A stretch of DNA of 64,000 bases, taken from NCBI GenBank assembly GCA_963377175.1, contig CAUJNA010000577.1:131070-195069 (forward strand). The letters are read 5' to 3'. This document shows positions 1 to 64,000 of the stretch, piece by piece. Origin of the DNA: Effrenium voratum (lineage: Eukaryota; Sar; Dinophyceae; Suessiales; Symbiodiniaceae). A program made the translations under genes and the position numbers. Under the pieces are notes generated by a model. The model was given only the letters and a program-made list of their open reading frames with translations. It had not been told where the DNA came from and searched no databases. Each line of letters opens with the position of its first letter. Within the stretch, counting starts at the first letter, position 1.

Positions 1-3000
1 GCCAAGTCATAGCCAAGTCTCCACCACCTCAGTGCGGTTGTCGCGCCCCAAAAAAATAGGGCCCCTTCAAGAATACAACTAGAAAGGACCCGGGTAGATG
101 AAGAAACCTTCAACATGCAGCGGGCAAAGGTTTCTCATTTAAGGCAAAAGTCTATCTTTTAACTGTTTCTTTGGTGCCGCGAACCCCAAAGCAAGTCGGG
201 GTATGGAGAACCTGGGTTCTCCATATTGAGAAGTCACCTTTGGAGCCTCGCAATAACAATCCGGAAAACCAAAAATCCATTTTGCAGGGCCCTAAAACAG
301 AGACAACCATAAAATCCCTTGCAACAATCTTGGAACCAAAACGTCGATGGGTGAGTGAGTACCCGAAATCGCCGAAATCGCCTGCAGGCTATGGCAACCT
401 CCACCTCCCGTGCAGTCCCCCTCAAACAAAGCATGCAAATCCCATGTTAAGCAAAAACTCATCTGGGTTGGAGTCTTCCTTTGGATCACGCATTTGCGCT
501 TCAGGTGTCACCTCGATCCACGCCCTGTCAACCTGCCAGAGTCGTCGAGTGCCCCCGTTGACCTCCACAGAAAAGTTGGAGCAGTCTCAAAGCCCCGACA
601 GTCGGCAAACCCCGCGTCAGTCCGGGAACTTGCGCCAACCCGATGTTTTGAAGGAAGCCCGATCTTCCAGGAGTCCACCCAGAACCATTGTCTTTTAAAC
701 AAAAAGGGAATCGATGGACTAGGAAATGGAACAAAGCCAATCGAAGCCAGTGGAACCCATCTACTTCTAGCCAAGCTGACCGTATCAAAAGGACGAGGCA
801 CAAAGACGAACTCGTTCTCCAGCGCCTGCTTGGCCTCGATGTCACGCCGCCTCGGGATGCGCGAGGCGAGGTGTGCTGCGCACGGCAGATGAGTCGATGA
901 GGGCGAAGGGCCGCAAATGAGAAGACCGGAGCCCTTGATCAATGATGCTGGGCTCCCAATGATGCTGGGTCCTGGTGAATAACCCTCCACGGTCTTTTTG
1001 GAGGAGGTTCCTTTGTTACAGGGAAACTCCACTGATTACTAACTGGTGGGTTCATTAATCAACTGGGGCCTTGGGGGAGTGCTGCATGAAGCTTCAAAAC
1101 TGTGCGCGTCACAAAGAAAGCTTGGTGCTAAAGGGGTCTACCAAGACCAAGTCTGCCTCAAACCAATGGCAGATCAAGAACCGCTCTCTGACTCTCCCCT
1201 GACCTTCATCCACCCCAAGCTGTAATCACGTCGGGTCAGCATTCCCCATGTTTTCCCCTTTCCCTTAGATTCTAAAACATCAGCTTTGGGTCCCTTTCCC
1301 AAACAGAGCCCTCCTTGGAAAACAGATGGATTTCCCCAGATGATTGAACCAGGCAACCCAGGAATCGCCCTCTATTTCTTGACCAAAACCAAAACCCGGC
1401 CACCCATGATGAGCGCTTCCCTTTGGGGGCAGCTTCCAGCAACTCACCCAGCCCAGACCCTCCATATTTTACCCACCAAAAAGGACACCCAGAGAGGCTT
1501 CCCAAGCAGAGCCCTGGAAGCGGCAGAGCCCTGCCCTTCCGGTCCAAGGAACTCCTCCGCCTGCGTCAGCTCCATCTCCACCCCGATGATCAGCTCCACC
1601 TGCTCGAAGACCTCCCAAGCTTCGGCCGGCCGAGCGCCGAGAGCCCGGCTCGCCTCTTTCGTCGGGATTGTTTTTCTTTGGGGAGAGCAAAAAGGCACGG
1701 GGCGCCGGCGGCCCCAAAATGGCACCACGGCGAGGAACAAAACGGCCACTAAATGGTTTCCGATTTGAGGGCATCTGAAAGAATGTTCAGGGGCGCGGGG
1801 AAGTCACTCACAAATTGAGCGCCAAAACTGAGCGACTTGGTCGCTGGTGGCTCGCGTACTGCAAGGAACCACCTCAAGTGGTTGGTGGACAAGAATCCCC
1901 TTCATCTCTACCAAAGTGTCCTTTTGGAGACATTCAGATTGGAAACGTCGGGTCTTGCCTAGAAATGGTGCAAAGGACCCAAAGGAAGACAAAAAAATGA
2001 TTTGGGATATCTCAGGAATCTCTGAAATCTCAAGGAAGAATCAAGGCAGGCGAAAAATGAATTTCAGGGGTCAAAGGAATGCTTTTGACTCCAAGGGTCC
2101 AACTCAAAGATACTCGAACCGACGGGTTGGCGTGTCTCGATGACCTGAAAACCAACAAAAAAACAGGGCCAAAGCAGACCTCCCTTGAAGGCAGGCACCC
2201 GAAACCAAAAGATGACCCGAAACCGGTTAGAATCTCAGAAACCTGTTGATTGATTCATCCAGTGTTCCCACTTGTCAAAAATGTGTGTGTGTGTGTGGGG
2301 GGGGTGGTAGCGTCCCAGTGCGATCTGCCAGGTACTAGAAAGCACTCTGAGATGCAGGGAACTCCACCGGGTTCGAAGCAACTTGAAGGAACCCCTTCCT
2401 TCAAGCGGAAGTGTCGCAAAGCTTTGCGCTCTTGGAAACCTCTCAGCGTATGACTTCAAGTCAATTCCCATGACTACATTCGCCACTTTGAAAGGTCCCG
2501 ATTGTCATAGTGTCACACACGGCCCGGAGACAATGATCTCCGGACAAAGAGCAAAGGCTTGAACTCGAACCAAGCCGGTTCACGTATTTGGGTTCTGATG
2601 GGATTTCAAGGCTTCGGTGGGCCGAAGTTGCCAGGATTCCAGGCTTTCAATTGGGTCCCTCGAGACCCAAAGCCATCACGCCGTCCCAATCTCAAGACCA
2701 GCCTTGGTCATGATCTCATGCCTCGCTCTGACGAACTTCTCCTCGAAACGGCCAGCCAAGGTCGGCTTCAACCAGTTCAAAACAACCATCTCGTAACTGG
2801 TTGAGAGCCGTAACTTTCTCAATGTCCGAAACCAGCTGGCTCAAGCCAGAAGAAAAAAATAAAAAAATAAAAGGCTCCAATCGTCTCGTCCAGCTTAAGA
2901 GAAACTCACCACGGAACTTGCAGACCCCCACTGTGCGAGAGGCAAACCTGGGGGCATTGGCCACCAGAAAGAAACTGCATGTGTATCTGTGTGTGCCCAT

Positions 3001-3113
3001 GGGTCAAAACCCAATTCGGTTAGCCCCCAGTGAACATCCGATTCAATCCAACCACTACAATAGGTTCTAAGATGGGTGGTGCACCTATCCCAAAATGCTA
3101 CCATTGGTTTTGA
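3001..3113 (+). repeat. MITE-like element, family 1 (diverged copy)
   Basis: Begins GGGTCAAAACCC and ends in a degraded GGTTTTGA. The body shares TAGGTTCTAA.ATGGGTGGTGCACCTA with the copies at 5872, 14044 and 15943. Non-coding. Confidence 0.6.
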
Positions 3114-3123
3114 AGCATAGGCC

Positions 3124-3167
3124 GTATGTATATATACATGTATATATATATATATATATGTATGTAT
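3124..3167. repeat. TA/TG microsatellite
   Basis: Alternating TATA/TATG dinucleotides. Simple repeat, no coding value. Confidence 0.9.
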
Positions 3168-5871
3168 TACATAGCTCTTCCCCATCTTCCCCGGCGCACT
3201 TTGGCCCATTGAAATGCACATAGGAAGCAAAAACACAACACACAAAAAAGATCGATCCTGGCTCATATGGGTCACAATTAAACCCGGAATTCGACCGAAG
3301 GCGGAGAAAAAAAAAAAAACATGTTTCCATTAGGGAAACCCATTTTGGAGTTACCCTATGCTTCACCACAGCCATATTTCGTCCTGCCATATACTATAGA
3401 GGGCTCAGGAGCCCCTAGGAGACCAAAGAGCAAAAAACAGGTTCTGTCTCATATGCAGTCTTCCAAAACATCTCCTCAATGGCACCAATGGCTTACCCCA
3501 CAGAAGGACCCCTCTGCTCCCCACAGGGACCCATGGCTCAGCGGCCTCGAAGTCCATCCACAGCCGGTCGAAGAGCTCGATGTCCTCCTTGAGCTCCGCT
3601 TTGAAGCGTGGAAGGCCCGTGGCAAAGTCGTCCTGTCGGTTTTTCGACCGGGAGGGATGACCGAATGACTGAGACCCTTTCAGGAGTCCCTTCAAAAAAG
3701 ATGTCTGGTGGAGTAAAGAGGGTTGATTACTCACCGATAGAAAGAGTCCCAACAAAATCCATCTTTGAAAAAAAAAAGTGAGTTTAGGGGTAATGTCCAA
3801 TCTCACCGGTACCTTTAAAGCAGTGGCTGTTTCTCCGCGAGGTCATTGATCCCCCGTCACCTCGGAAGGGTCCAGCCATCGCAGCCCCTTCCCAAGCCCC
3901 AGGTTTTGAGCCCTCGTCGCCTTGAGCCTGGGCTCGATCTCGCTGGCGATCTTCGTCATGGTGCTGTCCACCTCCTTCAAGAAGGCCTCCTGAGAGACCG
4001 AAGCCAGCCGAGAATGGGCTTGCGAAGGCAAGCGGAAAGCAGCTTCTGGCTGAGGCCAGGGCGGCAAAGCAAACAAACAAATTTTGTCTTGGGGGTGGGG
4101 GGCGGGTGGTTGATTGAGTATGGTTCTACTCGAAAGGGGAGCCAATGATTTTGGGCCCAGAAATGATTTTAATCATGCTAAAAAAGGACAAGGACCCCAC
4201 AATGGTTGGGTCAGCTTTGGTCGTTTTCCAAACGCTGACGCCAAATCTGGAGCCGAGCGTACCAAGCGAAAGGGTCCCGTTCGCTGACACTGGGCCGTCC
4301 GCAAACCATTTGAGGACAAGTGGACTTCCCAAAATTGTAAAGGATTTAAGTCTGTGGTTAACTCAAAAGTGCAGTAGGGGCCCGTCGTGACATGCGGGTG
4401 TCTTGCTTGGACTCGGGACTCTCTTGGGGGTTCTGTAGAGGGGAAACCAAAGAGAAACCGATGCCAAATCTTGAATTTGGAACCTCGCGCCAGTCAAATG
4501 ACATTGGATGTGGGTGATTTTGAAGAAATTACAACCCAACATCTCAACGACCAAAGTTCAGGAAAGTTGAACTGAGCCCTGTGGTCAGAATCCAGACGTG
4601 CCGAGAGATAACACGAAAGAGCCAATTGGGCCGTGCCGCCGCGGCCAGCTTGATCTCATCCGGGTAGGTATGCAGCATTCCATTGAATGTCCTGAGACCG
4701 GTCCGTCAGGAAATCAATCGGTAGCCTTCCATCCCCCAAACAAGAATACTCGGTCTTGTGTTGCCTTGGTACCCTCTTAAGCGCTTGGGTGCTTGGGGTC
4801 GACAACATTGCGTTGTAGGGTCCCTGATTCCCTGCTGCCTCCAAACTGGTAGCTGCCAAACCCTTTGCCGGCCTGGGTCTTGGCAAAAATGTGTTACAAG
4901 ATGAAAGCCGAGTCCAACCCCCGGAGCCGCGGAAACCAGAAGCAACAAACCAGCTGCAAGCTCTAACCCAGACCTGAAGGGTTCGATCTCCAGGCCCATG
5001 CCGAAACGCCGCAAGAGCTCATGCACTTCAACTGGTAAGTTGGATGTTTGACACCAAACCAAACCACGACCCGACAACCAGAATTGGCATCGGTCTCCCG
5101 ATAAAGTGCTTTCGAAACCCATTTGAAAGGTAGCGCCCAGTAGGAATTAAGCCTTTCTAGTGAATGACTATTTGGGTAATGTGTCAAAATAATGGGACCT
5201 CAATATGGTGGACACGGATCCCTTTTGGCTGCATTTCAACGGCAGAAAGGAAACTTATCTGGTCTTGGCCTTGTCTTCGTCGTTTTTGCTTTTCCGGCTG
5301 CGGGGGGGGGGGGGGGTGTTGGGGCACCCAGATAGGCGAGCGGCACGCCGGGCTTCTCCTGCGCTTCCCGAGCCTCGGGGGGGCTGAGGGTCTGACTCGC
5401 CCCGGGGAACGAACCCGGGGAACGAACCCGTTGAAAGGCAGTCAGAAGGCCAAAATCGGGGATCTGGACCCCAAAATGGGGGTCAGGTTTTCTTTTGGGG
5501 GTAACCGAAAGATTGGTTGCCCTGGTAGATGGAAACTAAAACCACCGGTGCCCTGGTGGTGAAACATGTTGACCCATACCCAGCTGAAGAAGGCAAAGGC
5601 TGATCTTTGATCAGTTGGGTTGCAACTCAAAAAATAGAAACGTGTCAGACGAAATGAAAAGAGAAGTTCGCGGTTGAAAATTTGCTGACCTTTTCGAACT
5701 CCCCAAAAATTGGGTGCCCTCAACAAGGACACCCCTGAGAAATGCTTCAAGTTGGAATGCTTTCTGGTACATGTTTTCAACCATCTGCAAACAGAGCCTC
5801 GATGTGCGATTGTCCTATTGCCGTTTGGAAGGAGGAAAGTTGTAAAAAGGTTGGAAACAACATGTGGCCAT

Positions 5872-5963
5872 GGGTGAAAATCCCGTACCCCCGGTGAACA
5901 TCCCAATCCCCACTAGAATAGACGGTGCACCTACCCAAAAATGGTACCATTGGTTTTGACCCA
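5872..5963 (+). repeat. MITE-like element, family 1
   Basis: Starts GGGTGAAAATCCCGTACC and ends GGTTTTGACCCAC, so the two ends are inverted complements. The internal GTGAACATCCCAATCC and GGTGCACCTACC are shared with the copy at 15943. Confidence 0.7.
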
Positions 5964-6279
5964 CCACCATGTGGTCTGTCACACCTCGAAGGCGGTCTCG
6001 TACTTTTTCCATTGTGAACTCATTGGACAGTCGAAGGCCATGTCCCCATGGAGCCAGGGAACAGCTGTCGCGACCCGTGGCGTCCACGGGTGACTCCCTT
6101 CAAAAGGAAAGTCCCCCCTCGAGGGCCTCTGTACTTCCATGCGTGAGAGAGTACCTTGCAGATGGGTTGACTCAAGTGCTGTGTTCCCATTCGTTGATCC
6201 GGCACGAAGACTCCCACTGGAAACCCTGGTGAGCCACCTTTGCAGGCTCGTACTTGAAAGAAAGGTAGGTCAGGAAGTT

Positions 6280-6400
6280 TAATGCTGACCCCGCATTCAC
6301 CAACCCCAGTTTATTAATAGGGAAAGTGTTGATTCCCCACTAAACCCAGGGACACCCCCCTATTACTAAACTGTGGTTGATTAATATGGGGTCAGCATTA
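6280..6400. repeat. MITE-like element, family 2, 13-bp perfect TIRs
   Basis: The left end TAATGCTGACCCC is the exact inverted complement of the right end GGGGTCAGCATTA, 121 bp apart. A subterminal TTTATTAATAGG / TTACTAAACTG also pairs imperfectly. Related degenerate sequence lies near 930-1075 and 7765-7860. Non-coding, probably a non-autonomous DNA element. Confidence 0.7.
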
Positions 6401-6926
6401 TGGGCAATCCATGGTCCACACTCCAACAAGTCTACTGTTGTCACGGCATGGTTTGGGCGGGTAAGATACCGATTCCCCCAATCAAACTCACACATCTTTG
6501 TGTTGCATGGACGGTCAAACTTAAATGCTTCTGCACAAGGACATGGGCGACTTTTGAGTCCCCCGCTTTTCCTGTCCCTCCCAAATGGGTCCCGACCTGC
6601 AGCTTGACTGAACCTCTTTTGTAGGTTCCAGAAGAAACGTGGCAGAGGAAACGCCACTGGACGGCCGCGCCTGTCTGATGACGTTTACATCGAAGCCAGT
6701 GGGGAAGAACTGAGGTGTCGGAGAAAGAAACCTGGCGTGCGCGGCCACGAGCTCGGCTGAGAGCCCTTGGTCCTGGTCCATTTCAGGCCAGATGTAGGGT
6801 TGGCCTCTTCTCGCTTCGGCAGCGCTGTATGGGTATGAATCAAAAGAGGGGTACTCCGAAATCAAGCTGGAAAGGGTAGAAAACACGCCCACGAACTTGC
6901 ACGCGCAGACAGCACGCACCCACCCA

Positions 6927-7072
6927 CAACCACAACCACAACCACAACCACACCCCACACAGACAGACACACACAAACAATCAAAGAAACAAACACAAAC
7001 ACAAACACAAACACAAACACAAACACACAGACACAGACACAGACACAGACACAGACACAGACACAGACACAG

Positions 7073-7149
<77 letters not shown>

Positions 7150-7286
7150 GCCAGCCAGACACAGACACACAGACACACAGACACACAGACACACAGACAC
7201 GCAGACACGCAGACACACACAGACACACAGACACACAGACATACAGACAGACACACAGACACACAGACACACAGACACACAGACAC

Positions 7287-7323
<37 letters not shown>

Positions 7324-7479
7324 TAGACAGACAGACAGCCAGCCAGCCAGCCAGCCAGACAGACAGACAGACAGACAGACACAGACACACAGACACACAG
7401 ACACACAGACACACAGACACACAGACACACAGACACACAGACACACAGACACACAGACACACAGACACACAGACACACA
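6927..7479. repeat. ACAG / AC microsatellite block, about 550 bp
   Basis: Long runs of ACAC, ACAG and CACAGACA units. All long reading frames across it on both strands are artefacts of the tetranucleotide repeat. Confidence 0.97.
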
Positions 7480-8606
7480 AGCGCTGTATACCTCTCTCAG
7501 CCCTGCCTGTGAAAGTAGTTGAAGCGATAGTCCTCTCGCAATCATCGGCTTTCGCTGATCGGACATTCAAAAAAATGCCTCACCACTCAAATGGTCCAAA
7601 GGAAACGCTGAGGTTAGCCTGCACTTAACTCTAACATGCAACCCAACAAACCATCATGGCCAACGGAATCTCCTTCTCTGACCCCACTTTTTGGGCATAT
7701 GTGAAGTTTGCCACTTCGCTATGAGCAAAACATATGGCTCAGCTGCACTCCAGACTTCCCCTGAAAATAATGTTGACCTAGGATTCGGACTGAATCCCCA
7801 CTAAAAGGGGACACCCTCCTATTAATCAACCAGGGGTTCTACTTGAAGCGGGGTTAACCTTATCAACCACCAGCCTTTCCATGCGCTTGCTGCGCAAAAG
7901 CATTTCACAACACCCAAGGTCCTTGTTGGAGTTCACGCCAAGGTACTCGGCCAAGAGCCCCACCATGTTCAGAAAGCGGGCCACCTGCGGCCGAAGATCC
8001 CGAAGATCCCAAACCTCCTTGGACGCCGAAACGCCCAAAAGACACTTTGGTTTCTTGGGCTCCAGCCTTGAGCCCTAAATCTTTTTTGGGGTGTTCGGCG
8101 ACGCGGGGCGCAGCCCCGGGAACTGGAGCCATGGTCAGAAATCAGGAGCTCCGCTGTTTGCCGAGGCTGGAAAAGGGACATGAGACATGTTGAAACTGGA
8201 GGGCTCTAAACGGGGATTCGCAAACGGGCAACCATGGGCCTGCCAAAGCCATGAGTGAACCTGGACCTGATGGCTGCCCCATGCAACGAGCCTTGTGAAA
8301 AGGTGAGAAAGTCAAAGTTGAGAAACCAAAGCAGTTGTGGGTGTTCCCTGTCAGTTGTTGTGAGCACGTCCGTTGGCTTACCGGACGGCTTCCCCTCCTC
8401 AGAAAGAAAAACGAGTCGATCGCCGGAGCTGTCTGCTCAAAAACGAGTCGAGTGCTCTGCCTGCTGGCAACCTTTTTGCCGCGCGCCCAGTCATGTGCGC
8501 CCCATGCGGGGGTTTCCCATGTCACTCACGTAACCTCGAAACTCCTCACGCATGTTGTGTTCACTCGACCAACATCACATTTGTTGGTCGACAAAAGGAA
8601 CAAACC

Positions 8607-8840
8607 TCACACGGGCTTCGCGACCTTCCGCTTCTCCTTCTGCCCGGTCAGCGGGCACTTCATGAACTGCCAGCTGATCGGCGCCAGCGTCACCCCCGCG
8701 GCGCTGCGGGCCGAGATCACGCCCAACTCCTCCGCCACCGCGGTGGTCAGCACGTAGGAGCGGTGGTCCCCCGTGCCGAGGACCCGGGCGCGCACGAAGT
8801 CGCCGGTGCGGAAGCAATCCGGCATCTGCAGCTTGTCCAC
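8607..8840 (-). CDS. CSL4: Exosome cap subunit CSL4, exon 3 (C-terminal)
   Basis: Last exon of a CSL4/EXOSC1-like protein, a cap subunit of the RNA exosome that helps thread RNA to the exonucleases. Visible are FRTGDFVRARVLG, YVLTTAVAEELGVI and LAPISWQFMKCPLTG, which match the conserved end of the family including the cysteine of the C-terminal zinc-ribbon-like part. The minus-strand 3' splice site is CAG at 8843-8841, and the frame ends KVAKPV-stop at 8607. It supplies about 77 of an estimated 180 residues; human CSL4 is 195. Confidence 0.85.
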   Translation of the reverse strand: MDKLQMPDCFRTGDFVRARVLGTGDHRSYVLTTAVAEELGVISARSAAGVTLAPISWQFMKCPLTGQKEKRKVAKPV

Positions 8841-9189
8841 CTGGCTGTGGGTCAAAATGAAACCACCCATTACACCACAGAGTTCCCTGGTCAAAATTTT
8901 CAACCGCCAATTGCACCGCAGGAATTTTAGTCCAAAGGGTCAGTTCATCAGCTTCAACAAAGACCCAGAGCTTATGCTTTTCCCTGGGATCCAGTGCCAG
9001 GGTCCCCTTTCTTCTTTGGGAACGTGAGTCATCAAAACCCGGTAGTAAAATGGTCTACCATGTATAGAATTAACAAGGCGGAGATCCGCAGCTAAAAAAA
9101 GGGCACGGGGATTTTCCCTTACCTTCATCTACCCGGATTTTCAGCAAGTGACTCATGTCCCGGGCGTCCCGGGCGTGGGCGCGGCCTCG

Positions 9190-9356
9190 AAGAAGCGCAC
9201 GTCCTGCTTCCGGATCACCCCCCGGAACTTCTCCGCGAGCGGCAGATCCCCCACCGCCACGATGAGGCACTCCGCGCGGTCCGAGGCCAGGCGCACCACG
9301 CGCGCCACCACCGTGGAACCCAAGGAGGGCAGTAGACTCTGCTCCTCTGGGAGCAC
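9190..9356 (-). CDS. CSL4: Exosome cap subunit CSL4, exon 2 (S1 domain)
   Basis: Middle exon. It follows a TTTGCAG acceptor at 9363-9357 and reads LPSLGSTVVARVVRL, then VAVGDLPLAEKFRG and VIRKQDVRFFEA, the S1-type RNA-binding segment of CSL4. The 5' splice site is uncertain. The frame hits a stop before the good-looking GTAAGG donor at 9122-9117, so either a GC donor near GAG|GC at about 9190 is used (non-canonical donors are known in dinoflagellates) or there is a one-base error. The reading joins exon 3 at VDKLQMPDCF. Confidence 0.8.
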
Positions 9357-9700
9357 CTGCAAATGGGTCGAGATTTAATTTGGGATTTTTTTTTGTTTTC
9401 CGTCCTGGCTACTAAAATGCTGTAATTTACAGCATTTTCTCGCGAAATGTACGTATTTTACGCTAGGCCGTCAACATCATCAGCATCGTTTTCAACATCC
9501 CCCGCATGTCCAGCCAACATCGCCAGCATCACCAGCAAATTGGGGATGCCCCCCCCCATGATGATTGAAAAAGTAATGATTCAACTGGAGGCGCGGGGGT
9601 GTTGGGGCGGGCGGCAGCCCCCCCATGATGATCGAAAAAGTGATGATTCAATCAGGGGCAAAGAGTCTAAAAATAGCGGGGGGGTTGGGGGGGGCGGCAG

Positions 9701-11036
9701 GGTCTGCTTTTTGGTAAGACCTGTAAATTGTTGAAAATTTAGGGCCCCCAGTTTTCACCATGACCATGGGTCTGCTTTTTGGTAAGACCTGCAAATTGAT
9801 GAAAATTTAGGGCCCCCAGTTTTCACCATGACCATGGGTCTGCTTTTTGGTAAGACCTGCAAATTGTTGAAAATCTAGGGCCCCCAGTTTTCACCATGAC
9901 CATGGGTCTGCTTTTTGGTAAGAAAAATTTAGGGCCCCCAGTTTTCACCATGACCATGGGTCTGCTTTTTGGTAAGACCTGCAGATTGTTGAAAATTTGG
10001 GGCCCCCAGTTTTCACCATGACCATGGGTCTGCTTTTTGGTAAGACCTGCAGATTGTTGAAAATTTGGGGCCCCCAGTTTTCACCATGACCATGGGGCTG
10101 CTTTTTGGTAAGACCTGCAAATTGATGAAAATCTAGGGCCCCCAGTTTTCACCATGACCATGGGTCTGCTTTTTGGTAAGACCTGCAAATTGATGAAAAT
10201 TTAGGGCCCCCAGTTTTCACCATGACCATGGGTCTGCTTTTGGTATATAAGACCTGCAAATTGTTGAAAATGTTGGGGGCCCCGTTTTCACCATGACCAT
10301 GGGGCAGCTTTTTGGTAAGACTGAAAATGATGAAAATTTAGGGCCCCCAGTTTTCACCATGACCCTGGGTCTGCTTTTTGGTAAGACCTGTAAATTGTTG
10401 AAAATCTAGGGCCCCCAGTTTTCACCATGACCATGGGTCTGCTTTTTGGTAAGACCTGCAAATTGATGAAAATTTAGGGCCCCCAGCTTTCACCATGACC
10501 ATGGGTCTGCTTTTTGGTAAGACCTGCAAATTGCTGAAAATTTAGGGCCCCCAGTTTTCACCATGACCATGGGTCTGCTTTTTGGTAAGACCTGCAAATT
10601 GTTGAAAATTTAGGGCCCCCAGTTTTCACCATGACCATGGGTCTGCTTTTTGGTAAGACCTGTAAATTGTTGAAAATCTAGGGCCCCCAGTTTTCACCAT
10701 GACCATGGGTCTGCTTTTTGGTAAGACCTGCAAATTGATGAAAATTTAGGGCCCCCAGTTTNNNNNNNNNNNNNNNNNNNNNNNNNNNNNNNNNNNNNNN
10801 NNNNNNNNNNNNNNNNNNNNNNNNNNNNNNNNNNNNNNNNNNNNNNNNNNNNNNNNNNNNNGGTAAGACCTGCAAATTGTTGAAAATTTAGGGCCCCCAG
10901 TTTTCACCATGACCATGGGTCTGCTTTTTGGTAAGACCTGCAAATTGTTGAAAATTTAGGGACCCCAAATTTTCACCATGACCATGGGTCTGCTTTTTGG
11001 TAAGACCTGAAAATTGTTCAATATTTAGGGCCACCT
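9701..11036. repeat. 68-bp tandem array interrupted by a 100-N gap
   Basis: About 20 head-to-tail units of GGGCCCCCAGTTTTCACCAT ... GGTCTGCTTTTTGGTAAGACC ... TTGAAAATTTA with few substitutions. N positions 10762-10861 are a scaffold gap of nominal size inside the array, so the true copy number is unknown. It lies in CSL4 intron 1. Degenerate units recur at 13437-13770. Confidence 0.95.
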
Positions 11037-11041
11037 TTGTG

Positions 11042-11945
11042 GGAAATAACCCGTTCAATGGTGATTGCCAAACGTGGGATTCCCATCCCCATGAGTTCTG
11101 TATCACCGTGCAGGGATTTTTTCGCAGCAGAACCCCACAAAAACGGATGTCTTGGGCAAAATATGCGCACGCAAACCCAGTCCGTCTGCGTCTGCTGGGA
11201 GGTCTGTGTCTCCTGAGACGTCTGCGCCCAGCTGAGGCACATAGAGAACATCAAAAGGCCATGAACACTTCTTTAACAACCGGTTAGCACGAGGAACCCA
11301 AATGCGTCCCACTGATTTCCTGGCTGAAATATAAGAGGCCCAAAACGACATCTCCTGGCAGTTGAGCAATGGTGATTGCCAAACGTGTCCCCATGACTGC
11401 TTTATCACCGTGAAGGGATTCCTTCGCAGCAGAACCCCACAAACGGATGTCTTGGGCAAAATATGCGCGCGCAAACCCAGTCCGTCTGCAGGTCTGTGTC
11501 TTCTGAGAGGTCTGCGCCCGGCCGAGGCACATAGAGAACATCAAAAGGCCATGAACACTTCTTTAACAACCGGTTAGCACGAGGAACCCAAATGCGTCCC
11601 ACTGACTTCCTGGCTGAAAATATAAGAGGCCCAAAACGACATCTCCTGGCAGTTGAGCAATGGTGATTGCCAAACGTGTCCCCATGACTGCTTTATCACC
11701 GTGAAGGGATTCCTTCGCAGCAGAACCCCACAAACGGATGTCTTGGGCAAAATATGCGCGCGCAAACCCAGTCCGTCTGCAGGTCTGTGTCTTCTGAGAG
11801 GTCTGCGCCCGGCCGAGGCACATAGAGAACATCAAAAGGCCATGAACACTTCTTTAACAACCGGTTAGCACGAGGAACCCTAATGCGTCCCACTGACTTC
11901 CTGGCTGAAATAAAAGAGGCCCAAAACGAAATCTCCTGGCAGTTG
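11042..11945. repeat. Three copies of a roughly 291-bp tandem repeat
   Basis: Copies start at about 11055, 11366 and 11657 with GCAATGGTGATTGCCAAACG and end at CTGGCTGAAATATAAGAGGC. The second and third are nearly identical and the first is more diverged. All apparent ORFs here are repeated in each unit and have no family resemblance. Also within CSL4 intron 1. Confidence 0.9.
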
Positions 11946-11949
11946 GTTA

Positions 11950-13080
11950 GGGCGGGGGCTTCCGAAGCCAACCCGCCTTCGCACATCGATCCGGCTAGGC
12001 CGATGAGCCGATGAACGAGCCCCCGCTCATCGAGCTTTTCTCCTGCGATCGCCCTGTGCCGGATTTCCTGAACGAGCCTTGGATGATTCGGCCAGCAAGG
12101 CATGGGCAGACCAGCCAACTCCCAAAGCCCGCCCTGTTGCATCAGCGCCTTTGCCTTCAGACCCAGCAGAACCGGGCAGCGGCGAGCCAGCGGCTCGGCC
12201 CGAGCCAAAGGCCATGCCCAGAGAACTCAAGCCTCTGCCGCCCTCGCCATCGCTTGCCGAGCCGAAGCCTTTGAGCCGCAGGTGCCCTGTGGACACTCCG
12301 CCCTGCAGCTGGCCACCGCCCGAGGACTCGCCCTTTCATGAGCCTCGCGCGGACCACCACATTGAAGCCTTTGCCTTTGACGGGAGTTGGTGGTACAACT
12401 TCTGGCTGCTGCCTTCCCGTCGCCCTCCGAGCAATGACACTCGCATTGATGAAGATCATTGGTGCTATAGCCTTGACAATTGCTGGTCGCGCAATGTCAG
12501 GGTCTCGTGGCGCACGCCGCGCTCGCCTTGGCCGAGCACATCCACGCCCTCAGCGCCTGTGCCATAGCGCAGCTGGAGCAGTGCGTTCTCCAGCCCGCCT
12601 TGCGCCTTCCAGGCACTCTGAAAACCTGTCGCATGGGGGAGTTGGCACGGTCGTGGTACCTCGACGACCAGCGACGCCTTTGCTGTGGTTTGCCCTGTGC
12701 ATCGCATCCGTGCCCTCACAACTCAGCCTGCGGCCGCCTTATCGACCCCAGCCGTGACTTCAATGATGACACTCACTCTTCACACTTCTGCAGTCGGTGC
12801 TATGAACACAGGCAAATCTAGAGACTGCTTGCTTTGCCATTCAGCACTCTTTTGTTTTATCCGCCATTCGAGCTTAATCCGTCCATTGTCTTGCCTGTGT
12901 TCGCCTTGCACCTGTGATAAGCCTTCAAACTACAGCTGCCTTGCATCGCGAAGAAAAGCAGTGTTCAGAATCCGAAATGATATGCACCACTTGCCCTTCT
13001 TTCACCGCTGTGCCTTGCCCAGCTTGTGCAATGCTTCACCGGCAGCCAGTCCCTGCGCTCCTAGCCCGCCCCCGCGTTCC
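11950..13080. other. GC-rich segment, uncertain coding
   Basis: After the 291-bp repeats both strands are open for 100-160 codons: plus-strand proline-rich frame 12079-12567 and minus-strand frame 12208-11940. Neither resembles a family I know, and codon bias does not choose between them. It could be a retroposed gene piece in the CSL4 intron. No function assigned. Confidence 0.25.
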
Positions 13081-13245
13081 GCCCGCTGCGCCGCCTGCCC
13101 CGGATGATCACCGGCACGTGGACCAGGTACTCGTAGAACTTGTCGCGGAAGAAGCCCTTGCCCAGCTTGGTCAGCGGGTGCTCCCCGCCCTCCAAAGAGC
13201 GCACGAGCTTCTTCCGCCTGTTGCGCAGCAGGATGTAGTCGTTCG
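13080..13245 (-). pseudogene. Unrecognised coding-like fragment in CSL4 intron 1
   Basis: The minus strand reads as a well-formed protein piece containing RNRRKKLVRSLEGGEHPLTK then GKGFFRDKFYEYLVHVPVII. It is not part of CSL4, which runs directly from exon 1 to exon 2. It may be an exon of a nested gene or a retroposed fragment. Family not recognised. Confidence 0.4.
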
Positions 13246-13436
13246 GTCAGCCACCGGGTGCACTTCTTTTGCGCAAAAGAGTTGCAACGGTACAGGCTGT
13301 AGCATTTCAAATCGGTCAGCTTTAAAGGCAAGTCCAAGCCCCCCATTCCGCTTTTAAAAAAATGGGCCCGAGGCATTTGGCCCCCCCCTGATTGCTAAGC
13401 AAAGCTTAGGTAGAAGAACTCCAGCTACTGCTTTCG

Positions 13437-13770
13437 TGACTTTTTGGTAAGACCTGCAAATTGTTCAATATTTAGGGCCCCCAGTTTTCACCATGACCAT
13501 GGGTTTACTTTTTGGTCAGACCTGCAAATGTTGATGTAATATTCCGTTTGGGGCCCCCAGATTTGATCATAACTTCTGCCATGGTCAAAGAGGTAAGATC
13601 TGCAAATTGTTCCATTTTCCATTCCGGGCCCCCAGTTTTGACCATGCACAACTTTTTGGTAAGACCTGACAGTTGATCAATGTTTAGGGCCCCCAGTCTT
13701 GAGCATGGGTGAACTTTTCCCCATGTTAAGTGAGAAGATCTTCAAATTGACCATGGGGTAACTTTTCAAT
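13437..13770. repeat. Degenerate units of the 68-bp repeat
   Basis: Four to five diverged copies of the GGGCCCCCAG...GGTAAGACCTG unit, separated by indels, about 2.4 kb from the main array. Confidence 0.85.
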
Positions 13771-13834
13771 TAAGTGGGAAAAGTCCGACCAATGGTCATC
13801 CCATTTTTTCTGGACCTTTTGATCAACCCCCCAC

Positions 13835-13981
13835 CTCCACGCAGTTCTCGCTGAACCTAAGCTGCCCTGCCAGCGACGCAAAGGTCTGCCCCTGCTCGCT
13901 GTAGGCCCCCCGCCCAGCCCGCAGCTGCTCCCCCTCTCCGAGCGCCTGGCCCGGAGCCACCGCCTCCATTTCAGCATCCAT
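13835..13981 (-). CDS. CSL4: Exosome cap subunit CSL4, exon 1 (N-terminal)
   Basis: First coding exon. It reads VAPGQALGEGEQLRAGRGAY then FASLAGQLRFSENC, matching the N-terminal barrel of CSL4 (human: PGERL ... GTYTRHGYIFSSLAG). In-frame Met codons sit at 13981 and 13969, and 13981 is the longest choice. A GAG|GTGGGG donor at 13834 fits the end. The intron to exon 2 is about 4.5 kb and holds both tandem arrays. Identification comes from three exons in the right order giving the expected length. Confidence 0.8.
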
Positions 13982-14043
13982 GGCGCGGCAAATGGGTCGC
14001 AGGCGTCGCCCCTCCGTTTGAGACCCTCCACAGATTTGCCCGT

Positions 14044-14165
14044 GGGTCAGAACCGGTTTGGGATCCAACATGTTGGTTCTCGGTGAATTCACCACCCAAT
14101 TTAGAACCCATTTTAGAGGTTGGATTGGGATGTTCACTGGGGGGAACCGATTTGGGTTTTGACCC
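14044..14165 (-). repeat. MITE-like element, family 1, reverse orientation
   Basis: Ends GGGTCAGAACC and GGGTTTTGACCC are inverted complements. The interior is the reverse complement of the copies at 5872 and 15943. It lies just upstream of CSL4 exon 1. Confidence 0.7.
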
Positions 14166-14169
14166 ATGG

Positions 14170-17100
14170 CCATCTGCGACCAGAAATCCCCCAAATCCCC
14201 AAATCCCTGGGCGCCAACCCCTTGGTTGAAGTCTCCCCGTCGGAAGCAATGGAATCCACATGTGCAGGGCCCCTTCTTTCGGCTGGAACAGGCTGGCTCC
14301 ATCAACCGTACGTGCTGCGCAAGCTTCAAGCCCGCGGCAAGTCGCAAGTCAGCTCCCTCTCAACTCCGGGCAAAAATGCATCTACCCGCAAGAAGCAGGG
14401 CTGCAAATCCAACCACCCATCCAAACCAAAAATTAAGGAAACCAAAATCTTTGCTCACCCGAAATCGTACGAAGGAAAAAAAATAAGTCAAGTGCCTTCT
14501 TGTAGGCGAACTCGTCCAAGGCATCCGTCGCTACGAATGGTAAGCTTTCCTGGATCTCTTTGCATTCCTGGCGCAAAAGCAATGCTCACGGAAAAACTTC
14601 GCATAACTAACGGCCTTTCGTGAATTGGTTTAGGCCTCACAAAAATCCAGCTTTGAACCGGGCGCAAGCTACAAGGGTCAACTGAGTTTTGGGCTATGCG
14701 CACTTTGACAAATCCCCGCTTGTACCCTCTCTCAAGGCCCATCCTATCCGGGCAAGTCTTCATTGGAAGGGTACAGAGCGACGCAATTCACATAGAAATC
14801 CGGACTTTTGGAGGGGCCTTGCAAAAGGAGCTTCTGCCCCATATTTGGAGGTTGACCCTTTCCGAGAACTGGCAAGGCGTGAGTTCATGCTTTCCCTGAG
14901 AACTGGACCGGTCAACCTGCGAAACCTTCCCAACAGTCTGAGATCCTCAAAGTTACCCCTCTCGATGGCTTACAAAGCAAACAAACCGCCAAGACTCAAA
15001 ATTCAAGGCGGCTGGTTTGTTTTGGGGAAATCATTCGGCAAGCCCCAAAAAGACCCAGATCCAAGTGTGGACAGCTGGTTTTGGGGGGATATGGCCGGGT
15101 CAAAACCCCGTACCCCCTGTGAACATCCCCATCCCCTCACCACCCAAAATTGGATCCCAAAACGGATTTCACCACCGCCATCTTCCTTCGGCCAGCCCGA
15201 AGGACCAAAACTCCTATGCCCACGCCCCGAAAACGGCGCCCCAAAGACTCGCCTGAAGGAGGCAGTACTCACGCGTGCCCTTGAAGCGCACCACGTCTGG
15301 AGTGCCGGTCAGCTTTGCCTTCTTCTTCCCCTACGCCGCCCCGTTTCACCCATGGACCAAGAGGGGTTCCTAGATGGTTGTCTGGTGACTTATAGGTTCC
15401 AAGATGGTTGACTGATCTTCACAACCCTTGCTACGCTAGCAAAAAGCGTTGTTTTTGCAGTCCCCTTTCTAGTGAAGTGATGAATTATATAGGCCTTCAT
15501 AATAGTTACTAGGCCAGGTAGTAGAATCACCTTCTAAAATGGCCAAGGGGGGTATTGGGCGCTGCTCCTGTGTACGAGGGTCTCCAAAGTCTAGGCTTTT
15601 GCGAATACTGGTCATAGGGGCAAACAAAAAGAAAAAACACTGTGGAAGCACCGGTTGGGAAACTCACGACACCCTATCCCAAATGGGATGAACGTGTACT
15701 GGGGGAAGCAGTGAATATATATATATATGGTGTGTATAGATATAATAAATGTAAACATGCATATACAAATATAGACATATCCGTTTCATATCTGCCACAG
15801 TCCAAACTCCTTATATGGCCTTCAAGGCTCCATCAATAGGAATCATTGTAACAAGCATTAAGAATCCTTGCCATGTGGATGATCATTTCTGGCAAAAGCT
15901 ATCTAAAGGAACCGGTCTTTTGACCATAACACATATGGCCACGGGTCAAAATCCCGTACCCCCACTGAACATCCCAATCCAACCACGAAAATAGGTTCTA
16001 AAATGGGTGGTGCACCTACCCCAAAATGGTACCATGGGTTTTGACCCACAGCCATATAGTGACTACATTGATATTGCGGTTCTCCCATTGAATCCCTCAG
16101 GGTCGAATACTGAGGCCGTCTTCAGAGTACCGACTTGCGATGAGAACGACCCCCGCCTTCTTCCCCATCGCGTATCCCAAGTCGACCTTGCCATTTGCCG
16201 TTCTCCAGGGGGAACTCCCGTCTCATGCTGGTTCTACCGAGGTTTTCCTTTGATCCAACCACAAAGCACAGACAAACGCAACGAAAAGAAGCCCCTGAAT
16301 ATACAGGGCCATGTGATTCTGTGGGTTCCCTTTTTCAAACGAAACCAAAAGGAAAACCACTATCTTTGGACTCCCCCTGTTTGGTCCCCCCTATATCAAC
16401 AAATACCCATATCGACAGCATCGGTCAAACATGCTTCACGTCCCCGCACCCAAACCCAGGTCGCGCGACGACGATTCGCCCAAATCGCCGATTCGGATTA
16501 AGACCCGGAAAATGCACAAAATTCAGCAAATGCCAACAGGTAAAGAAAAGGAGACGCAAAAACACCACTGGAGGCCCGCAAAACCAAGAAGTCAGTGCTT
16601 CCCATTGGCCACAAGTGATGAACGAAACTGACCATTGGGTTCTGATCCCATGTTGGGCTTTGTGTTCATTCGTGTGGCGTGTCCAGGAAGCCTTCGAATG
16701 ACTGCCGAAAGAAACCTACCTCGCCATAAGGCCACCCACCCAACATGGGCTCGAAATCACTTCCTTTCGAAACCCTATCAGCGGTGGGGGGGGGGGGCTC
16801 TGACGTGCAGATCAAGCTGCTGAGCCGACGGCGCCCAGCGCCCGAGGCCTATTGCCCGACAGGCGCTTGAGCCCGACTGCAAGAGGAGCAAGCAGTTGCA
16901 ATCACCTGTTTAAAAAACGAGCACATGAGACTTGAGGGGGGAAGTGAGTTCTAGTCATACAATGTTCAAAAAGCAGGATGCCCTTTTGCGCGTGGTTTTG
17001 GGAAACCATGAGCACTTACCCAAGCCGCCCGCCTTAAAGTAGCTGGCTCGCTGCAGGAGCTCACTCAAACAAGTTGTATGTGTTTAAAGAAAATGCCCTG

Positions 17101-20100
17101 TTTGGGAGCAATCTGGAGCTGGAAAATGGAAATTCGCTCCTTTGCCTCTCCCACTCGGAAAGCATCAGCCCTTCACGGAACCTCACTCGAAGGAGGCCCT
17201 ATCAGGCTCGGTGCCTTCTTTCCGATTGGCACCGGATTGGGATGCAACATCTTCCCACGGGCCAAACCTTCTTTCCAAATTTCAACAGAGCTGAAGTCAC
17301 ATTCACCCACCTGAAGACACACTCGCTCCTTTTTCCATTTGCTCCCCAGCCTGGGATAGCCCAAGGTCCGGAGCGACGACCTCGGGAGCTAGGTAGATGT
17401 GTTCTTTGATTTCTTCTTGTCGTTTTCTTTGATGGTGCTTTTTGCCTGTGCTTTCCCTCTTTTTGTTTCATGAATCCATCACTCCTGCGCCCTGGGGCAA
17501 AACTTAAGAATGGAAGAAATCAAGCCACATCAAATGGGAGAACCCCTCTCCACAATGAGCGGCTTCCTCTTGGTGTTCCTTCATATCCGAAAGGGGCACC
17601 ATCAGGAAGCCCACTAAAATGGCAGACCCCGGTGCGAAGCATCTGGGGGACAAAAGCAGAACTCACTTGCGGGTCACCCCGGGCTTTACCATCTTAACAT
17701 GGAAGTGAACGATGTCCCTTTTAAAAACTTAGATGCCCAGTAGCCATGGGAAAAATGCATCTTGTTGGTTGTTTGAGCTAAAAAAAAGCAGTAAAAAAGG
17801 GCGCCACTGGGCAACTGGGTTTCGGGAGTCTGTGCACATCCATGTTTGTTGGTGGGGTGTTACCTTTTGCCACGCATGCTCTATTGAAAGTTGAAAAGGA
17901 ATTGTCCAGAGTGCAAGAAGCCAATGAGTGTGGAGCACTTTACCCTACGATCCTGAGTTGTGGGAGTTGCCCGCTCTTCATTGAGGAGGCCGATTGGCTG
18001 CTTTGACAGTGAAACCAACCTCCCATTCCCCAGCCCCCATCTGCACGACTTCCCATAGACCGCCACCCAGGTGAGTTCGACGTGATCTTATCAACAGATC
18101 TCACTCATGTTCATTGAGCAAGCCGCGATCGCGCAATGGATCGTCAAAGTGTCCCTCAACGTTTTCAGAAGGGGCCCGAATGGAAAAGTTCCAGGCAAAA
18201 GAAATCTGGACACTGAGGTGCCGGAGAACCAGCGAAAACCCTTGGCCAAGGTTCTCAAAGAAAAGTATGTTGGATGCTTTGTGGATTCCACCTGGTCTTC
18301 TGTCTGGTACTCTACCTTCCATGGGTGCACGAAAGGACATCCAAACCAGTTTTTGGATGGCCGCCTTCGGGGTAATGTCAACACCCCGGAGAAGTAAACC
18401 CTTTAGATTCATGCGGGGCCCCAAAAGTGGACATGGGTAGCATCCCCTAGCCTTTCTGAATGGTGCCGGTGATTGGAAACCCAACCCCACTCCCAAAATG
18501 TTGCCCACCTCAAAAAGGACCCGAGGCGGCGGTTCTGCGCTTTATCCCAGGTTTCCAAAAGCAGTAAGCAGCTTCACTTCGAACCCCAGTTTTTTTGGGG
18601 ATGTCCCTGGGTTTAGTGGGGATTCATCATTGTTGAAGAGGAACACGGGGTCGACCTTAGTCAGAAGTTCTTGGTCAATTTATTCCACAAAACCCTGGCC
18701 ACCATTCTGATTCGGTCAAATCAAGTTTGGAGCTGCGGAGCCCTGCGCGGAGCGCCCAAAACTCAAGGCCCCAGCTCCCAGAAGGAAAACACGGGCCTGT
18801 AGTTGGCAGACGTGACCTGGCGCGGCGTGTCTTTCTTTGGGGGACCCAAAAAATGGTGGTTTTCCTCTTGGTGTCCGTTTAAATTCACCCCAAAAAGAGA
18901 CTCTCCAACACCAGACACACCCACATCATTCCTTGTGACTGTAAAGGGATCGCACTTTTTCAGTGAGTCGCACCAAAGCCAATGCCAGCAGCACAGCGAG
19001 AATCGGCAGCACGTCTCCTGATGCGAATCGTGCAAATCGCAGATCGGTGAATTAGAGGCCGCGCTGCAAGGACGGTGCTCCCAGTAAAGTGAACCACCTC
19101 TGTTTGCAGGTCACCCTAAAAGTTTGTCATTTGCTTGAGGCTACCATTTGTTCTGGCCTTAAAGGAGAACCAAAGACAAACCATTACTTTGGCGGGGTCC
19201 CCTATAAAAAGAAAATCCCCGAATCAGTTTTCAGGTTGGTTCTCACTTATCATGAACAGCAAACAGTCAAAAGATCTAAAAGCGGGGGGGGTGAAAATAT
19301 GGCGCGCCTTGGGCTGGCGCCATCTTGTGCCGCCTCCAAATGGGGGCCCAAAACCCCCAATGTAGCCAACGACTGTGAACAAAATTGAAATCAAACTGCG
19401 AACGAATCCTGAAGCAAGGCCAAACTGCCTAAAACTTTGAAGCAGACATCATCCAATGGACATAGTCTTGACATAGGTTTCCCTTCAAAACCAACCCAAA
19501 AAGGGTCTCCCCCCCAAAAAAAAAACGGGCCGCACACACAAGTTTCGATTTCACTCCTTGGGGAATCTCCGCTTGCCAATCCAGAACTTCGTCATCTGCC
19601 TGGCCGACGGGTGCTATACATATGACCCTGCAGTAGGTTGGCTTGGGGTTGCATAGAGATATCCCGAGCGAAAAGACGTGATTGGGAATGTGAGGTCCTG
19701 ATAAACGGAAAGATATGGAGAGTGAACGAACATCCCTTGCCGATTCCAACATGTCAAGGGTTTCATCACGATCCAATTGCTTTCTTCTTTGGAATTGGCA
19801 TGTGATAGTGAGTGAGGAGAGCATCATGAAGGACCCCCAAGGAAAATTCGAATGTCCATCACCTTTCACTTTCATGTTTTGGTCATGTTTGCATGATCAT
19901 TGATATTAATTGACACATGGATGTCTTTCCCATCTTCATCATAAAAGACTCACCAATCAAGAGGTTTCACTCAGACAAATCCTCATGCTGTGTCTATAGG
20001 TGAGTTTCTATCCTTTTCATTTTGCATTTGTAGGTGACTTAACGTTTTTTCGCCCTCTCTCTAGGCCGTGGAAAGATGGGAACAAGGTGGGTCAGACTGA

Positions 20101-20985
20101 TGAACCCCTGCTCACCCAATTGTTCATTCCTTTTGTGACAGTGACATATTTCCAGGGTCGTGGGTGAACATAAAACGTTAAATACAGCTAGGATTTTCCT
20201 GAATGAAACAAATGTGTGCATGGGAAGTGTGCTTGGACTAAAAGTACAACGTGGTGGGCCAGCTCTGCAACAAGTCAGCCACGGAGATCTGAAAGCGAGC
20301 CTCGTGCATGTCCTTCATCAATCATCGTGGACAAAGGCCAAGTGCAGAACAGCGCACGCTGGTGGCATGATGTGAACCTAAGCATGTGAGCAACATGTGA
20401 TTGTTGTCCAATCTGAAATGGAAAGTTTCCTGCTAATCTTTTCTTCGGGGCTCACTAACCCGTAAAACAGGTGAAAGCCATGTGGGTCCTTTTGGGGATC
20501 CCAGATTCTTGATTTCAGGGATTGGAATGGAAATTGCGAAGTATTTGCTGTTGTCTACGGGAAAAGATTGGGTCACCAAACGTGCTCATGTCAAGTCTCA
20601 AGCATGCTCTGGCAAAGAAGTATGATTTAGCTATCAGGACAATTTTCTCAAGCCAAGGGCTGCATGGATAGCCAAACTACAAAACTAACAAAGCACTATC
20701 AGGTGAAACATCATGCCACCTTTTGCAACTTCACAGCTGGCACTGCCAATCTGGAGCTGAATCATGGTGGTTTTCTCTTGAATTTCCCTTTAACCACCCA
20801 CCAAAAAAAATGGCATCAACTCCAACAAAAAGAGCCACACCAAAAACCTCCACATGACTTGCAGCTATCCAAATTGGCACGCTTTCTCCAGTGGGGCCAT
20901 CTTGTTGCTGCCGGCTCTAATTCGCAGCTCTCATGCCATTAAGCTCCTTCTTTGGTTCTCTCTCTCTCTCTCTCTGTTTGTTTTT
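14170..20985. other. Host non-coding DNA, no gene recognised
   Basis: I find no reading frame with family resemblance on either strand. It contains a truncated family-1 element at 15097-15160, a full copy at 15943-16047, a short TA microsatellite near 15715-15745, and a CT microsatellite at about 20958-20977. It may be intergenic sequence or introns of an unrecognised gene. Confidence 0.5.
15943..16047 (+). repeat. MITE-like element, family 1, best-preserved copy
   Basis: 105 bp from GGGTCAAAATCCCGTACC to CCATGGGTTTTGACCC. Terminal inverted repeats of about 11 bp. Serves as the reference copy for the family. Confidence 0.75.
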
Positions 20986-21042
20986 GTAGTATTCAAGGGC
21001 GCACCATTGTTGAAAGACCTGCACGAACAGCTTTGCTTCCTT

Positions 21043-21381
21043 CTAAGAAAAGGACAGTTTTTTCCCCAATGCCGCCTGAAGCATATCGCCGGTCGACAAG
21101 CAGAATTCGCGGTACAAAATTAGCCCAAGGTCCGAAGACACGGGGTACACAGCTTCTGTCTTTCCAAGATGGTGCGCGCGCGGAGACGCCAACGCGATGT
21201 AGTCCCAGCGGCAAACGCCCATGTTCAGCATCGCGGCCAGCAACACCTTCGAGTACCAGCCAGAGCGCACAGAAGATCGAGGGGCTTCTACCTCTCTGCC
21301 ACTGCGTGCGAGCACACGCTTCGCCTTCAGCAGCAGAAAGACCGCGCCAGCCCGACAGCGTCTCTCGCACCAACGCAGCAC
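21043..21381 (-). pseudogene. Fragment of viral B-family polymerase (PolB-HNH type)
   Basis: The minus frame contains LRWCERRC, LLLKAKRVLA and GWYSKVLLAAMLNMGVCRWD, which align with the polymerase at 50690-52430 (LRRWCEALN, KLLKAKREV, GWYPKVSLAAMLDLGVCRWD). The HNH section is deleted. It ends TEAVYPVSSD where the larger copy has TEVVYSVRSS. It directly abuts the methyltransferase fragment upstream on the same strand, so this is a relic of one element. Confidence 0.7.
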
Positions 21382-21489
21382 CTCGTGCTCATAAACTGGC
21401 GCCGTGCCTTACGTCCTCGCACCACGCACCACTGCCCCGGCTGCACGTCTGCCTCGCTGCTCGGCGGGAAAGCCTGCCTCGCCTTGCCT

Positions 21490-21745
21490 CCGTGCAGCAG
21501 GTTTGACCACAACCTCGTTTGCTTCCTGTAATTCATTCCATGTTTGCAGTAATCCACATCAAAATATGTCAAACCGTGCATGAAGGGTTGTTCTTTCAAA
21601 AGGCCAGTTTGGAGGTTCTCTAGTATCCAATATTGGGGTTTGAAATAGTCAATGTTTTGAAGGGTTTTCAAAACGACGCTGTTAGCATACTCAATGTTTC
21701 GGTCGCCCGTCGTCTTCGCTCAGCTGAATTCAGTGCATGGAGTAG
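21490..21745 (-). pseudogene. Fragment of viral C5-cytosine DNA methyltransferase
   Basis: Minus-strand reading PCTEFS (motif IV), an in-frame TGA, then AKTTGDRNIEYANSVVLKTL, WILENLQTGLLKEQPF (motif VI, normally ENP) and DVDYCKHGMNYRKQTRLWSN (motif VIII). It is closely related to the copies at 23071-23679 and 54604-55259. The catalytic PC is present but the N-terminal SAM-binding motif and the C-terminus are missing. Confidence 0.75.
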
Positions 21746-21759
21746 TAAGGAACATCAGC

Positions 21760-22149
21760 TTATAGGGACCAATCAATTTGCCGTTTTTGGCCAAAAACAG
21801 GGTCCTAACACGCCAACCTGCCGAACTTGTCACCCCTTTGTCACCCCTTGTCACCCCTACCTTTACCTACCAATGAGCGCGCCTCAGTTAGATAAAATCC
21901 CCTCAACCGACCAATTCACATAATATGTGTTCATCATTTCATAACAGAACCTCAACTCAAGATTTAATACATAAATTTTACAAATATGTTCCATGTTTTT
22001 CAAAAAATATGTTTTTTCTAAATGTTTCAAAAATATTATTTTCCCATTTTTTTCAAAATGTAATTTTCCCAATTTCCAAAATTTCCAAATCAACATTTAA
22101 CATAAATTTTACAACAATTTAATTGTAAAATGTATGGTGTAATTTCAAT
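21760..22149. other. Junction into the AT-rich viral block
   Basis: 21770-21860 resembles the rDNA-spacer-like sequence at 44580-45400 (AGTAGTAAGGAA and repeated TTGTCACCCC). After about 21890 base composition drops sharply to AT-rich with no gene up to the zinc-finger ORF. Confidence 0.4.
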
Positions 22150-22458
22150 TCATATTGTTTCAATATCAACAGGTTTTTCTTCAATAATAGTTGGTGTTTC
22201 CTTTTGCTTCTCATTCTCAATATGCTTCAATGTTTTCAAATGCTTGGATATTCCAGATTTCCTCACTTTACACTGGCAAATATCACATTCTATTTCAATC
22301 TGATTACGCACTGTATTGTATTCCTTTTTCTTTTCCTTCCTATCCACTTTACTTTGTTATCGGCAGTAATCACAAATATGCACTCTAACATTAAATAGGT
22401 CAGGTGGATAAGTGTTTTCACATCGCCTACATTTTTGCATTTTGTCAGTCATCTCCAT
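22150..22458 (-). pseudogene. Small protein with Cys4 and C2H2 zinc-binding motifs
   Basis: From ATG at 22458 the minus frame has a Cys4 unit (CRRC ... CDYC), an in-frame TAA at 22359-22357, then continues with a C2H2-like finger CDICQCKVRKSGISKHLKTLKH and a Glu/Lys-rich tail. About 100 residues if the stop is ignored; the second half alone is 65 aa. It belongs to the AT-rich viral block by composition and strand. Probably a nucleic-acid-binding accessory protein; no closer assignment. Confidence 0.5.
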
Positions 22459-22614
22459 GCTGCTATTGATAGGTGGCATGTCTTTAAGACCAGACCATCC
22501 CAAATTCCCAAAATATAAATCCCAAAATTTCAAAACCTAAATCTTACAATGTTCTTATTGTAAGGTTTATGGGTTAAAATAATAGTCAGGTAATATGTCT
22601 TCAAATCCCATCAA

Positions 22615-23035
22615 GCCAGCTCAATGCTCCCATCAAGCGAGCTCAATGCTCCCATCAAGCGAGCTCAATGCTCCCAGCAAGCGAGCTCAATGCTCCCATC
22701 AAGCGAGCTCAATGCTCCCATCAAGCCAGCTCAATGCTCCCATCAAGCCAGCTCAATGCTCCCATCAATCCAGAACTCATTCCCCATCAATCCAGAACTC
22801 AATGCTCCCATCAATCCAGCTCAATGCTCCCATCAATCAATGCTCCCATCAATCCAGAACTCAATGCTCCCATCAATCCAGAACTCAATGCTCCCATCAA
22901 TCCAGAACTCAATGCTCCCATCAATCCAGAACTCAATGCTCCCATCAAGCGAGCTCAATGCTCCCATCAATCTAGAACTCATTCCCCATCAATCCAGCTC
23001 AATGCTCCCATCAATCCAGAACTCATTCCCCTTAA
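22615..23035 (+). repeat. Minisatellite of CAATGCTCCCATCAA units
   Basis: About 20 imperfect 22-24-bp units alternating CCAGCT, CGAGCT and CCAGAACT endings. Frames across it give repeated LNAPINPE or QCSHQ peptides, a repeat artefact. It sits immediately 3' of the methyltransferase. Confidence 0.9.
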
Positions 23036-23070
23036 CCTTGGAGAATGTTCCCAACCCCAACTCAAATTCC

Positions 23071-23679
23071 TTAATCCACCAAACTCGTCAAAATCTCACA
23101 AATCAACTCTGTATAGGTCTTCCTGTTTATGTATTGTTGGATTGTCGCCCCATTCTGCCTTACTTAGTTTTTGGTGGTAGGCGTCGGGCAGTTTCAATAT
23201 GCTTTCCATTTCTAACACTGCCACAGTCCTTGTTACATAATGGTCTTGGTTGCCGCGCTGTTAGATTACACCAGAGGCGGGTGCGCTTTCTGTAGGGGAA
23301 GCTATACTTGCAATAATCAACATCTGTAAAATCAAACTCATTCATGAACTCCGGAATTTTTAATAATCCAGTTTTGGGATTTTCAATTACAAAATATTTA
23401 GGATTAAAATACTTGATAAATCTCAATAGTTTTTAAGACAATACTATTTGCATATTCAATATTCCTAATTCCTGACGTTTTTGCTCTACTGTATTCGGTG
23501 CACGAGGGTGATGCCCAGATAAATGAGAAGTGTGATTTATCAAATTGTTTATAATCCCATTCCAAAATATCACAATTAATATCAGCATTTTTCAAGTCTA
23601 ATGATATTACATTAAATCCAAGCGACTTTGCTATGGTTCCTACACTTCCAGTTCCACTAAATAATTCTTATAAATTCAT
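23071..23679 (-). pseudogene. C5-cytosine DNA methyltransferase, AT-rich copy
   Basis: Would methylate cytosine using SAM. In order: ELFSGTGSVG (motif I), IWASPSCTEYSRAK (motif IV region), FVIENPKTGLLK (motif VI), DYCKYSFPYRKRTRLWCN (motif VIII) and a C-terminal DLYRVDL. The ATG at 23679 is followed three codons later by an in-frame TAA. There is a one-base frameshift near 23415 and further shifts near 23190 and 23095. The usual catalytic PC appears as SC, as SPVC does in the GC-rich copy. Same strand as its small-ORF neighbours. Inactivated unless the indels are assembly errors. Confidence 0.8.
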
Positions 23680-23700
23680 ACTATTAGAAATATTTATAAT

Positions 23701-24038
23701 TTAATTTTCAACAATTACATATTTACCATCATCACCCTTAAATAGTTTATAATATTCTAATGTTTGTTCTTTTGGACTTTTGATTTGTCCCTTACTTAAC
23801 ATATCACAATATTTTTTACGCTTCGTGTCATAATCACCGCTGGGTCTTCCTATCCCTTTCTTTTCAAAATTGTATCAATCGTTTCCTTCTCTTCGTTGCT
23901 ATTTTTTGGTTCGTTTGCCTTTGCATCAAGTTTCTGGTCAATAGTTTTCATCATCTCATGCAACAGTTTAACATTTTTACTAACCATCATCACCTTCTTC
24001 GATAGTTCAGCAATAGCATCATTTTCAACTTCAAACAT
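23701..24038 (-). pseudogene. Coiled-coil protein with GRP basic tail
   Basis: The minus frame starts MFEVENDAIAELSKKVMMVS, predicted helical/coiled, and runs to a Lys-rich region. A one-base shift near 23865 leads to IGRPSGDYDTKRKKYCD and ends VIVEN-stop at 23701. The GRPSG core resembles an AT-hook, so this may be the AT-rich counterpart of the AT-hook proteins at 48204 and 53770, but overall similarity is weak. About 110 residues. Confidence 0.45.
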
Positions 24039-24157
24039 TTCTATGTATATTTGTTTATATAATTATTTACTTAAATATGTATTTATTTATATAATTGATT
24101 TAATGCAAAATCTACTCTTTAAACACTAACTTATGTCCCTGTTGAAACTAACACTAA

Positions 24158-24428
24158 TCAAATGTTCGTTAGTTTCAATAACCATATCGCCTCCTGATTT
24201 TTCTTAATATTCAAATCTTTATCTGTTTTTTTAGAAAACATACATGGGACACAACTAACCTTAACACCATCTTTTTTATCTACCGTCAATTCATTCTTAA
24301 AACTCATAAAATGATTACATGTATCACATTTTATAGATTTGCTTTCACCCATTGATTTAGCACTCTGTCCGTGCTTCAATACCTGTTATTGGTCTTTCTT
24401 TGCTTTTACTCTTTTTCTTTTTTGGCAT
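24158..24428 (-). pseudogene. Basic protein with CxxC...CxxC zinc-ribbon-like motif
   Basis: From ATG 24428 the minus strand begins MPKKKKSKSKERP, a nuclear-localisation-like cluster. A one-base shift near 24380 leads into KCDTCNHFMSF and SCVPCMFSKK, four cysteines spaced like a zinc ribbon, ending at 24158. About 90 residues. Part of the AT-rich viral block; function unknown. Confidence 0.45.
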
Positions 24429-24844
24429 TTGTAGTAACATTTACATTTTTAATTTTGATATATTCTATTACTAACTTAACTAGTTCCATTGTATAGTAAG
24501 AACATTTTTAATTTTATTGTCAGTTATTATTACTTGTTCTATATTATCTACTTCATTTATTATATCAACACAGTCTGAATAAGTCCGTTCCATATTAAAT
24601 AAAAAGATAAATTATTCTAATTAGTCTTATTATTTCATGCATGGTAGAATATTTGGGGCACAGCACTTGGGGTTTTCATCGCACACGCGAGCAAGACACA
24701 AAACTAATTATCTTCAATGCTTATTGATTGAAGTTGATGAAAGAGCCCGTTCTACTACGATAGACACCATTCATATCATAGCAATGCTTTCATACAATAA
24801 ATAATATTAAATTATTGTCTAAATATCTTTAGTATTATTTTTTT
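24429..24844. other. Non-coding spacer upstream of the ATPase
   Basis: Very AT-rich. No reading frame beyond short ones. It separates the minus-strand small genes from the plus-strand ATPase and so probably contained divergent promoters. Confidence 0.4.
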
Positions 24845-25602
24845 ATGCCTGATAATTCACCACCAAAAATAGAACCAATAAATGTTAGACAATATCAAGT
24901 TAAACAACCAAGCTATGATAAAGCAGATAAACTTCCATTTCGTCGTATTATTTGTAGTTCATCACAGGGCGGTAAAGGAATACTTATACAGAACCTCGTA
25001 ATACAAGTATATCGGAACGGCTTCGAACGTATATACATCGTTTCTCCAACAGCAACTATTGATGAAGCGTATAGAGAAATTAATAAATATGTAGAAACTG
25101 AATTAAAGATAGATGATAATAAAGAACAATATGTGTTTGATGAATATAATCCAGAAGCATTACAAAATATAATTGATACACAACTTGAAATAATAGATTA
25201 TCAAAACAAAATAGGAATGACTAAACTATTTTCGTGTCTTCTGATAATTGATGATTTTGCGGAAGATAAAACATTTCTGCAATGTAGTAAAATATTACAC
25301 GGATTATATACAAAATCTCGTCATTTTGGTTTATCTGTTACTACAGCCGTTCAAAAATATAGCAATCTCGCTCCTATTGTTAGGTTAAACACCAGCAGTT
25401 TGTATATATTCAAATTAGAGAGTATGTCCGAGGTTGATACATTCATAATGGAACAATCAGCATTAGTAGATAAACATTAATGAAAACATATCAAATGGCA
25501 GTTAATGACTAACCTTTTAATTTTTTATTTGTTAAACTTCGTGAGAGTGGTGTAAATAAAGTATTTATGATAAGACTTGAAAAAGAAATTCGCATAAATT
25601 AG
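24845..25602 (+). pseudogene. A32-like genome-packaging ATPase, AT-rich copy
   Basis: FtsK/HerA-type ATPase that pumps viral DNA into capsids. The P-loop reads SSSQGGKGILIQ, a degenerate Walker A beside the canonical GPSKSGKT of the GC-rich copies, and Walker B is LLIIDDFAED. YIVSPTATIDEAY and SRHFGLSVTTAVQKY align with the IYIFSP and GRHLQISTWVSSQK segments of the copy at 46488. The main frame stops at 25480 through a frameshift. The missing C-terminus continues as a second frame with an in-frame TAA, FNFLFVKLRES to a TAG at 25602. About 250 residues, normal for the family. Confidence 0.85.
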
Positions 25603-25675
25603 TAATATTCATAATTTTAATATTATTAATTTAAAATAATGAATAGTTACAAATCTGAACCGGATTTTTTTTAAT

Positions 25676-25840
25676 TTATTTGTCACCATGTATTTTCTCC
25701 AGTTTTTCTAATCCTTCACTCATTTGCTTAATTGCTTTCAACTGTAACTTCTCAATGTTACTTAAATCTAATTCCTCTTCGTTAATATCATTAACTTCAT
25801 CAATACTTGAAGTTTCAACATTACTAATTGAATTACCCAT
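25676..25840 (-). CDS. 54-aa protein with N-myristoylation signature
   Basis: Intact minus-strand ORF starting MGNSISNVE. Gly2 and Ser6 fit the MGxxxS myristoylation consensus. It is acidic in the middle and ends in a Lys/Glu amphipathic helix (KLQLKAIKQMSEGLEKLEKI). It lies just 3' of the fibre gene on the same strand. A GC-rich small ORF at 47236/59423 also starts MGAALS, so a short acylated protein may be common to these elements. Confidence 0.5.
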   Translation of the reverse strand: MGNSISNVETSSIDEVNDINEEELDLSNIEKLQLKAIKQMSEGLEKLEKIHGDK

Positions 25841-25879
25841 GTGATATATTATTTAGATTTGTTTTTTCAATTCCTTACT

Positions 25880-28639
25880 CTATTTTTCTAACTTTTCAAC
25901 TTTATCTATTACTTCCAGTAACGCTTTATGTAATAATATTGGAACTTTTCTATATTCAATACCTAAATATTCACGTTCGGTATGAACTACATTACTAGTT
26001 TCTTTTGGAACTGCCTTTAATAAATCATCAGCAATAGAACCTATGTGGATTGCATCTTTATCGTCTCTCTCTTTTCTTTTGGCTTTTTAGGATTGAATTT
26101 CTTATTCATACTAGTACAATCACTTTTAAGTAAATCTACATCATATTTCAATCTTGCGTCGGAATTATCTATTAGACTTCCATTTATGGTTACAGTTCCA
26201 GCAGTAATATCAATCGCATCACCTGAAGCATCTTGAATATCATTAACAAATAATGTTTTTGTATTAACATCTGGGAAATTATCATTAAATGTTGCTGTAG
26301 CATTGTTGGTAAAACTTCCAGAATTTATTGATGTTCCAAATGTTTTATCAATAGATAATAAAACAAAAGGGGTAGTAGAACTATCAGCAACCCTAAACGC
26401 TGTATTTGATTTTCTGAATATTACATCAATTGTAGGTAAATTAGTTCGATCATAATAAGTTGATATTTCGCTCGTTCCCATTCATAAATCTGTTCCAGTA
26501 GTCATTGACATATTATTTAAAAATGAAACTGTTGTTAAATCAAATGATTGAATGGTGTTAGTTGCTAAATAAGCATATTGAGCTGCTAAGTTAGTATCAA
26601 CGGTTACTAGTGTCCCGCCATTAGGCGCTATATGATTACTTCTTAATGCTCCACCAGTTTTAACATAAACATCGTCAGCAAATAAATTACCCATTACATC
26701 AGCGGCGCTTGTGTTAAAAGTCCATCCGGCAGAAATATTGACAGTTCCTACTATGTTACATTGAACGGCATCGTCGCCACACATGAACCTAATTGAAGAA
26801 TTAGCATCAGTATTTCTCATATCAAAATGAAAACGCACTAACATATCTATATAATTCACAATTTGTATCAACTGTTACTTTACCATCCGTAGCAATATTA
26901 ACATTATCACAATTAACAGCAGCATTCGTACAAATATGTCCTAACACATCAACAGGTTTATTAAAAAAGTCTTATTAACTAATCCATCACACATAAAATA
27001 TTGATTAGAAGCATTGCTAACATTGCCTACACTAACGGCAACAAAATCATTATGGGTCATATATACACCTTCTATTGTGTCGGGCGTGTATCTTCGTATT
27101 GAACCATTATTATTTAAATTCAAATATGAACCATTGTTAAGACTTATTGCTTTGTCAGTTCCTACACACTGCACAGCATCAGTAAATCTCGCTTGTCCAG
27201 CACACTTTAAAACATAACCATTAACACCAACAGCACCTAAACCAAACCTATCCTTTACCCACACTCTTCCAACATAAGCATCTCCGATTTGTGTTTCCCG
27301 TTGACCACCACTTGAACTCATCCACATTCTACCATCACGATTAATATTAAATTCACGATTGAACATTTGAAACGTCATTTGCAATCCAACATTAGGCGAC
27401 GATGTAGTACTAAACTTATTACACATTATACTTCCAGTAGTCGACATATTTAAATTACTATGTAAAGTAGTATTATCACTAAAATTAATAGCACCTGCTA
27501 CCGATTGAGCATTAGTATCTATCTTATCTAACTTTTGTTCTCATGATGTATCCTGTGAATTATTACTAGTAATTATTGAATTAATTGTATTTGTATATCC
27601 TGTTATTAATCCACTTAATCCATCTGATTGTAAAACATAACGAGCATCTGAACCTGCAACATCTAAAATAGATGAACACGAAAATAAACCCGATACTTGT
27701 AAATTACTTAATATTGTAGTATTATGATTCAATATTACTTTATCATTTTGTAGAAATTGAAGAAGTATTAATTTTCACATCTCCAAAGCCACTTTGGTTC
27801 AAAGACGTTGTTGAACCTATCAAACTTCCATAAACATAACTATCAAAATAATTATCATGGGATTCAAATAAATTATTATAATTTCCACATTCTGCTATTT
27901 CAAATAAATCATTATAATTTCCTTATTCTGCTATTTTGAAAGTTGCAGTAGTTGTTATATTATGTATTAATGTGTTATTTAATATTGATGCATCTAACTT
28001 ATTTGACAATAGATTATTAGTTGTTGTCTTATTATAAATGAACCTCCGTTCTGTAAATCTGATATTGCTACAATATGTTAATTTATTGCGCTATTTAATC
28101 CTGTTATTAAATTAGAATTAGAACTAATATTATTGAAATCAGTTGTGATAATATAACCTAAATAATTTATTAAATGTGTATTTGATGAAATATTATTAAA
28201 ATTTGTATTAATTAAATTAGTATTGGAACTAATACTATTGAAATTAATTGTTGTAGTATAACCTAAATTCTTTATTAAATGTGTATTTGATGAAATATTA
28301 TGAAAATTTGCATTTGAAGTTATTGTCAGATTACCTATTAAAAATGTGTTTGATGAAACATTGACTAAATTACTCGCTATGGTGGTTGAATTGTTTTGAA
28401 TGAAATAAGCGTTCGACATTAACTTCTGTCTTATTGTATGATTGAGTTATATCATAAAGGTTGCTATCAATCTGTGTTTTTTTGTAAGTGTCTACTTGGT
28501 CTGCTTTGTTGTTGAGTAAATCAATCATATCTGTTTGACTGGCGTATATGGTCTTTATATCTTGTAATCCTGTGTCATTTACTTCGCTAATTGTGTGTGC
28601 TACAACATTTTCAAAATTTGTTAAATTGATTGGAGGCAT
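25880..28639 (-). pseudogene. Fibre-like protein with C-terminal S74 chaperone domain
   Basis: One long minus-strand coding region broken by several one-base shifts (near 26055, 26870, 26950, 27540-27740 and 28080-28430) and a TGA at 26484-26482. The N-terminus (MPPINLTNFENVV) is followed by DLLNNKADQVDTYKKTQID-type fibre repeats, then Asn/Ser-rich repeats of the form ISSNTHLI. The C-terminus carries DNSDARLKYDVDLL and IGSIADDLLKAVP, the hallmarks of the Peptidase_S74 intramolecular chaperone that trimerises and then cleaves itself from phage and viral fibres. About 900 residues in total. Probably a virion spike or fibre for host attachment. Confidence 0.8.
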
Positions 28640-28701
28640 TATATATTAATAGTAGAAAATGATAGTTCTTATTTTTTTAATATTATCATTTTTACTTATT
28701 C

Positions 28702-29145
28702 TTAATCTAAAATCTGGCAACCTGCATCCTTTATTGATAAAATTTGTTCACTCACTAATGTTATGTAAATCGTGTCTGGCATAAAACTTACGTCCATACT
28801 TCCAGAAGGTTTAACACGGATTAGTAGTTGTTGTCCGGCTTTCGTGTTAATTCCAGTATAACTACTGTCTGGCGCTTTTTCCATATTCATAGCAAAGATG
28901 AACTTGTCGGTTTTATATTGATTAAACTCAATAGATAAATGATGTTGATGAAATAAAGGCAAATTCAATGCTTTTCTTAAATAATAGAACGCTTGTGTTA
29001 AACTTTTACAAGGGTACTCAGGCAATAGTTTTGAACCTAATTGAAGTTGAAGTTCTAAGTCATTGTCAGCGTTATAGTTTCCATGAGTAGAAAAGGTTGT
29101 TCTTGTTGATGGACGGTAAAACCTGTTGTTTTCCTTATGAGATCC
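28702..29145 (-). pseudogene. Major capsid protein, C-terminal half (AT-rich copy)
   Basis: The minus frame reads SHKENNRFYRP, NYNADNDLELQLQLGSKLLP, FIFAMNMEKAPDSSYTGINT and ends AGCQILD-stop. This is the C-terminal jelly-roll region I associate with Polinton-like virus MCPs. It begins abruptly at GGA (29145-29143), where GC content rises and copia sequence starts. Its N-terminal half is at 42447-43378 on the plus strand, and the two ends match in frame if the intervening segment is inverted. Downstream on the same strand is the fibre gene. Confidence 0.8.
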
Positions 29146-31170
29146 AACGGTCGACGAACTGACGGATTTTACCTGGTATGAATGGGAGGAGTCTGCTGAG
29201 GTAGTTTCTGGAAAAGTGCCACTCGCAATGCCTGCGATAGGCGAAGACGGTGAAGCCAAGAAGTACCCATCGATGCCGTGCGTGACTTCTGAGCGAATAC
29301 AGCACAGAGAGAAAGCCGTGAAGGTTGTACGATTCTTCGACGCTTTAGTGTCCAGACCGGTCGGCCGGAAAGAGATGCTGACCAACCCTGATGCGTTGGC
29401 ATCGATGAAGAAAGAATGGTCGGGATTAATCGACCAGGGCGCATTCGATCTTGGCGCGGTGCGTGAATATGACGCTGTAGCCAAGGAGGCAAAAGCGAAA
29501 GGGGAAGAGACACACATGGCTCGCGCACATGGCATTTGCGTTGAAAAGCACTCACAGTTGCCTGTTGCTGATCCTAAGAGGAAGTTCAAAGGTAGAGGCG
29601 TGTTGCTGGGGAACCAAGTGAAGAATCAAAGCTTTGAAGCTGCGATGTTTCAAGATTTGGGGAACTCTCCTGCTTCGTTCGAAGCCTCGCGTTGGGCGGA
29701 TTTTTTGGGTTGTCATGATGGTTGGGATGCGCAGATGGCCGACGCTGTTCAAGCGTACATACAGGCCACCTTGAGAGGCACGCCGTGTTGGATTGAACTG
29801 CCACCGGAGGCTGTGCCGAGTGAATGCAAATGGGATAAGTACAGAAGACCAGTCGTCCCGTTGAGGAAGGCGCTGTACGGACACCCAGATGCGGGAACAT
29901 TCTGGGAGCAGCACTGCGATGAATCAGTGCGTGCCGTTGGTTTTGAACCCCTCGGCGAAGAATGGCCGTCAGTGTACATTCATGAAAAGCTCCAGCTTGT
30001 TCTGGTTGTGTGTGTCGACGACTTCAAAATGGCAGGGCCACAGAAGAACCTTGCCCAAGGGTGGAGCATGTTGCGTACACGTTTGAAGATCGAGCCCGAG
30101 ACTGGACTTGACGTGTACCTTGGTTGTAATCAAAGCAAGGGAAACGTCACTCTCGGGAACGGACACCGTGTAACAACGGTGACCTATGACATGGAACAGT
30201 TCCTACGTTCCTGTGTCGACCGCTATCTTGAGGTGGCGGGCGACGTGAAGTTGAATAAGGTTGTCACTCCTGAGTTGCATGAAGAAACAAAGAATCACGT
30301 CTCACGGAAGCCTGCCAGAGAGGGGCCGTCAGTCGTGTGCAACTGGTGTAACAATCTTGCGCCCACCGACGGTTCTGCCACAGTGCCGGCGGGGAGGGAC
30401 TCCTGAGTTGGCCATGAAGGAGCCCGTGCGTGGACACCTTGCTCCGCATGCCGCTAGCGTACTAATGAAGTTGCTATACGGTGCGCGGATTGCTCGCTTC
30501 GATTTGTTGCGACAAGTGAATCGCCTAGCACGGAATGCGCACAGGTGGACCGACTCCGATGATCGGGGTTTGCATCATTTGATGCGCTATGTGCGTCATA
30601 CTAAACATTGGCGCATGGTCGGTTGGGTTGGAGACCCTATGGATGATGTGCACTTGGCCTTGTGTGCGGACGCTGACTTTGCAGGATGCGTTGACTCGCT
30701 ACGTTCCACCTCTGGTGGACACTTGAATATACAAGGGCCCAATACCCGATTTCCGTTGTCTGGCAGCTCCAAAAGACAGGGTTGTGTGAGTCATCACTCC
30801 CGAGGCCGAAATAGTTGCGGCCAATGTTGCCATGAGATCGATGGGTATGCCTGCTCTAAAGTTGTTAGAGCGGATTCTCAAGAAGTCACCGAACTTTGTG
30901 TTCTATGACGATAACAAGGCTATGATCGGTGTGATCGGGGAGAAACCCCACGATGCGCCACCTTGAGAGAAGCCATGGTGCTAGCATTTCGTGGATGCAT
31001 GAGATGTTCACACGTGATTACATGTCTTTGGCGTATGCGGCTGACATCTACACCAAGGCGTTCAGTGATGGGCGCAAATGGAAACATGCATGTTTGCAGA
31101 TTGGTCTACTTGACCCGAGCTTGCTGTCTGACCCGGATACCCTCAAGGCGCTCACACCCACGTGTGATCC
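29146..31170 (+). pseudogene. Ty1/copia reverse transcriptase and RNase H
   Basis: Open at the left edge as TVDELTDFTWYEWEE. RT features in order: RGVLLGNQV, DAVQAYIQATLRG, PLRKALYGHPDAGTFWEQH and the catalytic LVVCVDDFKMAG (VDD instead of YVDD). After a frameshift near 30340-30400 the RNase H part reads RLARNAHRWTDSDDRGLHHL, DADFAGCVDSLRSTSGG and TPEAEIVAANVAMRSMGMPA, with further shifts near 30790 and 30950, ending around AADIYTKAFSDGRKWKHACL. Integrase is missing here but present on the opposite strand at 43379-44165. Not functional as assembled. Confidence 0.85.
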
Positions 31171-31173
31171 CAT

Positions 31174-32530
31174 AAAGGGACCACGCAGACTGCTTCGGGA
31201 ACGGTTGACGGAGTTCCCATGTTTCCGTACACACACATTCCGATCATGCCCCCGGACCTGTGGTGGTCTGGACTGACGTCCAAAGAGGGATTGCATGAAC
31301 ATGAAGGACATGATCCGGTTGTTGTTGCCAAGGGACCCAGATTGATGCGTGTGAACCCTCCACTCGCGGTTACGACACCGTTCGGGAGCAAGTGGCTTCG
31401 CTCCACTTGGTTTCTGAGCAACGGGTCATGGCTCAAGGTCGAGGATAGGGTTGACCCAGGCAGGGTTGCAATGTGTGCGGATTGATGGATGGGTTGAACG
31501 CGCAGTTTGGCAGTTTCATCCCGTGCCGGTTGCTGTACCGGCGCGGGAGCGATCTCCACGACCACGACCAATTCACGTCGGGTCCGGGGATGTTGACATG
31601 CAGTCCGTGCTGGCCGCATTTGTTGAAGAACTGTCGAACGAGCGCATAGAATTAAAGTGTGTCAACGACCTTGCTTTGGAAACTTTGCTCCGGTTGAAGC
31701 TGCTTATGCGTTGTCTGCATATCAATCACGAGCAGCTTGTCCAGGGCCGTTGTTTTGTTCCGTATCGCATTGCGGTGAAGCACAAACCACAGTTAGCGCC
31801 AGGTATTGAACTCGCGATGGTTAAACATGACGGTGGTGTGCTTCGCGCTCCTGCGCATGTCTCGCTTCCTGGTATGAGAACTCGCACAGTCGTCACTTTA
31901 TACAGTGTTGATTTGGCTCGACCCATTGTGCTGATGGCATGTTCCGAACCGCGTAACTGGTTCACTGCCCTTGCCCGTCACAACGGGCCGCAGGTCGTCA
32001 CCATAACATTGGTCGATGACTTACTGAGCGAGTACGGGGGGAGAATCGCCAGACATGCGCTTACCAAACCTTCCGATTTGTTGTTCTTCGCCGGGCCTTG
32101 CACGGGGGGATCATCATGGGCACGCCTCAACAAGACTCGCGGAATTGACACCGCAGAGAAAATCGAGGCCAAACAAAGGGAATTTTGGAGATTGTTTGAA
32201 CGGTTCGGCACGCCATGACAAAACGAGCTGCGATTTTGTTTGAGTTGCCTGGAAGTTGCGATTATTGGAAGGACGAGAGACTGCATGAGGTTGTTCATGA
32301 TGGCACTAGTCACGAGTTTGATGGATGTCGCTATGGCTTGAAGCAAAGGTACGCCAAGAAACCCATGCCAATCAAGAAACCATGGAGAGTTGTTTCATGG
32401 AACTTTGACCTTGGTAGCTTGTTGTCTAAGAAATGCAATGGAAACCATGAGCATGGACCTTGCGCCGGTCGTGAAACCAAAGAAACCCAGTTGCACACGT
32501 CGTTAGTTGCGGGTGTGATCCTCCGCCGTT
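31174..32530 (+). pseudogene. Copia 3' extension with PCTGG domain
   Basis: Follows RNase H without a gap. 31219-31485 reads MPPDLWWSGLTSKEGLHEHE and KWLRSTWFLSNGSWLKVEDR. 31451-32218 then carries PIVLMACSEP, VTITLVDDL and LLFFAGPCTGGSSWARLN. After a frame change at about 32213 comes LFELPGSCDYWKD, EFDGCRYGLKQ and KKPWRVVSWNFD, then GPCAGRETKETQLHT. I recall this domain as an appendage of copia polyproteins in dinoflagellates. Its PCTGG resembles the PC of C5 methyltransferases but the biochemical role is unknown to me. Decayed by two or more frameshifts. Confidence 0.65.
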
Positions 32531-33327
32531 TTCGTGCTCGAGCAAGGTGCCTCCAGCCGGCACCATTGAAACTCGCTCTTGCGTGTATTACGCGAGGGAG
32601 ATCGCGGAAGCATCAAGCTACTGCGTGTGAAATTTGCACCACCCCGACTGTGCCACCGAGGTGCTGGGTTAGTCCCGAACCTCTGGTGCCAACGGGGAGC
32701 TGGGCCAGTCCCGAACCCCAAGTTTCGAAGAGGAGTTGGACCAGTTCATCGCCTCAACCAGAAACTGGGCTCGTATTGGGACAATTCCGTGGCTTTATTT
32801 ACAGCTGCTTATTTTGGGTTTTCCTGGTTCTGGAGAATATCATCAAGATGACTGCCAATACGACTGTCGTCAATACGAATGAATTCTTCTGCGTGCCTGT
32901 TGGGAAATCCAGACAAGCGGCAATATTCTTGGGGAACTTAGTGAAGAACGCCATCGAGGAGGGCAAGAGGGTACCAAGAGAATGGAGATGGGCAGCAACC
33001 TGGGCATGTGCATAAAGTGGATCGAGGACATCGGCGTCCCTGCTATCTATGCCTCTCAGCGTATTATTCTGCCAGATACCGCGGGATGATGAAAGGTGAA
33101 GGGCAATCCATGAGGGTTGCATTAGAGTTCATCAGCAAAGTTTTCGGACAACTGTCTGCGACGAATGTATGCTTGGGTGGAGGGAATTCTGCAGCAAGGG
33201 GAAGAAGATCGTGGCGGCGCTGAACCAACTTTGCGGTGAGGCATCGCTGCTAGCGAAGAACCCCGAGTTGCTCAACGTCACCAAGTACTGGCGGATATGC
33301 TGAGATCAATCACAGACATCTGGGATC
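32531..33327 (+). other. Retroelement spacer without an intact gene
   Basis: Short discontinuous frames only. About 32590-32770 is a low-complexity stretch with repeats of a GAGCTGGGCCAGTCCCGAAC-type unit, and 32850-33015 reads weakly as protein. No family recognised. It lies between the PCTGG domain and the large downstream ORFs on the same strand. Confidence 0.4.
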
Positions 33328-34170
33328 TTGCATCAGGTGTGGCCGAAGACAACGAGGAACGGTCGTTCACAGCTGCATTCGACCGGGGAGGTATACAAAG
33401 AGTTCATCAGCGATGAGCCGACCAGAGCCTTGTCGTCAAGAAGGTGGAGGAGCTCCGAGGAGTTCCAGACGACTGCAGAGTTTGAGAGGCACGATCGGAG
33501 AATATTGAAGTTCAGAGATCGAAACTGGGGGAAAGTATTCACGTTGAGCGTGATCAAGGCCCCCAAGCTCGACTTCTACGGTCGTGGCGCAAAGGACGAC
33601 TATCAGAAGAATTGGGACCTTGGATTGATCTACCAGAATGAGCTGCATGCATCGATGAAGAACCTCGCGTATGCGCTGAGAAGAGATGAAGATGCCAACC
33701 AGCACAATCTTTTGCGCTGGATGATCTGTGGGTCAACCCCCAGTAACATCTCTGACGCGTGCATCGGGGCGATCAACTCGCTCATGTGCGTTTCCTTCAT
33801 CATGAGGAGGTTGCAGCCATTGCTCGGTGAAAGGCATGCTAGGGATCAGTCGTATACAGCTTATTTCCGTCCAGACAAGAAAGAGCTGAACGAACTCTAT
33901 CGAGAGGTCGAGTTCGCCAGGAATTTCCTGTGGCGCATCGACATGATCTACGAGTCAAAGCTGCCTGCGATGAACATCAACTCCATCAGTTTGGCGCCAC
34001 ACGCGGCTGACAGGGCCGCTGAGAATCAAGATCGGCGCAAGTGGGTGAGCTGGCTGAAGGAGATCGAAATGAAAGCCGAGAAGGACGTCACGATCGACTT
34101 CTTCCAGAACACTACTGCACCATTCACAAAGTCGAGAGGGAACTGGAGAAGTATCCCGAGGACTTTGTGA
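33328..34170 (+). CDS. Cassette ORF 1, unknown, N-terminal part of a large polyprotein
   Basis: About 280 codons, opening without ATG (first codon TTG), so the true start is upstream or lost. Contents are mostly helical: ELHASMKNLAYALRRDEDAN, ISDACIGAINSLMCVSFIMR, ELNELYREVEFARNFLWRID. I recognise no family. The frame leaves coding sense near 34110-34140, where ORF 2 takes over in another frame (THKVERELEKYPEDF-like), suggesting a single one-base shift inside one protein. It could be a structural (gag-like) region, but that is inference. Confidence 0.55.
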   Translation: MHQVWPKTTRNGRSQLHSTGEVYKEFISDEPTRALSSRRWRSSEEFQTTAEFERHDRRILKFRDRNWGKVFTLSVIKAPKLDFYGRGAKDDYQKNWDLGLIYQNELHASMKNLAYALRRDEDANQHNLLRWMICGSTPSNISDACIGAINSLMCVSFIMRRLQPLLGERHARDQSYTAYFRPDKKELNELYREVEFARNFLWRIDMIYESKLPAMNINSISLAPHAADRAAENQDRRKWVSWLKEIEMKAEKDVTIDFFQNTTAPFTKSRGNWRSIPRTL

Positions 34171-36277
34171 TCGGAGAGGAGCCGACGTGGTGGGCGATGG
34201 GCTCATCGAAGACGGAGCCGCCGCAGAAGACGGGGCGACAGCAGAAGTCAGCGTCAAGCTCCGGGCAAAGGAGCCAAACCTCTGGTGGGCCAGTCCCCCA
34301 GCAAGGAGCCTCAAGTGGGGGGTCGCATGCTAGCGATGCCGTTAAGATCGACAACAAGATCATCGACTCCATTTTCCGCATGAACTCCGGTGGTGATGAT
34401 GACAGATGGACAATCATCAACCCAACTGCTGGGCATGACACCTACACCTCATTCGAAGGGGGTATTACTCTGAGTGGCGCGACTGTCAATGTGAAGTTCA
34501 ACATAGACAACAATACAGGGTACCCAATCATACAAACTGTATTTGGGCCGTGTCTTGCAGAAGGTAAGAGCGCGACATATTGGGAGTGTATGCTGAGATG
34601 CCTGACCTCTTCGCTATTGCATTTCAAGGAGAAGACCAGCGCGGAGAAGATTATTCTATCCTACGTTGGGAAGGGGAATGCGGCATGGCTTCAGCTGTGT
34701 GCTTTCATGTGTGCCCAAACGGGATGCTTGATTACAGGGCGCCTTCCGGGCGCCAAAGCCATCGACGCGTTGATCCAGGCGGAGAAGAACCCGGATAACG
34801 CACCTGGACAGTTGAACCGGATTATCAAGAAGCAGAAAAGGGGCCCCATTGGTGAGGCAACGATTCGCGATACGATGATCCAGAAGAAGAGCTTCTTGGT
34901 CCTGGATTGGCCCCTGAGGGCCGTCAACTCGAAAGGGAGCATGAAGACCTTCCAAATGATGGTCAACGAACAGGGGTGGACAAATATTGAAGAGAGATCG
35001 TACTATGGGTCGAGTGAGCAAGTCTCCTCGCCCAATGACACAATGAGTATTATTTCCCGATTGCAGAAACTGGAAAAGCTCGTCATCGAACGACGGAGGC
35101 GAGACATGGATGACTCACCCGTGTCGGTGCACATCTGGATGTCGCTCTATGATTGGGTGTGTATGAGAGGATGTGGGTGGCAGGTGACCGCCAATCCCAT
35201 CATTGACTCATTGCAAAAGACGATATCCGACCTCGTCAACACATGCAGGGGCCTGGTTGTGGTGTGCGTGAATCGCGATGTTGCTTTCCATGGAGGAAGA
35301 GGGGACTTGGGGACGATCGCCAACAGAGTCAGCGAGATCTGCAAAGCGGCAGGCGCGTTGGTGACCGAGAACGATCGCCTGTGGCGCGTGGCCCACGCGC
35401 TCAGAGGTAAGAACTACAAGATCCCTGGGAGCTCGAACCTGCAACATTTCCTCCTGAAGCGATTGTTGGTGGAGAAATCCATCGATGTGATCGCACCAAG
35501 CAACGCGTTTGTGCGTGAGCTGGAGGAGACGTGCATAAACGAGCCCGACCTTCGATTCAACATCCCGAAGAACATGGAGGAGTCGAAGGTGAAATTTGAG
35601 TACAAGCCGACCTTCACTGCGCAATCAAAGCGAAAACAAGAACAGCAGGACGAAGGACACGGCGGACAAGATGCGTTTGGGAACACCGATGTCAGTGATC
35701 AACGTCTTCGATGGTACTCGGTCACGGAGCTCAGCGGGTTTATCTGCGAACTTTGCGTTAGAGAAATGCAGGTGAACAAGTCGAAGGTGCTCGGGCCAAA
35801 CTCGAAGTTCAATCCCACTTCTTGCGTGAACTGTTGCGCGAACTGGAACGCAGACACGAACGGTATTGCGAGGTCTATCGAAGGGAAGAAGCTGTATACG
35901 CGACTCTTCGCGGAATGCGTGGTAGCAGTCCCTGACCTTCAAAACCTCATGGTGGACGTCAACAACGTTCAGGCCATGATCACGATTATACGGGAGCTCG
36001 CATATTCTAAGCTGAAGAAGGAGCTATCCCACGTGGGTTTCGTGAGCATGACAGTGGATCAGGCAGCACAGTTCTACAACAACGGTCACGGGAAGCAATT
36101 GTGTGCATCCCGGATGTGATTATGTGCAAGAATTCCGAGGGAGTCGAGGAGAGAATGTCCATCTTCATGATAGACAAGGATCTTGGCAACGTGGCCTATT
36201 CATCCTGGATCAAGAGCGTGCTCGATCAGGGGACGATGTATGACCTCCTGGGACAGACTTCAAACGAGGAATCCTAG
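34041..36277 (+). CDS. Cassette ORF 2, large unknown protein
   Basis: An open frame of 692 codons to 36119. A one-base shift near 36088 would carry it on as EAIVCIPDVIMCKNSEG to a TAG at 36275-36277. The sequence begins with a Ser/Gln/Gly-rich linker (about residues 50-95), then a globular region with FNIDNNTGYPIIQTVFGPC, VSVHIWMSLYDWVCMRG and GLVVVCVNRDVAFHGGRGD. The last two vaguely recall SGNH-hydrolase spacing, at low confidence. Near the end, ICELCVREMQ and TSCVNCCANW may bind zinc. The longest ORF in the cassette, with no disruption over 2 kb. Confidence 0.6.
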
Positions 36278-37549
36278 ATGGTATTGGGATTCTTTGAGGT
36301 GATGTCGTACTTTCAGCACGAACTACCGCTGTGGAAGGATGTATGGAAGATCAAGAGGGAGTTCGAGCAGTCAATCGTACGGCACCTCGCCGGGAACGTG
36401 ACCCACACGACGGGCCAGAACCGAAAGCGGAACAAACCTTCCGCACAACTCGGAGCGCCCACGAAAGAAGTGCTGGACATCATGAACAAGATCAAGCCCA
36501 GACACCCGCGGTCCCTGATAACTGAGCCTGCTGCCCAAGGGTCCAAGAGAAAGGCAACGGAGGGCGAAGGTGACGGTCTTGGTCAAGCACCAGACCCGAG
36601 CCGAAGCTCTCAGCCCAACGCTGAGAAGGAAGAAAAGAAGCAGCGAGTGATTGATGGGCGGAGAGCGGCGCTCGGATTCCTGGAATCAATGGAGAAGTGC
36701 GTGGGAGAAATGGGAATCTGCATGAAGCGCGCGAACCTGGCCCACGACGGCGACTGCAAGGACTTTGAGGAGGCTGCTGGGAATGAGAAGGCGATGAAGA
36801 AGATCCGTGAGCTACTCAGCAGTGATCCTGTTTCCTCGGATGAAGAAATGGGGGTTACGGAGGAGCCGTCCTCATCAACGTCCAAGGAACGCAAGAGAGG
36901 AGGACAAGCAGGGAAAGAAACAATTGAAATGTATAGCTATACCATCAACTTGGTGGAGATGGCTGACACGGCTGAGGGAGGAGAGCTACAATGCGGTGGC
37001 GTGGACCTCACTCACAACCCGTGCGGGGACAACAGAACGTTCAAGAAGACGCTGGAGCTGGGATGCGACACCATTCCGTGCTACATCCCGAAGTATGGCG
37101 ACGTGAGCAACGTGTGTATGCCATGGGCGTATGCGTCTAGCGTTGACCCCAGTTACTTTCCCAAAGGTGCCAACCTTGAGCAGGTGGATGTGATGCAGCT
37201 TGGCAAGAGCGTCAATTTCTGCGTTGCTCCTTTTGACGGTGCTCCACTATGCAGGATTGGCGATGATCGCTCGGTATGTGCTACGAAAGACCAAGCAAAC
37301 CAGCTATCTCACAACCTATGCAGAGTCCTTCGGCACAAGATCGGCAATTGCCGAGGAAGTGCTTTTAGGTGCGACGAAGGTGGATGGGTCGACATTGACG
37401 CAGTCATTGACGACCGGAACAACGACATATTCCCACCTAACACCTCGAGAGCGAAACGATACATGGGCATCATGGAGGTGATCAAGTGGCAGGAATCAGG
37501 ACACTCACAAGAAATCGAGATTTCAGGTCCTGGCAGCAAGGTTTCCTAG
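36278..37549 (+). CDS. Cassette ORF 3, Lys/Glu-rich linker plus KptA N-lobe
   Basis: The ATG at 36278 directly follows, in the same frame, the TAG that ends the extended ORF 2. 423 codons. Residues about 50-230 are basic/acidic and low complexity (KRKATEGEGDG, KERKRGGQ). Residues about 340-400 read LSHNLCRVLRHKIGN and GGWVDIDAVIDD, the N-terminal winged-helix lobe of KptA/Tpt1 RNA 2'-phosphotransferases with the LRH arginine. The lobe is cut by the stop at 37549 and the rest is in ORF 4, so ORFs 3 and 4 were one protein. Confidence 0.65.
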   Translation: MVLGFFEVMSYFQHELPLWKDVWKIKREFEQSIVRHLAGNVTHTTGQNRKRNKPSAQLGAPTKEVLDIMNKIKPRHPRSLITEPAAQGSKRKATEGEGDGLGQAPDPSRSSQPNAEKEEKKQRVIDGRRAALGFLESMEKCVGEMGICMKRANLAHDGDCKDFEEAAGNEKAMKKIRELLSSDPVSSDEEMGVTEEPSSSTSKERKRGGQAGKETIEMYSYTINLVEMADTAEGGELQCGGVDLTHNPCGDNRTFKKTLELGCDTIPCYIPKYGDVSNVCMPWAYASSVDPSYFPKGANLEQVDVMQLGKSVNFCVAPFDGAPLCRIGDDRSVCATKDQANQLSHNLCRVLRHKIGNCRGSAFRCDEGGWVDIDAVIDDRNNDIFPPNTSRAKRYMGIMEVIKWQESGHSQEIEISGPGSKVS

Positions 37550-37553
37550 CATC

Positions 37554-39431
37554 ATGAAACCGAGTGACACGAGGGAGGCCAGGGAGGAAATGACCAAAGC
37601 TGGCCTGGATCGGGACGACATCGACAGGATGTTCAACAGATGCGACGGATGGTACAGACCTTGGTGCATCCGAGTCACAACTGGTCACAGTGATTTTGGA
37701 TTCATGAGCTCATCCGCACTGGCAAATAGGTATTCCGCAAGGATGGGTGATTCTCTCGGAGGAGCATTCCATGTGACATATGTGGAAAATCTGCCAAGCA
37801 TCGTACGCTGTGGATTAGTCCCCGGCGGAATCGATGGCGGTAACAGGCTAGCACTGCACTTCGGAGCATTCGCTCCATGGGATGAGATGAACGTAGCAAC
37901 GAAGGTGACGTTACGGAACGTAAGGATTGCGATCATCTACATTCCCAGTGCAACCCTCGCGCGGTATGGAGCTGGAGTCGCGGCTAACGGGACATTCATG
38001 GTCTTTGACGTGATTCCGTTCTATGAGGTCAAGTCCATTTGGATTGGCAAAAGCAACGGAGGGAAATGCCTGGAGTACGTCGACATCAAGAGAGCGTACT
38101 CGAAATGTGTGGAGAACAAGATCTGTCCTGGTTTCGTCAATTCATTCCAAGAGTCGGCTGCGATGTTCCTCCAGAACGTCGCAAAGATCAACGAGAGGAT
38201 GCCTGAAACCGAGGCAGGCACCGACAATCTGCACTACATCAAAGACATGGTTGAACGCGCATGCGATCTCCATCGGGACAACAAGATGGAGGAGTTCGAT
38301 GCGCAGGTCAACGAGGTCAGGGGCGAAGTCAGCAAAGTCGTCATCCTGAATGACGAGACATGGGAAGGACTGAGGTGCCGGATATGTCCGTCATGCGCGA
38401 CCGCAATCCCAACATGCTTCTGCTTATGCCTGGAATGTGAAGCGCAACTGATCTCCACCGGGAGGTTCTACATCCACATCAACTCCAATGACGAGGAGGA
38501 CAACCAAAAGCCCAATGTCTCGGGCGATGCCAGGCGTGCACAAGAAGAAGCCAACCATGATGCGGCAGCACAGGAGGATGATCACGAGGCGGAGGAAGTT
38601 CCTGAAGAAGACGACATGGACACGCAAGGATATACATCCGGCTACGTGTCTGAAGAAGAAGATGGCGGTTGGCATTACCGCGACACTGACTTGGCATCAC
38701 GGGATATCATAAATTCCCAGCGGATGGCGATTTGCCTTGATGAGCCGCGCGAGGCTCAGTACATGGCGGGATTCATCGCACTGCAGATGTCCAAGATGCG
38801 GGGGGTGTTCGAGGGTGGTGAGGAGAGAACGTTGAATGCCGCACTCGAGGGGAGGACGGGCTGCCCTTACCACAACGACTTCAAGAGATACCCCAACATC
38901 ACCGAGCACGATCAGGAAGGGATCCTTTTGCCATCAACGGCACTGAAGATTTCTCAATCAGAGAATGTTCGGGCAAGGGTCTTCCGATCGGTTGAGGAGC
39001 GTGAAGAGTATATTCGTATGATGGTGTGCAAATGTGAGGGACTATATACATTCTACAAGCTGTGGATCGCAGCGAGAATCCTCGATGTCACCAAGGGCGA
39101 AATGAAGCTCCTGGTCAAGGACCGCGTGCACCCGGTGGGTGATATTATTTTCAGATGCTTTTCATTGGCTTTCAACTGTAAGTATATATCATTCGTGAGG
39201 GATGGGAACCTTGGCAAATATGGTTATGCGGTCAATGTGAGCGCCATCATTGCGGCCATCGACCCGAACAAATGCGACACACCTCTGCTGGATTGGTGCC
39301 TTCAGAAAGGGCATTGGATATCAGAGGATCACAACAAGAAGTGTGTCCGGGCGCGAGAAGCCCAGAAGAACTTGGACGAGGAGTTCCGTCGACGCACTCA
39401 CAGACTGTCCATTGGGGACAGGTATGCGTAG
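37554..39431 (+). CDS. Cassette ORF 4, KptA/Tpt1-like RNA 2'-phosphotransferase C-lobe
   Basis: 625 codons. KptA/Tpt1 transfers a 2'-phosphate from RNA to NAD+. Residues 40-170 carry the ADP-ribosyltransferase lobe: CIRVTTGHSDFGF (the GHS motif), FHVTYVENLPSIVRCGLVPG (equivalent of HGT...SI..GL) and NRLALHFGAF. Just upstream, in this same open frame, KKSRFQV corresponds to the family's DKQRF. Further on there is a Cys cluster (CRICPSCATAIPTC), an acidic linker at residues 310-375, and an unrecognised 230-residue C-terminal domain. Catalytic competence is uncertain because the second histidine motif is altered. Located between RNase H and the LTR of the retroelement. Confidence 0.7.
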   Translation: MKPSDTREAREEMTKAGLDRDDIDRMFNRCDGWYRPWCIRVTTGHSDFGFMSSSALANRYSARMGDSLGGAFHVTYVENLPSIVRCGLVPGGIDGGNRLALHFGAFAPWDEMNVATKVTLRNVRIAIIYIPSATLARYGAGVAANGTFMVFDVIPFYEVKSIWIGKSNGGKCLEYVDIKRAYSKCVENKICPGFVNSFQESAAMFLQNVAKINERMPETEAGTDNLHYIKDMVERACDLHRDNKMEEFDAQVNEVRGEVSKVVILNDETWEGLRCRICPSCATAIPTCFCLCLECEAQLISTGRFYIHINSNDEEDNQKPNVSGDARRAQEEANHDAAAQEDDHEAEEVPEEDDMDTQGYTSGYVSEEEDGGWHYRDTDLASRDIINSQRMAICLDEPREAQYMAGFIALQMSKMRGVFEGGEERTLNAALEGRTGCPYHNDFKRYPNITEHDQEGILLPSTALKISQSENVRARVFRSVEEREEYIRMMVCKCEGLYTFYKLWIAARILDVTKGEMKLLVKDRVHPVGDIIFRCFSLAFNCKYISFVRDGNLGKYGYAVNVSAIIAAIDPNKCDTPLLDWCLQKGHWISEDHNKKCVRAREAQKNLDEEFRRRTHRLSIGDRYA

Positions 39432-39433
39432 TG

Positions 39434-40054
39434 AAGATGCTGATTGCGGCACGATGTGGGTTAGTCCCCATCCGTTGCTTGCGTCTCATCAACACCATTG
39501 CGATGGAACGACTTTACATCATGATATGGTTTCATGCGTCCAAGATGAATGGATGTGTATATGGTTACATATTCCGACGACTATGACATTCTGGATATTC
39601 ATGGATGGAACTATTACCTCATGGATGATTTCCTTCTCATTATATATATATTGTTCACGGTATCTGGAATGGCTATGATTTGCATTGATTGCTCACCGAT
39701 ATTTCTTTGCCGGAGATATGCAGACTGCTTACGAGCAGGCGCCTCTGTTGGACTCTTGTGGCCAACCCATTTTCTATGGATGACAGCTGCGCGATGCGCA
39801 AATGCGGCAGCTGGGATGTTCACTGGTGGTCAAATGACGTGACAATAGTGTGTTGTGTACACCTGCATATGGGAGTGTGCTTCGATTGGTGGATGAATGT
39901 TTCACTTTTCATACAATCGAACCCGGCATGTTTCACAATGAATGAACGGTGTAGCGATAGCAAGTAAAAGAATGCACGACACGATTTCGTAGCTGAGGCC
40001 GTGGCCAGTGGAACGTTTTGTGGTGTTTGGACCGCATGATGAACAATGCGACCC
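39434..40054 (+). other. 3' non-coding part of the retroelement
   Basis: No significant ORF after the ORF 4 stop. Runs to the polypurine tract at 40055, consistent with a 3' untranslated region of the element. Confidence 0.5.
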
Positions 40055-40148
40055 AAATGGGGGATGTTAAAACCCTCTAGGCCCCGTGCCTAAATTGGGA
40101 AGCTGTTCTGAGGTCTGTGTTGGTGTTGCTTACCAAGTTCCATTGATC
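40055..40148 (+). mobile_element. Polypurine tract and start of a 3' LTR
   Basis: AAATGGGGGA (40055-40064) is a typical plus-strand polypurine tract. It is followed directly by TGTTAA (40065-40070), the TG start expected of a copia LTR. The LTR end and its 5' partner are not identifiable, because the element is truncated on its 5' side, so the LTR length is unknown. If correct, the KptA cassette lies inside the retroelement. Confidence 0.5.
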
Positions 40149-40164
40149 GCCATTTTGGCTCAAG
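40149..40164 (+). other. Relic of the dinoflagellate spliced leader
   Basis: GCCATTTTGGCTCAAG is an exact match to the last 16 nt of the 22-nt DinoSL that is trans-spliced onto dinoflagellate mRNAs. It is not followed by GT, so it is not an SL RNA gene. Its presence implies reverse transcription of a trans-spliced transcript or an SL-mimicking sequence in the LTR. Confidence 0.8.
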
Positions 40165-40416
40165 ACACAATTGAGGTTCAAGATCTGATGTGTAGCTGCA
40201 TTCACACGTGATCGGCATTGAGAGCGGAAAACACTTCGCTTGCGCTGCATTTGTCAGGACCACTGTTGTAACTATTACTCCTTCTCCCTTACAACGTTTA
40301 CACGGGTTCGAATATAACGGCATTGTCCGTATACACCTTTCTACGTGGTTGGTATTACAGCTGGAGGGTTCGGTGCACAGCGTCCCACGGGACGTCACCT
40401 TGCCGTCTCTTGACAT

Positions 40417-40891
40417 CTCTTTAGAGGGCGTTTCCCAAATGGATTCTATTCTACCTGAGAGGCTCCTAGCACTCGTCCGTCCAGGAAATGACCTCGTCCT
40501 GCGAAGGATTCGAAGTCTAAAACGCTGCGCGCAGGCGTGCGGCTGCAAAATAATGACCCCTAGATATGCGCCGCAATTTGGCTCCAGGTTGCATTTCAAG
40601 CGATGTCAAGCTTTGCCAAAGGAAACCCCTTTTCCCTTTTTTTTCGGGGACCCCTTTTTTTGGGACCCCTTGTTTTCTGTTTTTTTTGTTTTTTCTTAGC
40701 CCTGCAAAGGTTGGCTCGCTTGAAATGCAACCTGGAGCCAAATTGCAAGCACATCTAGGGGTCATTATTTTGCAGCCACACGCCTGCACGCAGCGTTTTA
40801 GACTTTGAATCCTTCGCAGGACGAGGTCATTTCCTGGACGGACGAGTGCTAGGAGCCTCTCAGCCATTTGGGAAACGCCCTCAAGAGAGAG
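40417..40891. repeat. Long foldback element, arms about 186/174 bp
   Basis: The left arm 40417-40602 and right arm 40718-40891 are near-perfect inverted repeats (shared ATGACCTCGTCCTGCGAAGG, GGCTGCAAAATAATGACCCC, CTCCAGGTTGCATTTCAAGC) around a T/C-rich 115-bp loop. A second copy is at 61127-61500 and a partial one at about 44500-44585. No coding sequence. Confidence 0.9.
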
Positions 40892-41340
40892 CAGGAGAGG
40901 CGCTCAGTGGGCTGAAGGTGGAAAGGTCCGTCTCGGAAGATCCGTCTCGGACCTGGGAATAAAGGTCGAGGCGCTCACTGGGCTGGAGGTGGAAAGGTCC
41001 GTCTTGGAAGATCCGTCTCGGACCTGGGAATAAAGGTCTTTTAAGGAGAGGCGCTCACTGGGCTGGAGGTGAAAAGGTCCGTCTTGGAAGATCCGTCTCG
41101 GACCTGGATATATATTTTTTATTCTCAGGAGAGGCGCTCGCTGGGCTGAGGTGGAAAGGTCCGTCTCGGAAGATCCGTCTCGGACCTGGGAATAAAGGTC
41201 TTTTAAGGAGAGGCGCTCACTGGGCTGGAGGTGAAAAGATCCGTCTCGGAAGATCCGTCTCGGAAGATCCGTCTCGGACCTGGGTATATTTTTTTATTCT
41301 CAGGAGAGGCGCTCACTGGGCTGGAGGCGGAAAGAACCGT
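40892..41340. repeat. Tandem repeat of GAGGCGCTCACTGGGCTGGAGG units
   Basis: About six units of roughly 70-95 bp built from GAGAGGCGCTCACTGGGCTG, AAAGGTCCGTCTTGGAAGAT and CCGTCTCGGACCTGG blocks in varying combinations. Non-coding. Confidence 0.9.
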
Positions 41341-41353
41341 CTTGGAGTGAAAG

Positions 41354-41433
41354 ATCCGCGCCCGGGTGGAATCGAGCCCGCGGTCTCCAAGCTTCAGAGC
41401 TGCAGCGCCTCTTCCGATTGAGCTATGGATCCT
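41354..41433 (-). repeat. tRNA-like sequence (degenerate, SINE head candidate)
   Basis: Minus strand GGATCCATAGCTCAATCGGA contains a perfect-looking box A (TAGCTCAATCGG). GGCTCGATTCC is one mismatch from the box B consensus. GATCC/GGATC can close an acceptor-like stem. The anticodon and T stems do not pair properly and the anticodon cannot be read with certainty, so this is not a functional tRNA. Possibly a SINE promoter or tRNA pseudogene. Confidence 0.5.
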
Positions 41434-41479
41434 TGCTAGTCCAGCACAGAGACTCCAGTGCCAGAGAGCGTCACCTACC

Positions 41480-41710
41480 AGCTTCAAGCAGTCCTAACGC
41501 CTTGCAATGCTAAGGTGCTTGTACGTTGTATGCCATGCTGCGAGGCATGGCAACTGCCGCAATGCAGCGGGTGTGAGCCGAAAAGCGATTTTTTTCCGAG
41601 CTGTTCGGTTCTTGCATCAGGCAGACCAAATGGCCTGCAATGCTAAGGTGCCTGTGTGTGGACGCTATGCTGAGAGGCAAGGCAGCTGCAGGGATGCAGT
41701 CGGAGGGGGG
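41480..41710. repeat. Two copies of a roughly 130-bp duplicated segment
   Basis: GCAATGCTAAGGTGC begins both copies (about 41507 and 41637), each followed by a diverged GGCAnCTGC(C/A)G(C/G)nATGCAG block. Frames across it are not protein-like. Confidence 0.6.
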
Positions 41711-41722
41711 GGGGGTGATAAA

Positions 41723-42110
41723 ATGTATGTAAGTGGAACATTTGGAAAAGGAACGTTTTCTGGCGCTGTTAATGACATTCTGGCGGATGTAGGACATCCG
41801 TTTAAAAAGGCAAAATACTCGCAACGATATAAAGACACATCAAAAGCACTGGATGAAAACAATGAAGTTAAACACCTTATAACACATAGTCTCGGTTCAA
41901 GTGTAGGGGCGCACATAACAAAAGATTATCCTGAAAGAGAATTGACCCTTACAAGTTACGGAGCACCGTTTATATCTACCAGTCCTAGAACAACAGAATA
42001 ATATTTGAATTTCAGAAGTAATGGTGATATAGTTAGTATTTTAGATAGAGGAGAAATAACTGTTAACAAAGGCGCATTAAACCCTTTTTGTTAATCATAG
42101 TTACGAATTA
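41723..42110 (+). pseudogene. Lipase-like alpha/beta-hydrolase, AT-rich virus
   Basis: From ATG 41723: MYVSGTFGKGTFSGAVNDIL, then the nucleophile elbow THSLGSSVGAHI (GHSLG-type with catalytic Ser) and LTLTSYGAPF, the strand and YGAP turn typical of class-3 lipase-like domains found in virophages and Polinton-like viruses. An in-frame TAA at 41999 is followed by FRSNGDIVSILDRGE in the same frame, which would carry the catalytic Asp, then a shift at about 42088 and a tail to about 42160 with more stops. Probably entry- or release-related in the virus. Confidence 0.65.
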
Positions 42111-42164
42111 TTTGAAGACCAAGGTAAAGATGTTTCAAGAAGCAATGAACCTGTAAGTCAGCTA

Positions 42165-42446
42165 TTATAACAATCTCAACTATATTAATGATACAACATA
42201 AGAAATACAACAATGAGTAAGCAGAAGATATGATTCAGAATGAAAATAAAAAGTATAAGAAAGTTCATATGAAGAAATTAGAGAAACAGTATTAGAAAAA
42301 GAAAAATATAATAATCCAGCTGAAGAAAGGTTGAAGAAAAACAAAATTAAAATATTCTAAAAATAACAGTTCTATTCAAAAGGATTACTCGAAAATTGTT
42401 TTTGTTTTTTTAATACAAGTGTTTTTTGTGTTCTATTCATCATTAT
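42165..42446. other. AT-rich spacer between the lipase-like gene and MCP
   Basis: Only short frames broken by many stops. No motif recognised apart from Lys-rich remnants of the preceding gene. Composition matches the AT-rich viral block. Confidence 0.4.
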
Positions 42447-43378
42447 ATAAGAGTGGTAGACACATTTAGTGCTGTAGATATTCTATTTGACAATCTTTCA
42501 TTAAAATTAAATAAAGGGGCAAGTTATATCAATGAGCGCCGTAGCGTTTCATTCTTCCCGTCTGGTTAAAATATCTATAAACATTCGTCTGGAAATCGCG
42601 TGTTGAAAATCGCACTAAATGCTGAAGACAATAGTTGGTTAGACCCTCAATCAGTGATGGTGTTTTTCAACGTTTCAAACGAGGAAACTACAAACAACAA
42701 ACGCTTACGCCCCCTGTCTCCTGCTTACTGCTTTTCAAGATTAATTGCTGGTAATCAACTTGTTGAAGACATTGACTACTACAATAGAAACCATCATATG
42801 ATGAGTTGTTTGATGTCAAAAGGGGCAAGGGACAATGAAGACGCGCAAAGTTTTGGATATAGATACGATGACGGTTTAACGCAACGTTTTGCTGACCCTA
42901 CAACTGGTGCTATTGGAAAAACTTACCCGGGGATTTACGTCTGAAATGGTTGTTGGATCTAAACCTATGCTTGGTTTATTTAACCAGTTTCAGTATATTC
43001 CTTTAAAAGCGTGTCCTCTTGTTTTAGAACTTGAACTTGTCAGTAATTTCACCGATTGTATTGTTTCACCTGATGTTACTGGTGATTTCCCCGCCAGTGA
43101 GAGTGCGCCTAACACACACACATCAAAGCACAGGCGGTGAATTTGAACTTAATAATTGTTTTCTTCAATGTGATGTAGTTAGTCTTAACAATGACCTCCG
43201 CAATAAATATGTTGCTCATCTACTTGATGGAAAAGGATTACCTATTACTTATACTACTTATACATGTCAGTCTAATTCTGTTGTCGGACAAGCAACAATT
43301 AACACTACAGTTGTTTGTTCTGCGTCTAAACTCACTGCCGCATTCATCACCTTCTATAAAGCAGATGCCACAGGAGGA
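42447..43378 (+). pseudogene. Major capsid protein, N-terminal two-thirds (AT-rich copy)
   Basis: Aligns with the GC-rich MCP at 58144. AVDILFDNLSLKLNKGASYI and RRSVSFFPSG correspond to QDELMQSLDYKL and RHDVQYFPSS. The expected start is an ATA at 42447 (ATG lost) and an in-frame TAA sits at 42567. It continues NAEDNSWLDPQSVMVFFNVS, DYYNRNHHMMSCLMSKGARD and PLVLELELVSNFTD, with frameshifts near 42935 and 43110, to KLTAAFITFYKADATGG, where it ends at GGA (43376-43378). The C-terminal part is at 29145-28702 on the other strand. Confidence 0.8.
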
Positions 43379-44165
43379 GCAACTGAAGTTCTTCCCCGAT
43401 GTCGTCTTAGCTTTGTCCTTCTGACGCTCCATGACTGATGCAACTGCCTTCGTCCAATTTGGAGTGACTTAGATCGCTCCTCTGACTTGAACTTCCAGGC
43501 ATAAATTACTACCAGACATTCAAATTCACTTGGCTTAAGTCTACAAGCGCACCATCTTCTTGCCTTTGAACTCCTTGCCATGCAGCCTTATCCATGCACC
43601 TAATCCATTTACCTCCAATGTGTGAGATGGCACAGAGTGGTAATGGCCTGCACCCAGTAGCACGTGGGGCATGTACAAGACAAGCCAAATCTGGTTAATA
43701 ATGAATTAATTTGTTCTTTCAGCAAGGGAATTATTCTCGGTGTCCAGGCACGAAAGGTCGTGGTTCAGCTTTAGCATTAATCAGTTCCGGGCCATCATCC
43801 CAAATACACCTGCTTGATTTTCCTTCTTCTGCAGAAGTGCTTAATGGCCCTGACAACGGAGTCAGTGTTCTTCTTGATAAGTTCCGGTATAAATGTTCCA
43901 AACGATGAGCGCAAACCTGCCTTCCACTTTATGATCTTCTAATGCCGTCACAAAGTCGAACGTTACCAGGTTCCAAACGTCTTTACCTCTCTTAAAGGCT
44001 CCCGTTCGTAATCTGTGTTCATCTTTGCCTTGACGCATAATTCGCAGAAAGGATATTTTGTACCTGTGTGTGAGCAAATAAGCAATGGAGTTGGCGTCCC
44101 TCTTAAGAACTTCCACTTTCTCTTTTTTGATCCTTCGTACACATCAACTTTAATTCCGGCATCTG
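43379..44165 (-). pseudogene. Ty1/copia integrase fragment
   Basis: Minus strand: GAFKRGKDVWNLVTFDFVTA and DHKVEGRFALIVWNIYTGTY hold the first catalytic Asp region. A shifted frame reads NTDSVVRAIKHFCRRRKIKQ, then a damaged DDGPEL-like segment, then LAERTN and CYWVQAIT, the final Glu region. It ends at TSVAP, immediately before the AT-rich MCP piece. The RT that should follow integrase in a copia polyprotein starts at 29146 on the plus strand. Many stops; not functional. Confidence 0.7.
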
Positions 44166-44289
44166 AATCCTCGTATTAACCTCTTCCTTGTGAGCTATTA
44201 CCATGTTGATAACATCTTCAGGTACTTTCTTAGCTGGGGAGCGGACTGGCGTGACCAAGTTCCACACCACGTCCAGGCACGCCGCGGCT

Positions 44290-44400
44290 AATGGAGGGGC
44301 AGTGCAAGAGGGTCAGCCAGACAGCGTTCCGCTGCGCTGTGCAAGAAGATTGCGCGCGCGGCCCGGAGAAGGTTGCGAAGCGGCTGAGCATTCCGGACTG
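44290..44400 (+). pseudogene. C-terminal fragment of the viral C5-methyltransferase
   Basis: MEGQCKRVSQTAFR and AKRLSIPDWA match the end of the gene at 54604-55259 (MEGQYERVSQSRELL, AERLSIPD). The downstream poly-A/hairpin sequence up to about 44500 also matches the region 3' of that gene, so a methyltransferase tail plus its 3' flank is duplicated here. Confidence 0.65.
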
Positions 44401-44499
44401 GGCCGTTCCTCTTACCGAGGGCCTGGAAGAAGCCCATTTTTCCATGTTTTTTGCATGTTTTTGGACGGTGCCACGGGGCCCGCCTTTTTTCTTGTTTTT

Positions 44500-44585
44500 T
44501 GGGCAAGCGGTGTGGTTTCCTTTGGCAAAGCTTGACATTGCTTGAAATGCAACCTGGAGCCAAATTGCGGCGCATATCTAGGAGT
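44500..44585 (-). repeat. Partial copy of the foldback element
   Basis: GCAAAGCTTGACATTGCTTGAAATGCAACCTGGAGCCAAATTGC is the reverse complement of part of the left arm at 40565-40620. One arm only. Confidence 0.75.
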
Positions 44586-44599
44586 AGTAAGGAATGTCT

Positions 44600-45403
44600 G
44601 CTTATACTACCCTATTAATTTTCGGATTTGGGTCCCCAAACCCTGCAAAACAGCCAAATTCTCCAACCAGCTGAACGTTTTTCCGATGTCACCGGTCTTT
44701 GTCACCACTCCGTTTTTGGTGCAAAAAGCGCTAAAAACGGCCAACTCCGAAAAGTGCGTTTTTTCGTGTCAGACGTCGAAAGTGGTGCCCGAGCCTCCAA
44801 GTTCGCTCGCTTTCTGCCGAAAACCGGCTCCACGCGTTTGCCGTGCTCCGAATTCCGTTTTCTGCCCCGAAAAGCCTGCGAATTCCAGCCCGCTGAACTC
44901 GTCGCCGCTTGTCACCGCTTTGTCACCGCTCGCTTTTTGGGTGCAAAAGTGCGCAAAACCGGGCCCAGTTCCCGAGCTCCTTCTCCGCAGGGTTTCTCGC
45001 GGCCCGACAGCCCGCCGAGGACCAGGCTCAATGTCCGACAGCCCGCCGAGGTGGTCCGTCAGCCCGCCGAGCTTGTCACCACTGATGTCACCGCTCCATC
45101 AGGCTCCGTTTTTTGGTGCAAAAAGCGCTCCAAACGGTCGAGTCCGAAGAGTCCGTTTTTCGTGTCGGACTGCAAGTGGGATGCCCGAGCCCCAAATTCG
45201 CAGGTTTTCGGTCGAAAGCGGGCTCCAGACGTCAGTTTTCCGCTTTCGGCCCGGAAAAGCGGCGAATTCCAGCCCGCCGAGCATGTCACCGCTTGTCACC
45301 ACTTCGTCACCGCTTGTCACCGCTTCGTCACCGCTCTCTTTGGGGCCGAAAAGTGCGCAATGGAAAAGCGAGTTTGCAACCTCGAAACTCCAAGGGTTTG
45401 CAA
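44600..45403 (+). repeat. rDNA external-transcribed-spacer-like segment with internal duplication
   Basis: It leads directly into the SSU rRNA 5' end, so by position it should be the 5' ETS or promoter-proximal spacer. Two related blocks, about 44715-44935 and 45115-45345, share GTGCAAAAAGCGCT, CGTGTC(A/G)GAC, AATTCCAGCCCGC and runs of CTTGTCACCGCTT. Frames through it are not protein-like. Confidence 0.6.
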
Positions 45404-45445
45404 AACCTGGTTGATCCTGCCAGTAGTCATATGCTTGTCTCAAAG
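45404..45445 (+). rRNA. First 42 nt of the SSU (18S) rRNA gene, truncated
   Basis: AACCTGGTTGATCCTGCCAG followed by TAGTCATATGCTTGTCTCAAAG is the universal start of eukaryotic SSU rRNA. It breaks off exactly after CAAAG (ATTAAGCC would follow) into unrelated sequence at 45446. A rearrangement fragment, not a functional rRNA gene. Confidence 0.95.
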
Positions 45446-45716
45446 CCGTTCCTAAAAAGGTCTCGGGCTCGATTCCTCCCGGGTCCGCCCCTGATCACCC
45501 TAAGAGTCATCTCCACCGAAGTCGGAAATCCGACCTCGCTCCACACCGAAGTCGGATTTCTGGCTCAAGCTTCCAGTTGCCTGGTGCGGGCCTGGTGCGG
45601 GCCTGGTGCGGGCCTGGCAATCCTGCGTTGGGCACAGGATTGCCGCCTCAATCCTGCGCCGGCAACAGGATTGCCCCAGCCATTCCTGCGCCACACACAG
45701 GATTGCCCTGATGCAC
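45446..45716. repeat. Left flank of GC-rich element A with palindromic repeats
   Basis: Contains GAAGTCGGAAATCCGACCTC-type palindromes (about 45518-45562), three GGCCTGGTGCG units and three hairpins of the form CAATCCTG-N9-CAGGATTG (about 45609-45705). The same repeat classes flank element B at 60295-61020. Confidence 0.8.
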
Positions 45717-46430
45717 TCAGCTCTGGCTTGGAGCCGTTCTTGCCCGAGCACAGCCTTGTGATGGAGCCTGCCCTGCTGTAGGCACGTCGTTTATGCTCAG
45801 AACAAAGGGCAGGCCGCTTGCGAAGAGCGCGTCTCGGAGCTCCGAGTGGAAGGCCAGGTCATGCTGCCATAGTAGTTCATGCTGCGGCCTGGGAAGATGT
45901 AAGGAGGATCGGCGTATACGGCCTGTCGGGGCGCCTGGCGGGGCAGAGCGCGTAGATAGCCCAGCGCGTCCTGACATCGCACGGTCACATTGCGCGGTGC
46001 CCGCTGCATACGCCGCACGCTGCTCAGCGCCAGCGGGCGCTGCTGTGCGAAGGCCCACTTTCCCGAGAAGCTGTTGCGCAGCAGGACGTATGAGCAGGCA
46101 GCCCGGCGCCCGGCGCGGCCTCTCTGAGTGCCCGGCAGGAGGCGACTGAAGTAGAAGCGCCTGTCTACTTTGCGCCCCGCCAGGCGCAGCAAGGAGCGCA
46201 GGAAGACCGGGTCTTGCCTCAAGTAGCAGCGGTGCAGGTTTGCGACGGGCTCGAAGGCGTCGACGCCGCGCACCTTCAGGGCCGGACGCCGGGTTACGAG
46301 GTAGTACTCCAGCTTTCCAGAGCCGAAGAAGGAGAGTGAAGCACGGCAACGTCCCCCAGCAGTCCACGTGTGGGGCCAACCACGATTTGCTTCCCATGTA
46401 CTTCAGCCGCATGCCAGCCTTTAGATTCAT
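45717..46430 (-). pseudogene. D12-class N6-adenine DNA methyltransferase (Dam-like)
   Basis: Would methylate adenine using SAM. It starts MNLKAGMRLKYMGSKSWLAP (KYMGSK is the motif X/I region), then in a second frame GVDAFEPVANLHRCYLRQDP, SFSGKWAFAQ and VYADPPYIF, the catalytic DPPY. Then back in the first frame AFHSELRDALFASGLPF and LSINDVP (the LSYNDxP position). Frameshifts lie near 46320 and 45880. Transcribed divergently from the ATPase. Present in element A only; in element B the corresponding start is lost. Confidence 0.8.
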
Positions 46431-46487
46431 CCCGCTCTCACTGCCCGGCTTCCCAGCGTCAAATTTGGGAAGTAAGGCAAAGGACAT
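46431..46487. promoter_or_regulatory. Divergent intergenic region of Dam-like gene and ATPase
   Basis: 57 bp between the two start codons. GGCTTCCC(A/G)GC.TCAAATTTGG.AAGTAA.GCAAAGGA is conserved upstream of the ATPase of element B (60161-60200), which suggests a promoter, but no TATA-type box can be singled out. Confidence 0.45.
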
Positions 46488-47306
46488 ATGGGGAAGATCA
46501 AGCTGTTTCCTACGGCCGAGTATGGCAGCAAACAGCCCTCGGACCCCGTGGTGCCCCAGGTGCCATGTACAGGTATCTTCCTCGGCCCCAGCAAGTCCGG
46601 CAAAACCGTGGCGCTGATCAGCATGATTCTGGAGCAATACCGCGGAGTATTCGAGAAAATCTATATCTTCAGTCCGTCCATCAATATCGACGACGGCTGG
46701 ATCCCCGTCAAGAAGTACATAGAGGAGGACCTGGGCGTTAATACCGAGCGGGAACAGGCCTACTACGACGAGTGGGACGAGGCAGCGCTGCGGGGCATCA
46801 TCCAGAGGCAGCGCAAGATCACCGAGACATCCAAGAAGTTGGAGATGAAGAAGCTGTATCAGGTGCTGATAATCTGCGACGACTTCGCAGATAGCCCGCA
46901 GCTCCACAAACCTCACGGCGCCCTGGATACGCTCTTCATCCGCGGTCGGCACCTCCAAATCAGCACCTGGGTCAGCTCACAGAAGCTGAGGCTCATCAGC
47001 GCGGCAGTGCGGGTGAACATGCAATTTCTCTGCTGCTGGAGGCTGCGCAACCAGCACGAGCTGGAGGCCGTCATCGAAGAGCTCAGCGCCCTGCTGCCGA
47101 AGGACAAGCTGCACAGGATCTACGAGCAGGCGACTCGGGACCCCTACAGCGTCCTCTTCGTGTACTACCTCAAGCCAAAGAATGAGATGTTCTACTTGCG
47201 CTTCGAAGAGCGTTTCGCTCTGGAGAAAGAAGCCGATGGGAGCGGCGCTCAGCTTCCTGGGTCAGAAGCTGTTCGCGAGTTCCACACTGATCAGCGCACG
47301 GTTTGA
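46488..47306 (+). CDS. A32-like genome-packaging ATPase, element A (intact)
   Basis: 272 codons, uninterrupted. Walker A GIFLGPSKSGKTVALIS (residues about 29-45), Walker B YQVLIICDDFADS (about 124-136) and sensor-like GRHLQISTWVSSQKLRL follow the FtsK/HerA packaging-ATPase order. It begins MGKIKLFPTAEYG, conserved with copy B. The last 24 codons overlap a second frame beginning at ATG 47236. The product would power DNA packaging into the capsid. It is the best-preserved viral gene in the window and the reference for copies at 24845, 59353 and 63768. Confidence 0.92.
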   Translation: MGKIKLFPTAEYGSKQPSDPVVPQVPCTGIFLGPSKSGKTVALISMILEQYRGVFEKIYIFSPSINIDDGWIPVKKYIEEDLGVNTEREQAYYDEWDEAALRGIIQRQRKITETSKKLEMKKLYQVLIICDDFADSPQLHKPHGALDTLFIRGRHLQISTWVSSQKLRLISAAVRVNMQFLCCWRLRNQHELEAVIEELSALLPKDKLHRIYEQATRDPYSVLFVYYLKPKNEMFYLRFEERFALEKEADGSGAQLPGSEAVREFHTDQRTV

Positions 47307-47403
47307 AAATATCTCCTGCGCCTCAGGCGCTCAGTGCTGCACCTCCGTTGCAGCCATCCAGTCGCCCATCGTCCGACGGACTGGTGGCTTCCTTAGAAAA
47401 GGC
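47236..47403 (+). CDS. Overlapping small ORF, MGAALS N-myristoylation signature (element A)
   Basis: ATG inside the ATPase 3' end in a different frame: MGAALSFLGQKLFASSTLIS. This start is identical over 19 residues to the element B copy (59423-59271), and the differences there fall at third positions of this frame while changing the ATPase. That points to coding constraint. In A the frame runs directly into the IYVDSR protein because of one extra base, whereas in B it ends in a TGA overlapping the next ATG (ATGA). After residue 26 the two copies diverge. Confidence 0.6.
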
Positions 47404-48159
47404 ATGACGACTATCTACGTGGACAGCCGCAAGAGGGTAGCCGGCTCGGACAGCGACTTTGAGGTAGACCTGGGAGAGTCTCTGCACCTGCAGAGCGACG
47501 CCAGGCTGGCCGTCTACAAGATCAGAATCGCCGACAGCTTCCTCTCGACAGACCGGGGCCGCTACCTCTACTGGGTGGACGCCGCGCTCGGCACGCTGAA
47601 TTGGGCGCTGCTGCCCGAGGGCGCCTACACGGGCTCCCGGCAGGCCGCCTGGATCAGCTCCAACTTCGCTACTGCTACCTACAGCGAGACCACGAACAGC
47701 CTCAGCGTAGCCTACGACGGCAACCGCCTCATTCTGAACGATCTGGAGCTGCAGCAGCAGTTCCCAGACGCTGTGGACTACTCCACCTCACCGGACGCCT
47801 CTCCGAGCAAGCCCTTCAGCATCGACCACATGCTAGGCCCCAGCTTCGTCTCCGGCGGGCAGCAGGTCTTCGAGTTCGTACGCATGAATTGCTACAACGA
47901 GGTCTACCTGCGCTGCCCCCAGCTGGCCAACGCCAGCCGCGTGCTGGGCAATCTGGGGGACGACATCCTGTCCAAGATAACGCTGAAGAGTGGCGTGGGC
48001 ACCATCGTGGAGACCGGCTCCGATGACGGGCACTTCATGGCCGTTAGGGGCCCCATCACCCTGAGACACCTGCGCTTCCGGCTGACAGACCTGGAAGGCC
48101 AAGTCGTCCGACTGCGGGGCTCGTCGTTGTCCTTCGTGCTGTTTTTGGATCTCGTCTAA
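47404..48159 (+). CDS. IYVDSR structural protein, putative minor capsid/penton (element A)
   Basis: 251 aa, intact. The N-terminus MTTIYVDSRKRVAGSDSDFE is of the type (IYVDSRxRxxGxxSxF) found on structural proteins of Polinton-like viruses and virophages. The body is beta-rich (NSLSVAYDGNRLILNDLEL, GVGTIVETGSDDGHFMAVRG) and ends LSFVLFLDLV. Conserved in pieces in element B (N-part 59274-59140, C-part 54248-53775). Position between ATPase and MCP supports a virion role. The penton assignment is inference. Confidence 0.6.
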   Translation: MTTIYVDSRKRVAGSDSDFEVDLGESLHLQSDARLAVYKIRIADSFLSTDRGRYLYWVDAALGTLNWALLPEGAYTGSRQAAWISSNFATATYSETTNSLSVAYDGNRLILNDLELQQQFPDAVDYSTSPDASPSKPFSIDHMLGPSFVSGGQQVFEFVRMNCYNEVYLRCPQLANASRVLGNLGDDILSKITLKSGVGTIVETGSDDGHFMAVRGPITLRHLRFRLTDLEGQVVRLRGSSLSFVLFLDLV

Positions 48160-48203
48160 TTCCCCGAAGGTCTTTAAAAAAAATATCTTCTATTAAAAAA
48201 CCG

Positions 48204-48848
48204 ATGAAGCAAGCGCAACCGGCGCCAAGGCCTAGAGGCAGACCTCCGGGTAGTAAAAACAAGCCGAAGCCGCCCGAGCTGCCCCTGCCGAAGAGCAAAA
48301 AAATGATCGACGACCTGGCGAGGAGAGAAAAAATGATCGACGACCTGCCCACGGAGCCGGCGTATGACTCCCCCGTCCGTCCCAAGAGGGTGAGATTTCC
48401 CACAAAGCCCAAGACGGCTCCCAAGGCTGCACCCAAGGCAGCACCCGTGGCCAAGGCAGCACCCGTGGCCAAGGCAGCACCCAAGGCAGCGCCCAAGGCA
48501 GCGCCCAAGGCAGCACCCAAGGCTGCACCCAAGGCTGCGCCCAAGGCAGCACCCACGGCAGCACCCAAGGCTGCGCCCAAGGCAGTTGCCGCGCCAGCTC
48601 CTAAGCCCAAGGCAGCGCCCAAGCCCAAGGCAGCGCCCAAGGCAGCGCCCAAGGCTGAGCCACTGCTAGAGCCACAGTGAGAGGCCGGGGTACAGCCCAA
48701 GCCCGAGGTACAGCCCGAGCCCGAGGTACACAGAGAGGTACGACCCGAGCCCGTAGAAGCGCCTCGGCCGAGCGAGCGCGCCATGCGCATGCTGGAGAGG
48801 CAGTCGGCGTACGACCGGCTGACGGCGGGAGCTAGCGTCCTAGTGTAA
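48204..48848 (+). pseudogene. AT-hook protein with Ala-Pro-Lys repeats (element A)
   Basis: Starts MKQAQPAPRPRGRPPGSKNK: RGRPPGSK is a canonical AT-hook for minor-groove binding. Then about 25 APKA(A)-type repeats resembling histone H1 tails. A TGA at 48678 (frameshift) interrupts. The second frame gives PEVQPEPEVHREVRPEPVE and ends MLERQSAYDRLTAGASVLV-stop, the same end as the element B copy. Probably condenses viral DNA. The repeat tract is prone to slippage. Confidence 0.75.
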
Positions 48849-48853
48849 AAACC

Positions 48854-49144
48854 ATGATGTCCCCTGAACCCCGCAACGAGCCGCAGATGCTCCGGTGGTT
48901 TCGAAAGACGTATCCGAGCTACGACCTGCAGCCGCTGCTGCTGAAGCGCCAGCGAGAGCTGGAGGAGGCGCGGGCCTTCAACAACTGGCTTAGCGACCGC
49001 CGGCTAGCCCAGGAGGGGCAGCGGCACCTGGACGACGTGAGCCGGCTGACGGAGGCCGTGCACCGCCAGGTACCCCAGCTGCGCTACGCGCGCGCCAAGC
49101 GCAGGGGCGTGGAACGCGCAGCGGGCGAAGTTGCCGCGCAGTAA
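48854..49144 (+). CDS. 96-aa conserved viral protein (element A)
   Basis: Intact: MMSPEPRNEPQMLRWFRKTY, then a long charged helix (LLLKRQRELEEARAFNNWLS, LDDVSRLTEAVHRQVPQLRY). About 85 percent identical by eye to the copy at 53373-53083. Starts 5 nt after the AT-hook gene stop in both elements, so the two are likely co-transcribed. Family unknown; possibly a coiled-coil scaffold or DNA-binding protein. Confidence 0.75.
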   Translation: MMSPEPRNEPQMLRWFRKTYPSYDLQPLLLKRQRELEEARAFNNWLSDRRLAQEGQRHLDDVSRLTEAVHRQVPQLRYARAKRRGVERAAGEVAAQ

Positions 49145-49155
49145 CCCATAAAGAG

Positions 49156-50321
49156 ATGAAGACGCTTCGGTCCCACGGCTTCAATCAGCGCCCACGCTTC
49201 GAGCAGGTTGTGGGCTACCTGGAGCGGAACGAGCCGCTGCCCCTGGACCAGCCGGACCGCAACACGTTGACGATTTCGTGCAGTCCAGCGAGGACCCCAA
49301 CCCGCAGCCTCTGCAGCACACGCCGCTGAGGGCGATTCCAGAGGAAGGCTTCCGCACTCCCGCTGAGGCCACGGACGAGGACTTGGCCCGGGTGCGCCAA
49401 GGCGGAGGAAACCGCTTCGGCGAGGACGACCTGGCAGGAGACCCAGAGGCCGACGCGCTGACGAACAACGGACAGGGCCCGCCCTCAATAACGGGCCGTC
49501 TGCGCAGCGCTGCCGATGGGGCGCAGGCTGCAGCGGACCTGGCGGGCGCAGGAGCAGCAGGACTCGCGGCGGTGCAGGCCTTCCGCTCCCAGCTCCCCCA
49601 GGACGCTGCTGAGTACGTGCGCATGAATGTATTGCCCCGCCCAGGGCCGCAGCCGCAGCCGCCGCCGCAGATCATAGGCCGACCCGACGACGTAGAGCGC
49701 CTCCTGGACGAGGCGGGCCAGCGCGCGCAGGAGGTGGAGCGCGGCGCAGCGCAGGCCATAGAGGAGACGGCAGCTGTGGCCGCAGAGGAGGGAGAGGTTG
49801 CCGTAGCCGCAGAGGGCGTGGGCGGAGCCTTCGGGTACTTGGGGGGCCTGGCAGAAGGAGCAGCGGCCCTCGCACCCACGGCGGGCGAGGTTGCTGGAGC
49901 GATGGCTGCCACGGCGGGAGTCGGCGCAGCGGCCACGGCAGGGTTGGCTGTGGGACTCGCAGGCGGCGCAGCCTACGGCCTGGCCGCGGCACGGGCTGGG
50001 TGCTGGAGAACACGCTCTTCCGGCCTCAGCAGGGCAGCGAGGACGCGGCCGTGCAGGACGTCCGGTCCGCCAACAACATGAACGACGCCACTCAGCCCCA
50101 GCACTTCACGCTGCGCTCCGGCAGCAGCACTTCAGGCAGCCCCGCAAGCAGCCGCGCCTCCTCCCACCAGACGCAGGCCAATCACACGCCGCGCCCCTGT
50201 GACTCTGCCTCAGTCCCAGCCGAACTCCCGGGCAAGCTCCCGCAGCTCAGGGCAGTCACGCCAGAGCCGCCTGCCTCCGCCGAGCTACGACCAGCTGGCC
50301 CGAGACATCGAGGCGGCCTAG
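49156..50321 (+). pseudogene. Gly/Ala-rich structural protein (element A)
   Basis: Starts MKTLRSHGFNQRPRFEQVVG and continues VQSSEDPNPQPLQHTPLRAI after a small deletion/frameshift at about 49265. A central Gly/Ala-rich hydrophobic stretch (AFGYLGGLAEGAAALAPTAG, residues about 210-260) could be membrane-active. After a shift near 50000: WVLENTLFRPQQGSEDAAVQ and a Ser/Gln-rich tail ending QLARDIEAA-stop. About 385 residues. Element B has it in two pieces (53078-52427 and 57224-57796). By position a virion protein; family not recognised. Confidence 0.65.
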
Positions 50322-50374
50322 ACTCTCCTTCGCCGTACGAGCGAAAATGAGTGTTGCGCTACATGTAAAGAAGC

Positions 50375-50660
50375 ATGGAGGTAGTCACAGCCGGAGCACA
50401 GGATGAGTTGATGCAGAGCCTGGGCTACAAGCTGAAAACCAGCAACACCAACTACGTGACCGCACGGCACGACGCGCAGTATTTCCCCAGCTCGCTGAGC
50501 TCCTTCTCCCCCGCCACCTCGAGGGTCTGCAGCAATTTCCTCTGACAGCGGCACCTCGTTCAATCCCCCCCCCCCCCCCCCCCCCCCACCCCGAGTCGTC
50601 AAGACGCCTTCAGAGTCAAGAAACACGGACGCCACCAACCGCTGGCGGCCGGCACACTCC
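50375..50660 (+). pseudogene. Major capsid protein, N-terminal fragment (element A)
   Basis: MEVVTAGAQDELMQSLGYKL and RHDAQYFPSSLSSFSP are nearly identical to element B at 58144. It is frameshifted at about 50530, carries a run of 23 Cs at 50565-50587 where B has ATCGACCCCGAG, continues in a damaged frame (PES...RNTDATN) and stops at about 50660, where polymerase sequence begins. No capsid could be made. Confidence 0.8.
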
Positions 50661-50689
50661 GAACACAGCTGTTTCTTTCATGAGGATCG

Positions 50690-52430
50690 GTCTTGCAAAG
50701 GGCAGCGCTGCGACGGACATTAAACTTTTACTTTACGGCCGCACCGTCCAAATGCCTGCAGCTCGCGGACGAGACCTACTTCCTCGACCCCGAGGGGCAC
50801 TGGGTGGTCAGCACCCAGAGCACGCACTACAGGAACTCCAGGACCGAGGTGGAGACGCTCCTGCGCCAGCGCATGAGGGGCCTGTGGAGCGTGAGCTTCC
50901 AGCTGCCCTGCGAGGAGGACGTGCTGCCGAGCGCCTTCGAGGACAAGCCGCTCTGCGTGCCCCGGCAGCTGGCCGAGCTGCTGCAGCTGAGCGTGGAGGA
51001 GGTGTGCGCGGACTTCGACGCCATGCTGCGCCACGACTGGAGGCGCCTCGGCATCTCCGCCGAGGAGGTGCGAGAGTTCTGCGTGTGGCGCAACGCCCCC
51101 ATGCGCGTGCTGAGCTCGCAGGGCGACCTCGTGGACAGCTACGACCCGGCGCTGAAGGAGCACCGCACCGTGTGCTTCTTGGCCTTCGACGGGCACTGCT
51201 ACATGTACAGGGCCGTGAAGCGGGTGCTGGAGAGGCAGGCGCGCGTGCTCTACGGGGCGAGGCGAGGCAGACCCGCCGCCCATCCAAGAGTGGAGGCGCT
51301 TCGACGCCGCGGACGTGCAGCCGGGGCTGTTCTGGTGCGAGGACCTGCGGGAGGCGCGGCGCCAGCTCATGGCCGCCGGCGAGAGCCCCAAGGTGGCCAT
51401 CAGCAGCCCGGCGCAGTACTGCGGGCTGAGGCTGAGGCGGGGCACCAGGATCCGAGAGCTGCCGGAGGAGCACGAGGTGCTGCGGAGGTGGTGCGAGGCG
51501 CTCAACCAGGAGTACAGGGGCCAGCGCCTGGCCGGCTTGGCGCACGAGATTTTTTTGAAGCTGCTGAAGGCGAAGCGGGAGGTGCCCGGCGCGGCGGAGA
51601 GGCAGAAGACCCTGGCCGCGCAGGACGGCAAGTGCGCGCTGTGCGGCTGCGGGCTGACGGCAGGCACCTGCGAGCTGGACCACGTGGTGCCGGTGAGACA
51701 GGCCTTTGCGGGCAGCGTGCAAACTTTGCAGGCGCTGTGCGGCGACTGCCACAGCGAGAAGACGCTGAGGGAGAGCGCGCAGCCCACCAGCCTGGAGAGC
51801 CGCGTGGCCCCCGGCGTCATGGAGTACGTCCGGAGCCCCAAGCTGCCTCCTCTGGTTTTTGAGGCGCAGGCGTGCGCAAAGGACAGCACGTACGTCGGCG
51901 TGGACGTGGTGCGCTGCAGGCGCAACGGGCTGGCCAACGCCCCCTTCCCCCTGCCCATCCTGTGCCCGGCGGACGGCGTTGAGCCCGTGGACGGCGCGCT
52001 GCCGGACCTGGGCTTTGTGGAGGGCTGCTGCGACGCGAGGCAGTCCTGCCTGAACCTGTTGCCGTACGTGGGGCCCGGCTGGTACCCGAAGGTTTCGCTG
52101 GCCGCGATGCTGGACCTGGGCGTCTGCCGCTGGGACCACATCGTGTTGGGCATCTCCGCGCGGAGCCACGTGGACGCGGCGACGCTGCGGCGCGCGCTGG
52201 AGCGCATGGACGCCGCGTGGCCCGAAAACGAGGAGCACGTGGCCAAGCTCAGCGTGAACGCGATGATAGGCCTGTGGGCGCGCAGCACGGAGGTGGTCTA
52301 CAGCGTGCGCAGCAGCAGCAGCGAGCTGGACGGCGCGGGCGCGGACTTCTCTCAGGCCTTCGCCTACGAGGGGGGCATGGTGTGGGACTACGTCTACGCC
52401 CGGAGGCTGCTGAGCAACGGCACTAAGGCC
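50690..52430 (+). pseudogene. B-family DNA polymerase with embedded HNH motif
   Basis: Viral replicative polymerase. N-terminal part CVPRQLAELLQLSVEEVCAD and FLAFDGHCYMYRAVKRVL. A one-base shift at about 51260 leads to PPIQEWRRFDAADVQPGLFW and FLKLLKAKREV. Then comes an HNH nuclease-like motif, CALCG...CELDHVVPVRQAF...LCGDCHSEKT (51634-51770), and GWYPKVSLAAMLDLGVCRWD. HVAKLSVNAMIGLW is the motif B (KxxxNxxYG-like) region. It ends LLSNGTK at 52427. There is no ATG; the start was lost at the junction with MCP. The DTDS motif C is not in this piece. A helicase continues it at 57226-55890 if the intervening segment is inverted. I recall polymerase-HNH-helicase proteins as common in dinoflagellate data. 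Confidence 0.75.
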
Positions 52431-53078
52431 TGCGCGCCGCGCTCCACATCCTGCGCCGCGCTGCCCCGCCTCGTCCAGGAGGGCGCTTCCCGTCACTGGG
52501 CCGGCCTATGTATCTGCGGAGGCAGGCTGCGCCGGGCCGGACGGGGCAACACATTTAGGCGCACGTTTACTCAGCTGCGTCCTGGGGAAGCTGGAGCGCG
52601 GAAGGCCTGCGACGAGCGGCGGCCCCGCGGCACTGCGAATTTCGAGGTCCGCTGCCGCCCTGAGCGCCGTATGCCGTGCCCGCGCAGACGGTTACATGAT
52701 GGAGGGACGGCCCCTGACCAGTTGATCGGCACAGCGCGACGGCCTCGGGGTCTCCCGCCAGGTCGTCCTCAAACACCAAGGGTTTCCGCAGTTACCAGTG
52801 GTTTTTACATCCGCGCCATGCGCCGGGCCCTCGTCCGTGGCCTCTGCGGGAGTGCGGAAGCCTTCCTCGGGAATTGCCTGCAGGGGCGTGTGCTGAAGGG
52901 GCCGGGGGTTGGGGTCCTCGCTGGACTGCACAAAATCGTCCAGGTAGAAGTGGCTTGTGATGAACGAGGTGGCCTTGCGGTCCGGCTGGTCCAGCAGCGG
53001 CTCGTTCCGCTCCAGGTAGCCCACCACCTGCTCAAAGCGCGGGCGCTGGTTGATGCCGTGCGCCCGAAGCGTCTTCAT
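52427..53078 (-). pseudogene. Gly/Ala-rich structural protein, N-terminal part (element B)
   Basis: MKTLRAHGINQRPRFEQVVG and YLDDFVQSSEDPNPRPLQHT match element A at 49156. Later pieces DDLAGDPEA, QLPQDAAE and LLDEAGQR appear in changing frames. Homology ends at GGCC (52430-52427), where the polymerase ends on the other strand. The missing C-terminal half is at 57224-57796. Confidence 0.75.
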
Positions 53079-53082
53079 CTCT

Positions 53083-53373
53083 TTACCGTTGCGCAACTTC
53101 GTCCGCCGCCCGTTCCACTCCCCGGCGCTCGGCCCGCGCGTAGCGCAGCTGGGGGACCTGGCGGTGCACGGCCTCCGTCAGCCGGCTCACGTCGTCCAGG
53201 TGCCGCTGCCCCTCCTGCGCCTGCCTGCGCTCGCCCAGCCAGTTGTTGAAGGCCCGCGCCTCCTCCAGTTCTCGGTAGCGCTTCAGCAGCAGCGGCTGCA
53301 AGTTGTATCTGGGGTACGTCTTGCGGAACCACCGGAGCATCCGCGGCTCGTTGCGGGGCTCTATGGACATCAT
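53083..53373 (-). CDS. 96-aa conserved viral protein (element B)
   Basis: Intact. MMSIEPRNEPRMLRWFRKTY ... EEARAFNNWLGERRQAQEGQ ... GVERAADEVAQR. Same length and helix pattern as 48854-49144. Start chosen at the first Met of MMS to match element A; an upstream Met at 53391 would overlap the AT-hook gene. Confidence 0.75.
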   Translation of the reverse strand: MMSIEPRNEPRMLRWFRKTYPRYNLQPLLLKRYRELEEARAFNNWLGERRQAQEGQRHLDDVSRLTEAVHRQVPQLRYARAERRGVERAADEVAQR

Positions 53374-53377
53374 GCTT

Positions 53378-53770
53378 TTATACCAGTACACTTGCGCCCG
53401 TGGTCAGCCGGTCATAAGCAGACTGCCTCTCCAGCATGCGCAGGGCGCGCTGCTGCTCTCTTGTGAGCTGAGGCGCCTCCGGTGGAGCCTCAGCCGGTGG
53501 TGCCTCCGCCGGTGCCTCTACCGGTGCCTCTGCCGGTGCCGTCTCAAGTGGAGGCTTTGGCTTGCGCTTTGGAGCAGCCGGCTCAGTAGGCACGTCCTGC
53601 TTCGGTTTGTTTTTGCTGCCAGGGGGCCTGCCCCGCCGTTTCGGTTCAGCCGGCGCAGCGTGTGGCGCAGTGTGTGGCGCAGTGTGTGGCGTAGCGTGTG
53701 GCGCAGCGTGCGGTGCCTCCGGCGCAGCGTGTACCTCTTGCGCCTCCGCCTCGTGTTCGGTTGGCTCCAT
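53378..53770 (-). CDS. AT-hook protein (element B, intact)
   Basis: 130 aa. MEPTEHEAEAQEV, then Ala-Pro-His repeats (APHAAPHATPHTA), then the AT-hook KRRGRPPGSKNKPKQD, a Pro/Ala/Glu tract and the shared end RMLERQSAYDRLTTGASVLV. The order of repeat and hook differs from element A, where the hook is N-terminal. Probably a DNA-condensing virion protein. Unlike copy A this frame is intact. Confidence 0.75.
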   Translation of the reverse strand: MEPTEHEAEAQEVHAAPEAPHAAPHATPHTAPHTAPHAAPAEPKRRGRPPGSKNKPKQDVPTEPAAPKRKPKPPLETAPAEAPVEAPAEAPPAEAPPEAPQLTREQQRALRMLERQSAYDRLTTGASVLV

Positions 53771-53774
53771 TTAA

Positions 53775-54248
53775 TTATACGTGGTCAAGATATAACACGA
53801 ACGACAAAGACGACCCGCGAAGCCGGACGACGTTGCCGTCCAGGGCGGTCAGGCGGAAGCGCATGTGCCTCAGGGTAACCGGGCCCCTGAGGGCCATGAA
53901 GTGCCCGTCGTCTGAGCCCGTCTCCACAATGGTACCCACTCCGCTCTTCAGCGTGATCTTGGAGAGGATGTCGTCGCCCAGGTTGCCCTGCACTCTGCTG
54001 GCGTTGGCCAGCTGGGCGCAGCGCAGGTAGACCTCGTTGTGTGCCATCATGCGGACGAACTCAAAGACCTGCTGCCCGCCGGAGACAAAGCTCGGGCCCA
54101 GCATGTGGTCCACGCTGAAGGGCTTGGTGGGAGAGGCGGGCGGCGCAGCAGGGTAGTCCGCGGCATCAGGGAATTGCTGCCGCAGCTCCAGGTCGTTCAG
54201 GATGAGCCTGTTGCCGTCGTAGGCTACGCTCAGGCTGTTCGTGGTCTC
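53775..54248 (-). pseudogene. IYVDSR structural protein, C-terminal part (element B)
   Basis: Starts inside the gene at ETTNSLSVAYDGNRLILNDL and is open to LSFVLYLDHV-stop, about 85 percent identical by eye to residues 95-251 of the element A protein. The N-part is at 59274-59140. The breakpoint is at about 54249, where MCP sequence begins on the opposite strand. Confidence 0.8.
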
Positions 54249-54249
54249 G

Positions 54250-54364
54250 GGCGACCTTGCCCGGTTCACCTTCAAGGGCCTGGACGGCACGATGACGGAC
54301 CTGTCATTTGGTGGCCTACCAGCTGGTGACGCTCTCCGGCACGGGCGTCTCCGTGCTTGACTAA
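54250..54364 (+). pseudogene. Major capsid protein, extreme C-terminus (element B)
   Basis: GDLARFTFKGLDGTMTDL, then after a one-base shift HLVAYQLVTLSGTGVSVLD-stop. This aligns with the end of the AT-rich MCP (AGQQLLIRVKPSG, IYITLVSEQILSIKDAGCQI). It continues the gene whose body is at 58144-59130. Confidence 0.65.
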
Positions 54365-54379
54365 GGCCCGGTGTCGCTC

Positions 54380-54603
54380 TGCGCCATTTTTGATGCAGAC
54401 CGCTTTTGAGTGCGCCCAAAAAACGAGAAAAAAGGCGGGGGTGTCACGTTTCATCATTTTTGATGAAACGTGACACCGCTTTGAGTGCGCCCAAAAAACG
54501 AGAAAAAAGGCGGGGGTGCCCCTCTTCACCATTTTTGGTGAAACGTGGCACCGCCCAAAAAACATGCAAAAGCATGGAAAAATGGGCATTTTCCAGAGGA
54601 AAC
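54380..54603 (-). terminator. Hairpin-bearing 3' region of the C5-methyltransferase
   Basis: Two to three 75-bp units containing GCCCAAAAAACGAGAAAAAA. The first has a perfect 17-bp stem (54440-54456 with 54461-54477) and a TTTT loop; the second (54515-54552) keeps the ends of the stem. The same sequence follows the methyltransferase fragment at 44290. Palindromic 3' signals are known in some large DNA viruses. Use here is inference. Confidence 0.5.
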
Positions 54604-55259
54604 CTAGTCCGGAATGCTCAGCCGCTCCGCAAGCTCCTCCGTGGCCGCGCGCGCAATCTCCTCGCACAGCGCAGCAGGAACGCTGTAGAGCAGCTCGCGT
54701 GACTGGCTGACCCTCTCGTACTGCCCTCCATCAGCCGCGGCCCCCGCTGCGCGGCCCGGAGGTGCCTGCCGTCCTGCCACGCGCCGCAGCGGCTGCCGGG
54801 CTTGCACAGCCCTCGGCTCGGCCTCCAGCGCATGTTGGTCCACAGCCGGGTCTGCTTCCTGTACGGAGTCCCGTACTTGCAGTAGGTGACGTCCACCCAG
54901 GGCAGACGCTCCATGAACGGCCGGGTCTTCAGCAGCCCGGTGGCCGGGTTCTCTATGACCCACATCAAGGGGTCAAAGTGCGCAATGATTTCAAGGGCGC
55001 TGAGCACCAGCGCGTCGCCCTCCAGGAGCCGCCGCGGGCGCGTCGTCAGCGCGCGGCTGTATTCCGTGCAGACCGGGCTGGCCCAGACCATGTCGAAGTG
55101 CCCCGGCGGGAACGTCGTGTAGTTCCAGCTCCGGATGTCGCAGAGGATGGTCGGCTCAAATTTCGATACGATGTCCAGGGAGACGACCTCCCAGCCCGCC
55201 GCCTCGAAGGCCCTGCCCACCGACTTGGTGCCGCAGAAAAGCTCCAGGAGCCTCGGCAT
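54604..55259 (-). pseudogene. C5-cytosine DNA methyltransferase (GC-rich copy)
   Basis: MPRLLELFCGTKSVGRAFEA (motif I), FDMVWASPVCTEYSRA (motif IV; PVC where PC is usual), LMWVIENPATGLLKTRPFM (motif VI) and VTYCKYGTPYRKQTRLWTNM (motif VIII) are in one frame. A shift near 54720 leads to VSQSRELLYSVPAALCEEIA (motif X region) and AERLSIPD-stop at 54604. About 218 residues, short for the family because the target-recognition region is minimal. A short hydrophobic peptide frame (MNARVFLVIAVAVILLF) overlaps its start. Near-intact: one frameshift. Confidence 0.82.
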
Positions 55260-55416
55260 TTTTAAAGAGCAAGATCACCGCCACTGCGATGACCAAGAAG
55301 ACTCGCGCGTTCATCGGACCGGACTTTTTTCCTACGGATAAAAAAAGGAGCCGAACTTCGCAATGAAGCTTGCACTCGGGCTGGACGTTCAGACCAATGC
55401 CAAGGGGGGGTAGTTT

Positions 55417-55893
55417 ATGTCCATAGAGGACTCCCATCAGGGCGCGCTGGTGTGCAAGGTGGACGTGGAGGTGCTGTGGGAGCCCGGCAACTTCCAGGAC
55501 GACGGGGCCAAGAGGGTGGGCGTGTGCTTTGCGAGCAACACCAACCTGGAGCTGTGGACGGAGGTGGTGGAGCAGGGCGTCATCGACAACATGATCGTCT
55601 TCCAGAAGCCCTTTCCGGGGGCCGCCCGCACCGAGCTTGAGAGCCAGCTGCAGCGCGCCGTCAAGGTGAGCGCCAAGGGCAAGCACGTGAAGTGCAAGAT
55701 GGACTTGGAGCGCTGCCTCTTCTGGGACCCGGCCGGCAACCGCGTGCCGCGCCACGCGGAGTTCGCGCGCCGCAGGGGCCGCGCGCTTGTGGAGGCCCGG
55801 CACGTGTGGCTGATGGGCAGGCAGTGGGGCGTGCACTTCGAGGTGCGCCACCTCATGCTGGAGCCCCTGGAGGCGCCGTGCTGCCCGTTCTAG
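55417..55893 (+). CDS. Unknown viral protein, 158 aa
   Basis: Intact frame MSIEDSHQGALVCKVDVEVL ... NNMIVFQKPF ... LVEARHVWLMGRQWGVHFEV ... APCCPF. Beta-rich and could be an OB-fold or ssDNA-binding protein of the replication module, but I see no diagnostic motif. Its TAG stop overlaps the helicase stop of the opposite strand in the palindrome CTAG (55890-55893). Confidence 0.55.
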   Translation: MSIEDSHQGALVCKVDVEVLWEPGNFQDDGAKRVGVCFASNTNLELWTEVVEQGVIDNMIVFQKPFPGAARTELESQLQRAVKVSAKGKHVKCKMDLERCLFWDPAGNRVPRHAEFARRRGRALVEARHVWLMGRQWGVHFEVRHLMLEPLEAPCCPF

Positions 55894-57226
55894 GCCGCCT
55901 CCAGCAGCTCGGAGCTCGTGGCCCGCGAGGCGCCCACGTACAGGTGGCGCAGCGTGAGGTGGCAGGACTCCAGGTCCAGGCGGACGCGGTTGTGGAGGGT
56001 GAGCCCCTGGCAGCTGGCGTAGGTCACTTCCGCCACGGCCACAAAGACGCCCTTGGGTATCTTTCCGCCGGCCCCCATCAGGCGCAGCCCCGGCCACACC
56101 CTCATGCTCTGCGGGCTGTTTTGTGTTGGTATAAAATTATCACAACCGTTTGGGTTGGTACCGATTCGTTGGTCTATGTTTAGCTTTTTTTTTGCTATCT
56201 GTTGCTTCAGTTTACGTTGTTTTATAGCAACCCAAATCTATGTGGATGACCTGTGTCTCCAGCTCTAGGAGCTTTGAGCCCTCCGGCGCCAGGGCCCGGT
56301 TCGCCGCTGCGTTCACGGCCATGCGCTTGCTGTGGCTGATGACCAGCGTGGTGTCCGGCCACCCGGGCTTGGAGGGGAAGAGCTCCCTCAGCCTAGCCTT
56401 GGCCTGCTCCAGCGTGGGGCACGCCTCCTCGCCGACCCGCAGCCACTTCACGAAGTCGAAGATGCCGGGGTCGGAGCGCATGTTCTCCGTGAGCTCGTGC
56501 CTGTGCCCGCCGGCCAGGTCGCGGATGAGCTGGCTGTGCTCCAACGGCGCGCGGATGGGCCGCCCGGCCCAGGAGTCCAGCACGGCCGGCAGCTGCCGGA
56601 AGTCTCCCAGCAGCAGGAACTTCACGTCGGCGTTCAGCCCCACGCAGGCCAGGTCCGCCCAGAGCGCCATGTCCAGCGGCGTGATCTCCTCCACCACCAG
56701 CCAGTCCAGCTTTTGCGCGCTGCCCCCGCGCACGTACCTGCGCACCCAGTGGTCGGCCGTCTGCGCCCCCAGGCCCAGGTTCTGCGCGGAGCAGTGCGTC
56801 TTTGAGACGAGGTGCACCGCCTCGCCCTGCTCTCGCAGCCTCGCCGCAATGGTGCGGGCCAGGTGCGTCTTCCCGGTGCCCGGCAGGCCCGTGAGCAGCA
56901 GGGAGTTGCCCGCCAGGCAGTGGTTCACGGGGTCGTCCACTCCGTTCCACCTCCGCTGTTTGGGGCGCTCCGCCTCCATGCGCGGCGCCCTGCCGCCCAG
57001 CAATGGCTTCGTCTCTTCCACGCGGTAGACGGGCGTGCCGTCCGGGTGGCGCAGCGCCTCCAGCGCCCGCAGCCTCTCCGTGAAGCGCTTCGGCAGCCGC
57101 TGCGTCAGCAGGCAGTCCGTCTTCACCTGCGCCAGGTACCGCGGCGGCGCGTCCAGGATGCGCCGGGCCTTGGCCACCATGCAGTGCTCGAAGCCGAGGA
57201 CCGCGTCGTGGATGGGGCGGTAGGGC
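55890..57226 (-). pseudogene. SF1 (Pif1/RecD-like) helicase, C-terminal part of the polymerase gene
   Basis: It starts mid-protein at YRPIHDAVLGFEHCMVAKAR. Walker A NSLLLTGLPGTGKTHLART, then KTHCSAQNLGLGAQTADHWV, Walker B DWLVVEEITPLD, motif III LLLGDFRQLPA, and LVISHSKRMAVN. After an AT-rich insertion of about 125 bp (56114-56238) it ends TYASCQGLTLHNRV (the QG of motif V) and LYVGASRATSS (motif VI arginine). Unwinds DNA during replication. Its N-terminal side breaks at GGCC (57224-57227). The matching polymerase end is at 52427. Confidence 0.8.
56114..56238. other. AT-rich insertion inside the helicase gene
   Basis: About 125 bp of low-GC sequence (GTTGGTATAAAATTATCACA ... GCTTTTTTTTTGC) splits HI from PQSMRVW of the helicase. 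Removing it with the splice-like AG at its minus-strand end restores the frame, so it could be an introner-like element or an old insertion. Confidence 0.45.
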
Positions 57227-57796
57227 CGTGGCTGCGGAGGAGGGCGAGGTTGCCGTTGCCGCCGAGGGCGTGGGCGGAGCCTTTGGTTACCTGGGGGGCC
57301 TGGCGGAAGGAGCGGCAGCCCTCGCGCCCACCGCGGGCGAGGTTGCTGGAACGTTGGCTGGCGTGGCGGGAGTTGGCGCGGCGGCAACGGCGGGGCTGGC
57401 CGTTGGCATTGCGGGCGGCGCAGCCTACGGCCTGGCACGCGGCACGGGCTGGGTCCTCGAGAACACGCTCTTCCGGCCCAGCAGGGCAGCGAGGACGCCG
57501 CCGTGCAGGACGTGCGGTCCGCCAACAACATGAACGACGCCACTCAGCCTCAGCACTTCTCGCTGCGCTCAGGCAGCAGCACTTCGGGCAGCCCCGCAAG
57601 CAGCCGCGCCTCCTCGCAGTCCGGCTTCCGTGTCCAGGCGCAGTCCAACAACACGCCGCGCCCCTTCTCCTGGGGCCTGAACCCCGTGGCCCTGCCCCAG
57701 TCCCAGCCGAGCTCGCGGGCAAGCTCCAGTTCCGGACGCCGGAGCCTGCCTCCGCCCAGCTTTGACCAGCTGGCGCGAGACATTGAGGCTGCTTAA
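57224..57796 (+). pseudogene. Gly/Ala-rich structural protein, C-terminal part (element B)
   Basis: VAAEEGEVAVAAEGVGGAFG, the hydrophobic Gly/Ala stretch, GWVLENTLFRPS, a one-base shift near 57480, then VRSANNMNDATQPQHFSLRS and QLARDIEAA-stop. Same end as element A. The N-part is at 53078-52427; the pieces join in frame at QA-VAAEE if 52427-57227 is inverted. Confidence 0.75.
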
Positions 57797-57835
57797 AAAA
57801 ATGCACGGTTTTGCACGGCTTTGCGCTGAAAAAAT

Positions 57836-58100
57836 GCTATTAGCCCAGCGCCTACCTAAATGTAGGCACGAGGCTAATAGCTTTTGCCCGGTTTTGCGCT
57901 GAAAACTGCTATTACTCCAGTGCCTATATCAATATAGACACTAGAGTAATAGCTTTTTTGCACGGTTTTGCGCAACAAAAAGCTATTACTCCAGGGCCTA
58001 CGCAAATGTAGGCCCTGGAGTAATAGCTTTTGCACGGTTTTGCGCCACAAAAACGCTATTCTTCCAGTGCCTATATCAATATAGACACTGGAAGAATAGT
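57836..58100 (+). terminator. Array of four hairpins between structural protein and MCP
   Basis: Stems at 57836-57881, 57908-57953, 57981-58028 and 58055-58100, spaced 72-74 bp and separated by TTTGCACGGTTTTGCGC. Each has an outer GCTATTnnnCC arm and an inner arm that pair despite sequence differences between units. The third is perfect over about 21 bp. They lie between two co-oriented genes, suited to transcript termination or 3'-end formation. Absent from the same gap in element A. Confidence 0.7.
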
Positions 58101-58143
58101 TTTCCTTCGCCGTACGAGTCAAAATGCGTGTATATAAACAAGC
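58101..58143 (+). promoter_or_regulatory. MCP upstream region
   Basis: CCTTCGCCGTACGAG and AAGCATGGAGGTAGTCAC are shared with the MCP leader of element A (50328-50390). Element B has TATATAAA at 58131-58138, ten bases before the ATG. The conserved leader suggests a late promoter. Confidence 0.4.
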
Positions 58144-59130
58144 ATGGAGGTAGTCACCGCCGGAGCCCAGGATGAGCTGATGCAGAGCCTGGACTACAAG
58201 CTGAAAACGAGCAACACCAGCTACGTGACGGCGCGGCATGACGTGCAGTACTTCCCCAGCTCGCTGAGCTCCTTCTCCCCAACAACCTCTAGGGTCTGCC
58301 GCATCCCGCTCACCAGCGGCACGTCCTTCATCGACCCCGAGTCCATCAAGATCGCCTTCCGCGTCAGGAACACGGACGGCACCAACCCGCTGGCCCCGGC
58401 CACGCCAACCCCGCCTGCTTCGTCCAGGGTTGCGACGTGGGCAATACTGCGCTGCTGGGAAGATGCTTGACGCCGCAGCTGAACCTGGTGATAGAAATTG
58501 AGTTTGCGGACCCCACCACTGCGCTGTGGTCCGAGAACGCCGGGGCGCACCCGGCGGGGGCCACGCTGAGCACCGACTTCGAGATCCAGAACGTCCGAGT
58601 TCTGGCCTCCCAGGTCGTCCTGGACTCTGCGCTGGTGGAGTCCTTCAACCGCGTGCTCCTCTCAGGAAGGTCCCTGGCGATTTGGACTTGGGTTTATTGG
58701 TATATGGTGGATCGGTGTTCCACAGCGGTGTTGGTGTTCAGCTAACCCACGGTGCACACGCAGCAGTCCACGGTGCCTCCGGGCGTGGCGGAGCACAACG
58801 TCACCGTGGCGCGCGCCTTCACGAAACTCATGGGAGCGTTCGTGACTTTTTTGGGACAACGACGCGGGCTCTAAGATCCACCTGCTGGCCAACCCGGGGC
58901 AGGACGTGGCCCCCATCGGAGCGGCCAGGCAGGAAGACAGCCTTTCCTGGAGTCGCAGATGCAGCTGGGAAGCCTGCAGGTTACCCTCACAACCCTATGA
59001 AGGAGCTAGGAAGCACTTTCCACTTTTTCCTCCTCCGTCATCGCGGGCACCTACGACGACACGGTCTGCGGATATGCGCAACATCGACTTCGGCCGCGTG
59101 GGCTACCTGCGCCAACAGTTCTTTGCCGGC
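58144..59130 (+). pseudogene. Major capsid protein, main part (element B)
   Basis: MEVVTAGAQDELMQSLDYKL, RHDVQYFPSSLSSFSP and FIDPESIKIAFRVRNTDGTN match the AT-rich MCP. About 90 residues are then deleted. A shifted frame gives PQLNLVIEIEFADPTTAL and LDSALV...LLSGRSL, a 69-bp insertion (58677-58745), VHTQQSTVPPGVAEHNVTVA and LMGAFVTF, then LESQMQLGS and YPHNPMKELGSTFHFFLL. The extreme C-terminus is at 54250-54364. Double jelly-roll type MCP by family inference. Confidence 0.78.
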
Positions 59131-59139
59131 ATTTCCCAT

Positions 59140-59274
59140 CCGAGCGCTGTCGCGGATATTGTAGACGGCAAGCCGGGCGTCGCTCTGCAAGTGCAGGGAC
59201 TCTCCCAGGTCTACCTCAAAGCCGCTGTCCGAGCCGGCCACTCTCTTGCGGCTGTCCACGTAGATAGTCGTCAT
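59140..59274 (-). pseudogene. IYVDSR structural protein, N-terminal part (element B)
   Basis: MTTIYVDSRKRVAGSDSGFE and LHLQSDARLAVYNI, one substitution from element A over the first 20 residues. Homology ends after about 43 residues at the junction with MCP sequence. The ATG overlaps the TGA of the upstream small ORF. Confidence 0.8.
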
Positions 59275-59423
59275 CCTTTTCCATAGGAGGCCGCCCGTTC
59301 TGCGGACGACGGGCGGCTGGACGGCTGCGACGAGGTGCAGCAGGAGATATTTTCACACTTCGCGTTGATCAGCGTGGAGCTGGCGAACAGCTTCTGGCCC
59401 AGGAAGCTGAGCGCCGCTCCCAT
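59271..59423 (-). CDS. Overlapping small ORF, MGAALS N-myristoylation signature (element B)
   Basis: 50 aa: MGAALSFLGQKLFASSTLIN ... ENISCC ... ASYGKG, ending in a TGA that shares ATGA with the IYVDSR start. The first 70 bases overlap the ATPase 3' end in another frame. A clean self-contained ORF here, unlike element A where it is fused to the next gene. Confidence 0.6.
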   Translation of the reverse strand: MGAALSFLGQKLFASSTLINAKCENISCCTSSQPSSRPSSAERAASYGKG

Positions 59424-60160
59424 CGGCGTCTTTTTCAAGTGCAAAACGCTCTTCAAAGCGCTTGTAGAACATTTCATTCCTCGGCTTCAGGTAGTAGACA
59501 AAGAGGAAACTGTAAGGTTCCCGCGTCGCCTGCTCGTACAGCCGGTACAGCTGCTAGGGCGCTCAGCTCCTCAATAACGGCGTCCAGCTCGTGCTGGTTG
59601 CGCAGCCTCCAGCAGCAGAGGAATTGCATGTTCACCCGCACCGCTGCGCTGATGAGCCGCAGCTTCTGCGAGCTCACCCAGGTGCTTATCTGCATGTGCC
59701 GGCCCCTGATGAAGAGAGTGTCCAGGGCGCCGTGAGGCTTGTGCAACTGCGGCGTGTCAGCAAAGTCGTCGATGACTACAAGCACCTGATGCAGTTTCTT
59801 CATTTCCAACTTCTTGGACGCCTCCGTGATCTTGCGCTGCTGCTGGATGATGCGCCGCAGCGCCGCCTCGTCCCACTCGTCCCAGTACGTCTGCTCCCGC
59901 TCCGTGTTCACCCCCAGGTCCCCCTCAATGTACTTCTTGACGGGGATCCAGCCGTCGTCTATGTTCACACTCGGGCTGAAGACGTAAATTCTCTCAAAGA
60001 CGCCGCGATACTGCTCCAGACTCAGGCTGATCAGAGCCACGGTTTTGCCCGATTTTGATGGCCCGAGGAAGATGCCCGTGCATGGCACCAGGGGCACCAC
60101 GGGGTCAGAGGGCTGCTTACTGCTTTACTCTGTCGTAGGAAACAGCTTGATCTTCCCCAT
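59353..60160 (-). pseudogene. A32-like genome-packaging ATPase (element B)
   Basis: Same gene as 46488-47306: GIFLGPSKSGKTVALISLSL, YVFSPSVNIDDGWIPVKKYI, VLVVIDDFADTPQ, and an end QLHADQREV-stop. Codon 12 is TAA where element A has TAT, and a frameshift near 59560 removes the C-terminus. Conserved with the third copy at 63768. Confidence 0.9.
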
Positions 60161-60199
60161 TTCCTTTGCGTTACTTGCCAAATTTGAAGCCGGGAAGCC

Positions 60200-61020
60200 G
60201 TGCGAGTCCGGGAGAAATGCCATATTTACGGCATCGCAGCCGGAGTTTTCCGGCAGCGTCCTGCTATACAGCAGTGCGCTGACGGAGTTTTCCGGGCAAT
60301 CCTGTGCCCACGCCAGGATTGAGTGTGGCAATCCTGTGCCCACGCCAGGATTGAGTGTGGCAATCCTGTGCCCACGCCAGGATTGAGTGGGGCAATCCTG
60401 TGCCCACGCCAGGATTGACGGCTGGGCGTGTGAATGGTGGGAAAAAACACTCCGGGAGTTATGCTGCGAGGACAGCATCGCTCCCGGACCTTTGGCGCTG
60501 GCCCGGTGATGGGTTTTTCGGGCAATCCTGCGCTCACGCCAGGATTGAGTGGAGCAATCCTGTGCCCACGCCAGGATTGACGGCTGGGCGTGTGAATGGT
60601 GCAAAAAACCGCGAGGACAGCCTCGCTGACGGACCTCCGGCACTGGCCCGGTGATGGGTTTTTTCAGCAAAAAAGCAAAGTCGGAATTCCGACCTCGGTG
60701 GGAGAGCGAAGTCGGAATTCCGACCTCGGTGCGGCGCAGGCAGGCTGGAGACTTCTATGCCAGGCAGGCGCGGCAGGGTGGCGCAGTGCCAAGCCGCCGT
60801 ATGACCGTATGACCGTATGATCCGTATGATCCGTATGACTCGGCGGGCTGGCGTGTCAGGCGCGCCTGGAAACAGGCACCAACCATTTTTTGGTTGCTGC
60901 CCGCGTGGAGTTCCGCGTGGAGTTCCCCTCAATCCTGGGGCCACAACAGGATTGAAGGGAGCAATCCTGGGGCCACAACAGGATTGAAGGGAGCAATCCT
61001 GGGGCCACAACAGGATTGAA
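60200..61020. repeat. Right flank of element B: CAATCCTG hairpins and GTCGGAATTCCGAC palindromes
   Basis: CAATCCTG-N8..10-CAGGATTG units at about 60297-60418 (four), 60530-60580 (two) and 60928-61018 (three). GTCGGAATTCCGACCTCGGT occurs twice at 60680-60730. A roughly 130-bp segment GGCTGGGCGTGTGAATGGTG ... is duplicated (60420 and 60580). CCGTATGA repeats lie at 60797-60838. No gene. Confidence 0.85.
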
Positions 61021-61126
61021 CATGTTCATCCGACATGTACTCCGACATGTTGAAGAAATTAAGCGTATAGCAAGGAATCCTGGGGGAATTTCAATGCAGG
61101 GACACTGCAGGGAATCCTGCATCCCG

Positions 61127-61500
61127 GTATCTCTCTCTTTAGAGGGGGTTTCCCAAATGGTTTATATTCTACCTGAGAGGCTCCCAGCACTCTCCAGGTT
61201 GCATTTCAAGCGATGTCAAGCTTTGCCAAAGGAAACCCCTTTTCCCTTTTTTTTTCGGGGACCCCTTTTTTTGGGACCCCTTGCTTTCTTTTTTTTTTGG
61301 TTTTTCTCAGCCCTGCAAAGGTTGGCTCGCTTGAAATGCAACCTGGGCCAAATTGCAAGCATATCTAGGGGTCACTGTTTTGCAGCCTCACGCCTCCACG
61401 CAGAATCCTTCGCAGGACGAGGTCAAATGCTGGACGGACAAGTGCTGGGAGCCTCTCAGGTAGAATATAAACCATTTGGGAAACCCCCTCTAAAGAGAGA
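61127..61500. repeat. Foldback element, second copy (left arm internally deleted)
   Basis: Same ends (TTAGAGGGGGTTTCCCAAATGG and its complement), same T-rich loop and the same CTCCAGGTTGCATTTCAAGC as 40417-40891, with most of the left arm missing. It abuts the polymerase fragment at 61510. Confidence 0.85.
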
Positions 61501-61509
61501 GGCTGCACG

Positions 61510-62430
61510 ACCACTTGGACTGGGCTCCCCCCGCGCGCATGACGGGCCGCACACCGCGGACATGGCGGAGCGCCTCGGCCTCTCCCCGTCGCCCTGCAAG
61601 AAGCTCGTGCCCTTCCTCGGCATGCACGTGGAGGAGGGCGTGGACGGCAAGCGGCTCAAGTTCCTGCGGGACGTGCTGGGCGCCAGGGTCTGGAGGCTGC
61701 ACAGGGCCTACCGCTTCGCCTGCAGCCCCTTCATGGCGGGCTTCATGGAGCTCAAGCACAGCGCGGTCGCCGAGAAGGTGGTGAAGCTCACCCAGACTTC
61801 GGCCCCCGACAAATTCGGAACACGACGCCTACGTGGACCCGGCCAAGTTCGAGTGGGCAAGAGCTCCGTGACGAACTTCGAGCCCAGATCAACGACGCTC
61901 AAGACGGACCGCAAGGCCTGCATGAGCGTGCCCACCCAAGTCGGTGCTCTTCACGGACACCGACTCCGTGATGGTGCAGATCTTCGAGCTGCAGGACCCG
62001 CTCCACGCCATGGCCGAGGCGAACCTGAACGGCGCCGCCCTCTTCGACGTACTTGCCGGCCAAGGACCTGAGCGCAGCGGCGCGCGCCAAGGCCAAGGCC
62101 ATCGAGGTGATGGGCCAGCTGGGCAAGCTCGGCGACGAGACCTTCCCCGCCAGGATCCTGGAGTACGCTCCAAGATGTACAGCGCGCTCAGGATCAAGGG
62201 CGCGCCGAAGAAGGCGGTGACCAATGGGCATCTCGAGTACCAGGAGGTGCTGGAGGAAGGCAGCGGCCTTCGCGCAGCTGCGCAGCTGCGCAGCCGCGCG
62301 CACGAGATCGCCGTGGAGACCGTCAAGAAGAAGGCGCTCTCGCCCTTCAACGACAAGGTCTACGGCCTCGACGCTTACAACTCGCCTCGAGGAGGAGAAC
62401 AGAAATCTTTGTTGGCGGACGCAAAAAAAG
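61510..62430 (+). pseudogene. Polinton-type B-family DNA polymerase, C-terminal part
   Basis: KKLVPFLGMHVEEGVDGKRL, RVWRLHRAYRFACSPFMAGF and KSSVTNFE fit the KLVPHLG / HR...SPFM pattern of protein-primed Polinton polymerases. Then in another frame SVLFTDTDSVMVQIF carries the catalytic DTDS motif C. RSKMYSALRIKGAPKKAV, HLEYQEVLEEG and KKKALSPFNDKVYGLDAYNS form the C-terminal end. Frameshifts near 61815, 61945, 62060 and 62165, and internal deletions. A different polymerase lineage from 50690-52430, or the motif-C half of a related gene; I favour the former. Confidence 0.72.
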
Positions 62431-62439
62431 CCCGCCAAA

Positions 62440-63767
62440 TGCTTGAATGGTCCAAATGCTCGAATGGCAGGCACAGTCAAAAAAGGAGGTGGGAGCCTGG
62501 GGTGTCTCTGTTGCTCCGCTGGCGGGATTGCACCTCCAACCTGCGGTTTGGGAGCCGAGTTTTCGGGGACTTTTCGGAGATCCCTGTGCACCACCTTTTC
62601 CGGCCACCCCCCAAGCCAAACCTCGCCCTCTCTCTGTTATTTGTGAAATCTAAACCGCTCACAGCGCATCTTCAGAGGTTATTATTCAGCAAGTGTGGAT
62701 TCTGCGAAAATTTGTTGGTTTTGCGTGGTGCGGCCACCAGCCCTTCTGCTTGCACTTCTGCAAGGGTTTTCCGCCTGCTTCAATGTGCAGGCAAAACGGG
62801 TCCTAGTCGCATTCTGTGCGTCCAGGCTTAAAGTGCTGTTTTCTGTTGCGGAGCTTTGTGGCTCGAAAAGCATGATAAATGCTTTCTAAGCGCAACGGTA
62901 ACTCAGAGCAGAAGGGTGGGTTTTCTTGGCCTCATTTGCTGCATGTGGGCCTTGGGTTGCGTCTCCGCCAATCCTCCGGCAACAGGATTGCTGTGCTGGG
63001 TTAGGGCAGCGCAGATCGGCCACGTATACTGCGAGGCCCCGCCTGTGTGGCGATTTTCAAGCCTTTGCGCGGCCCGAGTTTCAGGGCCGCTCGTGTGGCG
63101 TCCGGCGCAGCGCGAGAATGTGGAGCTGGGCCGCAGTTTGCCTGCAGTCGGGCATCGTCGCAATTCTAGTCGTTTATTCTAGTCGTTATTCTAATCGTTT
63201 TGTAGTCGTTATTCTAGTCGTGAATTTGGAAGCCTCAAGCGTTTCCTAGTCGGTAATCCAAAAATATATTGAGAGATAAGAAAGGCATTTTCCTTTCAAG
63301 CCAGAGCCAGTTCATGAATAATTGTGTTTTACGTGGTTTCGTGGAATTACGACAAGAATAACGGCTAGAATAACGACTAGAATAACGACTAGATGACGAC
63401 TAGATAACGATTAAAGAAAGCGTCAGAACCACGCGCCGAGCACAGTTGGCGCCCGTGCGTTGTTGGCGAGTCTTGAGGCGCTGTGGCAGGCGAGGGTGGT
63501 TGACAAGTCTAGTCTTGAGCCCCCCGCTCCCCGAATTTCAATGTTGTGTCTCAGGCGAGTGTAAAAGTCTCAGGCGAGTGTAAAAGTTGCCTTCGCACGT
63601 GTTCCATGCAACATTGAAAGTCGGGGGTGGAGGGGGGGGCGGTGGCGCGTGTTCCAACACGCGCGTGGGTCTTGCAATTTCTAGTGAAGGGAGAACGTTC
63701 AATCTTCCGTGACAACCTCTCTTTGCCCGGGCCAAGTTTTGGGTCTGTAGCTCTAACGTCGCCGCTG
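62440..63767. other. Non-coding region with an inverted repeat
   Basis: No protein family recognised. It holds a CAATCCT..ACAGGATTG unit at about 62970-62990 and an inverted repeat made of AGTCGTTATTCT units (63165-63222) facing AGAATAACGACT units (63350-63412). A short direct repeat CTCAGGCGAGTGTAAAAGT occurs twice near 63552-63585. Confidence 0.6.
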
Positions 63768-64000
63768 CCACGCCTGAGTACACCAGCAAGCAAGCCTCGG
63801 ACCCCGTGGTGCCCCTGGTGCCATGCACGGGCATCTTCCTTGGGCCCAGCAAGTCGGGCAAAACTGTGGCGCTCATCAGTCTCATCCTGGAGCAGTACAA
63901 GGGCGTGTTTGAGCGGATCTACGTTTTCAGCCCAAGCGTCAACATCGATGATGGCTGGATCTTTGTCAAGAAGTACATCGAGCAGGACCTGGGGGTGAAC
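63768..64000 (+). pseudogene. A32-like genome-packaging ATPase, third GC-rich copy (cut by window end)
   Basis: PEYTSKQASDPVVPLVPCTG, GIFLGPSKSGKTVALISLIL, IYVFSPSVNIDDGWIFVKKY in one frame to the window end. The first ten codons present in the other copies (MGKIKLFPT) are missing, replaced by unrelated sequence, so the 5' end is truncated. The rest lies beyond the window. Confidence 0.88.

What the first reader, a model, noticed from the sequence alone, without database searches (positions are those of the whole stretch)
33328..40070. KptA/Tpt1-containing polyprotein inside a copia retroelement
Between RNase H (end about 31170) and a polypurine tract plus LTR start (40055-40070) lies nearly 6.1 kb of plus-strand coding sequence with no retroviral counterpart. 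It contains an RNA 2'-phosphotransferase fold (LRH, KSRF, GHS, HVTY...GLVPG), zinc-binding cysteines and large unknown domains. An RNA-processing or ADP-ribosylating enzyme carried by an LTR element would be new to me. It might modify RNA ends of a trans-spliced or tRNA-primed cycle, or counter host RNA repair. Function is speculation; the position is observed.
Basis: partly seen in the sequence, partly recalled or inferred. Interest (0 to 1): 0.9.

Follow-up and report, generated by a model that had tools for sequence, protein, structure and literature searches.

The report
Giant retrotransposon carrying RNA-end enzyme
A very abundant, recently active jumping element in a single-celled alga carries its own version of an enzyme that cells use to clean up RNA ends, a combination that hints at an unknown RNA-repair step in how such elements copy themselves.

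The parts
29140..40415 (+). 5'-truncated, frame-broken copy of a giant Ty1/copia element
   Evidence: blastn at 91-96% to six other loci: four over the whole stretch, C3432 from 29971, C1013 up to 39838
29582..30151 (+). reverse transcriptase (PF07727, RVT_2), active-site motif CVDD in this copy
   Evidence: Pfam 30.2 bits here (cut-off 31.6); 35.1 bits in the C867 copy
30387..31225 (+). RNase H region, frame-broken (named by position and recalled motifs; no Pfam hit)
   Evidence: tblastn to the C867 copy; motifs
31889..32571 (+). conserved PCTGG...ELPxxCxYW domain of unknown function (methyltransferase-like by eye only; limits approximate)
   Evidence: shared with L037 (BLASTP 9e-20) and with 10 of 10 further proteins compared; no solved-structure match below E 1
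34524..35693 (+). conserved tail domain of unknown fold (SGNH-like guess only; limits approximate)
   Evidence: homologous in 10 of 10 diverged proteins compared; the only GDSL hint is in L037, E 0.1, below cut-off
37270..38060 (+). KptA/Tpt1 RNA 2'-phosphotransferase domain, frame-broken in this copy (limits approximate)
   Evidence: PF01885 above cut-off in unbroken copies, tetrad and HxT, model matches Tpt1
38100..39431 (+). cysteine-rich and C-terminal region ending the polyprotein
   Evidence: conserved in copies, dN/dS 0.10; partly homologous in diverged proteins
40052..40064 (+). polypurine-tract-like CCCAAATGGGGGA
   Evidence: abuts the 3' LTR in 5 of 5 loci with both LTRs, one substitution in one
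40065..40415 (+). 3' LTR, TGT...ACA, 351 bp
   Evidence: matches 5' and 3' LTRs of five other loci

Best explanation
The window holds a dead copy of a high-copy, recently active giant Ty1/copia retrotransposon. Its polyprotein extends about 2,800 residues past RNase H and includes an anciently captured, catalytically preserved KptA/Tpt1 domain. Shown by sequence: element structure, one frame with Gag-Pol in the C867 copy, preserved tetrad, purifying selection. Inferred: the domain is made with, and perhaps cut from, Gag-Pol by the element's protease, travels in the particle, and uses NAD+ to remove or ADP-ribosylate terminal or internal 2'-phosphates (or 5'-phosphates) on RNA. My most likely role is healing RNA ends needed for replication: broken genomic RNA, or an endonuclease-cut tRNA fragment used as primer.
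Against: No activity shown. L037, from a related copia-like family, has lost the tetrad His and one Arg (LRG, IKA), so the chemistry is not indispensable to all. P0146's KptA is below Pfam's cut-off (20.8 bits), and P0151 has Arg for His in HxT. The best model has mean pLDDT 66 and was built with Tpt1 sequences in its alignment; a first model from 11 sequences failed (pLDDT 38). hhalign to Tpt1 gave only 67% probability, E 5e-5; sequence searches of solved structures with the element protein or its alignment found no Tpt1; NCBIfam gave 13.5 bits against a cut-off of 239. No 2H phosphoesterase or RNA ligase showed in Pfam scans of the tail (four isolated HxT/S triplets were not tested further), and no tRNA fitting the primer site was found.
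Confidence: 0.7

Rival explanations
1. Counter-defence: the domain repairs or masks RNA damaged or marked by host nucleases or ADP-ribosylation, or ADP-ribosylates host RNA to favour the element.
For: KptA in viral polyproteins is interpreted in this direction (passages of PMC9503650); KptA is carried by several multi-copy families here, one beside a helicase-like domain.
Against: No partner ligase or macrodomain showed in Pfam scans of the element; nothing known here about such a host defence.
Confidence: 0.25
2. Capping: the domain adds ADP-ribose to 5'-phosphates of element RNA or cDNA and so protects them from nucleases or premature joining.
For: TRPT1/KptA ADP-ribosylates 5'-phosphorylated RNA and DNA ends through the same tetrad (PMC6582358 passages); KptA-DNA complexes are among the best structural matches.
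Against: Untested here; such a cap would have to be removed before integration (inference).
Confidence: 0.15
3. Structural or regulatory NAD- or RNA-binding domain without needed catalysis.
For: L037 keeps the domain although its tetrad is degenerate.
Against: Six catalytic/NAD residues invariant across five families at 25-31% identity, chance about 2e-6 under random placement.
Confidence: 0.12
4. Chance juxtaposition: a host TRPT1 retrocopy or neighbouring gene that fell beside an element.
For: Dinoflagellate genomes are rich in retroposed genes (review passage).
Against: One frame with RT in C867; TSDs outside the whole unit in 5 of 5 loci; same order in diverged proteins; separate clade from host TRPT1.
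Confidence: 0.01

Closest known systems
Ty1/copia (Pseudoviridae) LTR retrotransposons
   Same: LTRs TGT..ACA, 5-bp TSD, RVT_2 RT, integrase-like segment before RT
   Different: 18 kb, one 5562-codon frame, CCCH-like fingers, ~2,800-residue tail with KptA after RNase H
KptA/Tpt1/TRPT1 RNA 2'-phosphotransferases (PF01885)
   Same: R-H-R-R tetrad, HxT, best structural matches are Tpt1s
   Different: extra insertions, divergent, embedded in a retrotransposon polyprotein; clade apart from host TRPT1
DNMT-carrying retrotransposons of Symbiodinium and Klebsormidium (PMC5890265, passages seen)
   Same: captured nucleic-acid-modifying enzyme in retrotransposons of a dinoflagellate and a charophyte
   Different: those are LINE, DIRS or Gypsy with cytosine methyltransferase; that paper says Copia of Symbiodinium lacks a DNMT and has no occurrence of 'phosphotransferase'
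KptA embedded in RNA-virus polyproteins (Beihai picorna-like virus, Botrylloides leachii nidovirus; PMC9503650, passages seen)
   Same: KptA inside a replication polyprotein
   Different: RNA viruses, no reverse transcription or LTRs; no occurrence of 'retrotransposon' or 'retroelement' in that text

Membership tests
Ty1/copia LTR retrotransposon | RVT_2-type reverse transcriptase | tested here: met
   35.1 and 35.0 bits, cut-off 31.6, in two copies; 30.2 in the window copy, just below
Ty1/copia LTR retrotransposon | integrase upstream of RT | tested here: inconclusive
   rve matches before RT in two copies (E 0.003 and 8.5e-4), below Pfam's cut-off; motif positions by recall
Ty1/copia LTR retrotransposon | paired LTRs and 5-bp target duplications | tested here: met
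   5 of 5 loci with both LTRs; C1013 and the window copy lack a seen 5' LTR
Ty1/copia LTR retrotransposon | tRNA primer-binding site | tested here: inconclusive
   GGTTATCAGCCGTA abuts the 5' LTR in 5 of 5 but no tRNA was found
KptA/Tpt1 | PF01885 profile above gathering score | tested here: met
   31.1-36.4 bits, 7 of 7 window-family sequences and P0155 27.9; not in the window's broken ORF, 15.5, nor in P0146, 20.8
KptA/Tpt1 | Arg-His-Arg-Arg tetrad and HxT | tested here: met
   LRH 13 of 13, second Arg 12 of 12 covered, last Arg 11 of 11 covered, His of HxT 10 of 11 covered; not met in L037
KptA/Tpt1 | Tpt1 fold | tested here: met
KptA/Tpt1 | NAD+-dependent 2'-phosphotransferase or ADP-ribosyltransferase activity | not testable with these tools
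   needs enzyme assay
Host TRPT1 orthologue | groups with dinoflagellate TRPT1 | tested here: not met
   seven rows of five element families apart, 100/99; long branches warned
DNMT retrotransposon | cytosine methyltransferase domain | tested here: inconclusive
   no Pfam DNMT hit in the polyprotein pieces; PCTGG domain unidentified

The most novel reading that the evidence does not exclude
Some LTR retrotransposons encode their own RNA-end-healing enzyme as an obligate part of Gag-Pol: element KptA removes 2'-phosphates left by metal-independent RNases from a tRNA-fragment primer or from genomic RNA inside the particle, so that reverse transcription can start or continue. This would be an RNA-repair step in retrotransposition, conserved over an old superfamily of giant copia elements.
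Probability: 0.3. Interest if true: 0.93.

Novelty: new variant of a known kind. Interest (0 to 1): 0.82.

Why it matters
Reverse-transcribing elements are not known to me to carry RNA 2'-phosphate or ADP-ribosylation chemistry. My searches of open PMC full text found no paper joining the two: 'Tpt1' with dinoflagellate and retrotransposon and 'KptA' with retrotransposon gave three papers each, on other subjects by their titles and not opened; others (5 of 182 listed; none, though the prime sign in the enzyme's name may defeat it; 10 of 16 listed) added none. If the enzyme acts in replication, it shows an RNA-repair step in retrotransposition and makes the old question of how fragment-primed copia elements obtain a usable primer end testable. 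It also shows that an abundant repeat family in a probable member of a coral-symbiont family of algae (Symbiodiniaceae) gives about half of its coding length to non-retroviral functions under selection, and it warns annotators that most PF01885 matches listed in such a genome can be repeats rather than TRPT1 genes.

Tried and rejected
Rejected: chance motif match; host TRPT1 retrocopy; KptA as a separate gene beside an element. Led nowhere: a first AlphaFold job on 11 sequences (pLDDT 38); solved-structure sequence searches with the element protein and alignment and with the PCTGG domain; viral contigs (no match); NCBIfam (element KptA 13.5 bits, cut-off 239); the tRNA-primer idea. For the primer, the reverse complement of GGTTATCAGCCGTA reads by eye like an anticodon arm (loop CTGATAA) and begins like Drosophila copia's primer site (recalled). 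A strict tRNA pattern had 0 matches in the genome; a looser one had 6 against 1 in the control. ARAGORN found no tRNA in the three of these fetched, nor Rfam in two stretches; one of the six, C3100, looks by eye like the antisense LTR/primer-site junction of another element. The SGNH and OTU labels for other domains stay guesses. Whether the P0146-P0161 families lie in this genome was asked for P0155 once and not repeated; their source organisms are unnamed.

Full report
Where it is. The window is contig C577:131070-195069 of a 1.156-Gb assembly without a name. One near relative of the tail is named Effrenium voratum in NCBI (86% identity over half the query), a Symbiodiniaceae dinoflagellate, so the host is probably that species or a close one (inference).

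The element. Window 29140-40415 aligns to six other loci at 91-96%: four over the whole stretch, C3432 from 29971 and C1013 up to 39838. In five of them (not C1013) both LTRs are present (347-353 bp, TGT...ACA), 98.6-99.7% identical to each other with gaps left out, each flanked by a perfect 5-bp duplication (GATAC, GCTTC, GATGA, CTCAG, GGATC), with CCCAAATGGGGGA (one substitution in one) before the 3' LTR and GGTTATCAGCCGTA after the 5' LTR. C3432 lacks the first part of RT. Copy C867 runs from 21722 to 39817 (18.1 kb) and has one frame of 5562 codons, 5554 from its first Met. Along it lie a coiled-coil-like start (by eye), CCCH-like fingers, an aspartic protease and an integrase segment (all three below Pfam's cut-offs), an RT (above it), an RNase H region named by position and recalled motifs, then the tail. 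The RT query found 4438 first-look places, 105 scored; five of the 105 have frames of 5500 codons or more. The KptA-side ORF has 2407 first-look places, 70 scored, all at 91% identity or more. One 90% protein cluster of the tail stands for 1765 member sequences.

The window copy is dead. Compared with C867 it starts at 29140, changes frame nine times up to the polyprotein end and reads CVDD where C867 has YVDD. A further, diverged fragment of the integrase region lies at 43343-44246 on the minus strand.

A wider family. The third protein search found 16 further large proteins besides P0005, from unnamed ENA sources. Of 10 compared, 10 share the PCTGG domain, 10 the middle tail and 10 at least part of the KptA region, at 20-48% identity; P0146 (4868 residues) also has a Gag-to-integrase match (34%) and an RT region 55% identical. 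PF01885 is above cut-off in P0155 (27.9) but not in P0146 (20.8). In the KptA region LRH is kept in 13 of 13 rows, the second Arg in 12 of 12 that cover it, the last Arg in 11 of 11, His of HxT in 10 of 11 (P0149 ends before these, P0160 has a deletion there; P0151 has Arg for His). Across one row per family (five families, pairwise 25-31% identical) 30 of 239 shared columns are invariant and include all six. Pooled Nei-Gojobori dN/dS: RT 0.024, RNase H 0.043, PCTGG domain 0.062 (15 pairs of 6 copies each), KptA 0.088 (36 pairs of 9 copies, some covering part; pairwise pN/pS 0-0.43), other tail parts 0.09-0.11. In gene models of the window family the four motifs are found in 16-17 of 21 proteins (P0018 and P0021 not examined; of the models with gaps I looked at P0015, P0022 and P0023, where the stretch is missing or garbled) and in 5 of 5 loci. 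In the tree seven rows of these families form one clade (100/99) apart from 21 TRPT1 rows, which include the genome's own host-like gene (L029); L037 falls outside that clade, and long branches are flagged.

Not only this family. A PF01885 search of the genome scored 150 of 558 candidates, all above cut-off. By profile span and frame length they fall into a host-like gene (C276), a family with full tetrad in ORFs up to 2062 codons (L030-L036 read), one beside a helicase-like domain (only L038 read), and one in which 43 of the 150 rows have a frame of exactly 1114 codons (counted by hand). L037 (C3199) has the same profile span as the last; its 2228-codon frame includes masked letters. Upstream of its KptA lie a copia-like RNase H end and the same PCTGG domain. 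Its KptA reads LRG and IKA, so its tetrad is degenerate.

How it may work. Tpt1/KptA uses NAD+ to remove 2'-phosphates and also ADP-ribosylates 5'-phosphorylated RNA and DNA, both through the tetrad (passages of PMC6333775 and PMC6582358). In virus polyproteins it is read as RNA-end processing (PMC9503650 passages). I infer an RNA-end-healing role inside the particle. The tRNA-fragment primer variant is attractive but unsupported: no matching tRNA was found, and no phosphoesterase or ligase partner showed in Pfam scans.

Novelty. Captured enzymes in retrotransposons are known (DNMT, PMC5890265, passages). KptA in an LTR element was not found in print, which cover open PMC only, mostly as listings. 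I rate it a new variant of a known kind with high interest.

Noticed in passing
window 24845-25480 (+) and 46488-47306 (+): Two poxvirus A32-type packaging ATPase ORFs (28 and 43 bits, cut-off 22.8) on either side of the element, one in an AT-rich block (22-30 kb, 27-39% GC), one in GC-rich DNA: probably two different endogenous DNA-virus or polinton-like segments.
   Followed up: partly
window 40416-41264: A palindrome with 115-nt arms directly behind the 3' LTR, followed by 80-bp tandem repeats.
   Followed up: no
window 43343-44246 (-): Diverged (80% DNA) fragment of the integrase region of another element of this kind.
   Followed up: no
L030-L036: Multi-copy family with a near-canonical KptA preceded by a possible OTU-like region (OTU E 0.13-0.25, below cut-off).
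   Followed up: partly
L038 3-4499: Long ORF with a helicase-like domain (AAA_30, 18.5 bits, below cut-off 27) and KptA (65.1 bits) in one frame.
   Followed up: partly
L029 1300-2130: Apparent host TRPT1 gene, 277-codon frame, 173 bits to PF01885.
   Followed up: yes
window 51315-53249 (+): 644-aa ORF with a weak HNH endonuclease match (20.4 bits, cut-off 21.4).
   Followed up: no
window 12184-12257 (-): tRNA-Ser(TGA) call by ARAGORN; Rfam at gathering threshold did not list it.
   Followed up: no
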